A DNA stretch of 64,000 bases from positions 248,001 through 312,000 of the forward strand of contig CANTFL010001488.1 of NCBI GenBank assembly GCA_947650285.1, in the 5' to 3' direction. Every line of letters starts with the position of its first letter. Positions within the stretch are counted from its first letter, which is position 1. Position numbers and translations under genes: made by a program. Below are positions 1-64,000 of this stretch, in pieces. The DNA comes from Hyaloperonospora brassicae (Eukaryota > Oomycota > Peronosporomycetes > Peronosporales > Peronosporaceae). The notes beneath the pieces are model-generated. The model saw only the letters and a program-made list of their open reading frames with translations. It did no database searches and had not been told where the DNA came from.

Positions 1-196
1 GCCTGTGCTACTGCCATCGCCATACAATTCCCAGTCGCCGGGGTTCCCACATCCCGCAATCCCAAGAGCCGGACCAGACTACGCATATTGCTCGGTACCC
101 GCTGAGGTCATTGTTCCATTGAAAGTGCGCGCTTGGGGCCGTCCTTCAGGCTACCTAGTATACGTTCACACGTGGCTTGTTCCTGACTCTTCATCG

Positions 197-1711
197 CTAA
201 CAGAACTGGACCAGACAACGTAGGCGCCTTTCCACGGGATAGAGCCTGTCGCTTTCCAGACACCTCTGCCTGAGTTTGACTAACAGGGGTTGGACGTAGG
301 CGTGGGCGGACAGCCTCTGTGCCGGACGTGTCCGCGGAATTGGACGCCCTGGCGAATGATCGTCGGTAGTAGAAGGCACCTCTACCTGCTCCAAAACCGA
401 GTATCGGCCGGAAGAAATTTTCGATCGCGACGGCGCCTTCGGTGCCTGAGCCCACGAATTCTGTGACCCGCGCAGGGGTTGAGTTATCCAAGGTTGTTCA
501 TCGACTTTTGAATGAGCCGGCCCTGAACCCGACGCAGCCCGACTTACAGGTGTATAAACCGGACTGGACCGATCTGAGTCCCTGCTTACCGACTCCACCG
601 GGCCTGGGGCCTGAGCGGAAGGGATCGCAGGGGGCGTCACGGCTGCACTGGCAGCGACCTCCGCAGATTTCTGGACCGTCAATCTGTCTGCTGCCATACG
701 ACGCATCTCGGCCACTATACTAAATAGCTTTGCCAAATCCGCAAGGGTACTGAGGTCTCTCTCGTGGACCTCGATTTCCCCGGGCCCTTTAAGTTGGATA
801 TCGGTGTACCCGAACCTGGCCGCTGTGTGGCCGAGTTCTCCACATTGGAGACATTGATGACGGCGCCCGACATCCGGATGCTGCAGGATAATGGGTGTCC
901 CAAACCATAGGATTCGCACTATTCCTTTAAGGAACGTGGGACAGCCGAATATTTAAAAAGTGACCCTCCAAGATGCCGACGTACGCGACATGGGACTATA
1001 CGTGTCTAGGTCCTCAAACTCGAAAGCCGTCGAAATCTTGGACTTTAAGTATGCTGCCAATCGTCCAATCTCATTAAATCGGGTGAGATTATGCAGAACG
1101 ATAGTGTACTCATCGCGCTGGTGCCATGTATGTCCGGTGGGGCCTTGCTGGCGTCCCCAAACGGACCCTCGTTCTGGGCGGTGGGCGTTCGACAAGGTGT
1201 ATACTCTGCCGCGATACGGTATGCGCACATGCTTGAGACGTTCAGCTGTCACCCGGGAAATGAAGAAGAAGTGTGGAGACTTAGTTGCACGGTCATAATT
1301 AATAGTCTTTGTCAGACTAAAAAATTGATGGAGCTCTGGCAGGCTGACTTGCGCCAGTTCCGCTGATTCGAGAATGGTCTCCGTGATGGAGCGTGTCGTC
1401 TGCCTGCTAATCGGTATCCCCCGGTCTGGACCCAGTGATAACGCTAGGTGACCTTCCACTTGAGCCTGTACTGTGCTATAGAGTCGCAAGCGGTCCTAAC
1501 TGTCCAGAACCGCTTTGAAAAAAAGCGGCATGCACCGGCACACGATGTGGCCTTCAGCGATCCCCGTAATTATTCGCCACTCGTCAGTAGTTCCTTCTCG
1601 CAGAGACAATTTGTGTCCGATGAAGGAACGATCCTCACAAATGGCCTTGAGGCGCTCAGACTCCTCATAAGTGAATTTGGAAGGATTAAACATAAAGTCC
1701 TCGTACTTCAA
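197..1711 (-). pseudogene. LINE ORF1-like protein body with degenerate zinc knuckle
   Basis: One minus-strand frame runs from 1711 to 197, interrupted by stops near 1494-1496 and 953-955. The same protein continues across both, so they are nonsense changes rather than gene ends. The motif RILWFGTPI precedes a knuckle with spacing C-x2-C-x4-H-x4-F (CLQCGELGHTAARF, about 853-812). The final zinc ligand is Phe instead of Cys, so the knuckle is probably inactive. The C-terminal third is rich in Ser, Pro and Arg, as in nucleic-acid-binding ORF1 tails. The frame differs from that of the N-terminal segment at 2714-2130, which implies an indel or rearrangement between 1.7 and 2.1 kb. Confidence 0.6.
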
Positions 1712-2129
1712 GCTGGAAGGGGAAGCCCTACTGCCCGTCGAGGTCGATGTCCCCTAACGCACAACTTGCGCCCACTGGTTCTGTTGGAAGTGGAGATGTC
1801 ATAGCGGACACTCCTTTCCGGGTCGACACCCCAGCTGCCAGGTTTGGTAGCTATAGTGGATGATTGGTGTGGTTACACTAAGTTCTAGAAGGTTCTTAGT
1901 CGTAGAGCGCAGGATAGAGCAAGATCTCACTTCTAGATTGATTAAGCCACTGACGAGGCCCCCGGCGGGGGGCCGAAACGCGTTTGGCGCGCGTTTTAAC
2001 ATAGAAGTCATTAACCATACTTTCTCCTATTTCCTACAGGTTCAACACAGGAGCCTTCGCTTACTTGTGTTGGCTAGCCAACCGTCGGACAATAGCAGTA
2101 AAATACCATTTCGTTAAGACGAGGTCTTT

Positions 2130-2714
2130 TCAAAGGGCGGAAGCTAGTTTTTTCCAGTCGTGGAAGGTACCAGCAGACGCGACAAACGCTTGTTCAAACA
2201 GCCGTAAGAGGCTTGACGCCTCGGAGGCTCGCAAGCGTGGATAACGTGCTCTAGAGGCTGGGAGCTCCGTCGCATTGATCGGGAGCTTATCAAATTCCAC
2301 GGCGAACAGATCCTTTATAGTCAACAGCCACACATCAATTTGGATCGACCCCGGGTGACTTTTCATCTCCGTTACCAAAGCATGGAACATGGAGGCTGCC
2401 GAGGGGGCCGCCGCAGAGGCCGGAGGAGGTCCTGCTGCGGACTTGTCTCCTCCTGGTGCATCGACGGGCGGACGCCTTGTCGCTGACTGATCTCCGTCTG
2501 GTGTATCCACGACCGCTGCCGCGGTGTCTCCCATGGTAGTGTCTCCACGAGCATTTCCGCCTCCATTACCAAGAGCCGAAGTGACACAGGCCGGCGGCGT
2601 GGTCGACGCGAGTACTTCCTGGGGGGCTGTGGGCTGACCGCCCGGTCCCGCCTTCGCAGTCCCCGCTGGCTGAGAAGCGGCGGAGATGGCGTTGCGACCA
2701 AGCGCCGCCGTCAT
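2130..2714 (-). pseudogene. N-terminal low-complexity part of the LINE ORF1-like protein
   Basis: The frame opens with ATG at 2714 (MTAALGRN) and runs 194 codons. The first 110 residues are dominated by Ala, Gly, Pro, Thr and Asp and include two near repeats ([18 protein letters not shown]). A more globular, predicted-helical stretch follows ([14 protein letters not shown] to [10 protein letters not shown]). The ATG lies just inside a higher-GC block, consistent with a genuine 5' end of the coding sequence. I place it with the adjacent zinc-knuckle body because of strand, order and composition; the two are in different frames. No enzyme motif is visible. Confidence 0.45.
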
Positions 2715-5201
2715 GTCTTCGTGTGACAGGGGTTCCTGACGCCGGGGAGACCCCGGAGGCCTCCCAGCACTCCCCTTCTCGAGGGGAAGATTTTAAGGAT
2801 CCGTGCTAGTCGTCGTGCGACAAAGGACTTAGCTGTCACCAGCTCTCGCTGTTCTTACCTCTCAAATTGATTCCTGCCGTGACAAGAGGCAAATCGAAGA
2901 GTGTTAGACCTCGACAATAGGTATGGTGTTCGAATATCATTTTCAATGGGACTCCGTCCCTTGTGTACCACACATGTTATGTAATCTGTTACACCCATAC
3001 CTGTTGTGTAACCTTATTACAGCAACCGAAGTGCCTTTTTAACGCTTCCGTCGCACCGCACATAATCTTTACGTATTTTGCACGTTTCAACACCAACCGA
3101 TGTACTAATCAGTCAACAATTACTAGCATGCCGCGCCCTAACATATGGATACGGCACTTGCAGGTGAGGTTGTGAGGGCTATTGCTGCACTTGCAGTGTC
3201 ATCAACTTCAATGTGATTTCACAGCCGAAAGGCTTTTGAAAAAGACCACCACTGCGGTCGGCCATCACATCACTATAGCCTAGGTTCCATTTTCGAACTA
3301 ATCTTCATCGATATGCTGTATGGAGAACTAACATGCCATGCACAAAAATTGAGACTGCACGTTCAGAGGTCTCGAGGAGATGGTCCTAAAAGCCCTTGCA
3401 TCCGTATTTCTCACAACCATCTGCCGCCATGCATGAAACTGATTTCGGCACATGGACGTATATCCCAAGATCCGACCAGGAAGAACTTCGAATACGCCGT
3501 GAAGATGTATAGGTCGCACCGTAAAGTTCCAAATTCAATCTTAGCGAATGTGAACGTTTTAGCTGCTGCCAATTTTGTACTTTGCAATGATTGTGGCAAA
3601 ATGTGGTGGGATTTGATCGAATTGGATAATTGCCTGCGTCCTTTTGTAGTATATATAGGACATAAATAGGCAAAACAATACCTTATAGGTTGACAAAAGC
3701 CATATTTGTCATTTTAAGACTGCAAAAATGGTACTTTTACGCTGATTTGTCTCCTATATGTAGAGCTGCATAAAAACATTTACAAAATCGAGATAAAAGT
3801 GTACGCAGAGATTTTTGGGGCGGCTAAATTTGGCTCGCCGCGAGCCGTTGTTGATAAATTTCTCCGAGCTTGAGGGTCCTATAACTTCGCGGAAAATTTG
3901 TCAAGTTTAAATCCCAGACTATCGAATCGAAGCTAGAAGCGTGCTCAAGCCACCTATAGTCTTAGGTTTGTGTTTTGAAAAGTATGGGGTGAGGAGTAGC
4001 TGATTGACCGAGATCGGAAAATGTTTACAGGTTACAAATGGTGCAAACTATCGGAGAGTAAAAAAACGCGAAACGTGTTTTAATGCGGCCGAAGAGCCCA
4101 AACAATTGTCGTTCGTATGACCTGCGTAAATTGAGCGGTACACGCACCCAGAGCGTGTTTGCACCACCGACGAGGACCACCGACACAAATATCGTTACGG
4201 AAAGTGTCGAATGTAATCAGACTACTACTCCAAAAGATATGAGCGAAACACAATGCAAACCCAAAAATTTCTAGCACCAACAATGCGAACACCATACTGT
4301 AGCTTATGCGGACAGTAAAGAGACTCGTGCTTCATGAGTTCGTCGTCTTTACCTCCTGCGTGGCGATGGCGATATTTTTTGGTAAAACTTACAGCAGTAA
4401 GGACAATTGTGAGTACAAGCACGCAACAGACCAACGAACAACTTGAAATGCGAAGCGCTACTCAGACGCGCCAGCCGATACAGTGGCCAGCCATTCTCAA
4501 ATCTGCTGAGCGATCTTAATCAAGTGGGGTCGAAACGGATTTTTTTGGTCTGACTTGTCCGAGTAGCAGCAGGACAACGATCACCATAGCAGCACAACGA
4601 ATGTAGCGATGGCCACGCATAGTAAACGAGCGTTGGTTGGCCACACCAGGTGTCCTTAAGCAAACCCGCTGCTGTTCAAGATGCAAGCAGGTGGACTTCG
4701 CGCCAATTTCTTCTCACACCGTCGCAATCTTTCGGCGTGAATCGAGATCATATGCCTTTGACAGCATTGCCGTCTGTGGAGACCATTCGCCTTTGCTTGG
4801 CATACCGATCGACTGGCCGTCCGCAACGAGCTCGAGTCCACTTTCTGCATCAATATCGCAAGGAAGGCCAATGTCGACTCCAAGCGTGCAATTCCTCCTA
4901 AACTCATGTTGAGCGGTTGAGCGGTCGAGCAGGAAAATGGTTGGCTGATACGCAAACACTTGACCGGTTTAGCGAGTCCTGCTTGGCCATCTGAACCTCT
5001 TCCGTGTAGCCTGCGCTTGCCACTTACAATTAAGTGGCAGTGTATCTCTGTCTCTTTATCTCTTTATGTGTGTCGTTAGTCCTGTATTTCGAAAGTACTG
5101 ATTTCTACGCATCTTTTCCTCCTCACACAGTCCTTCACGCTACGCCACCCCCCAAACCATTTCGTTACACCTTTTCCCCCATCTGCTGCATCAGGGTTAC
5201 A
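2715..5201. other. Intergenic, no supported gene
   Basis: No recognisable protein, RNA gene or repeat was found. Several short open frames exist, the longest being 118 codons at 3313-3669 plus with an ATG start and no family features. On the minus strand, 4434-4225 and 4295-4080 hold short frames with hydrophobic starts that could be relics of a small membrane protein, but they are out of frame with each other. Pyrimidine-rich sequence between 5040 and 5200 precedes the first thioredoxin-like gene and probably contains its promoter; I could not fix an initiator element. Confidence 0.4.
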
Positions 5202-6260
5202 ATGGCTGCAGTCAAACCAGGCGCGACTTTATGCAGTCGAAGCATCAGCTCCATGCGCTGCATGCAAACGGCTCTAGTCGCCCTCATGCTCTTTGCTTTG
5301 GCTTTCGCGTACCATTTTGTATCAAAAATACCCCCTTTGCGATCAGCTCAAGACTTTGGAGACAAATCGAGCAGCGAAGTGGTGCACAGCCGATTGCTAG
5401 AGCACTCGGTAGTGCAGCTGCTGGGCTTTGACGATGGCTACAAGTTCGTCAGTGAATACAATGTCGACGAACAGGGACCCCTGTACATTTTGGTGATGAG
5501 CGGTGTGAGCGAGAGTGGCAAGTACTGGTGTCCAGACTGTGAGGATGCCAAGAAGCCCGTAATGGACGCCTTTGGCCGCTCCCCACGAGGGTCAAGACTC
5601 GTGGAGATTCGCGTGGGCCCACCTGCCTATTGGAAAGACTCGATGAACGACTTTCGACAGAATGAGCTCTTCTATTTGGACTACATCCCGACGCTTATGC
5701 GGTACGAAGGAGGTGGCAACACGTCCGCGATGCTCACCGAGTCCTTCTGCACGGACACAGCGTTGCTGGACTATACGTTTCGGGTGGACCAACCACTGGC
5801 AGGCGAGCCAAACAAGAACAAGGTGCTTACCATGTCTTCGCCTGGAGACTTGACAGACTACCTGGAAACGTACGACAACAGTTACCCGCTCTTCCTGTAC
5901 TTTGTCTCGGGCTACCACGAGTTCAATGGACGTCTATGGTGCCCGTACTGCGACCAGGCAGACGTGGCTATCATGCATTATTATAACTACACCGCACCAG
6001 ACAACGCCGTCCTAGTACGGATAATCGTGGCTGGTACGCATAAGGAGTGGAAGCAGGACACGAACCCGTATAAGCTGCCTGAGTTTCAGGAAAAGGTGGC
6101 GCCGTTGCGTGGAGTGCCGTTCCTGGGATTCGTGTCGAAGGACGTCCCTGCCAACGAGATCCGCGTGGACAAGTTCACATCGACCTACAAGGAAACTGAC
6201 AAGTTGAAGGCGTTTTTCACAAACAAACCTCAAACGACACGGCCCAGTGTAGAAAAGTAA
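5202..6260 (+). CDS. Type II membrane protein with two thioredoxin-like (TXNDC17/DUF953-type) domains, copy 1
   Basis: 352 residues from the ATG at 5202. The open frame extends upstream to 5034 but without another ATG, and this Met gives a short basic N-terminus followed by one hydrophobic segment (about 22-40, TALVALMLFALAFAYHFV). It is therefore a signal anchor with a lumenal or extracellular C-terminal body. Two thioredoxin-like domains follow. The first carries WCPDC (109-113), the active site typical of the TRP14/TXNDC17 family; the second carries WCPYC (246-250). Both have the CxxC dithiol, so disulfide reduction or isomerisation in the secretory pathway is a reasonable inference. There are potential N-glycosylation sites (NTS 173, NYT 262). 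It is the first of three tandem same-strand paralogues and the only one with both CxxC motifs. No intron is evident. Confidence 0.8.
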   Translation: MAAVKPGATLCSRSISSMRCMQTALVALMLFALAFAYHFVSKIPPLRSAQDFGDKSSSEVVHSRLLEHSVVQLLGFDDGYKFVSEYNVDEQGPLYILVMSGVSESGKYWCPDCEDAKKPVMDAFGRSPRGSRLVEIRVGPPAYWKDSMNDFRQNELFYLDYIPTLMRYEGGGNTSAMLTESFCTDTALLDYTFRVDQPLAGEPNKNKVLTMSSPGDLTDYLETYDNSYPLFLYFVSGYHEFNGRLWCPYCDQADVAIMHYYNYTAPDNAVLVRIIVAGTHKEWKQDTNPYKLPEFQEKVAPLRGVPFLGFVSKDVPANEIRVDKFTSTYKETDKLKAFFTNKPQTTRPSVEK

Positions 6261-7100
6261 ACGGATCGCTGATCGCTGTACGTCATACGCATAACGAAGA
6301 CGTTCAGGTGTCAATGCGTCAAGCAGCAGAGATCGAAACTGTCTCGAGGCGATGTTAAAGCTTTATATCGAGCGCAGTGCGCGGCCAATGGCGGTAGCGC
6401 CCCACACATGTGGGTGATGTATCGAGTCTTGATGCCTTGGCGGTATGAGAGCAGCAAGAAGTGCGCAAGAACACGATCTGGCAACAAGAGTTGGCAACAT
6501 CGCTACGGAGGCAATTGTGTAGGCACAAGTAATGTCATGTGGGGCTGTAGTGTAAGCATAGACATCGTTTGGAGGTCTGCATGTGCAGGAAGAAGCAAAT
6601 TTGAAGAGGCGGGAGTGGATCGAAGAGCGCAGTAGGATTAAAGGTGCAAAAGAAGAGGAGTAGAAGAAAAAACTCTGATAGCTCGATAGAAGCGCCCGGT
6701 GTACCGAACGAATGTTGAACGAGTCGACATGAAGTAGTTAGTTGAGTGTAGACGAGAGACTGAGAAACAAAGGACAGCAGCGCCAGGTGAACAAAGCGAA
6801 TTATGCGTAAAAGGCTGCGGTCCAATCCGCATGAATCGACATGAGGAAGCACTGATCGAGACTGCCGCCGATACACACGAAAGGCCCTTTCCATCCATCC
6901 GTAAAGCACGACGAGACCATTGTGACAAGTGAGACAAGATACAACAACCGGTTAGAGCCGCGACACTCGAGTGGATCGGTCATGTCCGACAGTGTACGTA
7001 GCCTGAAGCGTATACAAAGCCGTCCAACTGACGCGTCGAAACCGTATACCAGTCGTTTGTAAAGCGACCGAAGCGCGTTTCGGCCGACGCCCACTCCCGA
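6261..7100. other. Intergenic between thioredoxin-like copies 1 and 2
   Basis: An 840-bp spacer with no credible coding sequence. Open frames here are short and lack family features. It should contain the 3' end of copy 1 and the promoter of copy 2. No hairpin or repeat stood out. Confidence 0.4.
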
Positions 7101-8405
7101 ATGCGTCGAGGACGAGAGCGCACTGCCAATCGTTGGGGCCGCCACCGGCGCTGGATACTGGCGGCACTGGGCGCCTGTGCACTCGGCTTCATGCTCGTGA
7201 CCCAATTGCGTCTGTGGTCAGCTGCGAACTTTGTGGACCTGCGCACGAGCGCCATTAGCACAGATAGGGGGGACCCTACAACGATCGACCGCTTGACGAG
7301 GTCGAAAATCGATATACCGACTGAAGCAGTGGACGTCGTGAAGGAGTCGTCAGCTTTGCGCCTGTTTGGCCCCTCGTCGTCTGAGGCCGTCGCGGCATTG
7401 ACGCGAAACCCACCGGTTGTTCTGCCGACTGTCGTCGCTCCGGTTGAACCGGTAAGAGCTATTGCAGCAACACGTACCACAACGCGAACGGCGCCTTTGC
7501 TCAACGATCGTCACGATGTGGTTTCTGGCTACGGCGCGGCTATGGCGTACTTGGCCAACTACACGACGCCGGAAGGGTCGAACGAGCAGCTTTTCCTGTT
7601 CTTCGTCTGCGGTGATGAAGAGGGGCGACAGACGGACTGGCGCCGCGTCTGTGTGGACGCATCAAAGCTGGTGTACGACGTGTTTGCCGCGTCGCCGTCG
7701 CACAACCGGTTAGTAACGATTCACGCTGGCTCGAAGCAAAGCTGGTCGACGCCGAACGCGTTCTTCAAAGACAGTGACTTGAAGGTGAAGATGGTGCCTG
7801 CTATCATGCAGTGGCATGGAGGAAGTCCCGGGGCCAAGCGGGCCACGTCTGGCGTGATCATTGACGAAGGCTTGCTATACGAGCCGCTCCTGCGCTACCT
7901 CTTTAAGAACGAAGACGATCCAGACTCACTTGTCGCGCCGGACAAGATCGCTACAAAGACGATTGTCCTGCTCAAAGGCTACAAGCGCTACAGGTCGTAC
8001 ATGGACACGATTGCCGCTGGCGGGAATGCATCGCTGACCGCCCCGACAGGACCGCTGTTCCTCTTCTTCGTGGCTGGCCGACTGCAATCCAACGATCGTC
8101 CCTGGTGTCCGTACTGCCGGTATTCGGAGATCTCCGTCGAGTACGCGTTCTACGCGTTTGCACCGAACCAGTCGCGGCTTGTTAGGGTGGAGACAGTGGA
8201 TTCGTATGGTGCGTGGAAAAGCTCTACGAACGAGTGGAAGCAGGACACGGGGCTGATGCTTCGAGGCGTCCCGTGGATGTATCGGGCGTCGTTGGACTCT
8301 ACAGCCCACGCATTCACCTACGAGCGCATCGTCGATCACTTCGATCGTCCGGACGACTTGCGCGGCGTCTTCCAGGGCTGGAAGGACAACCCCATGTTGG
8401 CGTAA
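7101..8405 (+). CDS. Type II membrane protein with two thioredoxin-like domains, copy 2 (first CxxC lost)
   Basis: 434 residues from the ATG at 7101. A strongly basic N-terminus (RRGRERTANRWGRHRR) precedes one hydrophobic segment (about 18-35), giving a signal anchor. A Thr/Val/Ala-rich stem (about 45-135) follows, then two thioredoxin-like domains. Domain A starts with LFLFFVCGDEE; where copy 1 has WCPDC it has DWRRVC (179-184), so the first Cys and Pro are missing and one Cys remains. Domain B keeps WCPYC (335-339) and the following RYSE. The pattern suggests a structural or substrate-binding domain A and a redox-active domain B. The stem resembles that of Golgi type II proteins, but location is inferred. 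Closest to copy 3, with which it shares YDVFA, NRLVT and RPWCPYCRYSE. Confidence 0.8.
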   Translation: MRRGRERTANRWGRHRRWILAALGACALGFMLVTQLRLWSAANFVDLRTSAISTDRGDPTTIDRLTRSKIDIPTEAVDVVKESSALRLFGPSSSEAVAALTRNPPVVLPTVVAPVEPVRAIAATRTTTRTAPLLNDRHDVVSGYGAAMAYLANYTTPEGSNEQLFLFFVCGDEEGRQTDWRRVCVDASKLVYDVFAASPSHNRLVTIHAGSKQSWSTPNAFFKDSDLKVKMVPAIMQWHGGSPGAKRATSGVIIDEGLLYEPLLRYLFKNEDDPDSLVAPDKIATKTIVLLKGYKRYRSYMDTIAAGGNASLTAPTGPLFLFFVAGRLQSNDRPWCPYCRYSEISVEYAFYAFAPNQSRLVRVETVDSYGAWKSSTNEWKQDTGLMLRGVPWMYRASLDSTAHAFTYERIVDHFDRPDDLRGVFQGWKDNPMLA

Positions 8406-8660
8406 TCCTGATACTAAACCGTTGCCTTACTTCCATTTCCCCAGACAACCAGCGACTATGGTCAACCGTCACGGCCAAGCGGGACTTGCCGGTTGACCAT
8501 AGTCCCGATTGGCCTTTTCCTGCACTTTGAGGAACGCGACACCCCATCGCACACACGGACTTTGTATGGCAAATTCCCCGCACTTCCCGTCACGATCCCA
8601 ATGCCAATCGCATTGAGCCATTGACTGAGGAGCGACTGACTTGTCACCGCACCTCGAAAC
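8406..8660. other. Intergenic between thioredoxin-like copies 2 and 3
   Basis: A 255-bp spacer containing the inverted repeat at 8454-8504. No coding sequence is supported. Confidence 0.4.
8454..8504. repeat. Perfect inverted repeat, 15-bp arms, 21-nt loop
   Basis: Arms 8454-8468 (GACTATGGTCAACCG) and 8490-8504 (CGGTTGACCATAGTC) are perfectly complementary. The site lies 49 bp after the stop codon of copy 2 and about 155 bp before the ATG of copy 3. It could fold in the 3' UTR of copy 2 or act as a protein-binding site for copy 3. Confidence 0.85.
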
Positions 8661-10112
8661 ATGGCGTCCCCTCGATACGACCCGCGCACTCAACGGCGGC
8701 GCCCGATCCGCCGCGGCATCAAGCGCATGTCTCTATGCTATGTGCTCGCTGGTACCTTTTTGCTGGCGTACGTGGTCTTCCTTGCGCGTTGGGGCTTTGG
8801 AACGCTGTCCAGTCTCGAAGACTTTGTGTCCACGGAGCCGCTCAGTAGTAACCTGCGCCCGACCAGGAACGCAGTGTACAGTCAGAGCGAAAATGAGACG
8901 CTGGATTCGGTCATTGCCGCGGTGCAACCCGACGAACCGCAGGGGGTCGAAAAGCACGTGCACCAAGTGGACGTTATTGACATTGGGCTTTCACGACCAG
9001 CGCCTTTGACTGCTGCTTTCGCAGCTACTGATGCGCGAAGTACTGCAGTGACAGAGATACCTGATGTACAAGAGCATAAGGTCGTTGTCGAGGAGATGAG
9101 CGAAAGTATGCAGACGATGGAAGAGATGGCCGATGCGCACGAAGCGGTACAAGCACCTGAGGTGGTGGCTGCGGAAGTGGTCGCTACTGAACGAGTGGCT
9201 GCTACAACGACACCAAAGCACGATAGGTTGACATTCACATTGGCTCCATCAGCTCCGAAATATGCGACGGTCCATGGGTATAAACCCACAAAGAAGTTCT
9301 TGAAGAGCTACCGGCACGACCCGAACGAGTCCTTGTTCCTCTTTTTTACATGTAGCGACAAGCACTTTCAAGCCAATGACTGGTCGGACGCATGTGTTCA
9401 GGGCAAACAGCACGTGTACGACGTGTTTGCAAAGTCGCCAGGACGTAATCGACTGGTGACGGTTTACGCAGGCTCGGAGAAATACTGGAAACACCACAAC
9501 GAGTTTAACGATGACCCAGACTTGCGAGTCAAGGGCGTGCCTTGCATCATGAGGTGGGACGGACGCAACGGAAGTACAGGCGGAATGCTCGTGCACGAAT
9601 CGCTCTATGACGAGCCGTTTCTCCGGTATTTGTTCAAGAACACGGACCAGCCCGAGATACTCTTTGCTCCCCAAGACGTCAAGAACAAGCAAATCGTTAC
9701 GGTGAAAGGCTATCGTGGCTACTTGGATGCCATGTCCAAGTATGTGCATGAGCAAGACCCGGTGCCTACATTCCTCATGATGGTCTCAGGCCGACTTCGG
9801 CACAACAATCGACCATGGTGTCCGTACTGCCGGTACTCTGAGTTACCTCTCGAGTTCGCCTTTTACTCGTATGCTCCGAAGAATGCGCGCATGATTCGCG
9901 TGGAAGTCACGGACTCGTACGCCGAGTGGAAAAAGCACAACAAATTCGGCCGTGACAAAAACGTGCAGCTCCGGATCGTGCCGCTGCTGTTTCACGTCAA
10001 GCCCGTTCCTGCTTCCAGCGCGAACGGCACCAAGTCATTCAAGGCCACCTCGCACAGAGTTCGCTACGATCGACTCGCTTCGTTGCGTGAGCTGTTTAGC
10101 AGTTTTGCATAA
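8661..10112 (+). CDS. Type II membrane protein with two thioredoxin-like domains, copy 3 (first CxxC lost)
   Basis: 483 residues from the ATG at 8661. A basic N-terminus (QRRRPIRRGIKR) precedes a hydrophobic anchor (about 24-44). A long acidic, Val/Ala/Glu-rich stem (about 70-190) contains runs such as EEMSESMQTMEEMADAHE that could form a short coiled coil. Domain A begins at LFLFFTCSDKHF and has DWSDAC (240-245) in place of the CxxC centre; domain B keeps WCPYC (386-390). The length difference from copies 1 and 2 lies almost wholly in the stem. Tandem position, shared orientation and shared domain order indicate local duplication. Function is inferred as a membrane-tethered lumenal oxidoreductase or chaperone-like protein; no substrate can be named. 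Confidence 0.8.
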   Translation: MASPRYDPRTQRRRPIRRGIKRMSLCYVLAGTFLLAYVVFLARWGFGTLSSLEDFVSTEPLSSNLRPTRNAVYSQSENETLDSVIAAVQPDEPQGVEKHVHQVDVIDIGLSRPAPLTAAFAATDARSTAVTEIPDVQEHKVVVEEMSESMQTMEEMADAHEAVQAPEVVAAEVVATERVAATTTPKHDRLTFTLAPSAPKYATVHGYKPTKKFLKSYRHDPNESLFLFFTCSDKHFQANDWSDACVQGKQHVYDVFAKSPGRNRLVTVYAGSEKYWKHHNEFNDDPDLRVKGVPCIMRWDGRNGSTGGMLVHESLYDEPFLRYLFKNTDQPEILFAPQDVKNKQIVTVKGYRGYLDAMSKYVHEQDPVPTFLMMVSGRLRHNNRPWCPYCRYSELPLEFAFYSYAPKNARMIRVEVTDSYAEWKKHNKFGRDKNVQLRIVPLLFHVKPVPASSANGTKSFKATSHRVRYDRLASLRELFSSFA

Positions 10113-10298
10113 GTTGGGTTGGGTAGCTTTGTACAAATGCAGCAAGGTGACGTTTCAATCACGCTGTCGCGCGTGTGTGCACTGGAAACGCGCTCAAGCG
10201 AATGGAGGATGTCTTCTGTCTCCTCCAGCGCACAACAACTAGTGTCAAGCATCCTCCTCAGCTCGTCGGAGAACTCCTCTTCGCTCGTTGAATTGGCA

Positions 10299-11336
10299 TC
10301 AATTGATGCTCTTTTCCTCTTGTCGCTGCCGCAACGGAAGACTGTGTCGAGTCATCACTGGCATGTCGTCAACAACTCCACGTTCTCCAAGGAAGCCCAA
10401 GTACCGCGTAAAGCTCAACCCCCAAAACTCTTCCGTCATTTGCAAGGCCACGCTGACTTCGCATGTAGTGTTTTCTGGCATCACGCGATTGTGCTGGCGA
10501 AGACTTCGAATTGTACGTAAGCAGATAGCCACAAACTCTTGAAAGCGCGATTTTCGCTCTTGGATACACGTCTCCTCCAGTGCACCTTCAGACGAGCTGC
10601 AACAGAGATGTGGGCCCCAGACATGCCGCGAGGGGAAAATGGTGGCCACAATTGAAGCCAAGACGTTCTCGCAGATTGCACACCGTGGCGCAGATCGTCG
10701 ATTGTTCCGGCTAAAGTGCTTGATGAGCTGCTGTCGAAGTGCACGAAACTCGGAGAACCGACGCATGACGCGCCAGTGTTGCTTGCTCAAGTGTGTTTCG
10801 AGCTCGTAGAAGATCACGCCATCTCCAGGGCGTTCAAAGTGCTGCCCTGTCACGAAGGCCGACAAATAGTCCGAGTACTCGGCTTCGTCACGAAACAGGT
10901 GCAAGCCCTTGTTCCGCACGCCCAAAAGTCCAGAGCCCAACCGTGAAGTTGTGGCAAGCTGTCGAGGACAGGACAGTTGAGTCTGTGTGGCGAGTAGCGG
11001 AGACCGTGACGCTGTCGATAGAACAGCACCGACGGTATTGCGTCGTCCGGTATCGGTCCTGCCTTCCACCGGGCGGCCACCACTTCGATCCCTTGACAAC
11101 AACATGCTGCATGCCGACAAGCTACAGCGCCACAGCATATTAGGGATCTTCTGTGCTCGTCTGGATACGATCGACCTCCTTCCCGTCTGGCGAGTCCTTG
11201 AAGTTGACAGTCCGAACTGGTCAGTATAGAAGAGCGACTGCTTCATCATCGCCTCGTCCTGCGACGGGCACGTTGACGCAGTCGAGCAGGCGAGGGATCT
11301 CGACGTGCAACACGCTGTAGCCCTCTGATCGCTCAT
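10299..11336 (-). CDS. PX (phox-homology) domain protein
   Basis: The minus-strand frame is open from 11414, but the first ATG is at 11336, giving 345 residues. The C-terminal half holds a PX domain: an entry strand (GVIFYELETHL), the signature RRFSEFRALRQQL (equivalent to the RR[YF]SDF phosphoinositide-binding Arg motif) and a helix-rich end (ERKSRFQEFVAICLRTI). A CAICEN dithiol lies in the loop between them. PX domains bind phosphatidylinositol-3-phosphate on endosomes, so a membrane-trafficking role is expected. The first 150 residues are Ser/Arg/Thr-rich and look unlike a folded domain. Another minus frame over about 11330-11160 reads as plausible protein (LHVEIPRLLDCVNVP), so the true N-terminus may involve a frameshift or unrecognised intron. 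The gene converges on copy 3 of the thioredoxin-like cluster with a 186-bp gap. Confidence 0.65.
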   Translation of the reverse strand: MSDQRATACCTSRSLACSTASTCPSQDEAMMKQSLFYTDQFGLSTSRTRQTGRRSIVSRRAQKIPNMLWRCSLSACSMLLSRDRSGGRPVEGRTDTGRRNTVGAVLSTASRSPLLATQTQLSCPRQLATTSRLGSGLLGVRNKGLHLFRDEAEYSDYLSAFVTGQHFERPGDGVIFYELETHLSKQHWRVMRRFSEFRALRQQLIKHFSRNNRRSAPRCAICENVLASIVATIFPSRHVWGPHLCCSSSEGALEETCIQERKSRFQEFVAICLRTIRSLRQHNRVMPENTTCEVSVALQMTEEFWGLSFTRYLGFLGERGVVDDMPVMTRHSLPLRQRQEEKSIN

Positions 11337-12259
11337 ACCTGAGGATTTTGGTTGCAGGAATACCAGCGACCAACGGACGGAGTAGCGGTCTGTCTGTCTG
11401 ACTGACTCACTCACTCACTAGCTGAGGGTCGCGGAGCAAGCGTTTGGGTTCACGTTAAATGAAAAGTGCTAGAGGGGAGACGGCTGAGTGAGCCCTCGAG
11501 AGAGGACGAGCCCTTGTCGTACCGGCACGACGCTGGACTTTCGAGCTCGACTGCCCTCTTTTGCAAGAGCTGTGGCGATCGCTGACCTTCGGAGCTCGTG
11601 GACGTTTTTTTGGCGCTCGATATGCAAAGAAGAAGAGCTCTTGTGGCTCTTGTGCTGCATCGTCCCATTGCAACAGAGAGGAACTACCGATCGATACACA
11701 ACGTGCTGAGGCCACGTCGTTCGACATGTACACAAATGCGAGGAAGTTGCATGGATGTAACTAGTGGGAAGTCTCGACGGCACGTGCAACAACAACTCGC
11801 GTGGAATCGCTGCCTAAACATGCAGAACAAACTGAACCACAACTAGTTGCGACTGAAAATCCACCACGAAACGCTCGCAAAATCGGCTGTCGCTTAGTTT
11901 CCACACCCGAAAGTGATGACAGCGCCTCGAGTTTCCCAACAGCTTAAGTGGCTTTTGCTCTCTGGTCGTCGCCACTGGAGGCGCTTTTTTTCTAAACTTC
12001 TGCGCAGAGCGACACCGACTGTCCGAACCGACCGCCTCTGCGATACCGTACCGAGTACCGGTTCGTCACCCACCGTGCGACCGACCCCAGTTACCAGCTG
12101 CTGGTCCTGCTGCACAACCCCCCGAGATTATATCCGCAATGAGAGCAAAACCAGACCATTCGTGCAGTGTCGTCTCCTAAAACAGTACTTGCCGGACAAA
12201 TGTAGCCATCCGTCACGTGGCGACCACGGTCTCTCCTAGCGAACAACACTAGACAGGAG
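11337..12259. other. Divergent intergenic region between PX and PPR genes
   Basis: Upstream of both divergent genes, so both promoters must lie here. Only short overlapping frames on both strands were seen. A short tandem TCAC/GACT run (about 11399-11419) lies just upstream of the PX start. No conserved oomycete initiator could be assigned with confidence. Confidence 0.35.
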
Positions 12260-13951
12260 ATGCAGCTGCTGCTGCTGCATGCGCCACGTCCGCTCCTGCC
12301 CAAGCGCGCACCGCTCCAGCACCCGAGTGGCAATCGATGGCGCTGTCCGATCTCTCCGCTCTCTTCTTCGTCGCAGCACTGGCGACACACCGTGGCAGAG
12401 TTCCAGCGCCTGGCCAGTGACCCCCGCGCGTCTTTGTGCGCGAGTGCCGTCGCACGCGTTGTCCGCGTGTGTACAGCCAATGACCGCTCGCGAGAAGCAG
12501 TGGCTGTGGTCCGCCAAGCCGAACAGCGCGGGGTCGTGGCTCCGTTCCAGTCGTACATGCACATTTGCTGTGCGTGGGCTCGAAAACGTCAGCCCGAACG
12601 CGCGTTGGCCATGATGCCCGAGCTGCGCGACCGCTTTCTTCATTGCGAGTCTTCGTACAGGGCCCAAGCGACAGCATCGATGCGCGCCAGTGTCTATGAC
12701 CCACTGCTCTCGGTGTTCAAGGGGCAGGGCGATTGGCGCAGCACGCACGAGGCGATCGCTCAGATGCACCAGTTGGGCCTCACGCCAACGATACGTGCGT
12801 TTCGAGTGCTCATGTTGACGTTGGCCAAAGCACAGCAGACAGATCGAGTGCTGACGACGGTGGCCTTCGTCGAAAAGAAGTTCCCGGACCTTTGGACAGA
12901 CGTGACCACGCTCACATCTATGTGTCAAGCCCTCGTGCAAGTTGACGAACACCAGCGCGTTCTCTGCATTTACGATAAACTTGACGACAAGTGGGTTCGT
13001 GAGAAGGCTAGCATCATGCTGTGGAACCAGTTTCTACTCGCCGCTGTTCGCAAGGAAGCCATCGAGGGAGACCAGTGCATGACGTCGACGAGTTTGCCTG
13101 TCGCGAGGAAGATTTTCGACAGCATACATGAGGCTCATGTTGCCGCCCCCGACGACTTCACATTTGCGACGTACATGATGGGGCTGGAAAATCATGGCGA
13201 ATGGCAACGTATGCTTGATTTGTTCAGCACGATGGTATCGACCCAAACGCGTGATCAGAGCGAAGAATCGAGTAATCGAAAAGCGCCAGTGATCAATGCT
13301 CTTTCTTGTGCTGCTGTGCTCCGAGCACTTTACAAGATGCGTGAAGTCGCTGTTTCTGACTTAAAGAAAAAGGGAGAGCCACATGCTGCTACGAAGGTGA
13401 AGACGTTGTTGCGAGATGCACAGCACCGAATGGACCAGGACTTGGCTGCCGTGCTACAGCAGGTTCGCACAGTAGATCTTCGAAACATAGGGCATGCTTC
13501 GACATTGATTGATACCTTGGATGAATTCAAGCTGTTCTCTGCAGCACGTGACACATTTAATCGCGTGCTCGATGAAGGTGTTATTCAGAAGACGCCGTGG
13601 AGACTGAAAGACGGCTTTGAGATCGACTTGCACACGTTCTCTCGCGGCGTAGCAAAGTGCGCTGTCGTGTCTGCGTTCGATGAGATTACGCGTTCTCAGC
13701 AAAGTGTAGACGATGCTTCTCTTGGTTGGAATGCACCGATCCAGGACCTTCGCATCATCATTGGAATCGGGAAGCGCAGTCGGACGTTCATGAAGCCTGT
13801 CCTCAGGCAAGAAATTACCAATTTACTTACAAAATGCAGCCGGCCGCCACTTTGGCCTTCGACACACCCGACGAACCCTGGCGTTTTGATCGTGCGCCAT
13901 AACGCTTTGCGCAAATGGCTTTCGAAAGGCGGCGCTATCCGATACTTCTGA
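12260..13951 (+). CDS. Pentatricopeptide-repeat (PPR) protein, probably mitochondrial
   Basis: 563 residues from the ATG at 12260. The N-terminus (MQLLLLHAPRPLLPKRAPLQ, continuing with Arg, Ser and no acidic residues to about 40) has the composition of a mitochondrial presequence. The rest is helical with repeated PPR-like pairs: a block around 58-100 (VARVVRVCTANDRSREAVAV), one around 165-200 (THEAIAQMHQLGLTPTIRAF, then RVLMLTLAKAQQTDRVL), one around 300-340 (FTFATYMMGLENHGEWQRML) and one around 415-450. PPR proteins bind single-stranded RNA and act in organelle RNA processing and translation. The C-terminal quarter lacks clear repeats. Neighbours are unrelated in function. The repeat class and target transcript cannot be read from the sequence. 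Confidence 0.7.
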   Translation: MQLLLLHAPRPLLPKRAPLQHPSGNRWRCPISPLSSSSQHWRHTVAEFQRLASDPRASLCASAVARVVRVCTANDRSREAVAVVRQAEQRGVVAPFQSYMHICCAWARKRQPERALAMMPELRDRFLHCESSYRAQATASMRASVYDPLLSVFKGQGDWRSTHEAIAQMHQLGLTPTIRAFRVLMLTLAKAQQTDRVLTTVAFVEKKFPDLWTDVTTLTSMCQALVQVDEHQRVLCIYDKLDDKWVREKASIMLWNQFLLAAVRKEAIEGDQCMTSTSLPVARKIFDSIHEAHVAAPDDFTFATYMMGLENHGEWQRMLDLFSTMVSTQTRDQSEESSNRKAPVINALSCAAVLRALYKMREVAVSDLKKKGEPHAATKVKTLLRDAQHRMDQDLAAVLQQVRTVDLRNIGHASTLIDTLDEFKLFSAARDTFNRVLDEGVIQKTPWRLKDGFEIDLHTFSRGVAKCAVVSAFDEITRSQQSVDDASLGWNAPIQDLRIIIGIGKRSRTFMKPVLRQEITNLLTKCSRPPLWPSTHPTNPGVLIVRHNALRKWLSKGGAIRYF

Positions 13952-14089
13952 TAGACTGAGTGCTATGGAAGGGGAATATGAAGTGCAGTTTTTGACGACG
14001 AGCTCGTCAAGTATATGCCGTTCTTCCGGGTACTTTGATTCAGCCGTCACTACAGGTGTCTAGCGGCTTTCGTGACAGCGAGCTAGTAC

Positions 14090-15021
14090 ATGGCAGTGGT
14101 AGGTAATCTGATGTGGTCGGTACGTCTGCAGCTGCTCTCGAGTTTCGATGTCAAAGAGGCCATCGAGTGCATTCTGAATGATAGCAGTCAAACTCGTGGG
14201 TCGATCGATGGATTTCATGTTTTCTCTTACAACATGTTGTCCCTCACTGCAAGGCACGTTCCATCACTTGCCAACGAGATTGACGCGGCTGTTGGGGAGC
14301 ACTAGGAGTAGATGTACCGCACTTTCCAAAAAGTTGAGCCCCAGAAACGCAAATGTCCACGACAACCTTCTCCTGTGCTAAAGATGCAGACTTTATCGTC
14401 GCAAAGCTTGATGTATATCTAGCGAGTGTCGACGCCGATGTCGATCCGGTAGGAATGTTGGCGACCCAGGTGAGCTCTTCCTCGAACCGATCGATACATT
14501 AAGCAATCAACACTGAAGTTCGAATGGAAGAGAAGCTGTCCGCCAGCAGGGCGCAATGCCACGAAACTGTACTCCATAACTTGCTAGCAATTGGGTGCGA
14601 CATCACGCTGTTGCCGTCATGTGCATGGCTTATGAGTCTGTGTCGGTTGCTCATTGATAGCAAGTTTTCAGCTTTAGATGGCAACTTGCCAGTTCTGTTC
14701 GAGACGCATAAACTGTCACCTGCTTGGCAAAGCTAGTGCAGCAGCGTCGACTGGAAGAAAGTGGACCAACAACCGTTATCTATGATCGAAAACGTCGAGT
14801 CGGCGCAATGTACTGCGGCTTTTGGACATTTTGATGAACCAGAGACGGAAAGGGTGTACTCTGACACTTGCTGGGCGTCCCCAACAACTTTGCGCAGAGC
14901 GATTATATTTGACGTCCATTCGTGTGACTTTGAAGTGTGCGCTCTGTTGCGAACACAAGCCACCGGTTCATCGGCAATATCATACATGGCACGGTTGTTT
15001 CTTATACATTTCACCAAATAG
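14090..15021 (+). pseudogene. Probable broken gene, family not recognised
   Basis: Consecutive plus-strand fragments read like ordinary protein but are split by stops and frame changes. They are 14090-14305 (from ATG, ends VGEH), a segment in another frame near 14352-14500 (CAKDADFIVAKLDVYL), and 14524-14736 joined in the same frame across one TAG to 14761-15021 (FGHFDEPETERVYSD, then CALLRTQATGSSAISYM). Together they suggest a helical, Leu-rich protein of about 300 residues. Introns could explain some breaks, but I found no convincing GT-AG pairs. It sits between the PPR gene and the 3' end of the PLD-like gene. It may instead be several chance frames. Confidence 0.3.
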
Positions 15022-15051
15022 ACCCTAATGCACGATTCGACAAAGCTAATA

Positions 15052-16767
15052 TTACGTGTCCCTTACGAAGTTGTTGCCGCTGTACTGACACGAGTCCTGC
15101 GGGTCCGACATCTTTCGCATTTTGTTCCTGATTGTAAAGAAATACGCCTTGTGCGTTATTTCATTGACGTCCAAGATTGACGAGCTGTCGTCAACGGCAA
15201 GAGCCAGCTTTTCTGAGGCCTCGATGAACGTCATGGCATCCAGTTTCTTGTAGCTCAGACCGGTCATCTCCTGAAACTTGCGGATACGGAAGTCGCGTGG
15301 CATCTTGCCGACCATAATCCCTTCCGGAGCCTTCACCAACTTAGTGTCCACAACATCGGCATTGACCTCAGAGTCTGAAGTCATACTACGACGATTCCAA
15401 TTCGCCGATCCGATGGACAAGTACACGTCATCGATGATCACAAGTTTCGTGTGGATCGCAAGTTTTCGCGCCTTCTTGGTAGTGTAGATCGCAAACTTGT
15501 TCGGATATTTTGATCGGATGGGTTTCACGCTTTCGTACAGGTACTTGGAGTACCCTGCATATCCCATGAAACTGACTTGCGGGCTCGTGACCACGACCAG
15601 ACGCTGAATCGTTGGCATCACTTCCAAAAGCGCATTGAGAAGCTCTGGCACCAGGATAAAGTACTGGTCTTCAATGTAGATAAAGTTCTTGGCGTTCTTG
15701 ATGGCTTTGATTCGGGCTTGGAACAGCGATGTTTCGCCCCTCGGAGCAAAGTCGTAATGCTTGTACAAGCAGCTATATGTCCGTGTGATCTGAACGCTAT
15801 GGCTGCCAAGAGAGCCCGTGGTGTTGCTGCTGACGTAGTCGAGCGGGAGGATGGGCTCGTATTTGGGGTTCCTGAAATCCCGAAGGCGGTCGTCAATGTG
15901 CTGACACGGTAGAAAGTCCGAGTTCCACCGTGCCACAAAGTTGCTGGCCACGTCTTTAGCGGCAGGGCCATGAATTCGAAGGTGTCCGTCTACCCAGCCC
16001 TCACTGAGATGGTTGAGCCCAGCAGCTTTTCGGAGAGCAGAGTTGTTGTGGTGGATCGTATCCCATCGGTCTCTTGTAAATTCCACTCCACCCACATAAG
16101 CCACTGGCTGCTCGTCCGGATCCACCGAGCTATTTGCTGCGATGACCATGGTCTTCTGGTGGTGGGAGGTCAAAGCTCTGGGATAGCGGTCGTCAAAGAT
16201 GAGCACGGCTTTCGCACCGTTGATTGGGGAAGGCGGAATGCTGTTGATGGCATCGCGCGCCTTGACGTTCAACTTTCTGTAATTCGTGGAGATAGTGGCC
16301 CAATTGAGAATGTCGACACTTCCGCCTCGCTTGACTACTCCAGCAAACACTTCCTTGATGCCAGTTGTCGTTCCCTTGGGATCAATGTCAGGTTTCAGTG
16401 GCACAAGAGCCAGAGACCAGGCAGCAAGTAACACGCGGTCGCCCACTTTCGTTGCACTGAGCTCGTCATAGACTGCGTTGAAGAACTCGTTGGACACCGT
16501 GTAGGATGTCACCTTGTTGCCTGTCGTGAACACCGCCATGTCGTCTCGAGGGATACCGCCGCGCGACGCCGTGATCTCGTTTTTTGTGAGGAACCATTTC
16601 TTGGCGTCCAGCAGAGGCTGCCGGGCCTTGATGTCGGTTCCATTGGATGGGTCAGCAGGACTCTCTTGCTCGGAGTCATCTTCGAGGGACGACGTCGATG
16701 GGGAGAAGAACGCAGACACGGAAACTCGTGCGAACGCGAGCGCGATACAAAAGGTGACGCGACGCAT
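15052..16767 (-). CDS. Secreted phospholipase D-like protein, copy 1
   Basis: 571 residues from the ATG at 16767. The frame is open to 16860, but this Met begins a clean signal peptide (RRVTFCIALAFARVSVSA), so it is preferred. After an acidic Ser-rich linker (22-45) come two PLD half-sites. The first, HHQKTMVIA (202-210), has H203 and K205 but Ala at 210 where HxKxxxxD has Asp. The second, HTKLVIID (439-446), is complete and followed by GSANWNRRS. IYIEDQYF (363-370) is the conserved segment before the second half. PLDs hydrolyse phosphodiester bonds of phospholipids; small secreted PLD-like proteins are known in Phytophthora. Catalysis is plausible but the altered first motif makes it uncertain. 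A paralogue lies at 58932-60614 on the same strand. Confidence 0.85.
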   Translation of the reverse strand: MRRVTFCIALAFARVSVSAFFSPSTSSLEDDSEQESPADPSNGTDIKARQPLLDAKKWFLTKNEITASRGGIPRDDMAVFTTGNKVTSYTVSNEFFNAVYDELSATKVGDRVLLAAWSLALVPLKPDIDPKGTTTGIKEVFAGVVKRGGSVDILNWATISTNYRKLNVKARDAINSIPPSPINGAKAVLIFDDRYPRALTSHHQKTMVIAANSSVDPDEQPVAYVGGVEFTRDRWDTIHHNNSALRKAAGLNHLSEGWVDGHLRIHGPAAKDVASNFVARWNSDFLPCQHIDDRLRDFRNPKYEPILPLDYVSSNTTGSLGSHSVQITRTYSCLYKHYDFAPRGETSLFQARIKAIKNAKNFIYIEDQYFILVPELLNALLEVMPTIQRLVVVTSPQVSFMGYAGYSKYLYESVKPIRSKYPNKFAIYTTKKARKLAIHTKLVIIDDVYLSIGSANWNRRSMTSDSEVNADVVDTKLVKAPEGIMVGKMPRDFRIRKFQEMTGLSYKKLDAMTFIEASEKLALAVDDSSSILDVNEITHKAYFFTIRNKMRKMSDPQDSCQYSGNNFVRDT

Positions 16768-17692
16768 GACGCGTCTTGAGGAATGAGCTTGAGGGGTGCG
16801 GGCGGACGGTGGCCAGCTGTCTTTTTGGATCAGGATCATGGAGATGGTGGAGACATGCACTGGTTTGCTGGATGATCATCCGGTTTCGCGAGGAAAGTCC
16901 ATCGAATTGATGTTCTGTCCATCTGATGTATGGATCCATTGGGTACGCAAAGGCACTCACTGCCGCTACGATCAATTGTCGATCTTAAGCCCGCGAGCTC
17001 GACCCGTTATATCGAGAGCAAAAGTGCAGATCAAACCACGAGCGTCTGTGAAAGATGAAGTGGAATCGCACGAGCACGAGCGGAGCGCCAACCCATTAGT
17101 TCGCCTGACTCGTTTAGCTCGGACAGTTTCACGTCATATTAGGCTGAGGCCTCTTCTGATCCCGACCAGACCGCAAGACCACTGCGCGACATAGAAAGGC
17201 GCGCGAGCGGTAAAACGACGGAAAAAGCGATACCGGCGATGCTATTGTTGATGGCTGCAAAAGACTGCGAAGAGACCACCAGTGTAGGAGCATTTGTCCG
17301 TGCGACATGGATCGCCATGTGCATCGCATGAGCTCAACTGTTGCGGTGTTTACACATGGATTGGTTTAACTGCTCTCATTATTGTGTTGACAAACCATCA
17401 AGCGCAAGAATCGTGGAAGAATTATAGTATCCTGGATGTGCGAGTCGAATTCCATATCTTTTGCTGAGTTAGACGTTATCGTTGAAACGCAAGTCATTGT
17501 GAATGCGAGCATGTTCCAACGCATCGCCATTTGTTTTCATTCTCAAGGCTTATGTTACCTTCGCGGACGATGCAGAGAAGATCCTACGTTGGCAAATTGT
17601 GTGCCTGCATTAGCAATTGCAATAACTGATACTATTGTGCAAAAATTTTAATTATGGCAAAGACACCCCAAATCGTTGACCACAGAAGACTG
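16768..17692. other. Upstream region of PLD-like copy 1, no gene supported
   Basis: A plus-strand frame of 132 codons (16796-17194) opens with GTG, not ATG, and has no family features. It runs against the PLD promoter region. No repeats were found. The promoter of the minus-strand PLD gene should lie just above 16767. Confidence 0.35.
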
Positions 17693-17694
17693 TA

Positions 17695-17902
17695 CAGTAG
17701 AACCCCTCTTAGCTAATTCCCTGTTAGCTACTAATTTCTTGTAGTCAATTCAAAGTTTCCGGCCCAACGTGGCATCCATGCACTCCTTAAAAGTGTACAA
17801 TTGTATGTAGATCACGTGACAACCCAGCCCCTCCTACCTAATATCTTCTACTGCCTATTTTTTTCATCCGCCTGATTGTATCAACCAAGAGGGGCTCTCC
17901 TG
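17695..17902. mobile_element. pogo/Tc1-mariner-like MITE, 208 bp, TA target duplication
   Basis: Imperfect terminal inverted repeats start with CAGTAGAACCCCTC (17695) and, on the other strand, CAGGAGAGCCCCTC (ending at 17902). They are flanked by TA at 17693-17694 and 17903-17904. CAG ends, an AACCCC-type core and a TA duplication are the hallmarks of pogo/Tigger-type MITEs. The interior is non-coding. The arms differ at several bases, so the copy is old. Confidence 0.75.
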
Positions 17903-17904
17903 TA

Positions 17905-20101
17905 TACTGTTTCGCTTTCATAGGGATCTGTCGTCATCATTGGAGCAATTCATTCGACCCTGCACATAAATCTGGCTCGCAAAGGATGATGTGTAAACGA
18001 GGTCACCCATTTCCGCGATTGTGAAGCGAAATTAAATGTCCATGTGAACAATACTTCAGCGAACCATGCATACTGAGAATATCGATGTTGCTAAATTCAC
18101 CAAGGTTGGCTTAACAAGCAGGGGAAATGAAAACATGCGCCAACTATTTTTCAGAATCTTAAATCTGCGCCAATTAGTTACAAAATAGAAAGTGCACCAC
18201 TAGATGGAAAAAATAAAAGATGCGCCAGCGGTGTACACTATATGTTCGAACACATCCATGCTCAACTCAGAACAACCTGGAAAAATGACGTTAATATTGT
18301 ATTTATACAGATGCTGTGGTGGAAATGACATAAAGAAAGCTTACGCGACGATTGCTGGATGTCGAATTGGCCGTCGGGTCTCCACCAAGCCTTTTCAAAT
18401 TTGCCATAAGAACGGGCGCACGCAACATCGTTCTTGCAGAATACGTAACATTTACAGCGCGTGCACAACCTTTTTAGCAGTAGCAAGAAGGCCCACTTTT
18501 CATGCATATAAGCTAATGAATTGTCAGTATCTTAGCAGTTGTAGACTTTACAAACCAGTCTGTAACGACACACTTTTTAAAATGTAGATAACCGCACCCA
18601 TAAGGCCTTTGAAGATGCTGTCGATGACAAGTGTGCAACTGTGTTCCTATATGTTTCGATCAAGAGATTTTCCTGCATGCCGAAAACCTCTTTTGTCCTG
18701 TTGCTGATGCTAGTAACGCTTATGTCCGCATGATGGTAGTTTCGGTAATCAAAAAGTTATTAACATCCATCTCAGCACCTGCAATGGCACGACCATGTAT
18801 TTGTTAGTTCTCCGTAGAAGATATCTTCTCTTGTTGCTTGTCGAAACGTCATCTCAAGAGTGCTTGGGTCGTACCGTTATTGTTTAACTCAGCGCAACGT
18901 ACGCGCCATTCAAATACGGTGCAGTCTTATCTTGATATTGTATCACATTACCATCAGTTAGACGTGTGCACAATAATCCATTCACACCATTGTTGATAGA
19001 CGAAAGGCATAGTGCAACGTCGCCGACATGTAAAACGACACGAGCACCTCAAGACTGCTTTGAAGCGTCGACGCACCATCTCCTTCTTGCGATTCGAGTG
19101 GTGACTGAACAAGGTAACATGGTTTGTGATACTAGAACGTGTGGGAATGAGAGAAATCCGTACATGGGTGTACATTATTTCACGTGGAGTGCAGTCGGTC
19201 GTATAGTATACACCACCGACGCAGCCTTCTAGTTTCACGATAAGTTTGCGCATTTTCATTATCTTGGTGTTGTGGCGCATATTTTTCGCGATTGTTTTGC
19301 AACTTACTTCATTTTCATAATTATATAGCGTGTTCGTTATTGTAATTGTAAAGGAATATATAAACCAATATTAGAAGACGCAGCAAAAAACATACAGCTC
19401 GAACACTGGTACCTACGGATGACTTTTATCATATTTTTCAACCCACTATAGAAAAAAGTGTCACAAAGTAAATCAAATGTATACACTTTCTAAAGACTGC
19501 ATTGAAATCTTGCTGATGAAATCATGTACAATCATTGATATTTACCATAGTAAATACAAAGTGTCATCAAAAAATCTAGATGGAGCATTCCTAGGTAATT
19601 TTTGGCGACAGGTTTTTCATCATGGTCCATTGGTCAATTTGTTTACACCGTCAAATTCATAAAAAGAAAACACACATGCCACATGATATATAAACACCAC
19701 GACGCTGTTATTTGTATGCTGAATTTGCGTTCTGAGATGGTCGTGTTATATACGTGGCGCCATAAATAGATTGTAGAAATTCTTACCACATATTCAGATG
19801 AACAAAGGACGGAGGCATCTAGTAAGTCTGCACAGCGATTAAATGAGAGGAATTGATATGGCTCAGCGTCCCGATTCGTTCGTTTACAGCTAGGACTCTA
19901 GCAGGTGTTGTAAAGCTGATACTGTCATAAATATATTATCTATAGGTCCATAGCATATTTACACTCAAAAAGAAAAGATCTATTTATATCTTGATTATTA
20001 TTTATAACAAATAAAACACTTACGAAGATTCAAAGATTTGCAAATTCAAACAATTTACTAAGTATGCACAAGTTTAGCTATTATCGAAATCATACAGTGT
20101 A
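17905..20101. other. AT-rich intergenic, no supported gene
   Basis: Short open frames (the longest 127 codons at 18204-18587 plus, with an ATG) have no recognisable features. Composition drops towards AT-rich before the LTR retrotransposon. No terminal repeats or RNA genes were seen. Confidence 0.35.
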
Positions 20102-20106
20102 TAACG
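20102..20106. repeat. Target-site duplication, left copy (TAACG)
   Basis: The five bases before the 5' LTR are TAACG, identical to those after the 3' LTR. A 5-bp duplication is typical of gypsy integrases. Confidence 0.85.
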
Positions 20107-20497
20107 TGTAACGGGGCAGCCCGTTACATGAAATTGTCACTTTAAGGAAAGTGACAATAAAGAATATGAAGTTGAATATTCTTTAAACAATATCACCAAA
20201 GTGGTGATATTGAAGGGTCGACCAAAGAGTCTGTTCATTGGTTGATATCTTTGTGATTTCAACCCACCAATCGCCGCAAGACGCGCGCAATGAGTGGTGA
20301 CGAGACGTCACCATACACCCAGTTATATTAGTATAGTTAAACTAAGTCAAACAGAGAGACAGTAGTTAAAAGACTTAATTTTATTAATATAACAGTTCTG
20401 CTTTTACCCTACCTACGCTTCCTCGCTTGCCACGTGTACGTCTGTCGGGGCACCGAAACCCTTGCGTTAAGTTCACGCAAGGGTGTGCCCCGTTACA
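20107..20497 (+). repeat. 5' LTR
   Basis: 391 bp from TGTAACGGG to CCCCGTTACA. It contains at least six local inverted repeats, for example 20107-20115/20120-20128, 20133-20143/20148-20158, 20188-20198/20202-20212 and 20458-20467/20475-20484. The promoter and polyadenylation signals should lie within it, but no unambiguous TATA or initiator was fixed. Confidence 0.95.
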
Positions 20498-20499
20498 CC

Positions 20500-20517
20500 T
20501 GGTAGCACTCCGTAGTC
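20500..20517 (+). other. Candidate primer-binding site
   Basis: TGGTAGCACTCCGTAGTC begins 2 nt after the 5' LTR. TGG at the start matches the CCA end of a tRNA, as expected for a minus-strand primer site. The tRNA was not identified. Confidence 0.45.
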
Positions 20518-20541
20518 CTTCCAAGGACCACAACATCCAAC

Positions 20542-21696
20542 ATGAACATGTTGGATGAAGAAGAAACCTTTCACGCCACGCGTGAAGGGTTTACCCATTT
20601 GAGTGACATCGAATGGGGTGCGGTAGAACGAATGAGTTCTACCGTAGGCGAACTCGCCGTTAGCGCCATGTTGGAGTCTCTAGACAGAGACCAACAACAT
20701 GCCGCTATCGCCAAGTTCATTCAAAATGAACTTGCCATCGAGAGGGAGAAAGTAGCCTTGCTTCACCAGCAAGGCTCTCAACAGGCCGAGCAGTTGAGAG
20801 AACTCGGTGCTCAACAGACGGAGCTGTTGAGACAGCAGCAATTCCATGCTGCTGTGGGCGGGACGGCGCATGCGCGTCGTCCCGAAGTCATGAAAGTTGA
20901 CATCTCCAAGTACAGTGGAGTCCCGGAGGACTCCCTGTTACTATGGTTTGTCGAACTCGACAGAGCCCTAAGGGCTTGTCGCGTCGAAGATGAGCAAATG
21001 AAACTCACATTTGCTCAGACCCAGTTGGCAGGGCGTGCCAAAACTTGGTCCCTGGGACTCGAGAGTAGCGACCCAAACGTGTTTAGGTCGCTAGATGACT
21101 TCAAGTCCCGGCTCAGACAAACGTTTGAGCCGCCACGGGCCGAGTTCAGGGCTCGTTCAGAGCTCCTGAAACTCAAGCAGGGTAAGCGTGATGTGCACGC
21201 TTACGCACAACATATACGACTCCTTGCGAGTAGTATAACCGCTAACCCAGTACATGAACACACGTTGAATACGGTGTTTATGCAAGGGCTCGCAGAGGGG
21301 CCCGTCAAGAGCCACCTGTTCCGCCTTGATCTGAATACGCTGTAAGATGCGATATCAGCCGCGGAACAGGAAGACTTTAGCATGAGACAGGCTCATGCTA
21401 GCGCGAGTTCTTATCGTCCACCGAGACGACAAGAGATCGGAGGTCCAGAACCAATGGACCTCTGCTATGTTGAGAGCGAGAGGCCTCGCTCTTCGAACAA
21501 CAAGCGATTGCAGAGGTGCAATCGCTGTCAGAAGTTAGGGCACTACGCATACGAGTGTAGTGCTCCACGCCCAGTACCAAACAGTACTGAGCGAATTGGA
21601 CGACCAATTGCCAGAAAGGGCAATGGGCGTGGGTCCAGCGCAGTTGCGAAGCCGCAACAGCGAGACAGACCATCAAAAAATGGTCGGGGTCAGTAG
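20542..21696 (+). pseudogene. Gag polyprotein, interrupted by one stop
   Basis: An ATG at 20542 opens 267 codons, then a TAA at 21343-21345; the same frame continues to a TAG at 21694-21696. The N-terminal part holds a Gln/Glu-rich helical stretch (about 60-105, likely coiled coil). A capsid-like retrotransposon gag domain follows (about 120-260, with GRAKTWSLGLES and FEPPRAEFRARSELLKLKQG). After the stop come a basic linker and one zinc knuckle, CNRCQKLGHYAYEC (C-x2-C-x4-H-x4-C), complete. Gag packages element RNA in cytoplasmic particles. The TAA separates capsid from nucleocapsid, so this copy should not make full-length Gag unless the stop is read through. The pol frame overlaps its 3' end by -1. 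Confidence 0.85.
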
Positions 21697-21715
21697 GGGC
21701 GGAGCGCCCTACTGA
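21675..21715 (+). promoter_or_regulatory. Programmed -1 frameshift signal between gag and pol
   Basis: The heptamer A AAA AAT lies at 21675-21681, with codons AAA (21676-21678) and AAT (21679-21681) in the gag frame. Slippage by -1 enters the frame that reads through the protease without a stop. An 8-nt spacer (21682-21689) is followed by a 9-bp perfect hairpin, arms 21690-21698 (TCAGTAGGG) and 21707-21715 (CCCTACTGA). Heptamer, spacer length and stem match the eukaryotic -1 frameshift model. The gag stop TAG (21694-21696) lies inside the left arm. Confidence 0.7.
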
Positions 21716-23099
21716 TCCAGCAACCTCAAGAAAATTTGCAAATCTCTTGATGAAAGTTGCTCCAGATACACAATCATTGTATGTCTCTGCACCTGGTGAT
21801 GACGTTTCGCTCATCACCTTGAAGTTGGAAGCGACAAATGATTTGTCGCTTCGTGCCCTAGTAGACTGTGGGGCGTCGAACAACTTCGTTCGACGCCAGT
21901 CACTAGAGGTTCGTAGGCTCAAGTTCGTTGAGCGCGACATTCCCCTCAGAAGGATGAAGGTGCGCCTTGCAACAGGCGCATCGATAACCGTTGAGAAACG
22001 TGTAGTAGGAATCCACTACACGTTAGAGGGCGAACAGTACGATGATGACTTCATCGTACTAGATCTGGATGACAAATTCAATGTTATCCTGGGATTACCT
22101 TGGCTCAGAAAGTACGAGCCAAGGGTGAGCTGGCAGCATCGATCCGTGAAGATGCCTGCCGCTTGTTCATCAGATGGCCATCTGATGAACATCTTGGAGC
22201 GTCCACAAGCGTGTGGATGTTCTGCGAGTGAGTGCGATGGCCTCACTTGCGGTACGGTCGTTAGAACGACTGCACAAGATCACAGTGTAGTTGATCACTA
22301 CACTGTGGAGCAAGCTCCCGGCGGCTGTACACAAGTACAGGCTGCGCCGAAGGTCCACCACTCGAATAAGTCGAGTGGACCGGGACATAGATGCATGCCT
22401 AGCGGGAAGCATCTTAGAAGTAAGAAACCTGTTGCCTTCAAAGAGCAACACGGATATCCTAGGTCGACTGGATAGTCGACCGTAGAGGATCGGTTCCTGA
22501 CTGTGGTTGCACAGCCACAGTCGGAAGACGTCGAGGGAATAAGTCCCCACGTACTTGAGGAAGGAATTCCTCAAGAGTCGCTTGCTGAGGGATCAGGCCC
22601 TCATCAACCTGTGGAAGAAAGTTCCCAGGAAGAAACCGAGACGTTGAACGTCTTGGTTAATGACGGATCAAGCGTAGGCGCTTATACGCTTGATCTGATT
22701 GTACCTCCGAAGTTGACTTCGGAGATGACTCAGTTGCCAACGCTAGAACCGAAACGGTTCTTGCGTGATCTGCGTAGTGGCAAAGTCAAGAAGATCTGCA
22801 TACTCGTCACAGAGGATGAGTATGTGGCCGATATTCGGTCGGCAACAGTATTTGCTGAGAACGAACGGGTTCTCAGCAGCTCATCGATGGACGAAAGTGT
22901 CCTCGATGAGAAGACTCGGATGGAGCGATACACGTCTCAATCCTGGGAGTCACTTCAGGCAAATCCTTTGTATAAGGATTTGATCGAATTCAGGGATGTA
23001 TTCCCTGAATCCGTACCTTCCGAGTTGCCTAAGGACAAAGGCACTCGACACGAGATCGAGCTCAAACCGGGCTCGAAGTATTGTGTCATGAAGCAGTAG
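21681..23099 (+). pseudogene. Pol N-terminal region: aspartic protease and linker to RT
   Basis: The frame is open upstream of the gag stop and is entered by the -1 signal. The protease active site DCGASNNFVRR begins near 21858; Asp-Cys-Gly is a DSG/DTG variant, and ILGLPWLRKY supplies the hydrophobic flap-end motif. A TAG at 22473-22475 and another at 23097-23099 break the frame, while the reading frame itself is unchanged into RT. Between them lies a charged linker (VLSSSSMDESVLDEKTRME) that also survives in a decayed copy near 37.4 kb, so it is a conserved part of the family. The protease matures Gag-Pol. Confidence 0.8.
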
Positions 23100-24758
23100 C
23101 CACTACCTCGTGAACAAGTGATAGCGATCGACAAGTTCTTTGCCGATCGCTTAGCAGCGGGCCATGTGAGGGAATCAACATCCCCTCACAGCTCTCCGAC
23201 CTTCTGTGTGCGAAAGGCCACAGAAGGGTGGCGGATAGTGCACGCATTCAACAAGTTGAATGCTGCAACGGTACCGGCTCAGACGCCGATACCGAGGAAG
23301 GACGTAATCATAGATGGTATGTCAAAGAGTAAAATCTTTTCGTCCATGGATCTGATGGATGGATTCTATCAGATCCTGATGCGTGAACGGGACATCCCGT
23401 ATACAGCAGTGAGAACCCCCAGAGGTATGCTGTGGGAGTGGCTAGTGATGCCACAGGGGCTGAGTAATGCCCCTGCAACATTCAACAGATGTGTCACAAA
23501 TCTGTTGAGACCGGTGCGAGACTTCGCACCGAGTTACTTCGACGATGTGTTCGTTCATAGCCGGGCTATGGACGGAAAGACGGACGTTGAAGTTCACAGA
23601 ACTCACGTTCGTCAGGTTCTTCAACTTATGCGCAAGTATAAGTTGTACGCCAACCTCAAGAAGTGTATATTCGCGGCTAGCGAAATACCACTTCTTGGGT
23701 GCATCGTGGGTAAACACGGCGTACGCCCTGATCCCGAAAAGATCAAGGCAATCACCGACTGGCCAGTGCCAGTCGATGTCAAGGGACTAAGGAAGTTCCT
23801 TGGTCTAGCGGCGTACTTGCACAAGTACTCGCGCAACTACGCCGAGATGACTGTTCATCTTTCTTGTCTGCTCAAGAAAAATGTCAAGTGGTCATGGAAC
23901 GCTGAGTGCCAGCGTTCCTTTGAAAGTATCAAGCAAAGCTTGATGCAATCGCCGGTCTTGGCGATTGCAGATCAGGACAGACCATTTCATGTGGTCTGTG
24001 ACGCCAGCGATTTCGCAATCGGCTGTGCGTTAATGCAGTTCGATGCAGATGGCGCGGAGCGCGTCATCTGTTATCAGTCGCGTCAGCTGCAAGCAGCTGA
24101 GCGTAATTACCCAGTGCATGACAAGGAACTCCTTGCCATGAAGTACGCACTGGCTAAGTTTCGCGTCTATCTCTTGGGAGATAGACCGTTCATCGTCTAT
24201 ACGGACCATGCGTCATTACGCACGGCCGTAAACAGCCCACATCTCTCGCAAAGGATGGCGAGGTGGCTGTCTTTCTTCGCGGAGTATAACTTCTCCGTGG
24301 ACTATAAACCAGGACGACTCAATGTCGTCGCTGATGCTCTTTCGCGCCGGCCCGATTTCGAGCCGGACGCACAAATCAACAGTGAGGATAAGCCCACTGT
24401 TGCGACACTGTCAGTCAGTGTCCCGTCGTCAAGTTTACTTGACGACGTACGAAAGGCATACGCGGCAGATAAAGATCTTCTGCGATTGATGGAACATTTG
24501 GTGAATCCATCCAGTAAATCCATGAGGGATTTACCGGCTTTGTACCGGTCCTCATCGGATCGGTATAGTACACGCAACGGATTGCTGTACTATACAGCTG
24601 TTGCCGACGACACGCCTCGTGTCGTCGTACCCGCTCATCATGATTTGCGTTTGCGCATCATGTATGAGTGTCACGATGCCCCAACAAGCGGCCATCGTGG
24701 TAGGGAAAAGACTTACCTCACGGTAAGTCGTGACTTTTACTGGCCCCGCCAGTGTTAG
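23100..24758 (+). pseudogene. Reverse transcriptase, RNase H and integrase zinc domain
   Basis: 552 open codons in the protease frame, starting straight after the TAG at 23097-23099. RT motifs are in order: IPRKDVIIDGMSKSKIFSSMD, MPQGLSNAPATFNR and the catalytic YFDDVFVHS (near 23535). RNase H follows with CDASDFAIGCALMQFD, HDKELLAMKYALAKFRVYL and YTDHASL. The integrase HHCC zinc domain begins (HHDLRLR, HDAPTSGHRG, FYWPRQC) and is cut by TAG at 24756-24758, just before its second Cys pair (CEVCQR, still readable downstream). RT and RNase H copy element RNA into DNA in the particle. All catalytic residues I can check in RT are present, so this part could be active if translated. Confidence 0.9.
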
Positions 24759-25356
24759 TTTGTTCGCAAGTACATACGTGCTTGCGAGGTTTGTCAACGG
24801 GTGAAGACTAGTCCTTCTTCCGTGCGCCATTGCAGCCTCTGCCTGTTCCGGCAGAGTGCTGGCAGTCCGTTTCAATGAACTTCGTCTTCGGTTTACCCGA
24901 AGAAGCTCACAAGAATAATGGTATTCTTGTGTTTGTTGACCGATTCAGCAAGATGTTCCATCTTGCTGCAGTCCCTGAGTCGATCAAGGCTCAAGGTTGT
25001 GCTCGTGTCTTTCTAGACACGGTTTTTAGACTCCACGGGTTACCCCGTGAACTCGTATCCGACCGTGACCCTCGGTTCACGGCGGCATTTTGGCAAACCG
25101 TGTTCCGTACTCTCGGAACACGATTAAAGATGTCCACTTCTGACCATCCAGAAACAGATGGTCAGACGGAACGTGCGAACCGTGTCCTCGAAGAGATCCT
25201 TCGAGGATATGTCCACTCGTTTCCGAGTTGGAGCGAATTCCTACCCATGGTGGAATTCGCCATCAATAATTCGGTGCATGCTTCAACACAGCACACACCG
25301 TTTTACGTGAATGGACTACGCCATCCACGAGTGCCCGCCCTTATAGAGTGTGACTC
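24759..25356 (+). pseudogene. Integrase catalytic core (DDE), frameshifted
   Basis: After the TAG the protein shifts frame near 24810-24830. It then reads NFVFGLPEEAHKNNGILVFV, the first catalytic Asp in VDRFSKM, the second in SDRDPRF, and the Glu in NRVLEEIL, so the DDE triad is intact. GYVHSFPSWSEFLPMVEFAI is the usual core end. The frame is lost again near 25340-25360, where the C-terminal domain continues in the next frame. The core inserts the DNA copy into the genome. Two frame changes on either side make the copy integrase-dead. Confidence 0.85.
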
Positions 25357-26589
25357 GTGGATAAGGGGGGAAGGACTCGCTCGAGCAAAAACCATTTTGG
25401 CTCTTGCTCATCACGTGTCGACGCTAACGTCGTCACGTATGATGCCGATGTCGATCAAGTCGACATCGATGAAGAAGATCAGCTCAATAATAGCGATGAC
25501 GCTATTACTGACTCGGATGATGATGACGATGATGGTATATTCAGCATCGTCAACGATTATTCCAGCGAGGAAGAAGACAACCTCGCTGAAGAAGAGAGCA
25601 ATCTCTTAGCAGTGCGCACGAAGCGCACTGAAAGACAAAATAAAGAGTCAGCAGAGAACTTTCTGCTGACTCGAGAAGCGGTAGTCCGTTTCGTTCAGGA
25701 CTCCATCGCAAATGCAGTGGACTGTCAGAAACGGAACGCAGACAAGAATGGAAGAGCAAATGTTCTTTCATTTTAGGTTAACGACCTAGTACTACTGTCT
25801 ACGGTAAACTTACCTGAACATGCAGTCACTAGTGTCGGCAGTTGTAAACTACTGCCGAAATACATTAGGCCATTTCGAGTGCTGTATCGCAAGGGCAATG
25901 CATACACACTCGAATTGCCACGTAGAATGCGCACGCATCCTACGTTTTACGTGGGGAGGCTTAGGCCGTACTGTCAGTACGAGCCTTCATCTTCCGATGA
26001 AGATAGCCCCCACGTTCATGAACATCCATCAAGTTCTTGCGTTCGCGCTCCAGACGATCCGTCTGGTCGCGCAGATATGATACCTCGGAACTCAACCGAG
26101 ATATCTCCCCGCGAGCTGTCGCCAGCTCGCCGAATAGGGAGCAGACATCCCGCTCGACCTGAAGCTGCGCTGTGGCATAATCGGCGCGATTCCTCGCCCG
26201 ATCAGCCTCGTGATCCTTGCGTTTCTTCCGCACGGTATCGGTCAAAGCGTAGCGCCGGTCGCGCTCGTGCTTCAAGTCATCGCGCAATTCATCGATTGCG
26301 CGATACATCTTGTAAGGGTCGAGATAGTGAATCGAGTCATCTGGAGGAGGTCTTTCCTCCTCCACCACATCCTTTGGTGGATGCTCACGGTGATCAACGC
26401 TTTCTAGTGGAGCGTATCTTGAATCACCTTGACGATTCAGGATCAAGGACGAGCTACCTCGTCCAGTGGCGGGGGTATCCACCCTCTTGGAACAGCTGGG
26501 AGCCCCGCTCTCAGCTGTTGATGGATGTTGAAGGTCTCGTCCGCCAGTATGACGAGACCCGTCCGATGAGTCCTGTGGCTCATCGGTAA
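25357..26589 (+). pseudogene. Integrase C-terminal domain, acidic insert and chromodomain
   Basis: One frame from 25357 to 26589 with a single TAG at 25774-25776. It begins with an unusual acidic insert (DITDSD-like runs, including six consecutive Asp). The GPY-like integrase tail follows (FRVLYRKGNAYTLELPRR, then GRLRPYC), then an Arg/Ser/Pro-rich linker of about 110 residues. It ends with a chromodomain ([26 protein letters not shown]) with the aromatic cage positions Trp/Tyr/Trp. Chromodomains of chromoviruses steer integration to histone-marked chromatin. The linker overlaps the coiled-coil segment of the antisense frame, and it is the linker rather than the antisense that looks non-globular. 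Confidence 0.8.
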
Positions 26590-27565
26590 ACACGCGCCCT
26601 AGGCGCTTGTAGACGGATTGCAAGTTTGCAATCGCGTCACTCATCTCAGCCGAGATGTGTGTCCTTCCCCAGGGCGAATTTAGGGACTACACATCCCTAT
26701 GTGCACGCTGCGAGTTGTCAACACAACTCGCACAAGGGTCTCCCCATGTGAGGCAAGGAATGCCTGCCTCACTCGACAAACAGTGCAACCGGTACCTAGC
26801 ACCGGTTGGCGTTCTCCTTTCGAACCTGAGGCGTGTCGCCTCAAGTTTCTTGAGCCACCCTTCTCGTCCAAAATTCTTTACGTTTTGGACGAACGCGTTC
26901 CACGCAGCCAAAAGCGATGTTTTGTCACCTTTTCAGTTGCTGTTGTACCATCGATGTCTAAGAAAGACATCGAGATAAAAATCTTCTTCAGCGCGAAAGT
27001 TCTTCGCGCTGGAATTCAAGCCGTGAAGCTCAGTTGCATCGAATAAGGGTATTCGATGATGTTGGCCTGTCTCGTGAGACAGGCTATTGATGAGCCGTTA
27101 TGGCAAACGCCACGGCTTCAGATCATCACGCTTCACAGTGGTACCCTTGTCGGTACCACGATTGTCAGTATGACGATGGGTTGCACCATCGTCAAGTCGC
27201 TCGTGCGAAGGAGCACGAGCTGATTGCGGTGATGAGCAAACATACTCATCACCCGATTCGTCATCACTGCCGAACAGACTGTGTTGCAACTCACTAGTTC
27301 GTTCGTTCGGCAGTGGCCTTGGCGAATACTGAGGCGTCGCCGGTGAGCGAGACGCCTCTGGAACATTGCCCGAGTCAGACACGTCTGACTCGCCAGAGTA
27401 GATGACCTCTACGTCGAGATCATCATGCGCACGCGGTGAGGTGCCGCGTGCACCTGCAGCACCTGTTGCTGCAGGCGGAGAAGGAGCAGCAGACGACGAA
27501 TCGTCTGCCGCAGAGGCTGGCACAGCACCGGGCTGTGCGGGTCTTTAGTCACCTCGCATAGACAT
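25961..27565 (-). pseudogene. Antisense reading frame inside the retrotransposon (535 codons, four stops)
   Basis: One minus-strand frame runs from an ATG at 27565 (MSMRGD) to a stop at 25961. It is broken only by stops at 27545-27547, 27098-27100, 26933-26935 and about 26688-26690, with no frame change. The product has an Ala/Ser/Pro-rich acidic head, a central segment with basic and aromatic residues (WNAFVQNVKNFGREGWLKKL) and a Cys cluster (CLTWGDPCASC). A strongly charged helical tail is likely coiled coil (ERDRRYALTDTVRKKRKDHE, RLERERKNLMD). It overlaps the chromodomain reading frame on the other strand. Antisense genes near the 3' end are known in some plant Ty3/gypsy elements; homology to those is not claimed. 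Function unknown. Confidence 0.6.
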
Positions 27566-27684
27566 GTTAACTATGCGAGGCCAAGCGGGAAGTGAATGGA
27601 ACGGACCCAACAAGTGCTCCCTGTCCCAATGGTGGCCAACGGGTGGCCTCCATATTTTCGGTAGTCACACGGTGACTATCAGTT

Positions 27685-27695
27685 AAGGGGGGTGA
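27685..27695 (+). other. Candidate polypurine tract
   Basis: AAGGGGGGTGA immediately precedes the 3' LTR (TG at 27696). A purine run at this position is the usual plus-strand primer of LTR retrotransposons. Confidence 0.6.
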
Positions 27696-28086
27696 TGTAA
27701 CGGGGCAGCCCGTTACATGAAATTGTCACTTTAAGGAAAGTGATAATAAAGAATATGAAGTTGAATATTCTTCAAACAATATCACCAAAGTGGTGATATT
27801 GAAGGGTCGACCAAAGAGTCTGTTAATTGGTTGATATCGTGATGATATCAACCCACCAATCGCCGCAAGACGCGCGCAATGAGTGGTGACGAGACGTCAC
27901 CATACACCCAGTTATATTAGTATGATTAAGCTAAGTCAAACAGAGAGACAGTAGTTAAAAGACTTAATTTTATTAATATAACAGTTCTGCTTTTACCCTA
28001 CCTACGCTTCCTCGCTTGCCACGTGTACGTCTGTCGGGGCACCGAAACCCTTGCGTTAAGTTCACGCAAGGGTGTGCCCCGTCACA
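27696..28086 (+). repeat. 3' LTR
   Basis: 391 bp, about 97% identical to the 5' LTR by hand count (about 11 substitutions). Four of the differences fall within 9 bases of one hairpin (loop and right arm), where this copy has a perfect 10-bp stem (27829-27838/27844-27853) and the 5' LTR has one mismatch. The last bases are CCCCGTCACA instead of CCCCGTTACA. Confidence 0.95.
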
Positions 28087-28091
28087 TAACG
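28087..28091. repeat. Target-site duplication, right copy (TAACG)
   Basis: TAACG directly after the 3' LTR, matching 20102-20106. Confidence 0.85.
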
Positions 28092-28477
28092 TATATTCTC
28101 ATATGCGTTGAAGTACAACAAATATGTATGAAGGTGCTCTAAAACAAAAGCTTCAAAGTTGATTGTTAAGATTACAAAAAAAATGACAAACACAATTAAC
28201 TCTCTATAAAAGTTATGTTGGTTAGGCTTTTTAGTCGACCGGCGCGCAAATCAACAAATGATATATAGTATCAAAAGCTCAAAGTGGGAAATATTTACAA
28301 TTGAAGGCGAGATGCACTCCTCGGCCCAATACGTCAATCATCTAGTCATTTATGTGTAACGAAACAAATTTGGCTGAGAAGTTCAGCATGTCATTTTGTT
28401 TACTAGGAAACTTACATGCGCCAGACCGGGGACTCACGACAATAAATGCAGTTAGTTCGCACTCTGTGTAACTTAAA

Positions 28478-28913
28478 TGTAACGGGGCACAGATAGCTAC
28501 GCACTGGCACTACTGCGTAGCAACCTCTAATTGACCACAGTGAGATTTAGAGCCCTGTTGTATTTACGTACATAATGCGACGAGAAATACTTTGACTAAG
28601 CGACTACACTAGCGATAGAAAGGAAAACTGTATTAATATAAGCAAGTTCTAAAATATATCTTGTCTTGTTAGATTATCTTGACTACATAAATTTATTAAA
28701 AATATGGTGGCGTCTACTCACCATCCATTGCGCACGTCTAGAAGCGATTGATGACTTGATAAAATGGCTATATTAACCAATGAGTTGACCCTTGGTCACT
28801 GCAACAAAATCACTAAGTTTAGTGATATTGAAATGAGAATTGTAGACATAACGTATACTCTATATCATATTGTCATCTATGATAATATTATGTAACAGGA
28901 TCTCCCCGTTGCA
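28478..28913 (-). repeat. Degenerate solo LTR A of the same family, minus orientation
   Basis: It starts TGTAACGGGGCAC and ends CCCCGTTGCA, the reverse complement layout of the intact LTR. The internal block CACCATCCATTGCGCACG followed by TCTAGAAGCGATTGATGA aligns with the reverse complement of the LTR centre. No matching target duplication was found. A hairpin with arms GCTACGCA (28496-28503) and TGCGTAGC (28514-28521) sits where the intact LTR has a different stem. Confidence 0.7.
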
Positions 28914-28972
28914 TTCCCACTGTATGAACCCCGATTGGTAAACGTGGAATAAACCTCTTTAATTTTTAAGAC

Positions 28973-29444
28973 CGTAACGAGGTATGTACCGGGACACCGG
29001 ACGCTTGTACTGTACAGTACAAGCTGTCTACACTGACCTCGGAATGTGCAGGAGCCTCTACTTCTCACGCTTTTGTAGGTGCAGGGGTAGGTCTAATATA
29101 CGAACCCGCTTCCATATAGGAAGTTGTGTAACTGTACGTAATTTAGATAAAGTAACTTATAAAAACTTATTGGTTTTGCTAAGCTATAATACTCTACAAA
29201 TATCAAAGGCAGCTAGTCACTTGCCGCCCATGGAACTCGTCTGGCAGCGATTGATGGTCAATCTAATTGACTTATTGGTCTTTATAGACCGGTAATTAGA
29301 AGAGGGCTGAATTCCGCTTCGGAATGTAATGTTCCTTCAGTATTTACTCAACAAGGTGAAGATTGGTAAATATTAGCAAATTTGGATGATTTTGTAAATG
29401 ATAAAGTGGGTGGTAATTACATCTCACGAAATCATCTCGTTACA
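28973..29444 (-). repeat. Degenerate solo LTR C, minus orientation
   Basis: It begins CGTAACGAGG and ends ATCTCGTTACA. The centre (CTCGTCTGGCAGCGATTGAT, near 29238) matches the reverse-complemented LTR. It contains a 22-bp perfect palindrome at 29003-29024 with arms GCTTGTAC and GTACAAGC. No clear target duplication. Confidence 0.6.
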
Positions 29445-29528
29445 TCACAATCCGACACTATATTATCAGTGCTATAAGTGAATAATGAGTTGCGAACGGT
29501 TATAGAGGGACCGCAAACATATCATTCT

Positions 29529-29958
29529 TGTAACGGGATACTGCTTACCTCGTACTGGTATTCCAGTACGGAGATGACCTTCACTGTTAACAGTGAAGAT
29601 CAGTGCTATAATAAGTGTAAGTACTACACCGAAAAACGAATGAACAACTAAGGCAAGACTCTTGCTGAAGGAACAGTAAAAGTGTTATTTGATACAATTA
29701 AGTCCTATAACTCTTGTTCTCTGTTTTGACCTATCTAAATTATATAAATAATACTAAAGTCTACTAACCACTTACTGCGCCCGTCTAGCAGCGATTAGTG
29801 GGTTGATATATGCACAATACCAACGAACGAGTAGACACTTGTGTCATCTCAACAATATTACTATAATTCGTGATATTGCAGAAGGAAAATTAAATGTAAT
29901 ATTCTCTAGTATCATTTCGCACAATGATGAGTTTAATGTAACGGGCTACCCCGTTACA
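29529..29958 (-). repeat. Solo LTR B, minus orientation, with ATTCT target duplication
   Basis: TGTAACGGGA to CCCCGTTACA, flanked by ATTCT at 29524-29528 and 29959-29963. The exact 5-bp duplication shows a true insertion followed by LTR-LTR recombination. The internal block GCGCCCGTCTAGCAGCGATT aligns with the LTR centre. It carries a hairpin 29551-29558/29563-29570 and a 20-bp perfect palindrome at 29579-29598. Confidence 0.85.
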
Positions 29959-30540
29959 ATTCTGGAAAAGAGGAGGACTCTTTGGTCTGCCCATCCCAGT
30001 ATTTATTGCCATCGCATGGCTAACAAGTTCATGCGGTGCAGCCAAAGGCGCAAGGAACACGGATGCATGAAATCGTGCATATGCTGGGATGACAGCTGAT
30101 ACCAAGCAGCAGGTTTATCTGTTGCTGCTACCGAGCATCCTGCATTTGGTGCAGGCATACGTGGTAACGCACCGCGTGTCACCGCGTGTAACTATTGAAA
30201 CCGCTGTACCAGTGACGGGTGTGAGTTCTTGAATCTACAATGAACCGGGTAAAAGTCATATATTATGTTAAACGGGATGTATCATTCGACTTAAATACGC
30301 CTACTAAGGCCTCGATCGAAGACAAGGCTGTGGACGGTGCGAGCATGTGTTATCGCCACAGAGGCGTTTATGGATCCTCTGACGAAGACATGTTCGAATC
30401 GTCGGATGCGTCAGACATCTCGTATCATGAATTATGCCTTTCTCATTCATCCGAGCGCGACGTGAGTGAAAGGCATGAATAAAGTAATTTTCGTGATAAT
30501 AGAGATGAAGTGAGTCGGAACAACTGGAGTGGAGCTATCC
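29959..30540 (+). other. Hairpin-rich element fragment with an 80-codon open frame
   Basis: Sequence to the right of solo LTR B is again tiled with inverted repeats, for example ATGCCTTTC...GAAAGGCAT at the end of the open frame. From ATG 30240 to 30482 an 80-residue frame ends in an acidic Ser-rich tail (SSDEDMFESSDASDIS). The same hairpin style as the retrotransposon suggests a piece of a related element that was disrupted by LTR B. No domain is recognised. Confidence 0.4.
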
Positions 30541-30788
30541 GAGAGATCATGTGGCACAAAACAATCACGATATTTTACGTTGAGTTGGGATTGGGAGCGC
30601 ACGGATCGCCAGCGTCAGTTCAATTCGAAAGGGGATCTGATTTTAGGATACGAGCTGGGACGGGTGGCTCACGATCGTGTACCTAAACTCAACTAATCGC
30701 GAGATCGTCGATGATAAGGACGGAAAATGGGGTCCACTCCAGATCGATTGCGTAGTCTAAGACGGATCTTAACTGAGCAGGCAATCGC

Positions 30789-30880
30789 AACCAGAGATTG
30801 TGATCCCAACCAGAGATTGTGATCCCAACCAGAGATCGCGATCGCAACACGAGACCGCGATCTCAACATGAGATCGGGAG
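30789..30880. repeat. Tandem repeat, 19-bp unit, about four copies
   Basis: Units start at 30791, 30810, 30829 and 30848. The first two are identical (CCAGAGATTGTGATCCCAA); the third and fourth diverge towards GCGATCGCAA. A GATC-rich flank extends on both sides. Confidence 0.8.
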
Positions 30881-33800
30881 CCTGGAGCTAGCTGCATACA
30901 AACCAAACGTAGACCACGCCAAGGTTCAAGAGTGGGCGTACCTCGTGTGGACCACAAAGGTACAAAGGATGATCTTCTGGAAAGGGAGCCTCTTGACCTC
31001 AGACGTCCGTAATACAGAAAAGCCTGGTGATAGGTCATTTTTTGGCTATATTGGTTAGCATTGAACAGAGTTCAGTTTGCTTCTAAGTACACGTGTCTAT
31101 GTCTCCTCCAAGTTGGATAACTGGCCACTCGACTTCAGAAAAAGCTGCATACTTAAATAAAGTGATATCCCTGGATTACTTGTCCAGATATCAAGCACTA
31201 TCAAAGCAAATCATAAACTGTGATTGGGCGCATCAAACAAGTAAAGGCAACGTGTGCAAGATCGCAAGACGGCTAAAGTGATCAGAAGGAAAGCAGACCA
31301 AGCATCACCTATGAGCAAGGCGATCTATGTAGATCAGGGCAACTCATATCGAGCACTTTACAAGTACACCCGCAATAGCGTGAAAGTACCCACTCGATAG
31401 CCCCGATGCCAAACACGGTCAAGTTTAGCATCGACTCGAGCCCACTTAGAAGGTTGTAACCCGCCCTACCGACAGGTACAGAAGGGGAGCAAAGTTTATT
31501 GTACGGAATCTGAGTACCCCATTCACTATTCAATAGTTCGGGCGCCACTGGAGAGTTGATATCGACTCCTCAAACGAGCGATCACTACTTCACCACATGA
31601 TCACCAGACGTATTTTCTTCACAGTGGGATTCAGACAAATGGAAGGTATCGACTATCTACTAGAACAGAATTCGCTCGTTCCACTCGTCATGCCTCATGG
31701 CATTGACGTTCTTGCAACGAAGTGTCGCAGAACACAACTTCTGCAACAGTTTTTTATTTGAATATAGATGACACAAATTGTCAGAGTTGCCATGACAATC
31801 ACTCGTTGGCTTGAGCGTAGGATGATTTTCACAATGTTGAATGCATTGCCTATGGGGAATGGGTTGATAATTTAATGTAGTTCGAAGTGGTTTCGAGAGA
31901 CGTACTCCAATTGATACTCGGAAAAAGTGCACTGGTTGTCTGGTAATGTCGGCTTGCCCTGCCTTTCACGGGTCAACCCGTGTTTGAGTTGTGTTTATTA
32001 CTTAAATCGTACCCCTTGAGATGCCTTCCTTCCTTATAAGCAGGAGGGCGCGCAATTACTGAGCGAAACACATACTATCGCGACCTTGTGCTTGTTTTTA
32101 CAAGCCCGTTACGGCCGCATCGGAGCTTCATTTTCAAATATCCTATCAATACTATCGGGTGTGTCATCGCGTCATTCTAGATGAGGCCAAGAAGGTAGAT
32201 CAATTGTTGACGGCTAGTATGTGGTAAATTTGATCTTGAAAATAGTACGATTGGTCCTTGTTCACCCCGATTCGTAAAGTAAGGGTTTATGTCGGTAAAA
32301 GCGCTGGATTGCAATTGTTCTGTATCTTGGACCGACGGATGTTCAAGTACAACAGTCTCGGACCAAGTCCTACTGGTAAATGGCCTAGATAGGTCTGCCG
32401 TAATCCTTCCACACCAAATTAAGATACATGGCTAGTGAAAAATTGAATTGGTGGAAATGAAACAACGATGAACGTGACAAATGTGGTGGGGCACTTGATG
32501 GCCGAAAGGAATCATGGATCAATGAGATCGATAATATACCGCGTCCCGACCGATCCTACACCACCCAAGTCCATACAAGAATCTGAATCTGTGGTCAGGA
32601 GATTTGTGTGTGTGAATCTGAAACCGGGCGGTTTTTTTACCACCAACTAGAGCCAGATCAGAGTTGTATCATCATACTCCCATTTATACACCAAAACGGA
32701 CAGTTGGAGATTGGATTGTAAATTTCTGGAAGCAATCCTAGTGATGGTCAGAGAGGGTATTACTAAGAAGGTATTAGTAAGAATGGATGAAGCTCCCTCA
32801 AAATTTTGGATCAAAAAAGATGGTGGAAAGTGTCCGAATCGATGTTATAAAGTTAAAATGAGCATGGTCTTGATCTATAATTACAATAAATCTTAATATA
32901 ATGATTACAATCACAATATTCGATATATAATGATATATATTAATTAGAGAGTACACTTTTGCATAGCAACGTGATCCTTAAAATATTGGCCATTTATGGA
33001 ACACGTGTTATAGACGACAATCTGACGTAAAGACGACACTATTTTGGATGGTATTTTTTGGTGTATGATGTGTATAATCATACTTGGGCTTTGAAATGGG
33101 TTGCAGTATGAGTTGACTTGAAAACTACTTCTTCTAATAAGGCTGGAAGTTCTCTTCTTCGAAGAAAACCCTTCTAGCTTCCGAAGGCTACAAAAACACG
33201 TGATTTAATGCACAGGAGACCGATCTTGGATTGTTGACAAAGATCGCGGATTCCGATCTCGGGCTATTTGTCCCGCATCGCGCAAGTACTTGCAAGCCCC
33301 CACTGCTATAGGATACATCAAACAAAGGGAAGGACTTGATATCAAGATCGCGAGACAGATCAAATATTCAAAAGATTGGAACATAGAATATTAAGACTGG
33401 ACAAAGCGAGATCGCAACGCAAGAGTACCAGATCGCTGTGAAGATTACTGCACATTGACCGATCTTCAATCCCCAACACAGAGCGAGATTGACATGTTCC
33501 AAGGCCGCAACTAAGCGCTGAAGTCAGCCCGACCGACGCGCGCAAAAGTTGAGCACAAGGTTTTGCAGCAAGGTACGGGTCGGAGCAGGCTTTTGTTGAG
33601 TTGGCAAGTCTAGGTAAGTGAAAGACCGCATCTAACATCGAAACTTTTGTGAGATCGACTTATTCACTAGTATGCAAACCACCCACTAAGACGGATTACC
33701 ACGCCAAAAGACCAACATAACTTATCGGACGTCCCTTAGATATTCACACAACTCTGTGGGCGCCTAAAAACTTGATCGCAAGAATCGGATGGAGCGAAAT

Positions 33801-34479
33801 GGATGTGTCGGTTTTCGCCACCGTCGGAACTAGTTCGTACTGAACGTACGGGCTGGGACGCCTCGTAAGCCCGTTTCGTCAGTTGCGTCGCCTAAATGCT
33901 TGTCTACGAAACGCAACAGACGTAATGGATCGATATTTAGGTAGTACTTTGCTGTCGCTCACATCAGTCACTGATCGTTTAGAAAAGTTAAATGTAGAGA
34001 GTAGTACTAGAACTCCTTCGTTGATCGACAAAACAATTACTTCTTTACGTTTGTCAGTGTTTTAAGTTCGTCGATTACCGCTACTGCGATGCAAGATTGA
34101 ACGAACGGTACATGCTCTATTCGGACCAAGCACGGATTCTTGTGCCAGCTCTTATCTATTCTACCCATTGTGCCTCGGGAGCATTGCGGGGGAAAATATC
34201 ACCTCTTCATCAAGGACGTCATAGGTCTTTGTGACAAAAATGTACGAAAAGCTATGTAAACCAGCATTGTAATCATCATCAGAGTAAGCAATAGCTGCAG
34301 CTCAACTGACGTTTATATCGTCCCCTATACCGAATCACGTCGGCATTGGTGTTCGTCGCGTTGACATTAATGTCAGCTGTGAGAATCAAGACCCAGATTG
34401 TGTACTACTCGAGGAATAACGATTTCTATTCGAACAGGGTCTCATTTTACCAAGGAATGTGTGGGTAGATGACGTAAGT
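30881..34479. other. AT-rich repeat-derived region, no gene supported
   Basis: Many short frames, none with recognised domains. GATCGCG-rich blocks at about 30.55-30.87 and 33.2-33.6 kb look alike by eye and may be parts of one unidentified repeat. The 3' end of the decayed element at 34.5-38.9 kb may extend into the right-hand part of this stretch. Confidence 0.35.
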
Positions 34480-37400
34480 CTTTCATGAACAATGGCGTGT
34501 GAGCTAACACAAGCATACACCGAGTTCTTCATGGCAATCAAGCCAATCTGTTAAATCTCACTCGATCTTGTAAACGAGCGGTAGTATCCTAGAAGCTTCT
34601 CTCAAGGTGAACAAATGGCATATTACCATCGACCATCTGCTCCCAAATAACAAGAAGTCAATATCATTATATGCGACCCAACGGAACGGGCCACGGTTGC
34701 CAAATTTTGCCATGGACTTAAAGCATTGATCGAGAATGCGTGCCCAGGGTATTCAATGATCAGAGAAGACTGGGTTTATGTATCGAATAGTAGAGTCGTT
34801 CGCAGTGACCGACTATTTCCTACAAACAATACGAAAAATCTTGCTGTACCGATAAACAACCACAAAAATATTAGCATTTGATCGATCGTCTCGGAAAGAA
34901 TCAAGGAAGAAGTCCATTCAAAATCAATCTTGTCATAGCTGGTAGATGCGTGAACGGTGCACGGGATGTACGAATAGACGTATCGTGTTTACAAACGTAG
35001 CAAGCCGGGTTCACTTTTTAAATACAATAATACTGGCGTAGCCAGCAAGGCTTACGGCGGACCATTAGATACGTTTTCTTATCGCTACGAGTTCCTTTTA
35101 AATGTGCATGGTGACACGCGCTCACGATTCGCAGTCAAAGATCTCTATGAGTTAGAACGAAGACACGTAATGTGTCGCCAGTGACTGCTGCATGATAAAA
35201 TATCCCGTGTAGAGTTGTGTATCGACGCAAAACGACCGATGAAGCCCCTTCTTGTATATTATCGGGTGTTAGAAGATATCGGTTTTGGCAGATCAATAAC
35301 ATGTCATAAGGGTTGAGGGTCAACAGCAAGATTTGTCACAGGTAAAGTAAGACCTCACATGATTGTCCATAATGTTGATAATGTGACAGGTGGAACAAGG
35401 AGAGACGAATGCTGCGAAAGCGATCGGGGCGTTCAGGAGGATGGTACGAAATATACGATTGACATGAGGGACCAGCATGCGAAGACGGGCGAACTGGACG
35501 TATGCCATGTACAACTTGACCAGGTCAATTTGCAGTTACGATACTCAACATATGTGCATAGGTAGCGTTGACGTAGAGATTATCAGTGAATATATATAAT
35601 TATACTTTCTGCTACCTTTGCAAAAAAGCAATTACAACGCTTCAACCCTAAATCGGGGAGTATGGGGGGCAATGAACTAGACGCACAAATATGGTATCTT
35701 TACGTGCACCTGTCTCCCGTCATCAAGTATTATAGACGAAATATACTGCTAATCAGTGTTGCAGTAGAGGCCTTATCTTCACTATTGGACTTCTTAGAAG
35801 GCTCTACAGCAAGCAGGTGTGAATAGAAGCATCATCAACTTTCAGCGGTCCTGGTTTATATCAAACGGAGAAGCCATATCGTACGAAGAACAATATCCAT
35901 CTTTCTTCTAAATGCGACAGTTGTGGAATGTATACGTCTATGTGTGACAACGCCTGTTATGTAAAAAAATGAATATCACATCTCCAAGGCGATGGTACAT
36001 CCTTAGACAGTGCATACTTCACGGCAAATAATTTTCTTGTCATGTATTGGGCGATTGAGCCCAGCTAATTGCAGCTGAAACGAATAATAACAGGTGACGC
36101 GGTTTGCGGCATCTATGTCGTACTGCATCAGCTCGTTATAGATTTCAAAATTGCTGGCGTCTCGGACTATCGAACTAAAGCAAGACGTGATGCACGTCAT
36201 CTCGAAGGTATGGAGTAACTACTGTGCACTGGACAACGAAAATGATATCGCCTTTGCAATCGGTCGTATCTGCTACGGTTTGAACGATTATGGCAGCGCT
36301 TTGGCTTACTATGCCTTCTATGCACAGGAAATGGGCAAGCACTACGTCACGAGTTATTCTATCTTGGCCTGGCCAATTCAAGACATTGTATTAATCCCTT
36401 TTTTCTACCTTTTAATGATATCTACCACGAAGTAACATAGCCACATACCAGTATCGGTAATAAACGAGTAATATTCAAGATTGTCTTAATGTCGGTGCTT
36501 GATTATATGTCAAGTACGAATACAAGCCAAGAAATTCCATTATCTCGACATGAACTGGCACGTGCCTGGCAGTGATCGTTACACCCTTTATAGAATCAAA
36601 GCGTACGTCATTTAGTCGACGATGTGATTAAGAATTGGTATTTTGATAGCTACCCTTTTGCAATTCGTTCGGTTAATGCTCAACTTCTGCTCGCGAATAA
36701 GCGTAAAAACATTTCGAAAGCGTAGTCGACGTTTTAGCATCCGTCTATCCATCAATAGCCTGGATACGGAAGATCTTATCGTCGAAGTAGTTGGTGTAAT
36801 TATAGCACTATGATTTAGAGATTTGCAACAAATCTGTTGAATATGACAAGAAAGTTAGGACATGTAACGTCAAGATCTACTTCCATCGCAAATCGATAAA
36901 GGGGATCGCTGCTGTGTATGGAATGTATCGCTCACTCGTATAGATCTGAATCAATTTGTTAATTTGATCCATGAAGGCGATGGTGTGTTAGACATATCAA
37001 CAATGCTGACGTTCTTCGTCGGGAATGGCTTCTGACCTATACTTTCGATTCATTGATTTTTGGTACAATCAGTTAGCCTTATACCACGCCTCGGTAGACC
37101 TTTGCACATAGAAGGTCGAACAGGCATATAGACCTCTTCCGCTGCTTTCGATCAGCAAAACAACTAGTCGATCGCAATGAATTTTATCGATGTAGTGACC
37201 ACTTCTTTAATATACAGAAATGCATGAACGAGTTCCAGTTGCAGTCTCGAGGTGGGTTCATGCATTTTAGGGTATCCGCACGGCATGAATTCCGATAAAC
37301 ACCCTAATCTTCGGTTAGATACATGTATGCTGATTTTCTTTATGCGACTTCCCAAAGTTAGACATGTGCATCTTCATCTTGGTCTTCTCATCGAGGTCAT

Positions 37401-38940
37401 TTTTGTTCATCAATAAGCTGCTGAGAACCCGAAGTTTTTTTAGCAAATGCCACAGCCGATTGTATATCAGTAAATTAAGTAGTACTTTGCGACAAGTACG
37501 CAGGTCTAGTTGAACAGAAACTAGTACACTTTGCAAGATCCGTTTCGAATGAAGGGTCGGCAATTAAGTTATTTTCCATTTTTTTGGAGGTGTTAACAGA
37601 TCAAGCACCCAAGCGCCTACAATTGGTCCTTCATTATGCAACACATTTGGTGTCTCGGTAAATAAGTGAAAAATTGTTTTCTCAGGTTCTGAGGACTTCC
37701 CCCTCAGGATACAGATTCCATCACCAATTACTTCTTTTAGGATCGCCCTTTTAGACAGCCTTGTTTAGCTGTTACGGATGCGCATGTTTTAAGGTGCACC
37801 ACCGTCGTCGTTGTTGGAATTTTGCGCTGACGTACTGTATCCAATTAGTTTCCAACGTTTGGCGTCAAATGAAATTAATAACACCCATAGTCTCACAGGG
37901 ATCGAAGTGAAATGACTTATTTTATACCGATATACAAAGTGATTGATGGTTGTCGAATACCAAGTGACAGTTACGCACAAAGATGGTATGTTAAGTGCGT
38001 CTAACTCTGTTAAAAGACTTGCAGATTATTCTAAAGTTCCTAAACTCGAAGAGCGCTTGATCCCTACTGACTTCGACCGTATTTTTATGCCTCGAATCGT
38101 TATTGTGGTTTTAAAGTATCGTTTTGTCTACACCTCGTACTATATTGGCTATAGGCGAAGTGCCCTGTTTTTTTTGACATCGGCTGCATTTCCACAATCT
38201 CTATATCGCAAAAGTCATTTCCCTCGTTCATTATGTTATTTCCAAATGAACCCGAGATCCATCTTGTCGTCCAAACGGACGATAAGAATAAAGACAAGGG
38301 ATGCTGTACGGGACTAATATCTTCCTCTTCCGACACGAATATGGTTGTTTAAGCGTATAATGATCCAGAAGAAAATAGATAAGTCGTAATGGGAACATTC
38401 GCAAGACCCTCCATGAACTTTAAAGAAGCAAACGTGCTTTCATAAAATGGGTTGGCCATGCTACAACTCAGTACGCAGCAAATGTGTGGATATCAAGCTT
38501 CTACGTCGCGCTTACCATTAATTTCACAAGCTCAAATAGAACCTTGAATACTGCCCCGCGTGTTTCAAAAATCAGTCCAAGCCAGGTCTTATAGAGCATA
38601 TACGATACAAAACGTACATAGTACATGCTTGATCAGTTTAACAGGGCGAATGGGAAATAAAACCACTCGTCGCGACATGAAGATATACAAAACGTCGTGC
38701 TACGCGACCAATCATCTTATCAAGAAGTTGTAATCGGAATCCTAGAAGTTGCAGAAAATACTCTGTATACTTTCGGGTGGGTGGGTGCGCGTCGACCCGG
38801 TAGCAGTAAATTCGACTTTCTGCTGTCTCATCAGTTCGGACAGTTGACCACTTTGTTCTCTCAACAGCTCTGCATGTTGCAAAACTTGCTGAGAAGGTTC
38901 AATTACCTGGTATAGTGACTTGTGAACTTTTTGTTCGATA
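34480..38940 (-). mobile_element. Decayed near-full-length copy of the same gypsy family, minus strand
   Basis: Protein-level matches to the intact element occur in the expected order on the minus strand. Gag helix ELLREQSGQLSELMRQQ lies near 38.86 kb. The pro-RT linker RVLSSLLMNKNDLDEKTKMK is in 37563-37315. RT QKPFPTKNVSIVDMSNT is near 37.0 kb. RNase H VRDASNFEIYNELMQYDIDA lies in 36167-36003. The following linker SNSEDKASTATLI is near 35.77 kb, the HHCC region (YTTLHGIFYHAAVTGDTLR) in 35260-35135, and the integrase-core end near 34.5-34.6 kb. Frames are riddled with stops and base composition has moved to AT-rich, so it is much older than the 20-28 kb copy. Confidence 0.75.
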
Positions 38941-39273
38941 TATTTGGAGATTGCATAATGTTACTCTCACCCTTGTATAGCACATAGCATTACCGTGACG
39001 GTAGACTATTTTTAATCCCATATATTCACCCGCCATCCCTTCGATGTCTCTAGAATAGACGATGCTTCATGCGTGGCCAAACTGCTATCGTTGTAATCAT
39101 TCAACATGATTGTTGTGTAAACTATTTTATGATTGTTGTACGTACGACGAAGTGTAACCAGGTGCATTACGTCGATGTACATCTGTAGGTCGAATGACAA
39201 GCCAATTATATTGAAAACGGATTATACGAGTGCATTAAGTCATAGTAAATACTGTAGCGAAGCTAAAACTCAT

Positions 39274-39504
39274 ACTTTGACAGATGAAGGATTCATACCT
39301 CAACGAGCAGTTCCGTCTTCCACAAAAACGCGACTTATCGAGTCTACAAATTCCACTAAGCTTCTAGTTGTGGTTCAAGGGACTTGTATGATTAAAAAAA
39401 TCATAAACACAAGTGCTAAATAGCATATTCAATGATCAGACTTCCAACTGTTGGGACCAAAGACGATTAAGCAAAGCAAGTTTCTTATACAGACCAAATA
39501 CGAA
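39274..39504. repeat. Dispersed direct repeat, copy 1
   Basis: About 230 bp shared with 46191-46432, for example GATGAAGGATTCATA, CTCAACGAGCAGTT, TATCGAGTCTACAAATT and AGCTTCTAGTTGTGG. Family unknown; it lies just upstream of the gag end of the decayed minus-strand element. Confidence 0.75.
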
Positions 39505-40739
39505 ATGATGTTTATCGCCTCTTTAACATTAAAATAATCCTGCTTACTTACTAAAATGAAAGGTATAATCCTTTACCAGAGTCAATCATATAGCGCATAG
39601 GTTATGGCTGAAAGTAACATGATTATTATGACGTATACACCTCATGTCATACGTGCCTAATCCATGAATGTTCCAATATAGTGTATTATTGTAAAACCTC
39701 CCCACTAAACGCTAATCGCACGGATCAGCCTTCATCTTGAATATTTACGGCGCTAGTGTTCGAATAAATTACCGCATGGTTGAATATAGATTAACACGCT
39801 GCTATATCGCTGTAGACCACTAATTTCATACTATACTAGTATCGTCAATGCAGTGTTTGGCTGTGAGAGCAAACGAAAGTTCCGAGTAAGCAGGTATCCC
39901 TCATTACTTCAGCGCAATCAACGAGTCCATTCAGTCATTCAGATTGTTTTCAGAACATGATGACGCTAGCGTCCTTACAACTCTGAGTAACATCCAAGTT
40001 TATGAGTACAACATAATTACGAGTGGACTCGACGAGCACAAAATGCACGACATCTGGACAAACGGGAGTGTTTTTATACATTTTAAGGCCATCGCATCTG
40101 TCAGGCTAAAACATGAGACGTTTTCTATCCTCCGAACATTATTTAAAAAATGGACTAATCCATTGGATACTTTTGATAAGAATGTTTATTATCGCCCAAG
40201 GCAATGTCGTATTAGGAGATTGCGTCACGACAAGCTCAACGGAAGCGGCATCGGACACCACAAATTGAGCCAGTGGATCAAAACCTGGCAAGCTTGAGCA
40301 TTCCAGCAACTATTGCATCATTTTCAATGAGGATTGTTTCAATCATCTAATATCTGGGGTAAACGGACAAATACAACGAGTTTTATTTTATCTGCCGTGT
40401 GCATAATGTGTGTCAGTTGCACAACATAGAGATTATCAGAGCTCGTTTACATTCAGTCGATAAAATTATGAGCAAAACCTTTGCTATTTTTTCTATGCTC
40501 AAATCTGAAGGCTGCCTGCGTTCGTTGTATCGATCCCCCAAAATGATACCACCAGACGCCATTGCACACAAGTGCGTTGTCTGCAGCAGCCACAATAAGC
40601 CTCCATAGGATGAGGACAAAAATATCTGCGGCTCCCTAACTGGTCCAAAGACAGGTGAGGATCAGGTGGATCCCCCGCGGCATTCAAAAACGTCAATGGG
40701 ATAGGAGAAATGTCAATGCAACAGGGCATTGAATCGTTA
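39505..40739. other. AT-rich, no gene supported
   Basis: Only short frames (the longest 117 codons at 39944-40297 plus, without family features). The right end, about 40.5-40.7 kb, may be the 3' flank of the chromodomain remnant on the minus strand. Confidence 0.3.
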
Positions 40740-42760
40740 CAAATCTAAATACTCAAGATACCCTCGCCACTTCACCAAGTAGTGGTTATGGCCATACGCC
40801 GACACAGGTTTAAAGACTCTCCACATTAAAATGACGGTTCCCCTGATCATCGATCAAAATTCTTGGTGGCCGAAACTTCGGAAGCGTCTCGTGCCGATAT
40901 GCATCAAGCAATCTACTATTTGACGGACAATTTGCAACATCTTTGCAAGTGTGAAGAATGCTAGTAGAAGATTTAGAATCTTCTGTGATCCCTAAATCCG
41001 GGTCAAAATCGTTTGTAGGGGCAGATGGATGACCTGATGCGGATACCGCAACGCGTGGCAACACCGCCTACTTCGACGGAAGCGTCTTAAAACTAACAAA
41101 GAAAGAATATCGAATAGGGTCGAGTAAGCCAACGTAAAACTTGGCACATGGTGTGTTTGTGCAACTTACGCGGAAGATCAAGAGTAAATGCAAGGCTCAT
41201 TGTCCGTGAACATGAATGTTCCGATAAGTTTTAAACGCAACTTTGTCTTAACGACAGCGGGCATTAATACTGCTGGTAGATTCTTGGCATTAAGTGACAC
41301 TTGGACTCGGACTTCACAAAGTCCTATACAACATTTAGATTTTCATCTGCCTGTTCTACTTGTTTATCTCCCGTCGTTTACAATTATGCAACATGTCCGT
41401 GTCATAGAATATTGAATCGCATTGTAAAAAAGTTGCTTACCTGTTTAAATTAGGGGTACGGCTAATATGCGTTCGATCGGACATCTTTCCCTCATCGAGA
41501 TATTACCTTCGTTGTGTAAGCGTAGAAGGAACGCGAGGGTGTGTGAGACCATTTAATAAGAACAAACTGAATTATTTAGATGCATGAAAAGCGATATTTG
41601 CAAAATTTTAAGAAAAAGGCGCATGCTCATCCATCGTTAAACATATCACCGCAATACTGCGCATAGTGTCACCAAAATCAAAACTTACGCGCTCTTTTTG
41701 GCAATCGGTCAACAGATATTATGCAGCGGACACGTTTCATCGTGTACCAAGCCCATAAATGAAAGGACTTCCAGAGTTACCACTAAATCAAAGATCTCTA
41801 TACAAAATACTTGCTACAAGAAAATTGCGCTGATAAATCTTGTGATCGATACATTTTTTACTTTTACATTCTCGAGCAATAAAATCCGGCACAGCCGCTA
41901 ACTATTCTTTCTTGACAAAACGGTCGATAACTACCACGGTATCAGTGTTTTTATCCAAATCCTTCGGTAGGCCAAGCACAAATCCCATTCTAATAGCTTC
42001 CATCGGTACAGGAAGACCAGCTAACGGCTCAGACGAGAGAGCTGAAGATGCAACCCGTTGACACGAGTCACACGTACTCATATATTATCTCAACCACTGA
42101 TAGAGTGTGGACTAGAAATAGAGCCGTTTCAATAAGTCAAAATTATTTTCTTGATCTAGATGACCGATTATCACCGTATCATGTGCCTCATAGATAATTT
42201 GACACTGATATTTCTGATTATCAGAGTTGACGATACAAGGACTATTTTAAATCCTTGCAGTGGCACAGAATGCATTTTTGTCTATGTATTGATGTATATT
42301 TGCACGTGAACGTTCTATAAGGATCAAGCTTCTAAGTTTGTGAACGCTTCGATTCCAAGAAAACTTAAAAAAGCTATTCAATCATCATCGAAAGGAAATG
42401 CCGCCCGGATCATGTTTGCAATGGAGGACCATAATGTATTAAATGAGCAAGCTCATCATTCGTCCTGCAAGACCATGCATTGGCCAAGTATTGTAATCAC
42501 GTGGTTTTTGCTTTACCTCGGCATTCAATTCTTCAAGTAATAATATTCAACTAGCTGTTCTCTGATAGAGGAGAAGCTACTGAGTGGCTGTGTTTCATGA
42601 CGCATGATCGGTATTGACGACAATAGGTTTTATACTAAGTCGACGAGATCCGAATTCAACCAGATTATATTTCATCGCAAGCAGCTCCTTGTCCTGACAT
42701 AATTTTTTCTACACTGTAGCTTTAATATGACAGGATACACACGAGACAACGCATAAAGTA
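40740..42760 (-). mobile_element. Second decayed gypsy pol remnant, minus strand
   Basis: In minus-strand order: RNase H fragments (DKELLAMKY near 42.69 kb, TDHAS followed by a stop near 42.62 kb), the integrase zinc end and core start (CDSCQRVASSALSSEPLAGL, then GFVLGLPKDLDKNTDTVVV and IDRF, 42085-41905), and a chromodomain (NRHFNVESL near 40.83 kb, HNHYLVKWRGYLE near 40.76 kb). The integrase wording differs from the intact element, so this belongs to a related subfamily. Multiple stops throughout. Confidence 0.7.
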
Positions 42761-45700
42761 GATCAGTGTCTACTCGCAGTAGAGCTCAGCTTACGGCAAA
42801 GTCTAACGCGTCACAAACGGCACTGAGGGACCTCAAGGATATGGCAAATCAATAATCGGAGCAAAAAAAGACTTTCCTTATAAGCCTCAAATGCATCGTT
42901 TTGCGTTTTAACCAAGCCCCAACCCGCGTTTTTTCGACATAAATCGTATAGTGGTTAAGCCGTGTCTAGGTAAATTGTTCTGTGCTTGTGTTAGTAGTCA
43001 GCATAGCCAAGTCACCTACGTAAGTCCACTAGATCTATTAAAACCGGCCACCCATACGTGGCCTTAATATTGGTGTGGTCCGCTCTGGGGCCTACCTACC
43101 AATGAAGCACATTTGAATAGAAACTCTACGACACTATAGTGTAGTTGGGCGCATGAATATACCAATTTTGTGCGCATGCGCTTAAGCACAGATTGTATAG
43201 AACTTTATCATTTTTACAATAGAATGACTGTCCTCTGCACGATCAGAAACAGAAATTACATCGAATCATGTATATGCGTAACCTGGACGAGGTTGGGATA
43301 ATTGCATCATGAAACAATCAAATATAGCAGAAGAATCAGTAATTTCTTGAGGTATTTTAAGCCATTCCCAGCGCAATATACACAATATTTTAGAAGACGG
43401 CGGAATATCTCTGACTCGCATGAGCGATTAGCAATAACATTCAACCTAATCGAGTGCTCAGATCGTGGATTATGTAACCATGGCGTTCTAGATAACGTCC
43501 TTAATGTAATCGGTGTCTCAGTCAGAACGGTGATAACTACAGGATTTAATAAGCATTCATGACGCCCCACACTTCTTTCCATTTCCTTCCCAGAGCGTAC
43601 ACGTATAATAAAATACTAAATCACACGCATCATTCTTGCCGCGTGCTTTACACAAAAGATTTCGTCCACGGCTTCGCATTTTTCCTGTGGTAAAGGACAA
43701 TGCCGTGCACCGGCTTGCTTGGTTTTAAGAAAACAAGGACAGTCTCATGACGAACTATTTGTATCGGGGCGAAAAAGAGTAGGCTCATCATGACACACCA
43801 CTCCCCAACTATGTAACTTGATTTCAATTCAAATAAAAAGGCCTCTCAGGATCGCAGTTTCTAATACGTGTACTAAGGCTTTTAGTTTTGGGTATTTTCA
43901 AATACTTAGTCGTCTTAGGTGTCGATCAGTTTACCTTGATATCCGAGCGAATGGCTAAGAGGTCGGCTTCGCAACTAGCCCTTAAAACCTGCCTGAGCTC
44001 CATATCAGACAAATGTTATATCTAGATGAAAGTTGAAAGATGAAGTATACTTAAGGCTTACACAACCATAATATGTCTTGTGACTTCATTGGCAAGTATG
44101 TACAGTGTAAAACCATCATAACTGCATAATGAACCAGACATCACCCGCCTCGCAACCGCCGCTTCGTCACATCTCCGTCTCTTTGATGAGGCTTTACCCA
44201 TCCTAGAGGTCTGTACAATGGGTTCCCCGAAATTTCACTATCCATAAATAGATCTATACATTATCCCGTGTCTCGATTTACATCAAATGCGTCGCTTTCA
44301 CAACCATTATCAATTGGTGGATGTATACGTGCCATTCCACGCTTACCTATCGATTTTATCTCCGGATGGCAAGGCTTTAGACTATCAGCAATTTGCTATT
44401 CGAAAGTGCAATGATTAAATGACATAGCTAGCCTTTTCACTATATAAGTCAACAGCGTTTTTCCAGCCAGATGTCGCTGAAAGATTTATCGTCTATAGAA
44501 TCCGAAAATCAAATGACTAGCATACTGAACGAATCGGTCAGTCACTCACACTATATAGTTTTCGTTTTCTATCAGAGGTGATTTATGACTCTCCAAAACT
44601 CTACTTCGAAAAATTCAAATAGCGTTTAAGTTGTTTAACCACCAATTATTCATTTGTTCATGGCGTTCCATACGTGATGTACCTCGAATTAGATCTTATC
44701 TCGTGTCTAAGTCAAGACCTAGAGAGCTATACACACTAAAAAAGACCAAGAACTCACCCCCTTGATTAGTATAAACCTATGGCATTGTAGCACTTCAAAT
44801 GGCAACAGGCGAACGGTGATAGACTCACTAGTTTTCACTTCCAGCGCCTCTGCTTATCTCTGACCACCTTCCAGAAACAAATCAAGCATAGTTACTAGAT
44901 GCTCTATATTCGACTAATTTTGATCAATGGTCAGTAAATCTTTGATTAGCTTCTTTCATGACAAGAAAGCCTGGCTTGTGCATAAAATATGTGGTATCGA
45001 GCACAGAGCTCTAAGGGGCTTATCCCTGCTCCCCGCTGGATTTTCAGGCAGCATGAACATTGTCTTTCTTTATAAGGCGACTCACACCTAACGGAAGACA
45101 AAGACTTCATAATATATACCTTATATCGTTTTTGTGGAGAAGAAGTGGCTCATAGGTCATGTGCTGTTTGCGAAATGGGCAACCTGGACAAAGGAACTTA
45201 TTGCGTCTGACGTATAGCATTGTTTGGTGACACGCTGCTGCTTAGCAACTTGAATGATTCTTGGCCTCACCTTTAACATGAGCCTTTAAAAGGTAAATAG
45301 GCTTACGAGTATAGGATACTGATGAGCTCATAGATATGGCATTAATGGAAATTAATTTGTGTTGGCTATTGTTTAGTCTATCTCTCCTAAATTGGGGCGT
45401 TGTATTTTGTGCTATGTATAAAGCCTCTTCAAAGTAGAAGTGAAGGCGGAATTTTTGCTTATTGTTGCTTCGATACGAAGTTATTTGATAACCACGATTA
45501 CATGTAGCACCACAGGAAGAGATCTAAACTGCATTAACGGTATACGTGTTAGCAATTCTTGGACATATAAAGATAAGTCATCTTCAATCTGACGGGTATA
45601 CAAGAAGCTTGAACGCACACGAATGCCTGATTTGACGTCCAAACATGTGTGAATAGCTATAAATTTAGCAACACTATCGCGGAAAATGAATGGACCACAT

Positions 45701-46190
45701 ACGTGCCACATGTATCCTAATCGCTTGCGCATCTATCGAACTTGTACACACCCAAATTTTTGCGCTTCTGCTTTGCATACTTCATGGATGACCTCAAGTT
45801 CATGTCTATTGCTCGAAAATAAGTAGAGGAACTATGATCCTCCTCTTCTGTAGCACAACTTGATCGAGCGAACTCTGTCTCTTTGTCTAATGCGAAACAA
45901 AAACTGTTAGCATAGCCGCCTCCATTCGCTCTCGGACCCTCCCTAAACAGGGCGACCAATATACTAGGAAGACGTCAAGACGTGTTTATAAAAGGTCCTT
46001 GACTTCTAGTTTAAGGCGTAATGCGTACTAAGTGTGGGAATATCCTTTAGTCAACTTAATAGGCGCGGCCTTCTAAATCTGAGCGAAAAGAGTAAAACAT
46101 TTTTATTCTATCCTCGCAGATAGATGTATTTACAAGTTCAGGCGTTAATAAATTAAAATTGCTACTGAGTGAAATAGAACTATAACAGAC
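42761..46190. other. AT-rich, no gene supported
   Basis: Short frames only. Two adjacent minus-strand frames at 45959-45481 (80 and 83 codons) could be retroelement debris but match nothing I recognise. The 5' half of the remnant at 40.7-42.8 kb may continue here beyond recognition. Confidence 0.3.
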
Positions 46191-46432
46191 ACTTTGACCG
46201 ATGAAGGATTCATAGCTCAACGAGCAGTTTTGGCTTCCACAAGAACACGATTTATCGAGTCTACAAATTTCCCATAGCTTCTAGTTGTGGCTCAAAGGAC
46301 TTGTATTATTTGATTTACCATAAACACAAGTCCTAAATAGTATATGCAATGATAAGACTTCCAACTTTTGGGATCAAAGACGCCTCAGCAAGGCAAGTTT
46401 CTAAAACAGACCAATATACGAACTTAGGTTTT
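46191..46432. repeat. Dispersed direct repeat, copy 2
   Basis: Same orientation as 39274-39504, roughly 80% identical by eye. About 170 bp further on comes the degenerate solo LTR at about 46.6-46.98 kb, so the repeat may be the flank or interior end of a family member. Confidence 0.75.
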
Positions 46433-46599
46433 TTGCCTATGTAAAGCTTAAAAATAAATATTGCATATGAAGTAAAAGGATTTTATCATCTACTATAGTC
46501 AACCTGAAGCATATCAGCAATGGCTAGAAGGCTACTGATATGATATGTTGTACATCTGAAGGGAGACGTACCTTATTCATGGATGTGCCACCACAGTTT

Positions 46600-46984
46600 A
46601 CTACCGGTCTATATACGATGTGATCAAGAGTTCTGCTGACCCAAAGCAAACTTGTTAAAGAAAAGAAAAACCAAGCTGTGCATAAAATCGTTTAACTTCT
46701 GGAAGTTTCCGTTTATTTGTCTTATTTTAACGATATAAAATTACAGATTCCATTTGATATCTACTCATTGCGCTGTTCTAGCAGCAATTATATTTTTCTT
46801 CATACATTATGGCTAGTATTTATTTGCTTTAGCAAAATTGACACGAAAATTACCTCTCAATGATTTTTTATAGTATGTATCAGCAAGATAGTAATAAGAG
46901 ATGGTTTTCAAATAAAAAATATTCGAATTGCCCATGTTTTTGCGTCAATGACATGGGACGTTCTAAAACAGTGTCCCGGTTACA
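46600..46984 (-). repeat. Degenerate solo LTR E, minus orientation (left edge approximate)
   Basis: CTACTCATTGCGCTGTTCTA followed by GCAGCAATTATA (about 46760-46792) matches the reverse complement of the LTR centre. The right end GTCCCGGTTACA (ending 46984) corresponds to the LTR start. The left edge could not be fixed and no target duplication was found. Confidence 0.5.
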
Positions 46985-49900
46985 TACATTGCATACTTGA
47001 TTAAAGTTGACGTAAAGAGTATACTATTGCTGCGGATATAAGTTAATGATTATTGCTTCACAAAAGGTTGATCAGAAGTTTTGCTTACTGTTCGATATCG
47101 GTCATTACAACATCCAACAAAGAGTGCGCAATAAGTTTAAGAAGAGAGTGATATTAAATAAGCATACAGATATAGTAAACCTGACAGGTTTAAACAGATG
47201 CATACCGATAAGCACGACAATGTGAATTTCTTTACTTTGAATATAACTAAATCCCTCGCCTATCTGCCTGATTTCTCCGTAGCGCGTAAATGCATTCTTA
47301 TGGCACCTGCCTGAATTGCTGTCAGTGTAGGTCCTCCTATTGTATTTTCTGCATTATTTGTGTACCCCGTTACAACGTCATTACATCGTCGTTCTTCGAG
47401 CGAACATGGACTCATCCACCATATAATTTGACGGGTGAGGAGATCCATCACGCTTCGCGTCAAATGTTTCATGTACAAGCGATGTCGAATGGGCTACGGC
47501 CAAATATCTTATTTTGGCCGTAGTTTGGACGGCAATAAATGCCATGTTCTTTGCTATCTTGGGCTACGAGCAGAACGCCAAATTTGTCAAGTGATAGCAG
47601 CATGATCTTTTCGTGGCTGAAAGATATTTTCTTACCGTGATTAACCAGAAGGTTTTAAAAAAGCCAGAGGTAATAACGGAACAAGTTTCTCAATCGTTTA
47701 CACTATCATGCAAACACCATGCGAATGTTGTAATTACGTACCGGCGCATGTGAGTCGACCCAAGCTATGGAGAGTAGAATTTCGAGATATATGACCATCT
47801 GTGGTATCTTGCAACATTGCTTTGGTAAAGTCGACGCCTTCATCGAAGGTACTTGTGTTAATGAAATCCGATGAACACAAAGCTTGGTATGGGGACACAC
47901 GATTCTATGGAAGTGCAGAATGGTGTCCCAATAATTTAAGCTAACGGTCAATACGTTTTTAGTATTACAAAAGCTTCAAGTCGCGACCCATACATATGTT
48001 TGAGCTTAGCGCTGCCGGTTTTAGAGATTAAAAAATCAACTGGACTAATTGGCCCATTCAGCGCGACTTTTTAGCTTACATACAACGCACGCGATATCTC
48101 GTGAGATTTGCCGTATGTGAGACCATTGATTAGCAACGCCGTTTACTGTTACTAATGAGGTCAAGTGAATGTCCGGAATCCTCGTAGATACAATCAGTTT
48201 CTTATACTACTGTTACCGCTTGACAGATTAACTTCTATAACGTATCAGAGGAAAAATATATATAGTCAAGCTAAGTAAACGAGGTATTGATTCGAATAAT
48301 TAGACGAAGTACCATTAAAAGTTAAAAGCTTGTGGAGATATTAAGTGTAAAAATTGAAACGACGCTCTCGAAGACGAACTAATTTAATGATAAATCAATG
48401 TCAATAGTCAGACTACTATTTCGACCATGAGTCTTTTGCGTCGCGCCTTGGGTGTTAAATCACCGATCGGATCGCCCATATATCATTAAAAAAGGGGCCA
48501 ACAAAGCGAATCCGACGTCGTTGCGAAGCTACATCAGAAGCAGGCGTCTAAACTGGTCGTGTTCAGTAGCGATTAAAACACTTAACTGATCTACTAACGT
48601 AAAGGATTATCGCCGGTATGTCAAGGTTGTTTTCTCGAAACAAAGAGTAAATATGTATTGCTGCCTCTAATATATATATATATGCATTTCACTATCCAAT
48701 AGATTGAAGGGACAGATTTTTCTAGCACGTAGAGACCTTGGGGCTCTAAGGCGTCGAAATAACTTGACTGATGCTAGTAGCTCGAAGACTAAAGTCTCAA
48801 GTTTGATCAAAGCGACACCCTTTCAGTCACAAAAAGATTTCGGGTAACCCATCTACGGATCTTTTACCTACCGAAGAAAAGTCAAGATAGATTTGACATA
48901 TACTGAGCTCAATTTACACATGAAATATCAAACTAAACGGCTAACATGGCATAATGGGTGCAATCAAAGGGTGAAGACATCGCGATTCTGAATTTTCTTA
49001 TTTGATGATCACTTTTCCACTGCAACCATATTTGTCAATATACAGAGGTGTACATTAAACATGTATGTTCTCTATCGAGTTCACCAGATTACCTACTCGC
49101 GTCCTCCAGGTACATTTACCAAATGTATATCTCTGGGTTATCATCGATATGCAAATTTGTTTTCTATCTGAAGTATTAATTATGCATCGGTGCTTAATAA
49201 ATTATCGATTTATATCTACATCCTTCATTACACCTATCCTCTCGCGCAACATCCGTGGTGTTGAATCAATGGGAAAGTCGGGAATGAACGATCCTGAATG
49301 CTTATTCTCATGAATCATACCCCCATTTTCACGTTAATTGTTGTGTTCCATCCCGTTACGAATGGAATCCATCGACTCACGCATCTCACATATGTTGCGT
49401 TTTTATGTTTGCGTTCGTTTTATATTCCAGGCTGCACCAGGGTGTTCATGATACCAGGTCGATTCAGTTGCTTTTAAATAACGTCTGCCGCCATACGGTC
49501 GATCTTCCTACTCATATTTATCAAAATTATTTTAGTATCATACTGATCCGCATCTAACAGCAAAAAGGCGCCTATTCTCTTCTCAATATTGCATCCCGAC
49601 TTTCCTAGCATGTATTCGCTTCATCTATCATCTTGAATAATTTTCTGTTTCTGTTGCTCGTTCATTCAATGTCATACGATGAAAGTCGTGAGAGTTTGAG
49701 AGTACGCCGGAAGTAATACGAGTGATCTCGATGGACTTAATAATTGTATAGCAGCTATCACGTCTGCGCCAAAACTCTGTGAGAAAATTAGTAAGAGAAA
49801 AAGCAGGTCAAGATGGACTGTGTCAAAACACGAGCAATTCCGAAGGCACACAACCTATAACTTCGAATGGAAGCGGACATGGAGGCTAAAATCGAAGCAG

Positions 49901-50671
49901 CAACAAGTAATTATCGATATACTGGGTCGTCTATGATTAAGATGTTACTGTGGCTGTAAACCGCAAGTAACGAGCAACGGTATGGTAAGGGTTTTTATCA
50001 CAAGATACCATTCTTTAGGTATCCCTAAATAATTTATATGTTTGAATGATTACGGGTTTTGCATAGGCGCATGATTCAATCGATTTCATTGCACCTTTAA
50101 GACCACCAGATTTGAGAGAATGTTTGAATATAACTTCGGTCATCAGTTAATATTGATTACTCGAACCATAACCTTTTTCATAGGGTCTGCGTGGTATCAA
50201 AACCAAAATAACATGCACCCTTCTCATAGAGTACAAGTACGTCACTACATAAAATCGGTAGTGGTGTTGGCTGCAAACGATATCGTTATTAGTGGCTCAT
50301 TGATACATATACTTGTTTTGGTACTGTATACTCGAATTGGGAGGAGCAACAATAAGTCATCTAGTCAATAAATATATCACTACCGAGAAGATGATCTAGT
50401 TATAAGTATACTATTACATCTGTACCATGCGATCTGCCGAAGAAATGATTTCATCATCATGAGATCACCCTGAAAAAAGCGGAATGTAATTCGTCATGAA
50501 GACATGTTCACTGATTGCAAACATTCAATATCGAATGACTAGTTCTTTGCCGATCACTCATGAGCAAGTCGTTTAGAGCACTTAGATTTCCATATGACTC
50601 TACGACCTCGTGTTTGCGTATCCCCATGCGCATAGCAGAATTAACAAAAATCGCATAATCTCAAAGATACA
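46985..50671. other. AT-rich, no gene supported; one TA microsatellite
   Basis: Frames are all under 85 codons and unrecognised. A short (TA)n tract lies near 48669-48683. Some of this may be the gag end of the plus-strand remnant that becomes recognisable at 50.67 kb. Confidence 0.3.
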
Positions 50672-52010
50672 ACAATACTGGCTCAAACGCCGATACCGAT
50701 GAAGGATGTCATCGTTATTATTGTAGCGAAAAATGTCATATATTTGTCCATGATTTCATCATTGTCTTTATAGTTACTAACGCTCCCAAGCAGGTTGCCC
50801 CGCCCGCAGCACTCACTCTAGTGGAAAATTTACGAATGGATAAAACTTACGCAAACTAAATGGAATACCTCGCTCAATCCAACTCAAGTGTATGTCTTCT
50901 GTTAAAAAAGTGCGCGTGCTCGCATCATGGTGCTTAAATATCCAGCTCAACCAATAGTAAGGCTATATATGGGACATCAATGATCATAGAAGTCATGATC
51001 AATCGGAGATTACCATCTGCGAAAACATTCTCTGTACAATTTTCTCAAGATGTGCATACCAGCGGCTTAGAGAATGCTCCTTCTCCAAATGATCGTCGTT
51101 AACAACTTCGTACGCATTAGTCTATATTAAATTAACTATATCACCGAATAACTGTAGCTAGTACATGTCGAGATGAACAAAACATAACATATGCTCGCGG
51201 TGTACTTGTACAAGTACTCGCACGCCAAAATGACGGTACGTCTTTCTTGTTTCACTAAATATCAATGTGAGGTAATGTTGGACTACCTATCCAGCGGTGT
51301 TTTGTGTCTATACGAAAAGTTTTATAAATTAATTATGTAGCAACTACATACCATGACAGATCATGTATATTGTATGTAACGTCATCGATATTTTAATTAG
51401 ATTTCGTTGGTACGATTTAAAAGACGCGGAGTATTTGTACCGTAAATAATTTTGCGAGTTGTAATCATTTGCAGAAAAAACTATGCATGATAAAAACTTA
51501 CCATGAAGTACAAACTTATTAATTGCAGGGTATTTTCGTGCAAAGATATAACCTTCATCGTGTAGATCACAATGCATCAATACAGACGGCCGTGAGGGCT
51601 CCATCACATCTGACAAACGATGATGAGATGAATATCATACTTAGCAGATTATAACCTATTTGTAAAGCATGAGACCGTGATAAATAATGACGTAGTCGAT
51701 ATGCGTTTTTAGGCAGCACAAATGCAAGCTGGCAATGAGAACTAGCAGTGCGATGCCCGCTGTTGCGAAGATGATGTCGATTGAACGTCATTATCATTGC
51801 TTGATGACGTGATAAAAGTTTGCGTACACGATGCAGACCTAAAACTGTTTATGGATCATAGAAGGAGGTTATCGATGCAATGGTGATATACTTATTTAGC
51901 GGTCTCTTGTTTCCCTTCAAATTGATACAAAACACACAGAGTTTGTTGTATAACACAGCCGTTGCTGGGACATACGATATCTTTCACCCTGCCCATTATG
52001 TAAAATGTAG
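50672..52010 (+). mobile_element. Decayed gypsy pol remnant, plus strand
   Basis: Plus-strand matches to the intact element in order: RT TILAQTPIPMKDVIV (from about 50672), the RT-RNase H junction LAVYLYKYSHAKMTVRLSCF (about 51193-51252), and the HHCC lead NTQSLLYNTAVAGTYDIFH with PAHY (about 51929-51990). Spacing is close to that of the intact copy, so most of the sequence is still collinear. It is heavily mutated and AT-rich. Confidence 0.7.
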
Positions 52011-55000
52011 AAAGTCTATTACGTACATTAGCCGAAGTGATTTGTTCTATTCGAGTTTGCGCGGTTTTAGGGTTCCGTTTCCTGCCTCCATCTATGCTAT
52101 ATTGTAATAAGTCGATTACAATGTCTTTTTGTTGGGTATAATGCGTAAATTAGCTACAATTCAGTCTTTATCGACACTTTTTATATATATGTAGCTTTCA
52201 GCAATCCTGCGGAATTTTAATGGATAAGTAAAATGTATTTCAATGTTAGTTCTGTATTACAAAATTGAAGTACGGTTTATTTCTTTCAACAGCATTAAGA
52301 AGAAAATACGTCTATTCCGTAAGTAAACATATGCTTCTGTATGCCGTTCACAAAAAGGAATGAGGAGCTTTATCGCGATTATTCATGTATCCGTTTTTGT
52401 GGAGTTATATGCCCTCAAATTATACCGGCACAGAAAGCAAAGAATGGAAGATTGTACTTAGTTTGATTGTTTTAGCCAACATATTTTTTGAAGTTGCGAA
52501 GATATTTTAGAAAATCATCAATATCGTAGCAGCCCGCACCAAAATGAGACTCTATACGCAATTCTGGCAAAACCAGAAACGGAGATCTTGTCAAAAGCGC
52601 ACTATGTAATGTATCGTCGCAGCTATCGACAATGCATCAAATTTGGTCTGTTTAACGATATGTTTCAAATGGTCAATGTGGAGTAGTAGGATTCGCAGTG
52701 TACCATTCGCAACGGACCTTTTTCTAACATTTGAAAAAGTGAAAGTTGTATGCTCGTACCTCCAGTAGAAAAATAATTTTGTTGTATGTAGAAGTCACGT
52801 AGTTTGGGTCGTTGACCATTTTGGTATTACAGATTTGTATTTTGCAAATCGAAAGTAGTACTATTGACCTATAATTTGCAAGTATCATCCTCAGTTATCA
52901 TTGCTTGTAAGATGTATGCGCGAGAGAAGGCCAGAAGAGATAAGTATATACCAGTAGACATAATCGTGTATGTTTAGGTTCGCTTCCTTTCCACAAGTAT
53001 ATATATATATATGTTCATGGCTATTTTTAACCGATCAACGCCCATCATGGAGCATGCCAAAAAGGCATCAGCAAAGGCATTGCACATATTGAAATGTAAT
53101 ATTAAGATATCATTCACTAAAGCATTCCTCCAATCAGGCGTAAGAACCACGTCAAAAATATCTACACCTGTGGCATCTATCCTAAAACAAAAATTAACCA
53201 TTCGTCAGCGTGATGCAGGTCGCCATCAGATGCTTAAACCGAACTCAAAAGCGTTAAATTCGACAGAATTTATATAAAAGCTTATCTGGATAGGCCCAAA
53301 TTACAGGATGTTTATTTTGGATTGAAAGGTCGTAATAAAACTGCATTCTATGGTCGTAACAGATCCATTAAAACGATTATGAAATATGTTCCAAGTATGC
53401 TTAATAAAATTGGGCTGATCTAAAACAGAAGGGAGAAGGATAGCTTGATGCTTTGTTGCTTCCAACAAGAAGCCTTATAGGGTCACCTTTTGCCTAAGAG
53501 CACGCCATGAAAACTTTGACACCATAAAAGGTTGCAAACACGTGAAGTAATCGATCCTGTACTAATCGAAGGCACGCCTCTACACATTCACCCTAAATAA
53601 TCGCAAATGTAACATCTTAGTTGTTCATTCTAGAGTTAAGATCTATTCAAGCACTAATAATTCCATAAATGGTTTATCAATAGTTATCTGCACGAAGACG
53701 CATCATTTATATCCCGCATTTCACAATTGATTTTTGACGAACAGAACATGCGAAAACAAGTCCTCGTTTATGGTACGACTGCAATAAACATGTACCGCGG
53801 AAATCAGACATGGTCAACATCATCGGTAAGCATCAATTTATAGTAATTGGATGGGTATAGTTGGGCATCAAGTTACGTGGAAATTAGTTGAGTCGAATAC
53901 TAAGAATCCCAGCGTGGATCGCGCATTACTGATAATAGGTAAAAGGTCGTGATGTTTTGAGAGGTCGTGCGATAAAAGTGGTTTCACTGTAGGTTTCTGA
54001 TGGATGTGTAGTTGATCTGTATTGCATCGACTGTCGACATAAAATTATGGATGCCTTACCCTAATCGACGAGGAACGACGCCATGAACGTCAACTATACT
54101 TAAGCTAAATTTAGTACCCGTGACTTCGAGATAGATTTTCAATTTGCTGAACCAAATCCTTCCGTACAACCGCAAATTAAAGAGACTATATCGAATCAGG
54201 CTTGTGATAGTTTTACTAACAAAAAACGTTCTATACCACCTTCTGTATCCATTCCAGCAGTAGACTTAGAACGAACTTTTAGCAATAGCCTTGATAATGA
54301 CGAGATAGAGTCATACGCTTCTGAGTATCATCTACTACGTTTTGGTAATTCATGTACGCAGTACTAACACATCTGTGCTCACGCATAATACGTTCGTCAT
54401 ATCAACCGCCCATTTTAAGTCCGTAGGATAAGTGATATCATAGATATATCATGTTTGGACACATGGTTCAATAACAAAATTCGATCGAAAAAAAGTATCA
54501 ATTCAATCAAAAATCGTTTAAGTATGATATTAAAAGCTTCTGTATGCTCACGAACAGGTCATGTGCCGCATAAAAGCCTGCAAGATGATACATGAACTTA
54601 TAATATAAACAACAACTTCGATCTATTTCCTTCAACCAATATCGAATACGAGTCGAAAGACTTCGTATTCATGTACATACTTGTGACCAATCGTTATGAC
54701 ATTACGCTGTTACAGCATTCGAAAAATATAAGACAATTATTCATTTGCTTAGCTACCAGCTGAAGATTTTGCCTCATAATTCGCAACTTCTCTAGTTTAC
54801 TTACCCGCATAGCTTTATTGCGGATACGTTTATGGTTATAGTTTCAAAAGCATCGATCGCTTCGTTGTTGAACATCCAACAAATGAACAAATTTACTGAA
54901 ATAATAAGCTAAGCACACCGCGCACATTATCTAGTTCTTACGACGAGACGTACGGTCCACTAATGAAATAAACACAAAGCGGATGTTATTTATGATTGAT

Positions 55001-57188
55001 TTTTGTTTCAGGCAAGCTTCCGTAACGACTTTGATGATTTCTTTGCACTCCGAACAAAAGCAGTGAAAATAAACAACATATGACGTCACGTCTCATGACC
55101 ACACTAAGTTAGCCACAAGTGTGATCGACATTTAGAAAAGACACACACAATGTTGTAGTCTTTTGTCGCTGCGTAGTGGCAATATATCCTAGTAAAATGT
55201 ATATTGCATATAGCGTTATCTAAATTCGCATTTCACCAACGAGCCTAATATTAGAACACATTTCCTCGATGTAACGATTTAATGTTCCGAGCTTACAAGC
55301 TAGCCGTAAATATATCGATTTCATGTTGTAGATTGAGCGTGAAATATATACATGCCGCTGAAATATGGTGACAGTGATCAAGGCTAACAAAGGTAGTGAT
55401 TTGCGTTCACTTTATTTCAGTACGTAAAACATCCTATCAGCGAAATATTCACGATTTACAATTATGTTTGGTACAATGGCAAAAGGCCCCAGACTCGAGA
55501 ATTACGATGTGGTGCAAAGGTGGATGAGACCGCGATCGGTGAGAAAAGAAATATGAATCAGCTGATCTTTACTTTGCGATTTCAATTATACCACACCAGG
55601 TCTTTCGTCGTTACTTGTTGTGTGATACTATGTACATGAAATATATATGATGTTGTGGTCATGCACGTATTTCAGTGACTACGGGGGAAAAGATATGGTA
55701 TAGTGACGGTTTACTACGATCGTACAACTTCAAATGAATGTAAACGCACGTTAATTCATCACATTTATTCACGCACACCCATTAATTTCAGCATGTTCGC
55801 GACCAAATATAATATCAGCTGATATTACTTTAAAAAGTCTTGTAATGTTAATGCACGAGAACATGGATACAGCGCTGGGTCATCATGCCGCGACCTGATG
55901 ATTGACAACCTCTCACTTGTGTTAATGTTTATACGTCATGTGGACCGCATTGATCTAAGTGTACGATGCTGAAGTGGACGTACCCATAAAGCTGCACCAA
56001 TATGTATTTTTGGGCTGACTAGCTATCGTGATCACTCCGGGTCGTTAATGACGTGTATCACGTTTCACTCACAATTTATATTTCACGCGATATCCGTGAA
56101 GCGTAATTTGAGCACGATCATAACGGTACTCAGTCAATGCCGATCGTGATTACTCCGGACGTCAAAGTTGTAAACAAGTGACTTTGTGTCAATGTTTGGA
56201 CAATAATTTGCGAAAAATAGTAGTTGTAGGATATAAAATTATCTCACATTGTTATCGAACAGTGGATCAGCAATTTTATGGATCAGATCAGTCGTTTCGT
56301 AAGGGTTATACCAATCGGTTGATTGCGAGTTCGATTCCCGGTGCGAGCAAGTTGTTTGCGACTGGCAATCGCGACCTGTTGTTTAGGGTTCACCAGAGTC
56401 CCCCTACCCACGAATATGCACACCTTTACTATGGGAAAGATGTAGCGGAGGTTTTCTATAGATGTTTTACAAGACGAAACTACTCAGGTGTAGGACTAAC
56501 CGCTAGCTGGGAGAAAGCGCAGGTAATCTTGGTGGATGCGAGCAATCGGCTTCTGATAGCCATTTGTATCGAATTGCAAGCCCTATTATACAGCTCTCAC
56601 TTTTCCGTTTTCATGCCGGGCCGTACGCCCATCTTCAGCATAGCAAATTTCTCCATGATAAAGTTTAATATAATTGACGTGATCAAACGAGACTGCGTAT
56701 GTGAGCAACGTCATGCAGGATACACGATGATGAAAATATTATATGTGGACTACAGTATTGGTAGAAGGATACTTCGTGTGATATTTCGTAGAGTATATGG
56801 AGAGGCATAAGTGTAGCGAAGGGGGCGGTAAGTGAACTCTTATTCAAAACAGTACGATAAAATACGAAATACTACTGTCCAAGCAGCTCGTTCCAGCATG
56901 GTGTCGTTGGACTTCCACCGTTAAATTATTGTTGAAGGCACGTCTACCTTATTCACTCCTACTTTCTTGACCAACTGCCAAAGTAATCTTGCCTTTACTC
57001 TAATTACGACAGGGTGAAGATCGAAGTACCCTATCCGTTTGTCAGTCGTCTGAGTTCCAGTGAAGAGCTGTCTTGCATCGAAAGAAGCAAGATCCCCACT
57101 CCGCCCGATTCTCAACGCTTGTACTATTGACGGTATAAGCTTTTTACTGGTTGCTGTGTATACAGGTGACCCAAATCTTTACGAGTAT
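52011..57188. other. AT-rich, mostly unrecognised
   Basis: A (TA)n tract lies near 52998-53012. An open stretch without ATG at about 54107-54367 plus reads like protein (Ser/Glu/Asp-rich, ending FGNSCTQY) and might be an exon or element fragment. An open frame of 210 codons at 56178-56810 starts with GTG and contains a tRNA-like B box (see 56295-56350). No gene can be supported. Confidence 0.3.
56295..56350 (+). repeat. Possible tRNA-derived SINE head
   Basis: GCGAGTTCGATTCCCGG fits the RNA polymerase III B-box pattern (GTTCGATTCC). A convincing cloverleaf and a properly spaced A box were not found, so a tRNA gene is unlikely and a decayed SINE more probable. Confidence 0.3.
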
Positions 57189-57655
57189 TGTAATAGAGCG
57201 CACTTCATACCAGATCACTGGTAAGCCCTTGTACCTACAAAACGTACAAGGGTGTGTACACCCGATCCTCACGTACGCGGTGACTGCAGAGAAATCGACT
57301 TAATTGAGCATGAAATGTGCTTAGAGTCAGGGAAAAGTAAAACTGTATATTTAATATGTTGAGTCTTGTTTAATGATAAAAAAATTCATCTTACTTACAC
57401 TATATTTAAGTACAAACTTCCAGTGAGAATTCTCGCCCACCACCCATCGCGCACGTCTAGCAGCGACTGGTGATTTATTTGGTTGATATCATGGTCTATA
57501 TCGACCAATTGTGGAGCGGTACTTGACATAACCTCTAAATATAATACTTCTCCAATATGTACTCTCAATAGTAATATTGTAACAATATTATTAATTAGGT
57601 AATATACATTGGCGCGATTCGTGCCGATGACATGCAATAGGCTTACCTCGATTCA
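57189..57655 (-). repeat. Degenerate solo LTR D, minus orientation
   Basis: It starts TGTAATAGAGCGCAC and ends near GGCTTACCTCGATTCA. The centre (CATCGCGCACGTCTAGCAGC, near 57446) and the stretch AAAAGTAAAACTGTATA align with the reverse-complemented LTR. A hairpin with arms CCCTTGTAC (57226-57234) and GTACAAGGG (57244-57252) occupies the same position as different stems in the other LTRs. No target duplication found. Confidence 0.6.
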
Positions 57656-58137
57656 AACAGGATAAGTGTCGATGAAACGCATCAGACCGGCGGCGACACT
57701 TTTTATGTAATGGAACTAACGAACTGTGCTGAAAAGACAAGTCCATTGACAAATTGTCGATAAAAGGTCCATTTAAATCATATCAAGCAACGACACGTAT
57801 TGCGACACCGTACTCGCCACTTTTTGCGCGGGATTTTTGCACACTTGGGCGTTTGATCGGCTTACACAGCTTGGCCTTTTGATCCAAAAAGTAGTGTGTC
57901 ACCAACTGCGAAGAGTGTTACCGTGAAAATTGTTATTGTTGGATGTGATTTGCTACAATGATATTCGCGTTGGATGTTATTGATGTCAATAGCGCATCAC
58001 GGGATCACCCCCTCACAGGCGGTATGAATAAAGAGAACGACGCGTGGCTGGCTTGATCTCAACGTGCTAGCAATGTGCAGCATAACATGTATCCGAGTAG
58101 CCGAGTATTTGCTACTGGTCGAAGTTGATCATTGTAG
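57656..58137. other. Intergenic, nothing recognised
   Basis: No coding sequence or repeat is supported between solo LTR D and the fold-back at 58138. Confidence 0.3.
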
Positions 58138-58224
58138 AATCGCAACTTCACGTATTCTTTCAGTCATGCCAAAAGTGAGGTTGACACTTTTGGCGTGTCA
58201 GACAGAACACGTGAAGTTGCGATT
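58138..58224. repeat. 87-nt fold-back (precursor-miRNA-like hairpin)
   Basis: Two 40-nt arms (58138-58177 and 58185-58224) with a 7-nt loop. The outer 16 bp (AATCGCAACTTCACGT / ACGTGAAGTTGCGATT) and inner 10 bp (GCCAAAAGTG / CACTTTTGGC) are perfect; the 14 positions between have four mismatches. The pairing stops abruptly at both ends. Size and shape fit a small-RNA precursor or a short fold-back element. Confidence 0.85.
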
Positions 58225-58257
58225 AGCGCCATACGTTATTCCTGACCTCTCTGTAAG

Positions 58258-58500
58258 TTAATACTTGCCGAATCAAGGACCGATGACTCACAGCTCGCAT
58301 ATTCACCACTCGTTTGGACTATACTCGCTGACTCACAACTTGCAGATTCACCATTTGCTGGGTTAATACTCGCTACATTAACACTCCCTGAGTGAATACT
58401 CGCCGAGCCTTCACTATCTAAATTAACACTCCCTGAGTTAAACCTCGTTGAGCCGAATGTCGCCGAGCCAATACTCACTGATTTGATACTCGGCGATTCA
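58258..58500. repeat. Degenerate minisatellite, 15-18 bp units
   Basis: About a dozen imperfect units around a quasi-palindromic core ACTCGCYGAGT, spaced by TTAA/AATA. On the minus strand it is an open frame of Ser-rich 5-6-residue repeats (GSASI, GSVNV), which is likely a by-product of the repeat. Confidence 0.65.
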
Positions 58501-58931
58501 ACAATTGACGATCGTTAGGAGGTCAGCAATTCGTTTACTTGACGTACGTACCAGAAAAGTAGGAGAAGGACAGAGAGCCATACAGGTGGCTTTCACAAAG
58601 TTAAATCTAAGCTTATTGTCCACTTTTGTGCAAGGCGCATAAAGCCTATAGCTAGAACATTTTCCCATTGCACACTGTTACCTTAGAAGACATACAAATG
58701 TCCCGTAGACCGAGTACAACCGTTCTGGCACTTGCTAGCGTCATCGCCAATGAGTTAGCACAACATTACGTTTTGTCCCCCCCGCTAAAATACCGCTTTG
58801 TGTGGCCTGATGACGCAGTCAAAGGTCCCTTCTACATTTCACACACGCGTAAGTGCTTTCTATTTGCTTACCACAAATCATAATCGCACAGCTTCACAAA
58901 GATCATCTCGTCTTTCAAATCTACTTCTATT
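58501..58931. other. Downstream flank of PLD-like copy 2
   Basis: A plus-strand 61-codon frame from ATG 58698 (MSRRPSTTV) to 58883 points towards the PLD 3' end; no family is recognised. Sequence similarity to the flank of PLD copy 1 was not seen. Confidence 0.3.
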
Positions 58932-60614
58932 CTACTTGCACGTATCCTGCGGGTCCGACATCTTCCGCAATGAGTCGATAACCGTAAAGAAAAACGTCTT
59001 GTGCTCTATCTTATTGATGTCCAAGATTGACGAGCTGTCGGCAACGGCAAGAGCCAGCTTTTCTGAGGCCTCGATGAACGTCATGGCATCCAGTTCCTTG
59101 TAGCTCAGACCGGTCATCTCCTGAAACTTGCGGATACGGAAGTCGCGTGGCATCTTGCCGACCATAATCCCTTCCGGAGCCTTCACCAACGTAGTGTCCA
59201 CAACATCGGCATTGACCTCAGAGTCTGAAGTCATGCTACGACGATTCCAATTCGCCGATCCGATGGACAAGTACACGTCATCGATGATCACAAGTTTCGT
59301 GTGGACCGGAATATTTCGCGCCTTCTTGGTAGTGTAGATCGCAAACTTGTTCGGATATTTTGATCGAATGGGTTCCACGCTTTCGTACAAGTACTTGGCG
59401 TACCCTGCATATTCCATGAAACCAACTTGCGCGCTCGTGACCACAACCAGACGCTGAATCGTTGGCATCACTTCCAGAAGCGCATTGAGAAGCTCTGGCA
59501 CCAGGATAAAGTACTGGTCTTCAATGTAGATAAAGTTCTTGGCGTTCTTGATGGCTTTGATTCGGGCTTGGAACAGCGATGTCTCGCCCTTCGGAGCAAA
59601 TTCGTAATGCTTGTACAAGCAGCTATATGTCCGTGTGATCTGAATGCTTTGGTTGCCAAGAGAGCCCGTGGTGTTGCTGCTGACGTAGTCGAGCGGGAGG
59701 ATGGGCTCGTATTTGGGGTTTTTGAAGCCTAGAACCTTGTCGTCCATATCCTTACATGGTACATAGTCTGAGTTCCACCGTGCCACAGAGTTGCTGGCCA
59801 CGTCTTTAGCGGCAGGGCCATGGATTCGAAGGTGTCCGTCGACCCAGCCCTCACCGAGATTGTTGAGCCCAGCAGCTTCTCGGAGAGCAGAGTTGTTGTG
59901 GTGGATCGTATCCCATCGGTCTCTTGTAAATTCCACTCCACCCACATAAGCCACTGGCTGCTCGTCCGGATCCTTAGAGCTCTTCGCTGCAATGACCATG
60001 GTCTTCTGGTGGTGGGAGGTCAAAGCTCTGGGATAGCGGTCGTCAAAGATGAGCACGGCTTTCGCACCGTTGATTGGGGAAGGCGGAATGCTGTTGATGG
60101 CGTCGCGCGCCTCGACGTTCAACTTTCTGTAATTCGTGGAGATAGTGGCCCAATTGAGAATGTTGACACTTCCGCCTCGCTTGACTACTCCAGCAAACAC
60201 TTCCTTGATGCCAGTTGTCGTTCCCTTGGGATCAATGTCAGGTTTCAGTGGCACAAGAGCCAGAGACCAGGCACCAAGTAACACGCGGTCGCCCACTTTC
60301 GTTGCACTGAGCTCGTCATAGACTGCGCTGAAGAACTCGTTGGACGCCGTGTAGGATGTCACCTTGTTGCCTGTTGTGAACACCGCCATGTCGTCTCGAG
60401 GGATACCGCCGCGCGACGCCGTGATCTCGTTTTTTGTGAGGAACCATTTCTCGGCGTCCAGCAGAGGCTGCCGGGCCTTGATGTGGACTCCGTCGGATTG
60501 ATCAGCAGGACTCTTCTCATCAGAGTCGTCGTCGCCAAACAGAGACCAAAAGGACCAAGCCGACGTAGGAATGGGCGCTAGCACAAGCCCGATGGATAAT
60601 GCGATGAGCCGCAT
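58932..60614 (-). CDS. Secreted phospholipase D-like protein, copy 2
   Basis: 560 residues from the ATG at 60614. The frame extends three codons further with a non-ATG codon; this Met starts a signal peptide (MRLIALSIGLVLAPIPTSAW). An acidic linker (DDDSDEKSPAD) leads into a body about 90% identical to copy 1. The motifs are the same: HHQKTMVIA (Ala in place of the HKD-1 Asp), IYIEDQYF, and HTKLVIID with GSANWNRRS. The signal peptide and first 30 residues share almost nothing with copy 1. Differences cluster at WNSDYVPCKDMDDKVLGF and at the C-terminus (DINKIEHKTFFF), and copy 1 has a 10-residue C-terminal extension. The intact frame shows the gene is maintained. The product is inferred to be secreted; a role in host interaction is possible but not shown. 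Confidence 0.85.
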   Translation of the reverse strand: MRLIALSIGLVLAPIPTSAWSFWSLFGDDDSDEKSPADQSDGVHIKARQPLLDAEKWFLTKNEITASRGGIPRDDMAVFTTGNKVTSYTASNEFFSAVYDELSATKVGDRVLLGAWSLALVPLKPDIDPKGTTTGIKEVFAGVVKRGGSVNILNWATISTNYRKLNVEARDAINSIPPSPINGAKAVLIFDDRYPRALTSHHQKTMVIAAKSSKDPDEQPVAYVGGVEFTRDRWDTIHHNNSALREAAGLNNLGEGWVDGHLRIHGPAAKDVASNSVARWNSDYVPCKDMDDKVLGFKNPKYEPILPLDYVSSNTTGSLGNQSIQITRTYSCLYKHYEFAPKGETSLFQARIKAIKNAKNFIYIEDQYFILVPELLNALLEVMPTIQRLVVVTSAQVGFMEYAGYAKYLYESVEPIRSKYPNKFAIYTTKKARNIPVHTKLVIIDDVYLSIGSANWNRRSMTSDSEVNADVVDTTLVKAPEGIMVGKMPRDFRIRKFQEMTGLSYKELDAMTFIEASEKLALAVADSSSILDINKIEHKTFFFTVIDSLRKMSDPQDTCK

Positions 60615-63319
60615 GACATGCAACTGTTCTGGAGCTGAGAAAAAGTGCGTTTGACGTCACCTGCCTCGAAAAGCTACAACAAGAGTCGCTATCGATATCG
60701 CCACATGTCGTCCGATCACTAAATCGAGTCGGTCCACCCACGCACCTTTTCAGCAGCAGGCAGACATACGACGCAACACATGTGTTCTTATTATGCGTCT
60801 CTTGGACATGAAACAATTGCATATGACAATGTCCCATCAGCAAGTTCACGGTCAGTTGGATGACGACGTTGCAGAGTTTGGGATTGCAAACCCAATGTCG
60901 GTCAAATAGGTCAAGGGCCTAAGATCTCAGCTGGAGTCGCGGCTGTAGGCGGCACGCAGAAAGCGCTACGGCCGCAGAGGCATTCGATGTTGCACTTTAC
61001 ACTCAAGCAATCGCTCATCGTGAAGTTGTAGTTGAACACATGTGTAAGCAACAAATAACACACGACATCGTGCGGCTCAGCGTCTCTGGCACAAGATTTG
61101 CACGTCTGCTTTGCTCTGTTGATACTTGTGGGCTACGTCGGGTCTACAACTTTTACCTACAGAGTGCCCTGTTTTCTCCACCGAACGAAGTTGGTGTCAT
61201 TTACAGAATAGATGTCAGCGTAAACAAGCGAGATCAGTACGATATTTACGTGCTTATGACTCGTAGGAAGCGTCTGTCAGAAAAACGTCCTAGTCGTTTG
61301 CCACACCTACGTCGTTCACCACCCCACTACTTCGTTATGCTGCGTCAAAACGTCGGTCGTCACAAGGGGAGAGGGCACTTCGCGAGCGGCACGTCGGATT
61401 GGTGAATAAGCTTATGGATTGTGCAGCGTGCACATTGCGCCGGGAAAAGGGTGGCCAAGCACCACTTCGGCTATCTTGGGCAGGCTTTCCGTATTAATTT
61501 GAGGCGTGCATCACCAGTACTAACTCGAACGGACGATTTCACGTTCCAGGCGAGTTTTCTTCGTACGGTCGGCGTTCGCGCTCAGCGAACAGGCCGGCGA
61601 CGTAGAGACGGATGTCGAATAGAATTGCATTGCTAGCGCCTTGAGTGGCGTGTGTATTTCTTGACTGGCCTCGCAACTTGCAATTTAATCGACCCCGGTG
61701 GCCGAGAAACTGCACTGGAACCGGGACCGGGAGGTACGTGGGTCGATACCCGCGCAGGGGCGGTACGATTACGCACCGCCGGAGAGTGGCTAACAAAGCC
61801 GGATATAGTGGGTCGTACGCGTACCCGAATATACCTCAACCTTCTCTCTCTCACACAACTTGCGATTCTTGCCATCGCCAATTCGTTTGGCTCACATGCT
61901 GCGCTGCCTTCTTCTACGACTCGTCAGCTAGAGGTACTCACCCCTGCAACGCTGGCTTTTTCCTGAGGACTTCCCGTATAAGATAGGGGTGCCGATTTTT
62001 GTAGGTCGTCGTCGCTTGCCATTGCTGCTTTCGCCCGTGGTTGCAAAAGGTGGACATCGAAACAGTCGGTTGAGTTGACTTGGGCGGATATTACGTCTGC
62101 AACATGATGTACGGTACTGGCTTGCACGTAACAGTGTATCGTCCAGCAACACTTTGGCCAACAGGCGCAAGTAAGGGAAACTCGCTTTCCTCCTTGTTTA
62201 CGAAATAACTATTAGTACGCCAAGCAGCAGAAAGAAGGATAATGATAAGCAATTGAGTTAACGAACAGAGTGATCATTTCTGGCTTTCTAGCATGTTCTC
62301 TCTCCCGACGCTGACACTAATCCAGTTACATCCGCCTTCATCGACCCACGTTTAGGTAGAGTCAATGCTCGACACCACATCGTATCAAGCTTCGTATCTT
62401 GCTGCCGCCCTTAACTGGCTAACACGTAGCCCAGCTGCAATCAGCTCTCTGGTCACCCTTCTTTTAATGACGCAACCGACGATTTCCTGTTGTCCGGAAT
62501 TTGCTGGCATCTTTCGACGCGTGGTTGTCAATTGGTGGATGTGACGATTGATAATTCCGCCATCGTTGCGTTAATTTACATAATGATGTAGGACCGCCTC
62601 GCTAACTCTCGCTGCGCGCACCGCTGTCTGGGGTTCCCCGACGTGCTGCATAATCATCTATCATATCAATTGCGCTGATTTATAGTGCTTACGTCCTGAA
62701 TCATGCAAACGAATCTACCTATGTGTCAAGTACTGATGAGAGTAGATTGAGGACTCGCCCGGCGCATTTTCCGAGGTCATGCCATATAAAATCATACACG
62801 TGACCCTCTATAGTCACTTTGATTGACCTCATACTTTGCATTGTCGATATAAACTTCACTGTAGTGGTTTTTCTAGCGTCTTCTGGACCTTCCTGATGCA
62901 CAGCTTACAACCCCCTCGAAGCCGACCAAACAGTACGCATGATATGATCGGTACCGTGAGCTTGATGTTGGCAATGACACGATTGAAATAACGACGTTGC
63001 CGTCGTGGGTTGTGTGAGAGTATTCGACTCACTCGTTGGTTAATATCGAATTTGACGAGAGTTCTAACCGCTTAGGAGCCCACTCAGGTCGGCGTTGGCT
63101 GTCACGGCAGCTCTGTGCTACCTTGCTTCCTCGTTCTGAGTTAGACACGACCTACGAGTACATTGATAACGTCAGTTTTACTTTGCACACGACGCAAAGA
63201 TTGAGTTTATATTGCTGTAAAAATTACAACATCATGATCGAACGAAGCTTCATAAACCACCAGTAGGCTTTGAGGTCAAAATCGCACGTGCATTGTCCAT
63301 ACAGATCTGACAAAAAAGC
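60615..63319. other. Intergenic, SINE-like segment, no gene supported
   Basis: A plus-strand frame of 121 codons at 61040-61405 (basic, no family) and overlapping frames at 61.4-62.0 kb lack domains. On the minus strand an ATG near 62020 opens a 31-residue polar frame (MASDDDLQKSAPLSYTGS) resembling the start of a retroelement gag, but it stops at once. Confidence 0.35.
61690..61850 (+). repeat. Candidate tRNA-derived SINE (edges approximate)
   Basis: GGTGGCCGAGAAACTG (61697-61712) resembles an RNA polymerase III A box of Leu/Ser-type tRNAs. GTGGGTCGATACCC (about 61738-61751) resembles a B box at tRNA-like spacing, with a 5-bp T-stem. No poly-A tail or target duplication was identified. SINEs of this general kind are known from Phytophthora. 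Confidence 0.4.
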
Positions 63320-63820
63320 ATGAGAGAGATTGGCTTTTGGTGCTCCGGGCAAGAAGACCCAAGCGGCAATACTTCGGATGCCACCCGATTGAATCCTCTG
63401 GCGCTCGTTGATGACGTTTGGTTTGCTGAGAGCGATCCCGATTTGCTTCAGAAGATTGGGTGGTACCTCACTCGAGCTTTTGTAGAAAGCCACGAGTTTG
63501 CGTACAGCTTCTGTCGGTTCTCGACATGCTCGTTGGCGCTGGAGCAGCCTCGAGTTATGGGCGCATGCACGATGACCGACGGGGTTTACTGCTGGCCTGA
63601 GGGATACTGGCACTACATAGATCACCACCATGTGAAGCCACCGCAGGAATTCCTGGATCACGTGTTGAACAGCTATGACACATTAGTCGAGATGACGAGA
63701 AAGTCTCGGAACGAGAAAAAACTACTGCTTTGGGACTGCACTGAGCACGAAGCTGTAAATATGCCCCAGGGCATGCTGGAATGGATCACGAGCTACACAA
63801 CTGTTCAAGTTGATCTGTGA
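63320..63820 (+). CDS. Unidentified protein, 166 residues
   Basis: An ATG at 63320 opens 166 codons ending with TGA at 63818-63820. The product is rich in Trp, His, Cys and acidic residues (DDVWFAESDPDLLQKIGWYL, GVYCWPEGYWHYIDHHHV), has no signal peptide or membrane segment, and reads as one compact globular domain. The His-rich HYIDHHH and scattered Cys could bind metal; that is speculative. Base composition is like the gene island rather than the AT-rich block. I do not recognise the family. The opposing minus-strand frame (63661-63224) has a less protein-like composition and is rejected. Confidence rests on composition and length only. Confidence 0.55.
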   Translation: MREIGFWCSGQEDPSGNTSDATRLNPLALVDDVWFAESDPDLLQKIGWYLTRAFVESHEFAYSFCRFSTCSLALEQPRVMGACTMTDGVYCWPEGYWHYIDHHHVKPPQEFLDHVLNSYDTLVEMTRKSRNEKKLLLWDCTEHEAVNMPQGMLEWITSYTTVQVDL

Positions 63821-64000
63821 CGCGATGAAGAGTTTGGCTCTGTTGTGGACAAGAGCCATTATTGAGCGCGACGGCGACTACCCATGGCCATTTGGGCGTA
63901 GATGCGTTGTTATGAATGACCTTCCGCCTCCTGTTTGTATTCTTGTTACACAGAGAAAGAGTTTGCGCGGAGGTCAAGTGCAAGAGCGTGTGTAGAACGT
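63821..64000. other. Window end, 3' flank of the unidentified gene
   Basis: No further gene can be supported before the window ends. Confidence 0.3.

What the first reader, a model, noticed from the sequence alone, without database searches (positions are those of the whole stretch)
20107..28086. Retrotransposon tiled end to end with short perfect inverted repeats
Across LTRs, gag, pol, integrase and the antisense region, successive 25-40 nt blocks contain a word and its exact reverse complement. Hand-verified examples: 20107-20115/20120-20128, 20133-20143/20148-20158, 20188-20198/20202-20212, 20621-20629/20636-20644, 20712-20721/20725-20734, 20754-20762/20768-20776, 21182-21190/21196-21204, 23123-23130/23144-23151, 23165-23172/23183-23190, 23200-23208/23219-23227, 23244-23252/23255-23263, 23348-23356/23368-23376, 23482-23490/23500-23508, 23512-23519/23524-23531, 26533-26541/26551-26559, 26616-26623/26626-26633. 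In random DNA a 9-bp arm with loop up to 20 nt is expected roughly 0.1 times per kb; here I see well over ten per kb in the stretches examined. Host genes in the same window do not show it. The coding sequence therefore appears to be under a second, structural constraint, or shaped by a templated mutation process. I know of no named element class with this property.
Basis: seen in the sequence. Interest (0 to 1): 0.92.

Follow-up and report, generated by a model that had tools for sequence, protein, structure and literature searches.

The report
Retrotransposons tiled with perfect hairpins
A very abundant jumping gene in a downy-mildew-like genome is built end to end from short, exactly self-complementary hairpins that evolution has kept by matched changes on both sides, and a second jumping-gene family in the same genome does the same with shorter hairpins; why they do so is not known.

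Summary
All 16 listed hairpins are exact. The element, a Ty3/gypsy retrotransposon, holds 104 perfect hairpins (arm >=8, loop <=20) against 2.6+-1.6 in dinucleotide shuffles; its RT frame holds 20 against 0.6 in codon shuffles. Five host ORFs, seven copia loci and two gypsy fragments are at background. The LTR-start hairpin (at most one mismatch) occurs 2,637 times in the genome. Relatives 15-30% diverged keep hairpins in place through double compensatory changes, 19 seen against 2.2 expected. Degenerate third positions diverge 20% in arms, 33% elsewhere. Compensation is mostly single-pair, without loop inversion. So selection most likely keeps the pairing. Stems are mostly 8-10 bp, spans fall off near 30 nt, and G-U pairs are not favoured, so both strands seem to matter. 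A second gypsy family is tiled with 5-bp stems, 56 against 12 in codon shuffles. Ten literature searches listed no precedent. Function is unproven; small-RNA evasion is my leading guess.

The parts
20107..28086 (+). hairpin-tiled Ty3/gypsy retrotransposon; 104 perfect inverted repeats of arm >=8, loop <=20
20107..20497 (+). 5' LTR, 391 bp, TG...CA; opens with a 9-bp-arm, 4-nt-loop hairpin (20107-20128)
27696..28086 (+). 3' LTR, 391 bp, 11 mismatches to the 5' LTR
20102..20106 (+). target-site duplication TAACG (left)
28087..28091 (+). target-site duplication TAACG (right)
27685..27695 (+). polypurine-rich tract before the 3' LTR (read by eye)
20542..21345 (+). gag (PF03732); 9 hairpins vs 0.47 in codon shuffles
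21382..21696 (+). zinc knuckle (PF13917/PF00098, both below the curated cut-offs)
21747..22475 (+). aspartyl protease region (PF08284); 9 hairpins vs 0.45
23118..24758 (+). reverse transcriptase, RNase H, integrase zinc domain (PF00078, PF17917/PF17919, PF17921); 20 hairpins vs 0.63
24830..25609 (+). integrase core (PF00665); 11 hairpins vs 0.44
25879..26589 (+). chromodomain (PF00385); 6 hairpins vs 0.36
20133..20158 (.). example hairpin in the LTR (11-bp arms, loop 4)
23244..23263 (.). example hairpin in RT (9-bp arms, loop 2)
29540..29958 (-). diverged LTR of the same clade (72-74% identical over aligned stretches of 196 and 297 bp), opening with a matching terminal hairpin

Best explanation
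SHOWN: this Ty3/gypsy clade carries an array of discrete Watson-Crick hairpins (stem mostly 8-10 bp, loop mostly 2-10 nt, span mostly below 30 nt, median centre spacing 40 nt) through LTRs, coding and non-coding parts. The array is older than the split of subfamilies 15-30% apart, and pairs are kept by compensatory change. Coding hairpins sit where the protein is variable and in the codon registers that use synonymous freedom. G-U pairs are not favoured and both strands fold equally. A second gypsy family shows the same kind of array with 5-bp stems. INFERRED: purifying selection on pairing acts while the element is active and ceases in dead copies; what is selected is local self-folding of the element's nucleic acid in both polarities (DNA, or sense plus antisense RNA), with a stem size set by something specific to each family. 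GUESSED (about 1 in 4): the gain is escape from small-RNA silencing, because the antisense guide and the sense target both fold; the hairpin span is close to the 25/26-nt transposon small RNAs of Phytophthora.
For: Density against dinucleotide and codon nulls. Shared positions and compensation: gag region, window to L034, 21 of 29 hairpins have a hairpin (arm >=7) at the same centre, 19 double compensatory changes vs 2.2 expected (12 vs 0.9 in the reverse direction). 26 LTRs: 40 cells changed on both sides vs 18.7+-4.1 shuffled, 0 of 500. With hairpins defined in a third lineage (L034), degenerate third positions: L009-L035 divergence 47/235 in arms vs 284/859 elsewhere, p=8e-5; variants shared by at least 2 of 30 copies 9/235 vs 74/863, p=0.012; singletons 20/235 vs 90/863. 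All sites: shared 24/880 vs 151/3128, p=0.007; singletons 91/880 vs 342/3128. Register: 8 of 59 hairpins pair third with third codon positions, p=0.0008. Arms lie at protein-variable residues, entropy 1.37/1.35 vs 1.05, p=2e-5. Both strands: one-mismatch stems GT/TG 11, AC/CA 8, other 10 (L009); LTR pairs with a Watson-Crick majority 81 vs 87; folding z -8.5 sense, -8.4 antisense (L009). Sizes (loops 3-12, L009): 8:17, 9:16, 10:14, 11:2, 12:1. Second family: 56 five-bp stems vs 12.2 in codon shuffles. The genome has three Piwi-domain ORFs and one RdRP ORF.
Against: No RNA or small-RNA data exist here, so the function is untested. Only 17-32% of 21- or 25-nt windows of the three copies tested (L009, L034, L031) self-fold with a stem >=5 bp (3-8% in shuffles), so guide self-folding would protect only in part. 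In the LTR test the number of distinct pairs with double changes was not above shuffles (14 vs 12.2; 153/500), although cells were; over all 87 LTR pairs, including five whose commonest state is not Watson-Crick, GT/TG is 125 and AC/CA 88. With family-defined hairpins, singletons too are fewer in arms (135/1515 vs 327/2636, p=0.0006), which weakens the contrast between shared and private variants. One pol hairpin carries 4 of the 14 compensatory changes. Stem lengths 5-7 are also in mild excess in L009 (56, 20, 11 vs 24.9, 6.6, 2.2), so the lower edge of the size range is not sharp. 5-bp hairpins with 3-nt loops are weak, which makes selection on each one hard to picture (inference).
Confidence: 0.66

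Rival explanations
1. Templated mutation: during reverse transcription the nascent strand folds back (template switching) and rewrites one arm from the other, so imperfect palindromes become perfect without selection for structure.
For: Arms are strictly Watson-Crick and strand-symmetric. Template switching is documented as a way to create and maintain perfect hairpins (PMC8794818; abstract and passages seen). One hairpin (L002 #41) shows a 4-base block in the 5' arm that matches a largely conserved 3' arm, and one pol hairpin carries 4 of 14 compensatory changes. New pairs in L009 arose more often in the 5' arm (30 vs 12 against L034+L033; 16 vs 8 against L034+L035).
Against: Compensatory changes are mostly isolated (adjacent pairs 3 vs 1.6 expected in gag, 1 vs 0.2 in pol) and loops are not inverted (closer to inverted in 1 of 24, 0 of 24, 0 of 28, 0 of 35 against L034; 2 of 25 and 4 of 47 against the older L035). 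31 of 38 compensatory changes between the window family and L034 are transitions, as two independent hits predict (about 75%, my estimate), against 55% at other sites (p=0.0009). Arms diverge more slowly at degenerate third positions, which conversion alone would not give (inference). Arm asymmetry is absent at protein level and is 3:1 and 1:3 in L034 and L035.
Confidence: 0.17
2. Ordinary sense-strand RNA structure: genome-scale ordered RNA structure or dispersed packaging hairpins bound by Gag, selected only on the genomic RNA.
For: Very strong RNA folding (mean z -8.5); a weak zinc-knuckle match beside gag; arrays of stem-loops serve packaging in some RNA viruses (recalled, no call). Over all 87 LTR pairs GT/TG exceeds AC/CA, 125 to 88.
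Against: G-U pairs, functional in RNA, are no commoner than A-C mismatches at stem ends (14 vs 19 window, 18 vs 16 L034), among substitutions in the gag region (window to L034 5 vs 11, reverse 7 vs 4), or in the 82 LTR pairs with a Watson-Crick majority (81 vs 87), and scarcely commoner in one-mismatch stems (11 vs 8); antisense folds as strongly as sense. No loop motif was seen by eye among the loops of 3-5 nt printed.
Confidence: 0.1
3. Guide-and-target folding that evades small-RNA silencing is the selective reason (a specific form of the best explanation, so its odds are part of those).
For: Small RNAs in Phytophthora infestans map across gypsy elements in both orientations (PMC3522703, passages), and the 25/26-nt class is mainly associated with transposable elements (PMC3804510, passages). 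Hairpin spans peak at 22-25 nt and fall off near 30. Both-strand pairing is what complementary guide and target would need (inference). The genome has three Piwi-domain ORFs and one RdRP ORF.
Against: A third or less of small-RNA-sized windows self-fold; the 5-bp family's hairpins are short; seven copia loci in the same genome have no hairpin excess.
Confidence: 0.22
4. Chance, base composition or assembly artefact.
For: None found.
Against: About 40-fold excess over shuffles; 53-65 hairpins in each of the 30 copies fetched, mostly at shared places; 2,637 LTR starts; covariation.
Confidence: 0.01

Closest known systems
Genome-scale ordered RNA structure (GORS) of RNA viruses (definition recalled; only a search listing seen)
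   Same: Pervasive local folding through coding sequence, beyond composition- and codon-preserving shuffles.
   Different: Here it is an LTR retrotransposon, LTRs included; discrete, perfectly paired hairpins of a narrow stem length; antisense equals sense; G-U not favoured.
Template-switch-generated hairpins (Monttinen and Loytynoja 2022, PMC8794818; abstract and passages seen)
   Same: Perfect stems kept perfect by compensatory change.
   Different: There microRNA and rRNA gene stems; here a whole element with about 100 hairpins, without loop inversions and with mostly isolated compensation.
Ty3/gypsy retrotransposons with integrase chromodomain in oomycetes, including Chronos (PMC5348765; passages seen)
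   Same: gag-protease-RT-RNaseH-integrase-chromodomain order, LTRs.
   Different: No second (archaeal-type) RNase H domain was seen in the frames scanned, which defines Chronos; the word hairpin does not occur in that paper's main text.
Cis-acting hairpins of Ty1/Ty3 RNA
   Same: Local stem-loops in a retrotransposon RNA.
   Different: Those are a few functional sites (recalled; search listing only); here hairpins are spread over the whole element.

Membership tests
Ty3/gypsy LTR retrotransposon | RT of Ty3/gypsy type, RT before integrase, gag and protease | tested here: met
   Pfam matches in order along the window
Ty3/gypsy LTR retrotransposon | two LTRs TG...CA and target-site duplication | tested here: met
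   391-bp LTRs, TAACG duplication
Chronos (oomycete chromodomain gypsy) | chromodomain at the 3' end of pol | tested here: met
   PF00385, E 3.6e-12
Chronos (oomycete chromodomain gypsy) | additional archaeal-type RNase H | tested here: not met
   no second RNase H stretch in the nine frames scanned with Pfam; frames of the window copy are broken elsewhere, so a remnant could be missed
GORS-type RNA structure | folding energy far below composition-preserving controls along the genome | tested here: met
   12 of 12 windows of 250 nt in L009 have z of -6.3 or lower, dinucleotide shuffles
GORS-type RNA structure | selection on the genomic (sense) RNA, G-U tolerated | tested here: not met
   sense and antisense equal; GT/TG not clearly above AC/CA and in 82 of 87 LTR pairs (above it, 125 vs 88, over all 87)
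template-switch hairpins | clustered compensatory changes or loop inversions | tested here: not met
   one pol hairpin with 4 compensatory changes is an exception
template-switch hairpins | perfect Watson-Crick arms | tested here: met
small-RNA-evading element | reduced small-RNA loading or target cleavage because of structure | not testable with these tools
   no small-RNA data for this organism

The most novel reading that the evidence does not exclude
A new class of retroelement whose entire genome, LTRs and genes alike, is built from an array of Watson-Crick hairpins of a family-specific stem length (8-10 bp in one family, 5 bp in another). The array is selected on both strands at once, as a second code laid over the protein code, and one such family is highly amplified in its host genome.
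Probability: 0.55. Interest if true: 0.93.

Novelty: categorically new. Interest (0 to 1): 0.87.

Why it matters
A pervasive structural code over a protein-coding mobile element, with covariation and a stem length that differs between families, would be a new kind of constraint on DNA. It makes testable what keeps a retrotransposon successful against silencing, and whether folding of both strands of a genome can be selected. It also warns that perfect-palindrome density can mark whole transposon families rather than regulatory sites.

Tried and rejected

Chance and codon usage: rejected. Host-wide process: not supported; in ten arbitrarily placed 9-kb stretches 36 of 71 hairpins (arm >=8) fall in the 6,565 nt (of 90,000) related to this clade, and 35 in the other 83 kb, where letter shuffles give about 24; seven copia loci (found by PF07727) show nothing. 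A partial exception: the first 5 kb of L066, which holds a gypsy-like stretch, has 54 five-bp stems against 34 expected, folding z near 0. RNA wobble constraint: no clear support (and 82 of the 87 LTR pairs); the exception is all 87 LTR pairs together, GT/TG 125 to AC/CA 88. Arm directionality at protein level: none. Loop mutability: singletons are higher in loops with L034-defined hairpins (59/317 vs 342/3128) but not with family-defined hairpins (64/480 vs 327/2636); left open. My first comparisons of arm conservation were biased, because hairpins were chosen in one of the two sequences compared (and the arm percentages); for the claim of selection I rely on hairpins defined in a third lineage. 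My early reading of L031/L032 as plain gypsy controls was wrong: they carry 5-bp stems. Long arms have fewer long loops in L034 (p=0.003) but not significantly in the window copy (p=0.16). Cost in residue choice of arms is borderline (p=0.045 at arm >=8, 0.064 at arm >=7).


Full report
WHAT IS THERE. The window lies in a 100.6-Mb genome of 898 contigs. A host protein in the window is closest to Hyaloperonospora arabidopsidis and Peronospora matthiolae, at 66-67% identity, so the host is probably a member of Peronosporaceae, not named further. At 20107-28086 stands a Ty3/gypsy retrotransposon: two 391-bp LTRs with 11 mismatches, the target duplication TAACG, and gag, protease, RT-RNaseH, integrase and chromodomain frames. 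The window copy's frames are broken; other copies have open frames of up to 1,666 codons at the matched place. Forty places, the window's own included, are 97-100% identical in pol (40 scored of 2,296 first-look candidates). The LTR-start hairpin with at most one mismatch occurs 1,310 + 1,327 times in the genome, and 0 times for the reversed control.

Perfect hairpins (arm >=8, loop <=20) number 104 against 2.6+-1.6 in dinucleotide shuffles, evenly spread at 10-17 per kb. Against codon-preserving shuffles each of six frames is about 17-32 times over. Over 4.6 kb the window copy has 54 hairpins, 29 other copies 53-65. Predicted RNA folding is extreme on both strands (mean z -8.5 and -8.4 in L009, -7.9 and -7.6 in the window copy, -6.8 and -7.8 in L034; host genes about 0).

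ANATOMY. With loops of 3-12 nt, exact stem lengths in L009 are 8:17, 9:16, 10:14, 11:2, 12:1, all against 0.25 or fewer expected; lengths 5-7 are in milder excess (56, 20, 11 against 24.9, 6.6, 2.2). Total span is enriched from 16 nt, peaks at 22-25 and falls off near 30. The commonest centre spacing is 30-45 nt (37 of 83 intervals below 200 nt; median 40). Arms have nearly the same G+C as the rest. In coding sequence the register that pairs third with third codon positions is rare (8 of 59, p=0.0008), so hairpins use synonymous freedom. They sit at residues that are variable among 120 homologous proteins (entropy 1.37/1.35 in arms against 1.05, p=2e-5); a cost in residue choice is borderline (p=0.045 and 0.064 at two arm cut-offs).

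CONSERVATION AND COVARIATION. Three LTR-to-LTR relatives from the same genome, 71-85% identical in their main matches, hold 62, 97 and 30 hairpins (2.3-2.7 in letter shuffles). In the gag region, 24% diverged from L034, 21 of 29 window hairpins have a hairpin at the same centre, with 19 double compensatory changes against 2.2 expected, and 12 against 0.9 in the reverse direction. Among 26 LTRs, 40 cells are changed on both sides against 18.7+-4.1 (0 of 500 shuffles), though the number of distinct pairs involved is not above shuffles (153 of 500). With hairpins defined in a third lineage, degenerate third positions differ between L009 and L035 in 47/235 arm sites against 284/859 other sites (p=8e-5). 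Variants shared by at least two of 30 copies are 9/235 against 74/863 (p=0.012), while singletons are 20/235 against 90/863. This is the pattern of selection in active lineages and decay afterwards. A second way of choosing hairpins gave fewer singletons in arms as well (p=0.0006), so the last contrast is not clean.

SELECTION OR TEMPLATED COPYING. Template switching is a documented maker of perfect hairpins (PMC8794818, abstract and passages). Here compensatory changes mostly stand alone (one pol hairpin has four), loops are not inverted against L034 (1 of 24, 0 of 24, 0 of 28, 0 of 35 closer to inverted; 2 of 25 and 4 of 47 against the older L035), and 31 of 38 compensatory changes are transitions against 55% at other sites. 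These favour two independent hits under selection. Against this, one hairpin looks block-copied, and new pairs in L009 came more often through the 5' arm (30:12 and 16:8), but not in L034 and L035 taken together (3:1, 1:3).

WHICH MOLECULE. Were only the sense RNA folding, G-U pairs should be favoured. One-mismatch stems have GT/TG 11, AC/CA 8 (L009); first outer mismatches 14 against 19 (window) and 18 against 16 (L034); the 82 LTR pairs with a Watson-Crick majority 81 against 87. Over all 87 LTR pairs it is 125 against 88, the difference coming from five pairs whose commonest state is not Watson-Crick. Sense and antisense fold alike. I read this as a constraint symmetric between strands: DNA folding, or RNA of both polarities.

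A SECOND FAMILY. My intended control, a gypsy family 64% identical over 1.36 kb of RT (L031, L032; later L077-L079), proved to be tiled too, with 5-bp stems: in L031 56 against 12.2+-3.3 in codon shuffles, in L032 53 against 11.6; 4-bp stems are also raised (77 against 44), 6-bp weakly (7 against 3.1), 7 bp and more not (0 against 0.6) at loops of 3-8, apart from one 11-bp stem with loop 10. Loops of 5-bp stems peak at 3 nt, and 27 of 55 centre spacings below 80 nt are 15-25 nt. Folding z is about -3 to -4 on both strands in L031 and L032 and -1.2 to -2.7 in L077-L079. Arms diverge less than other sites (1.4% against 4.8%, L031 to L032, arms chosen in L031, so biased). Compensatory changes between subfamilies are few: 3, 1, 3, 1 and 0 against 0.1-0.3 expected in five comparisons. 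Seven copia loci (two of them near-duplicates) and two gypsy fragments of the window are plain.

MECHANISM. I commit to this: the element's nucleic acid is selected to fold locally in both polarities, in units whose size is set by something specific to each family. The most likely gain is protection from small-RNA silencing, since a hairpin disables guide and target together and only Watson-Crick pairs serve both. Phytophthora has 25/26-nt small RNAs mainly associated with transposable elements (PMC3804510, passages), in both orientations over gypsy elements (PMC3522703, passages), and this genome has Piwi-domain and RdRP ORFs. But only 17-32% of small-RNA-sized windows self-fold, so this step stays a guess (about 0.22).

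NOVELTY. Ten literature searches listed no report of a hairpin-tiled retrotransposon. I saw listings, the first 10 of 96 and of 62 papers, and the library holds open-licence papers only. A survey of perfect inverted repeats in 118,019 genomes used arms >=10 and loops up to 8 and, in the passages seen, names enrichment in DNA transposons and MITEs and calls for work on transposable elements (PMC13155455).

Noticed in passing
L031, L032, L077-L079 (G000:C10, C854, C849, C158, C92): Second Ty3/gypsy family tiled with 5-bp-stem hairpins, loops peaking at 3 nt, 27 of 55 centre spacings at 15-25 nt.
   Followed up: partly
window 29540-29958 (-) and 28496-29024: Diverged LTR of the same clade on the other strand next to the element, with further hairpins; about 40 places at 72-78% identity listed from the genome (capped list).
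   Followed up: partly
window 20107-28086 and relatives: Hairpin span falls off near 30 nt, and in L034 longer arms have shorter loops, the opposite of a simple stability threshold.
   Followed up: partly
loops of hairpins in L001-L030: Loops change faster than other sites in several comparisons; an excess of singletons depends on how hairpins are defined.
   Followed up: partly
L066:1-5000: 54 five-bp stems against 34 expected but folding z near 0; perhaps a decayed piece of the 5-bp family.
   Followed up: no
window 15083-16664 and 58933-60514: Two 94% identical copies of a 1.58-kb coding stretch (frames 15052-16860 - and 58932-60623 -), phospholipase-D-like by eye.
   Followed up: no
window 5034-6260, 7101-8405, 8661-10112: Three similar-looking thioredoxin-like genes in a row (similar by eye); the third has PF06110 relatives in other oomycetes.
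   Followed up: no
window 25961-26644 (-) and 27098-27523 (-): Antisense open frames of 227 and 141 codons in the element without Pfam match.
   Followed up: no
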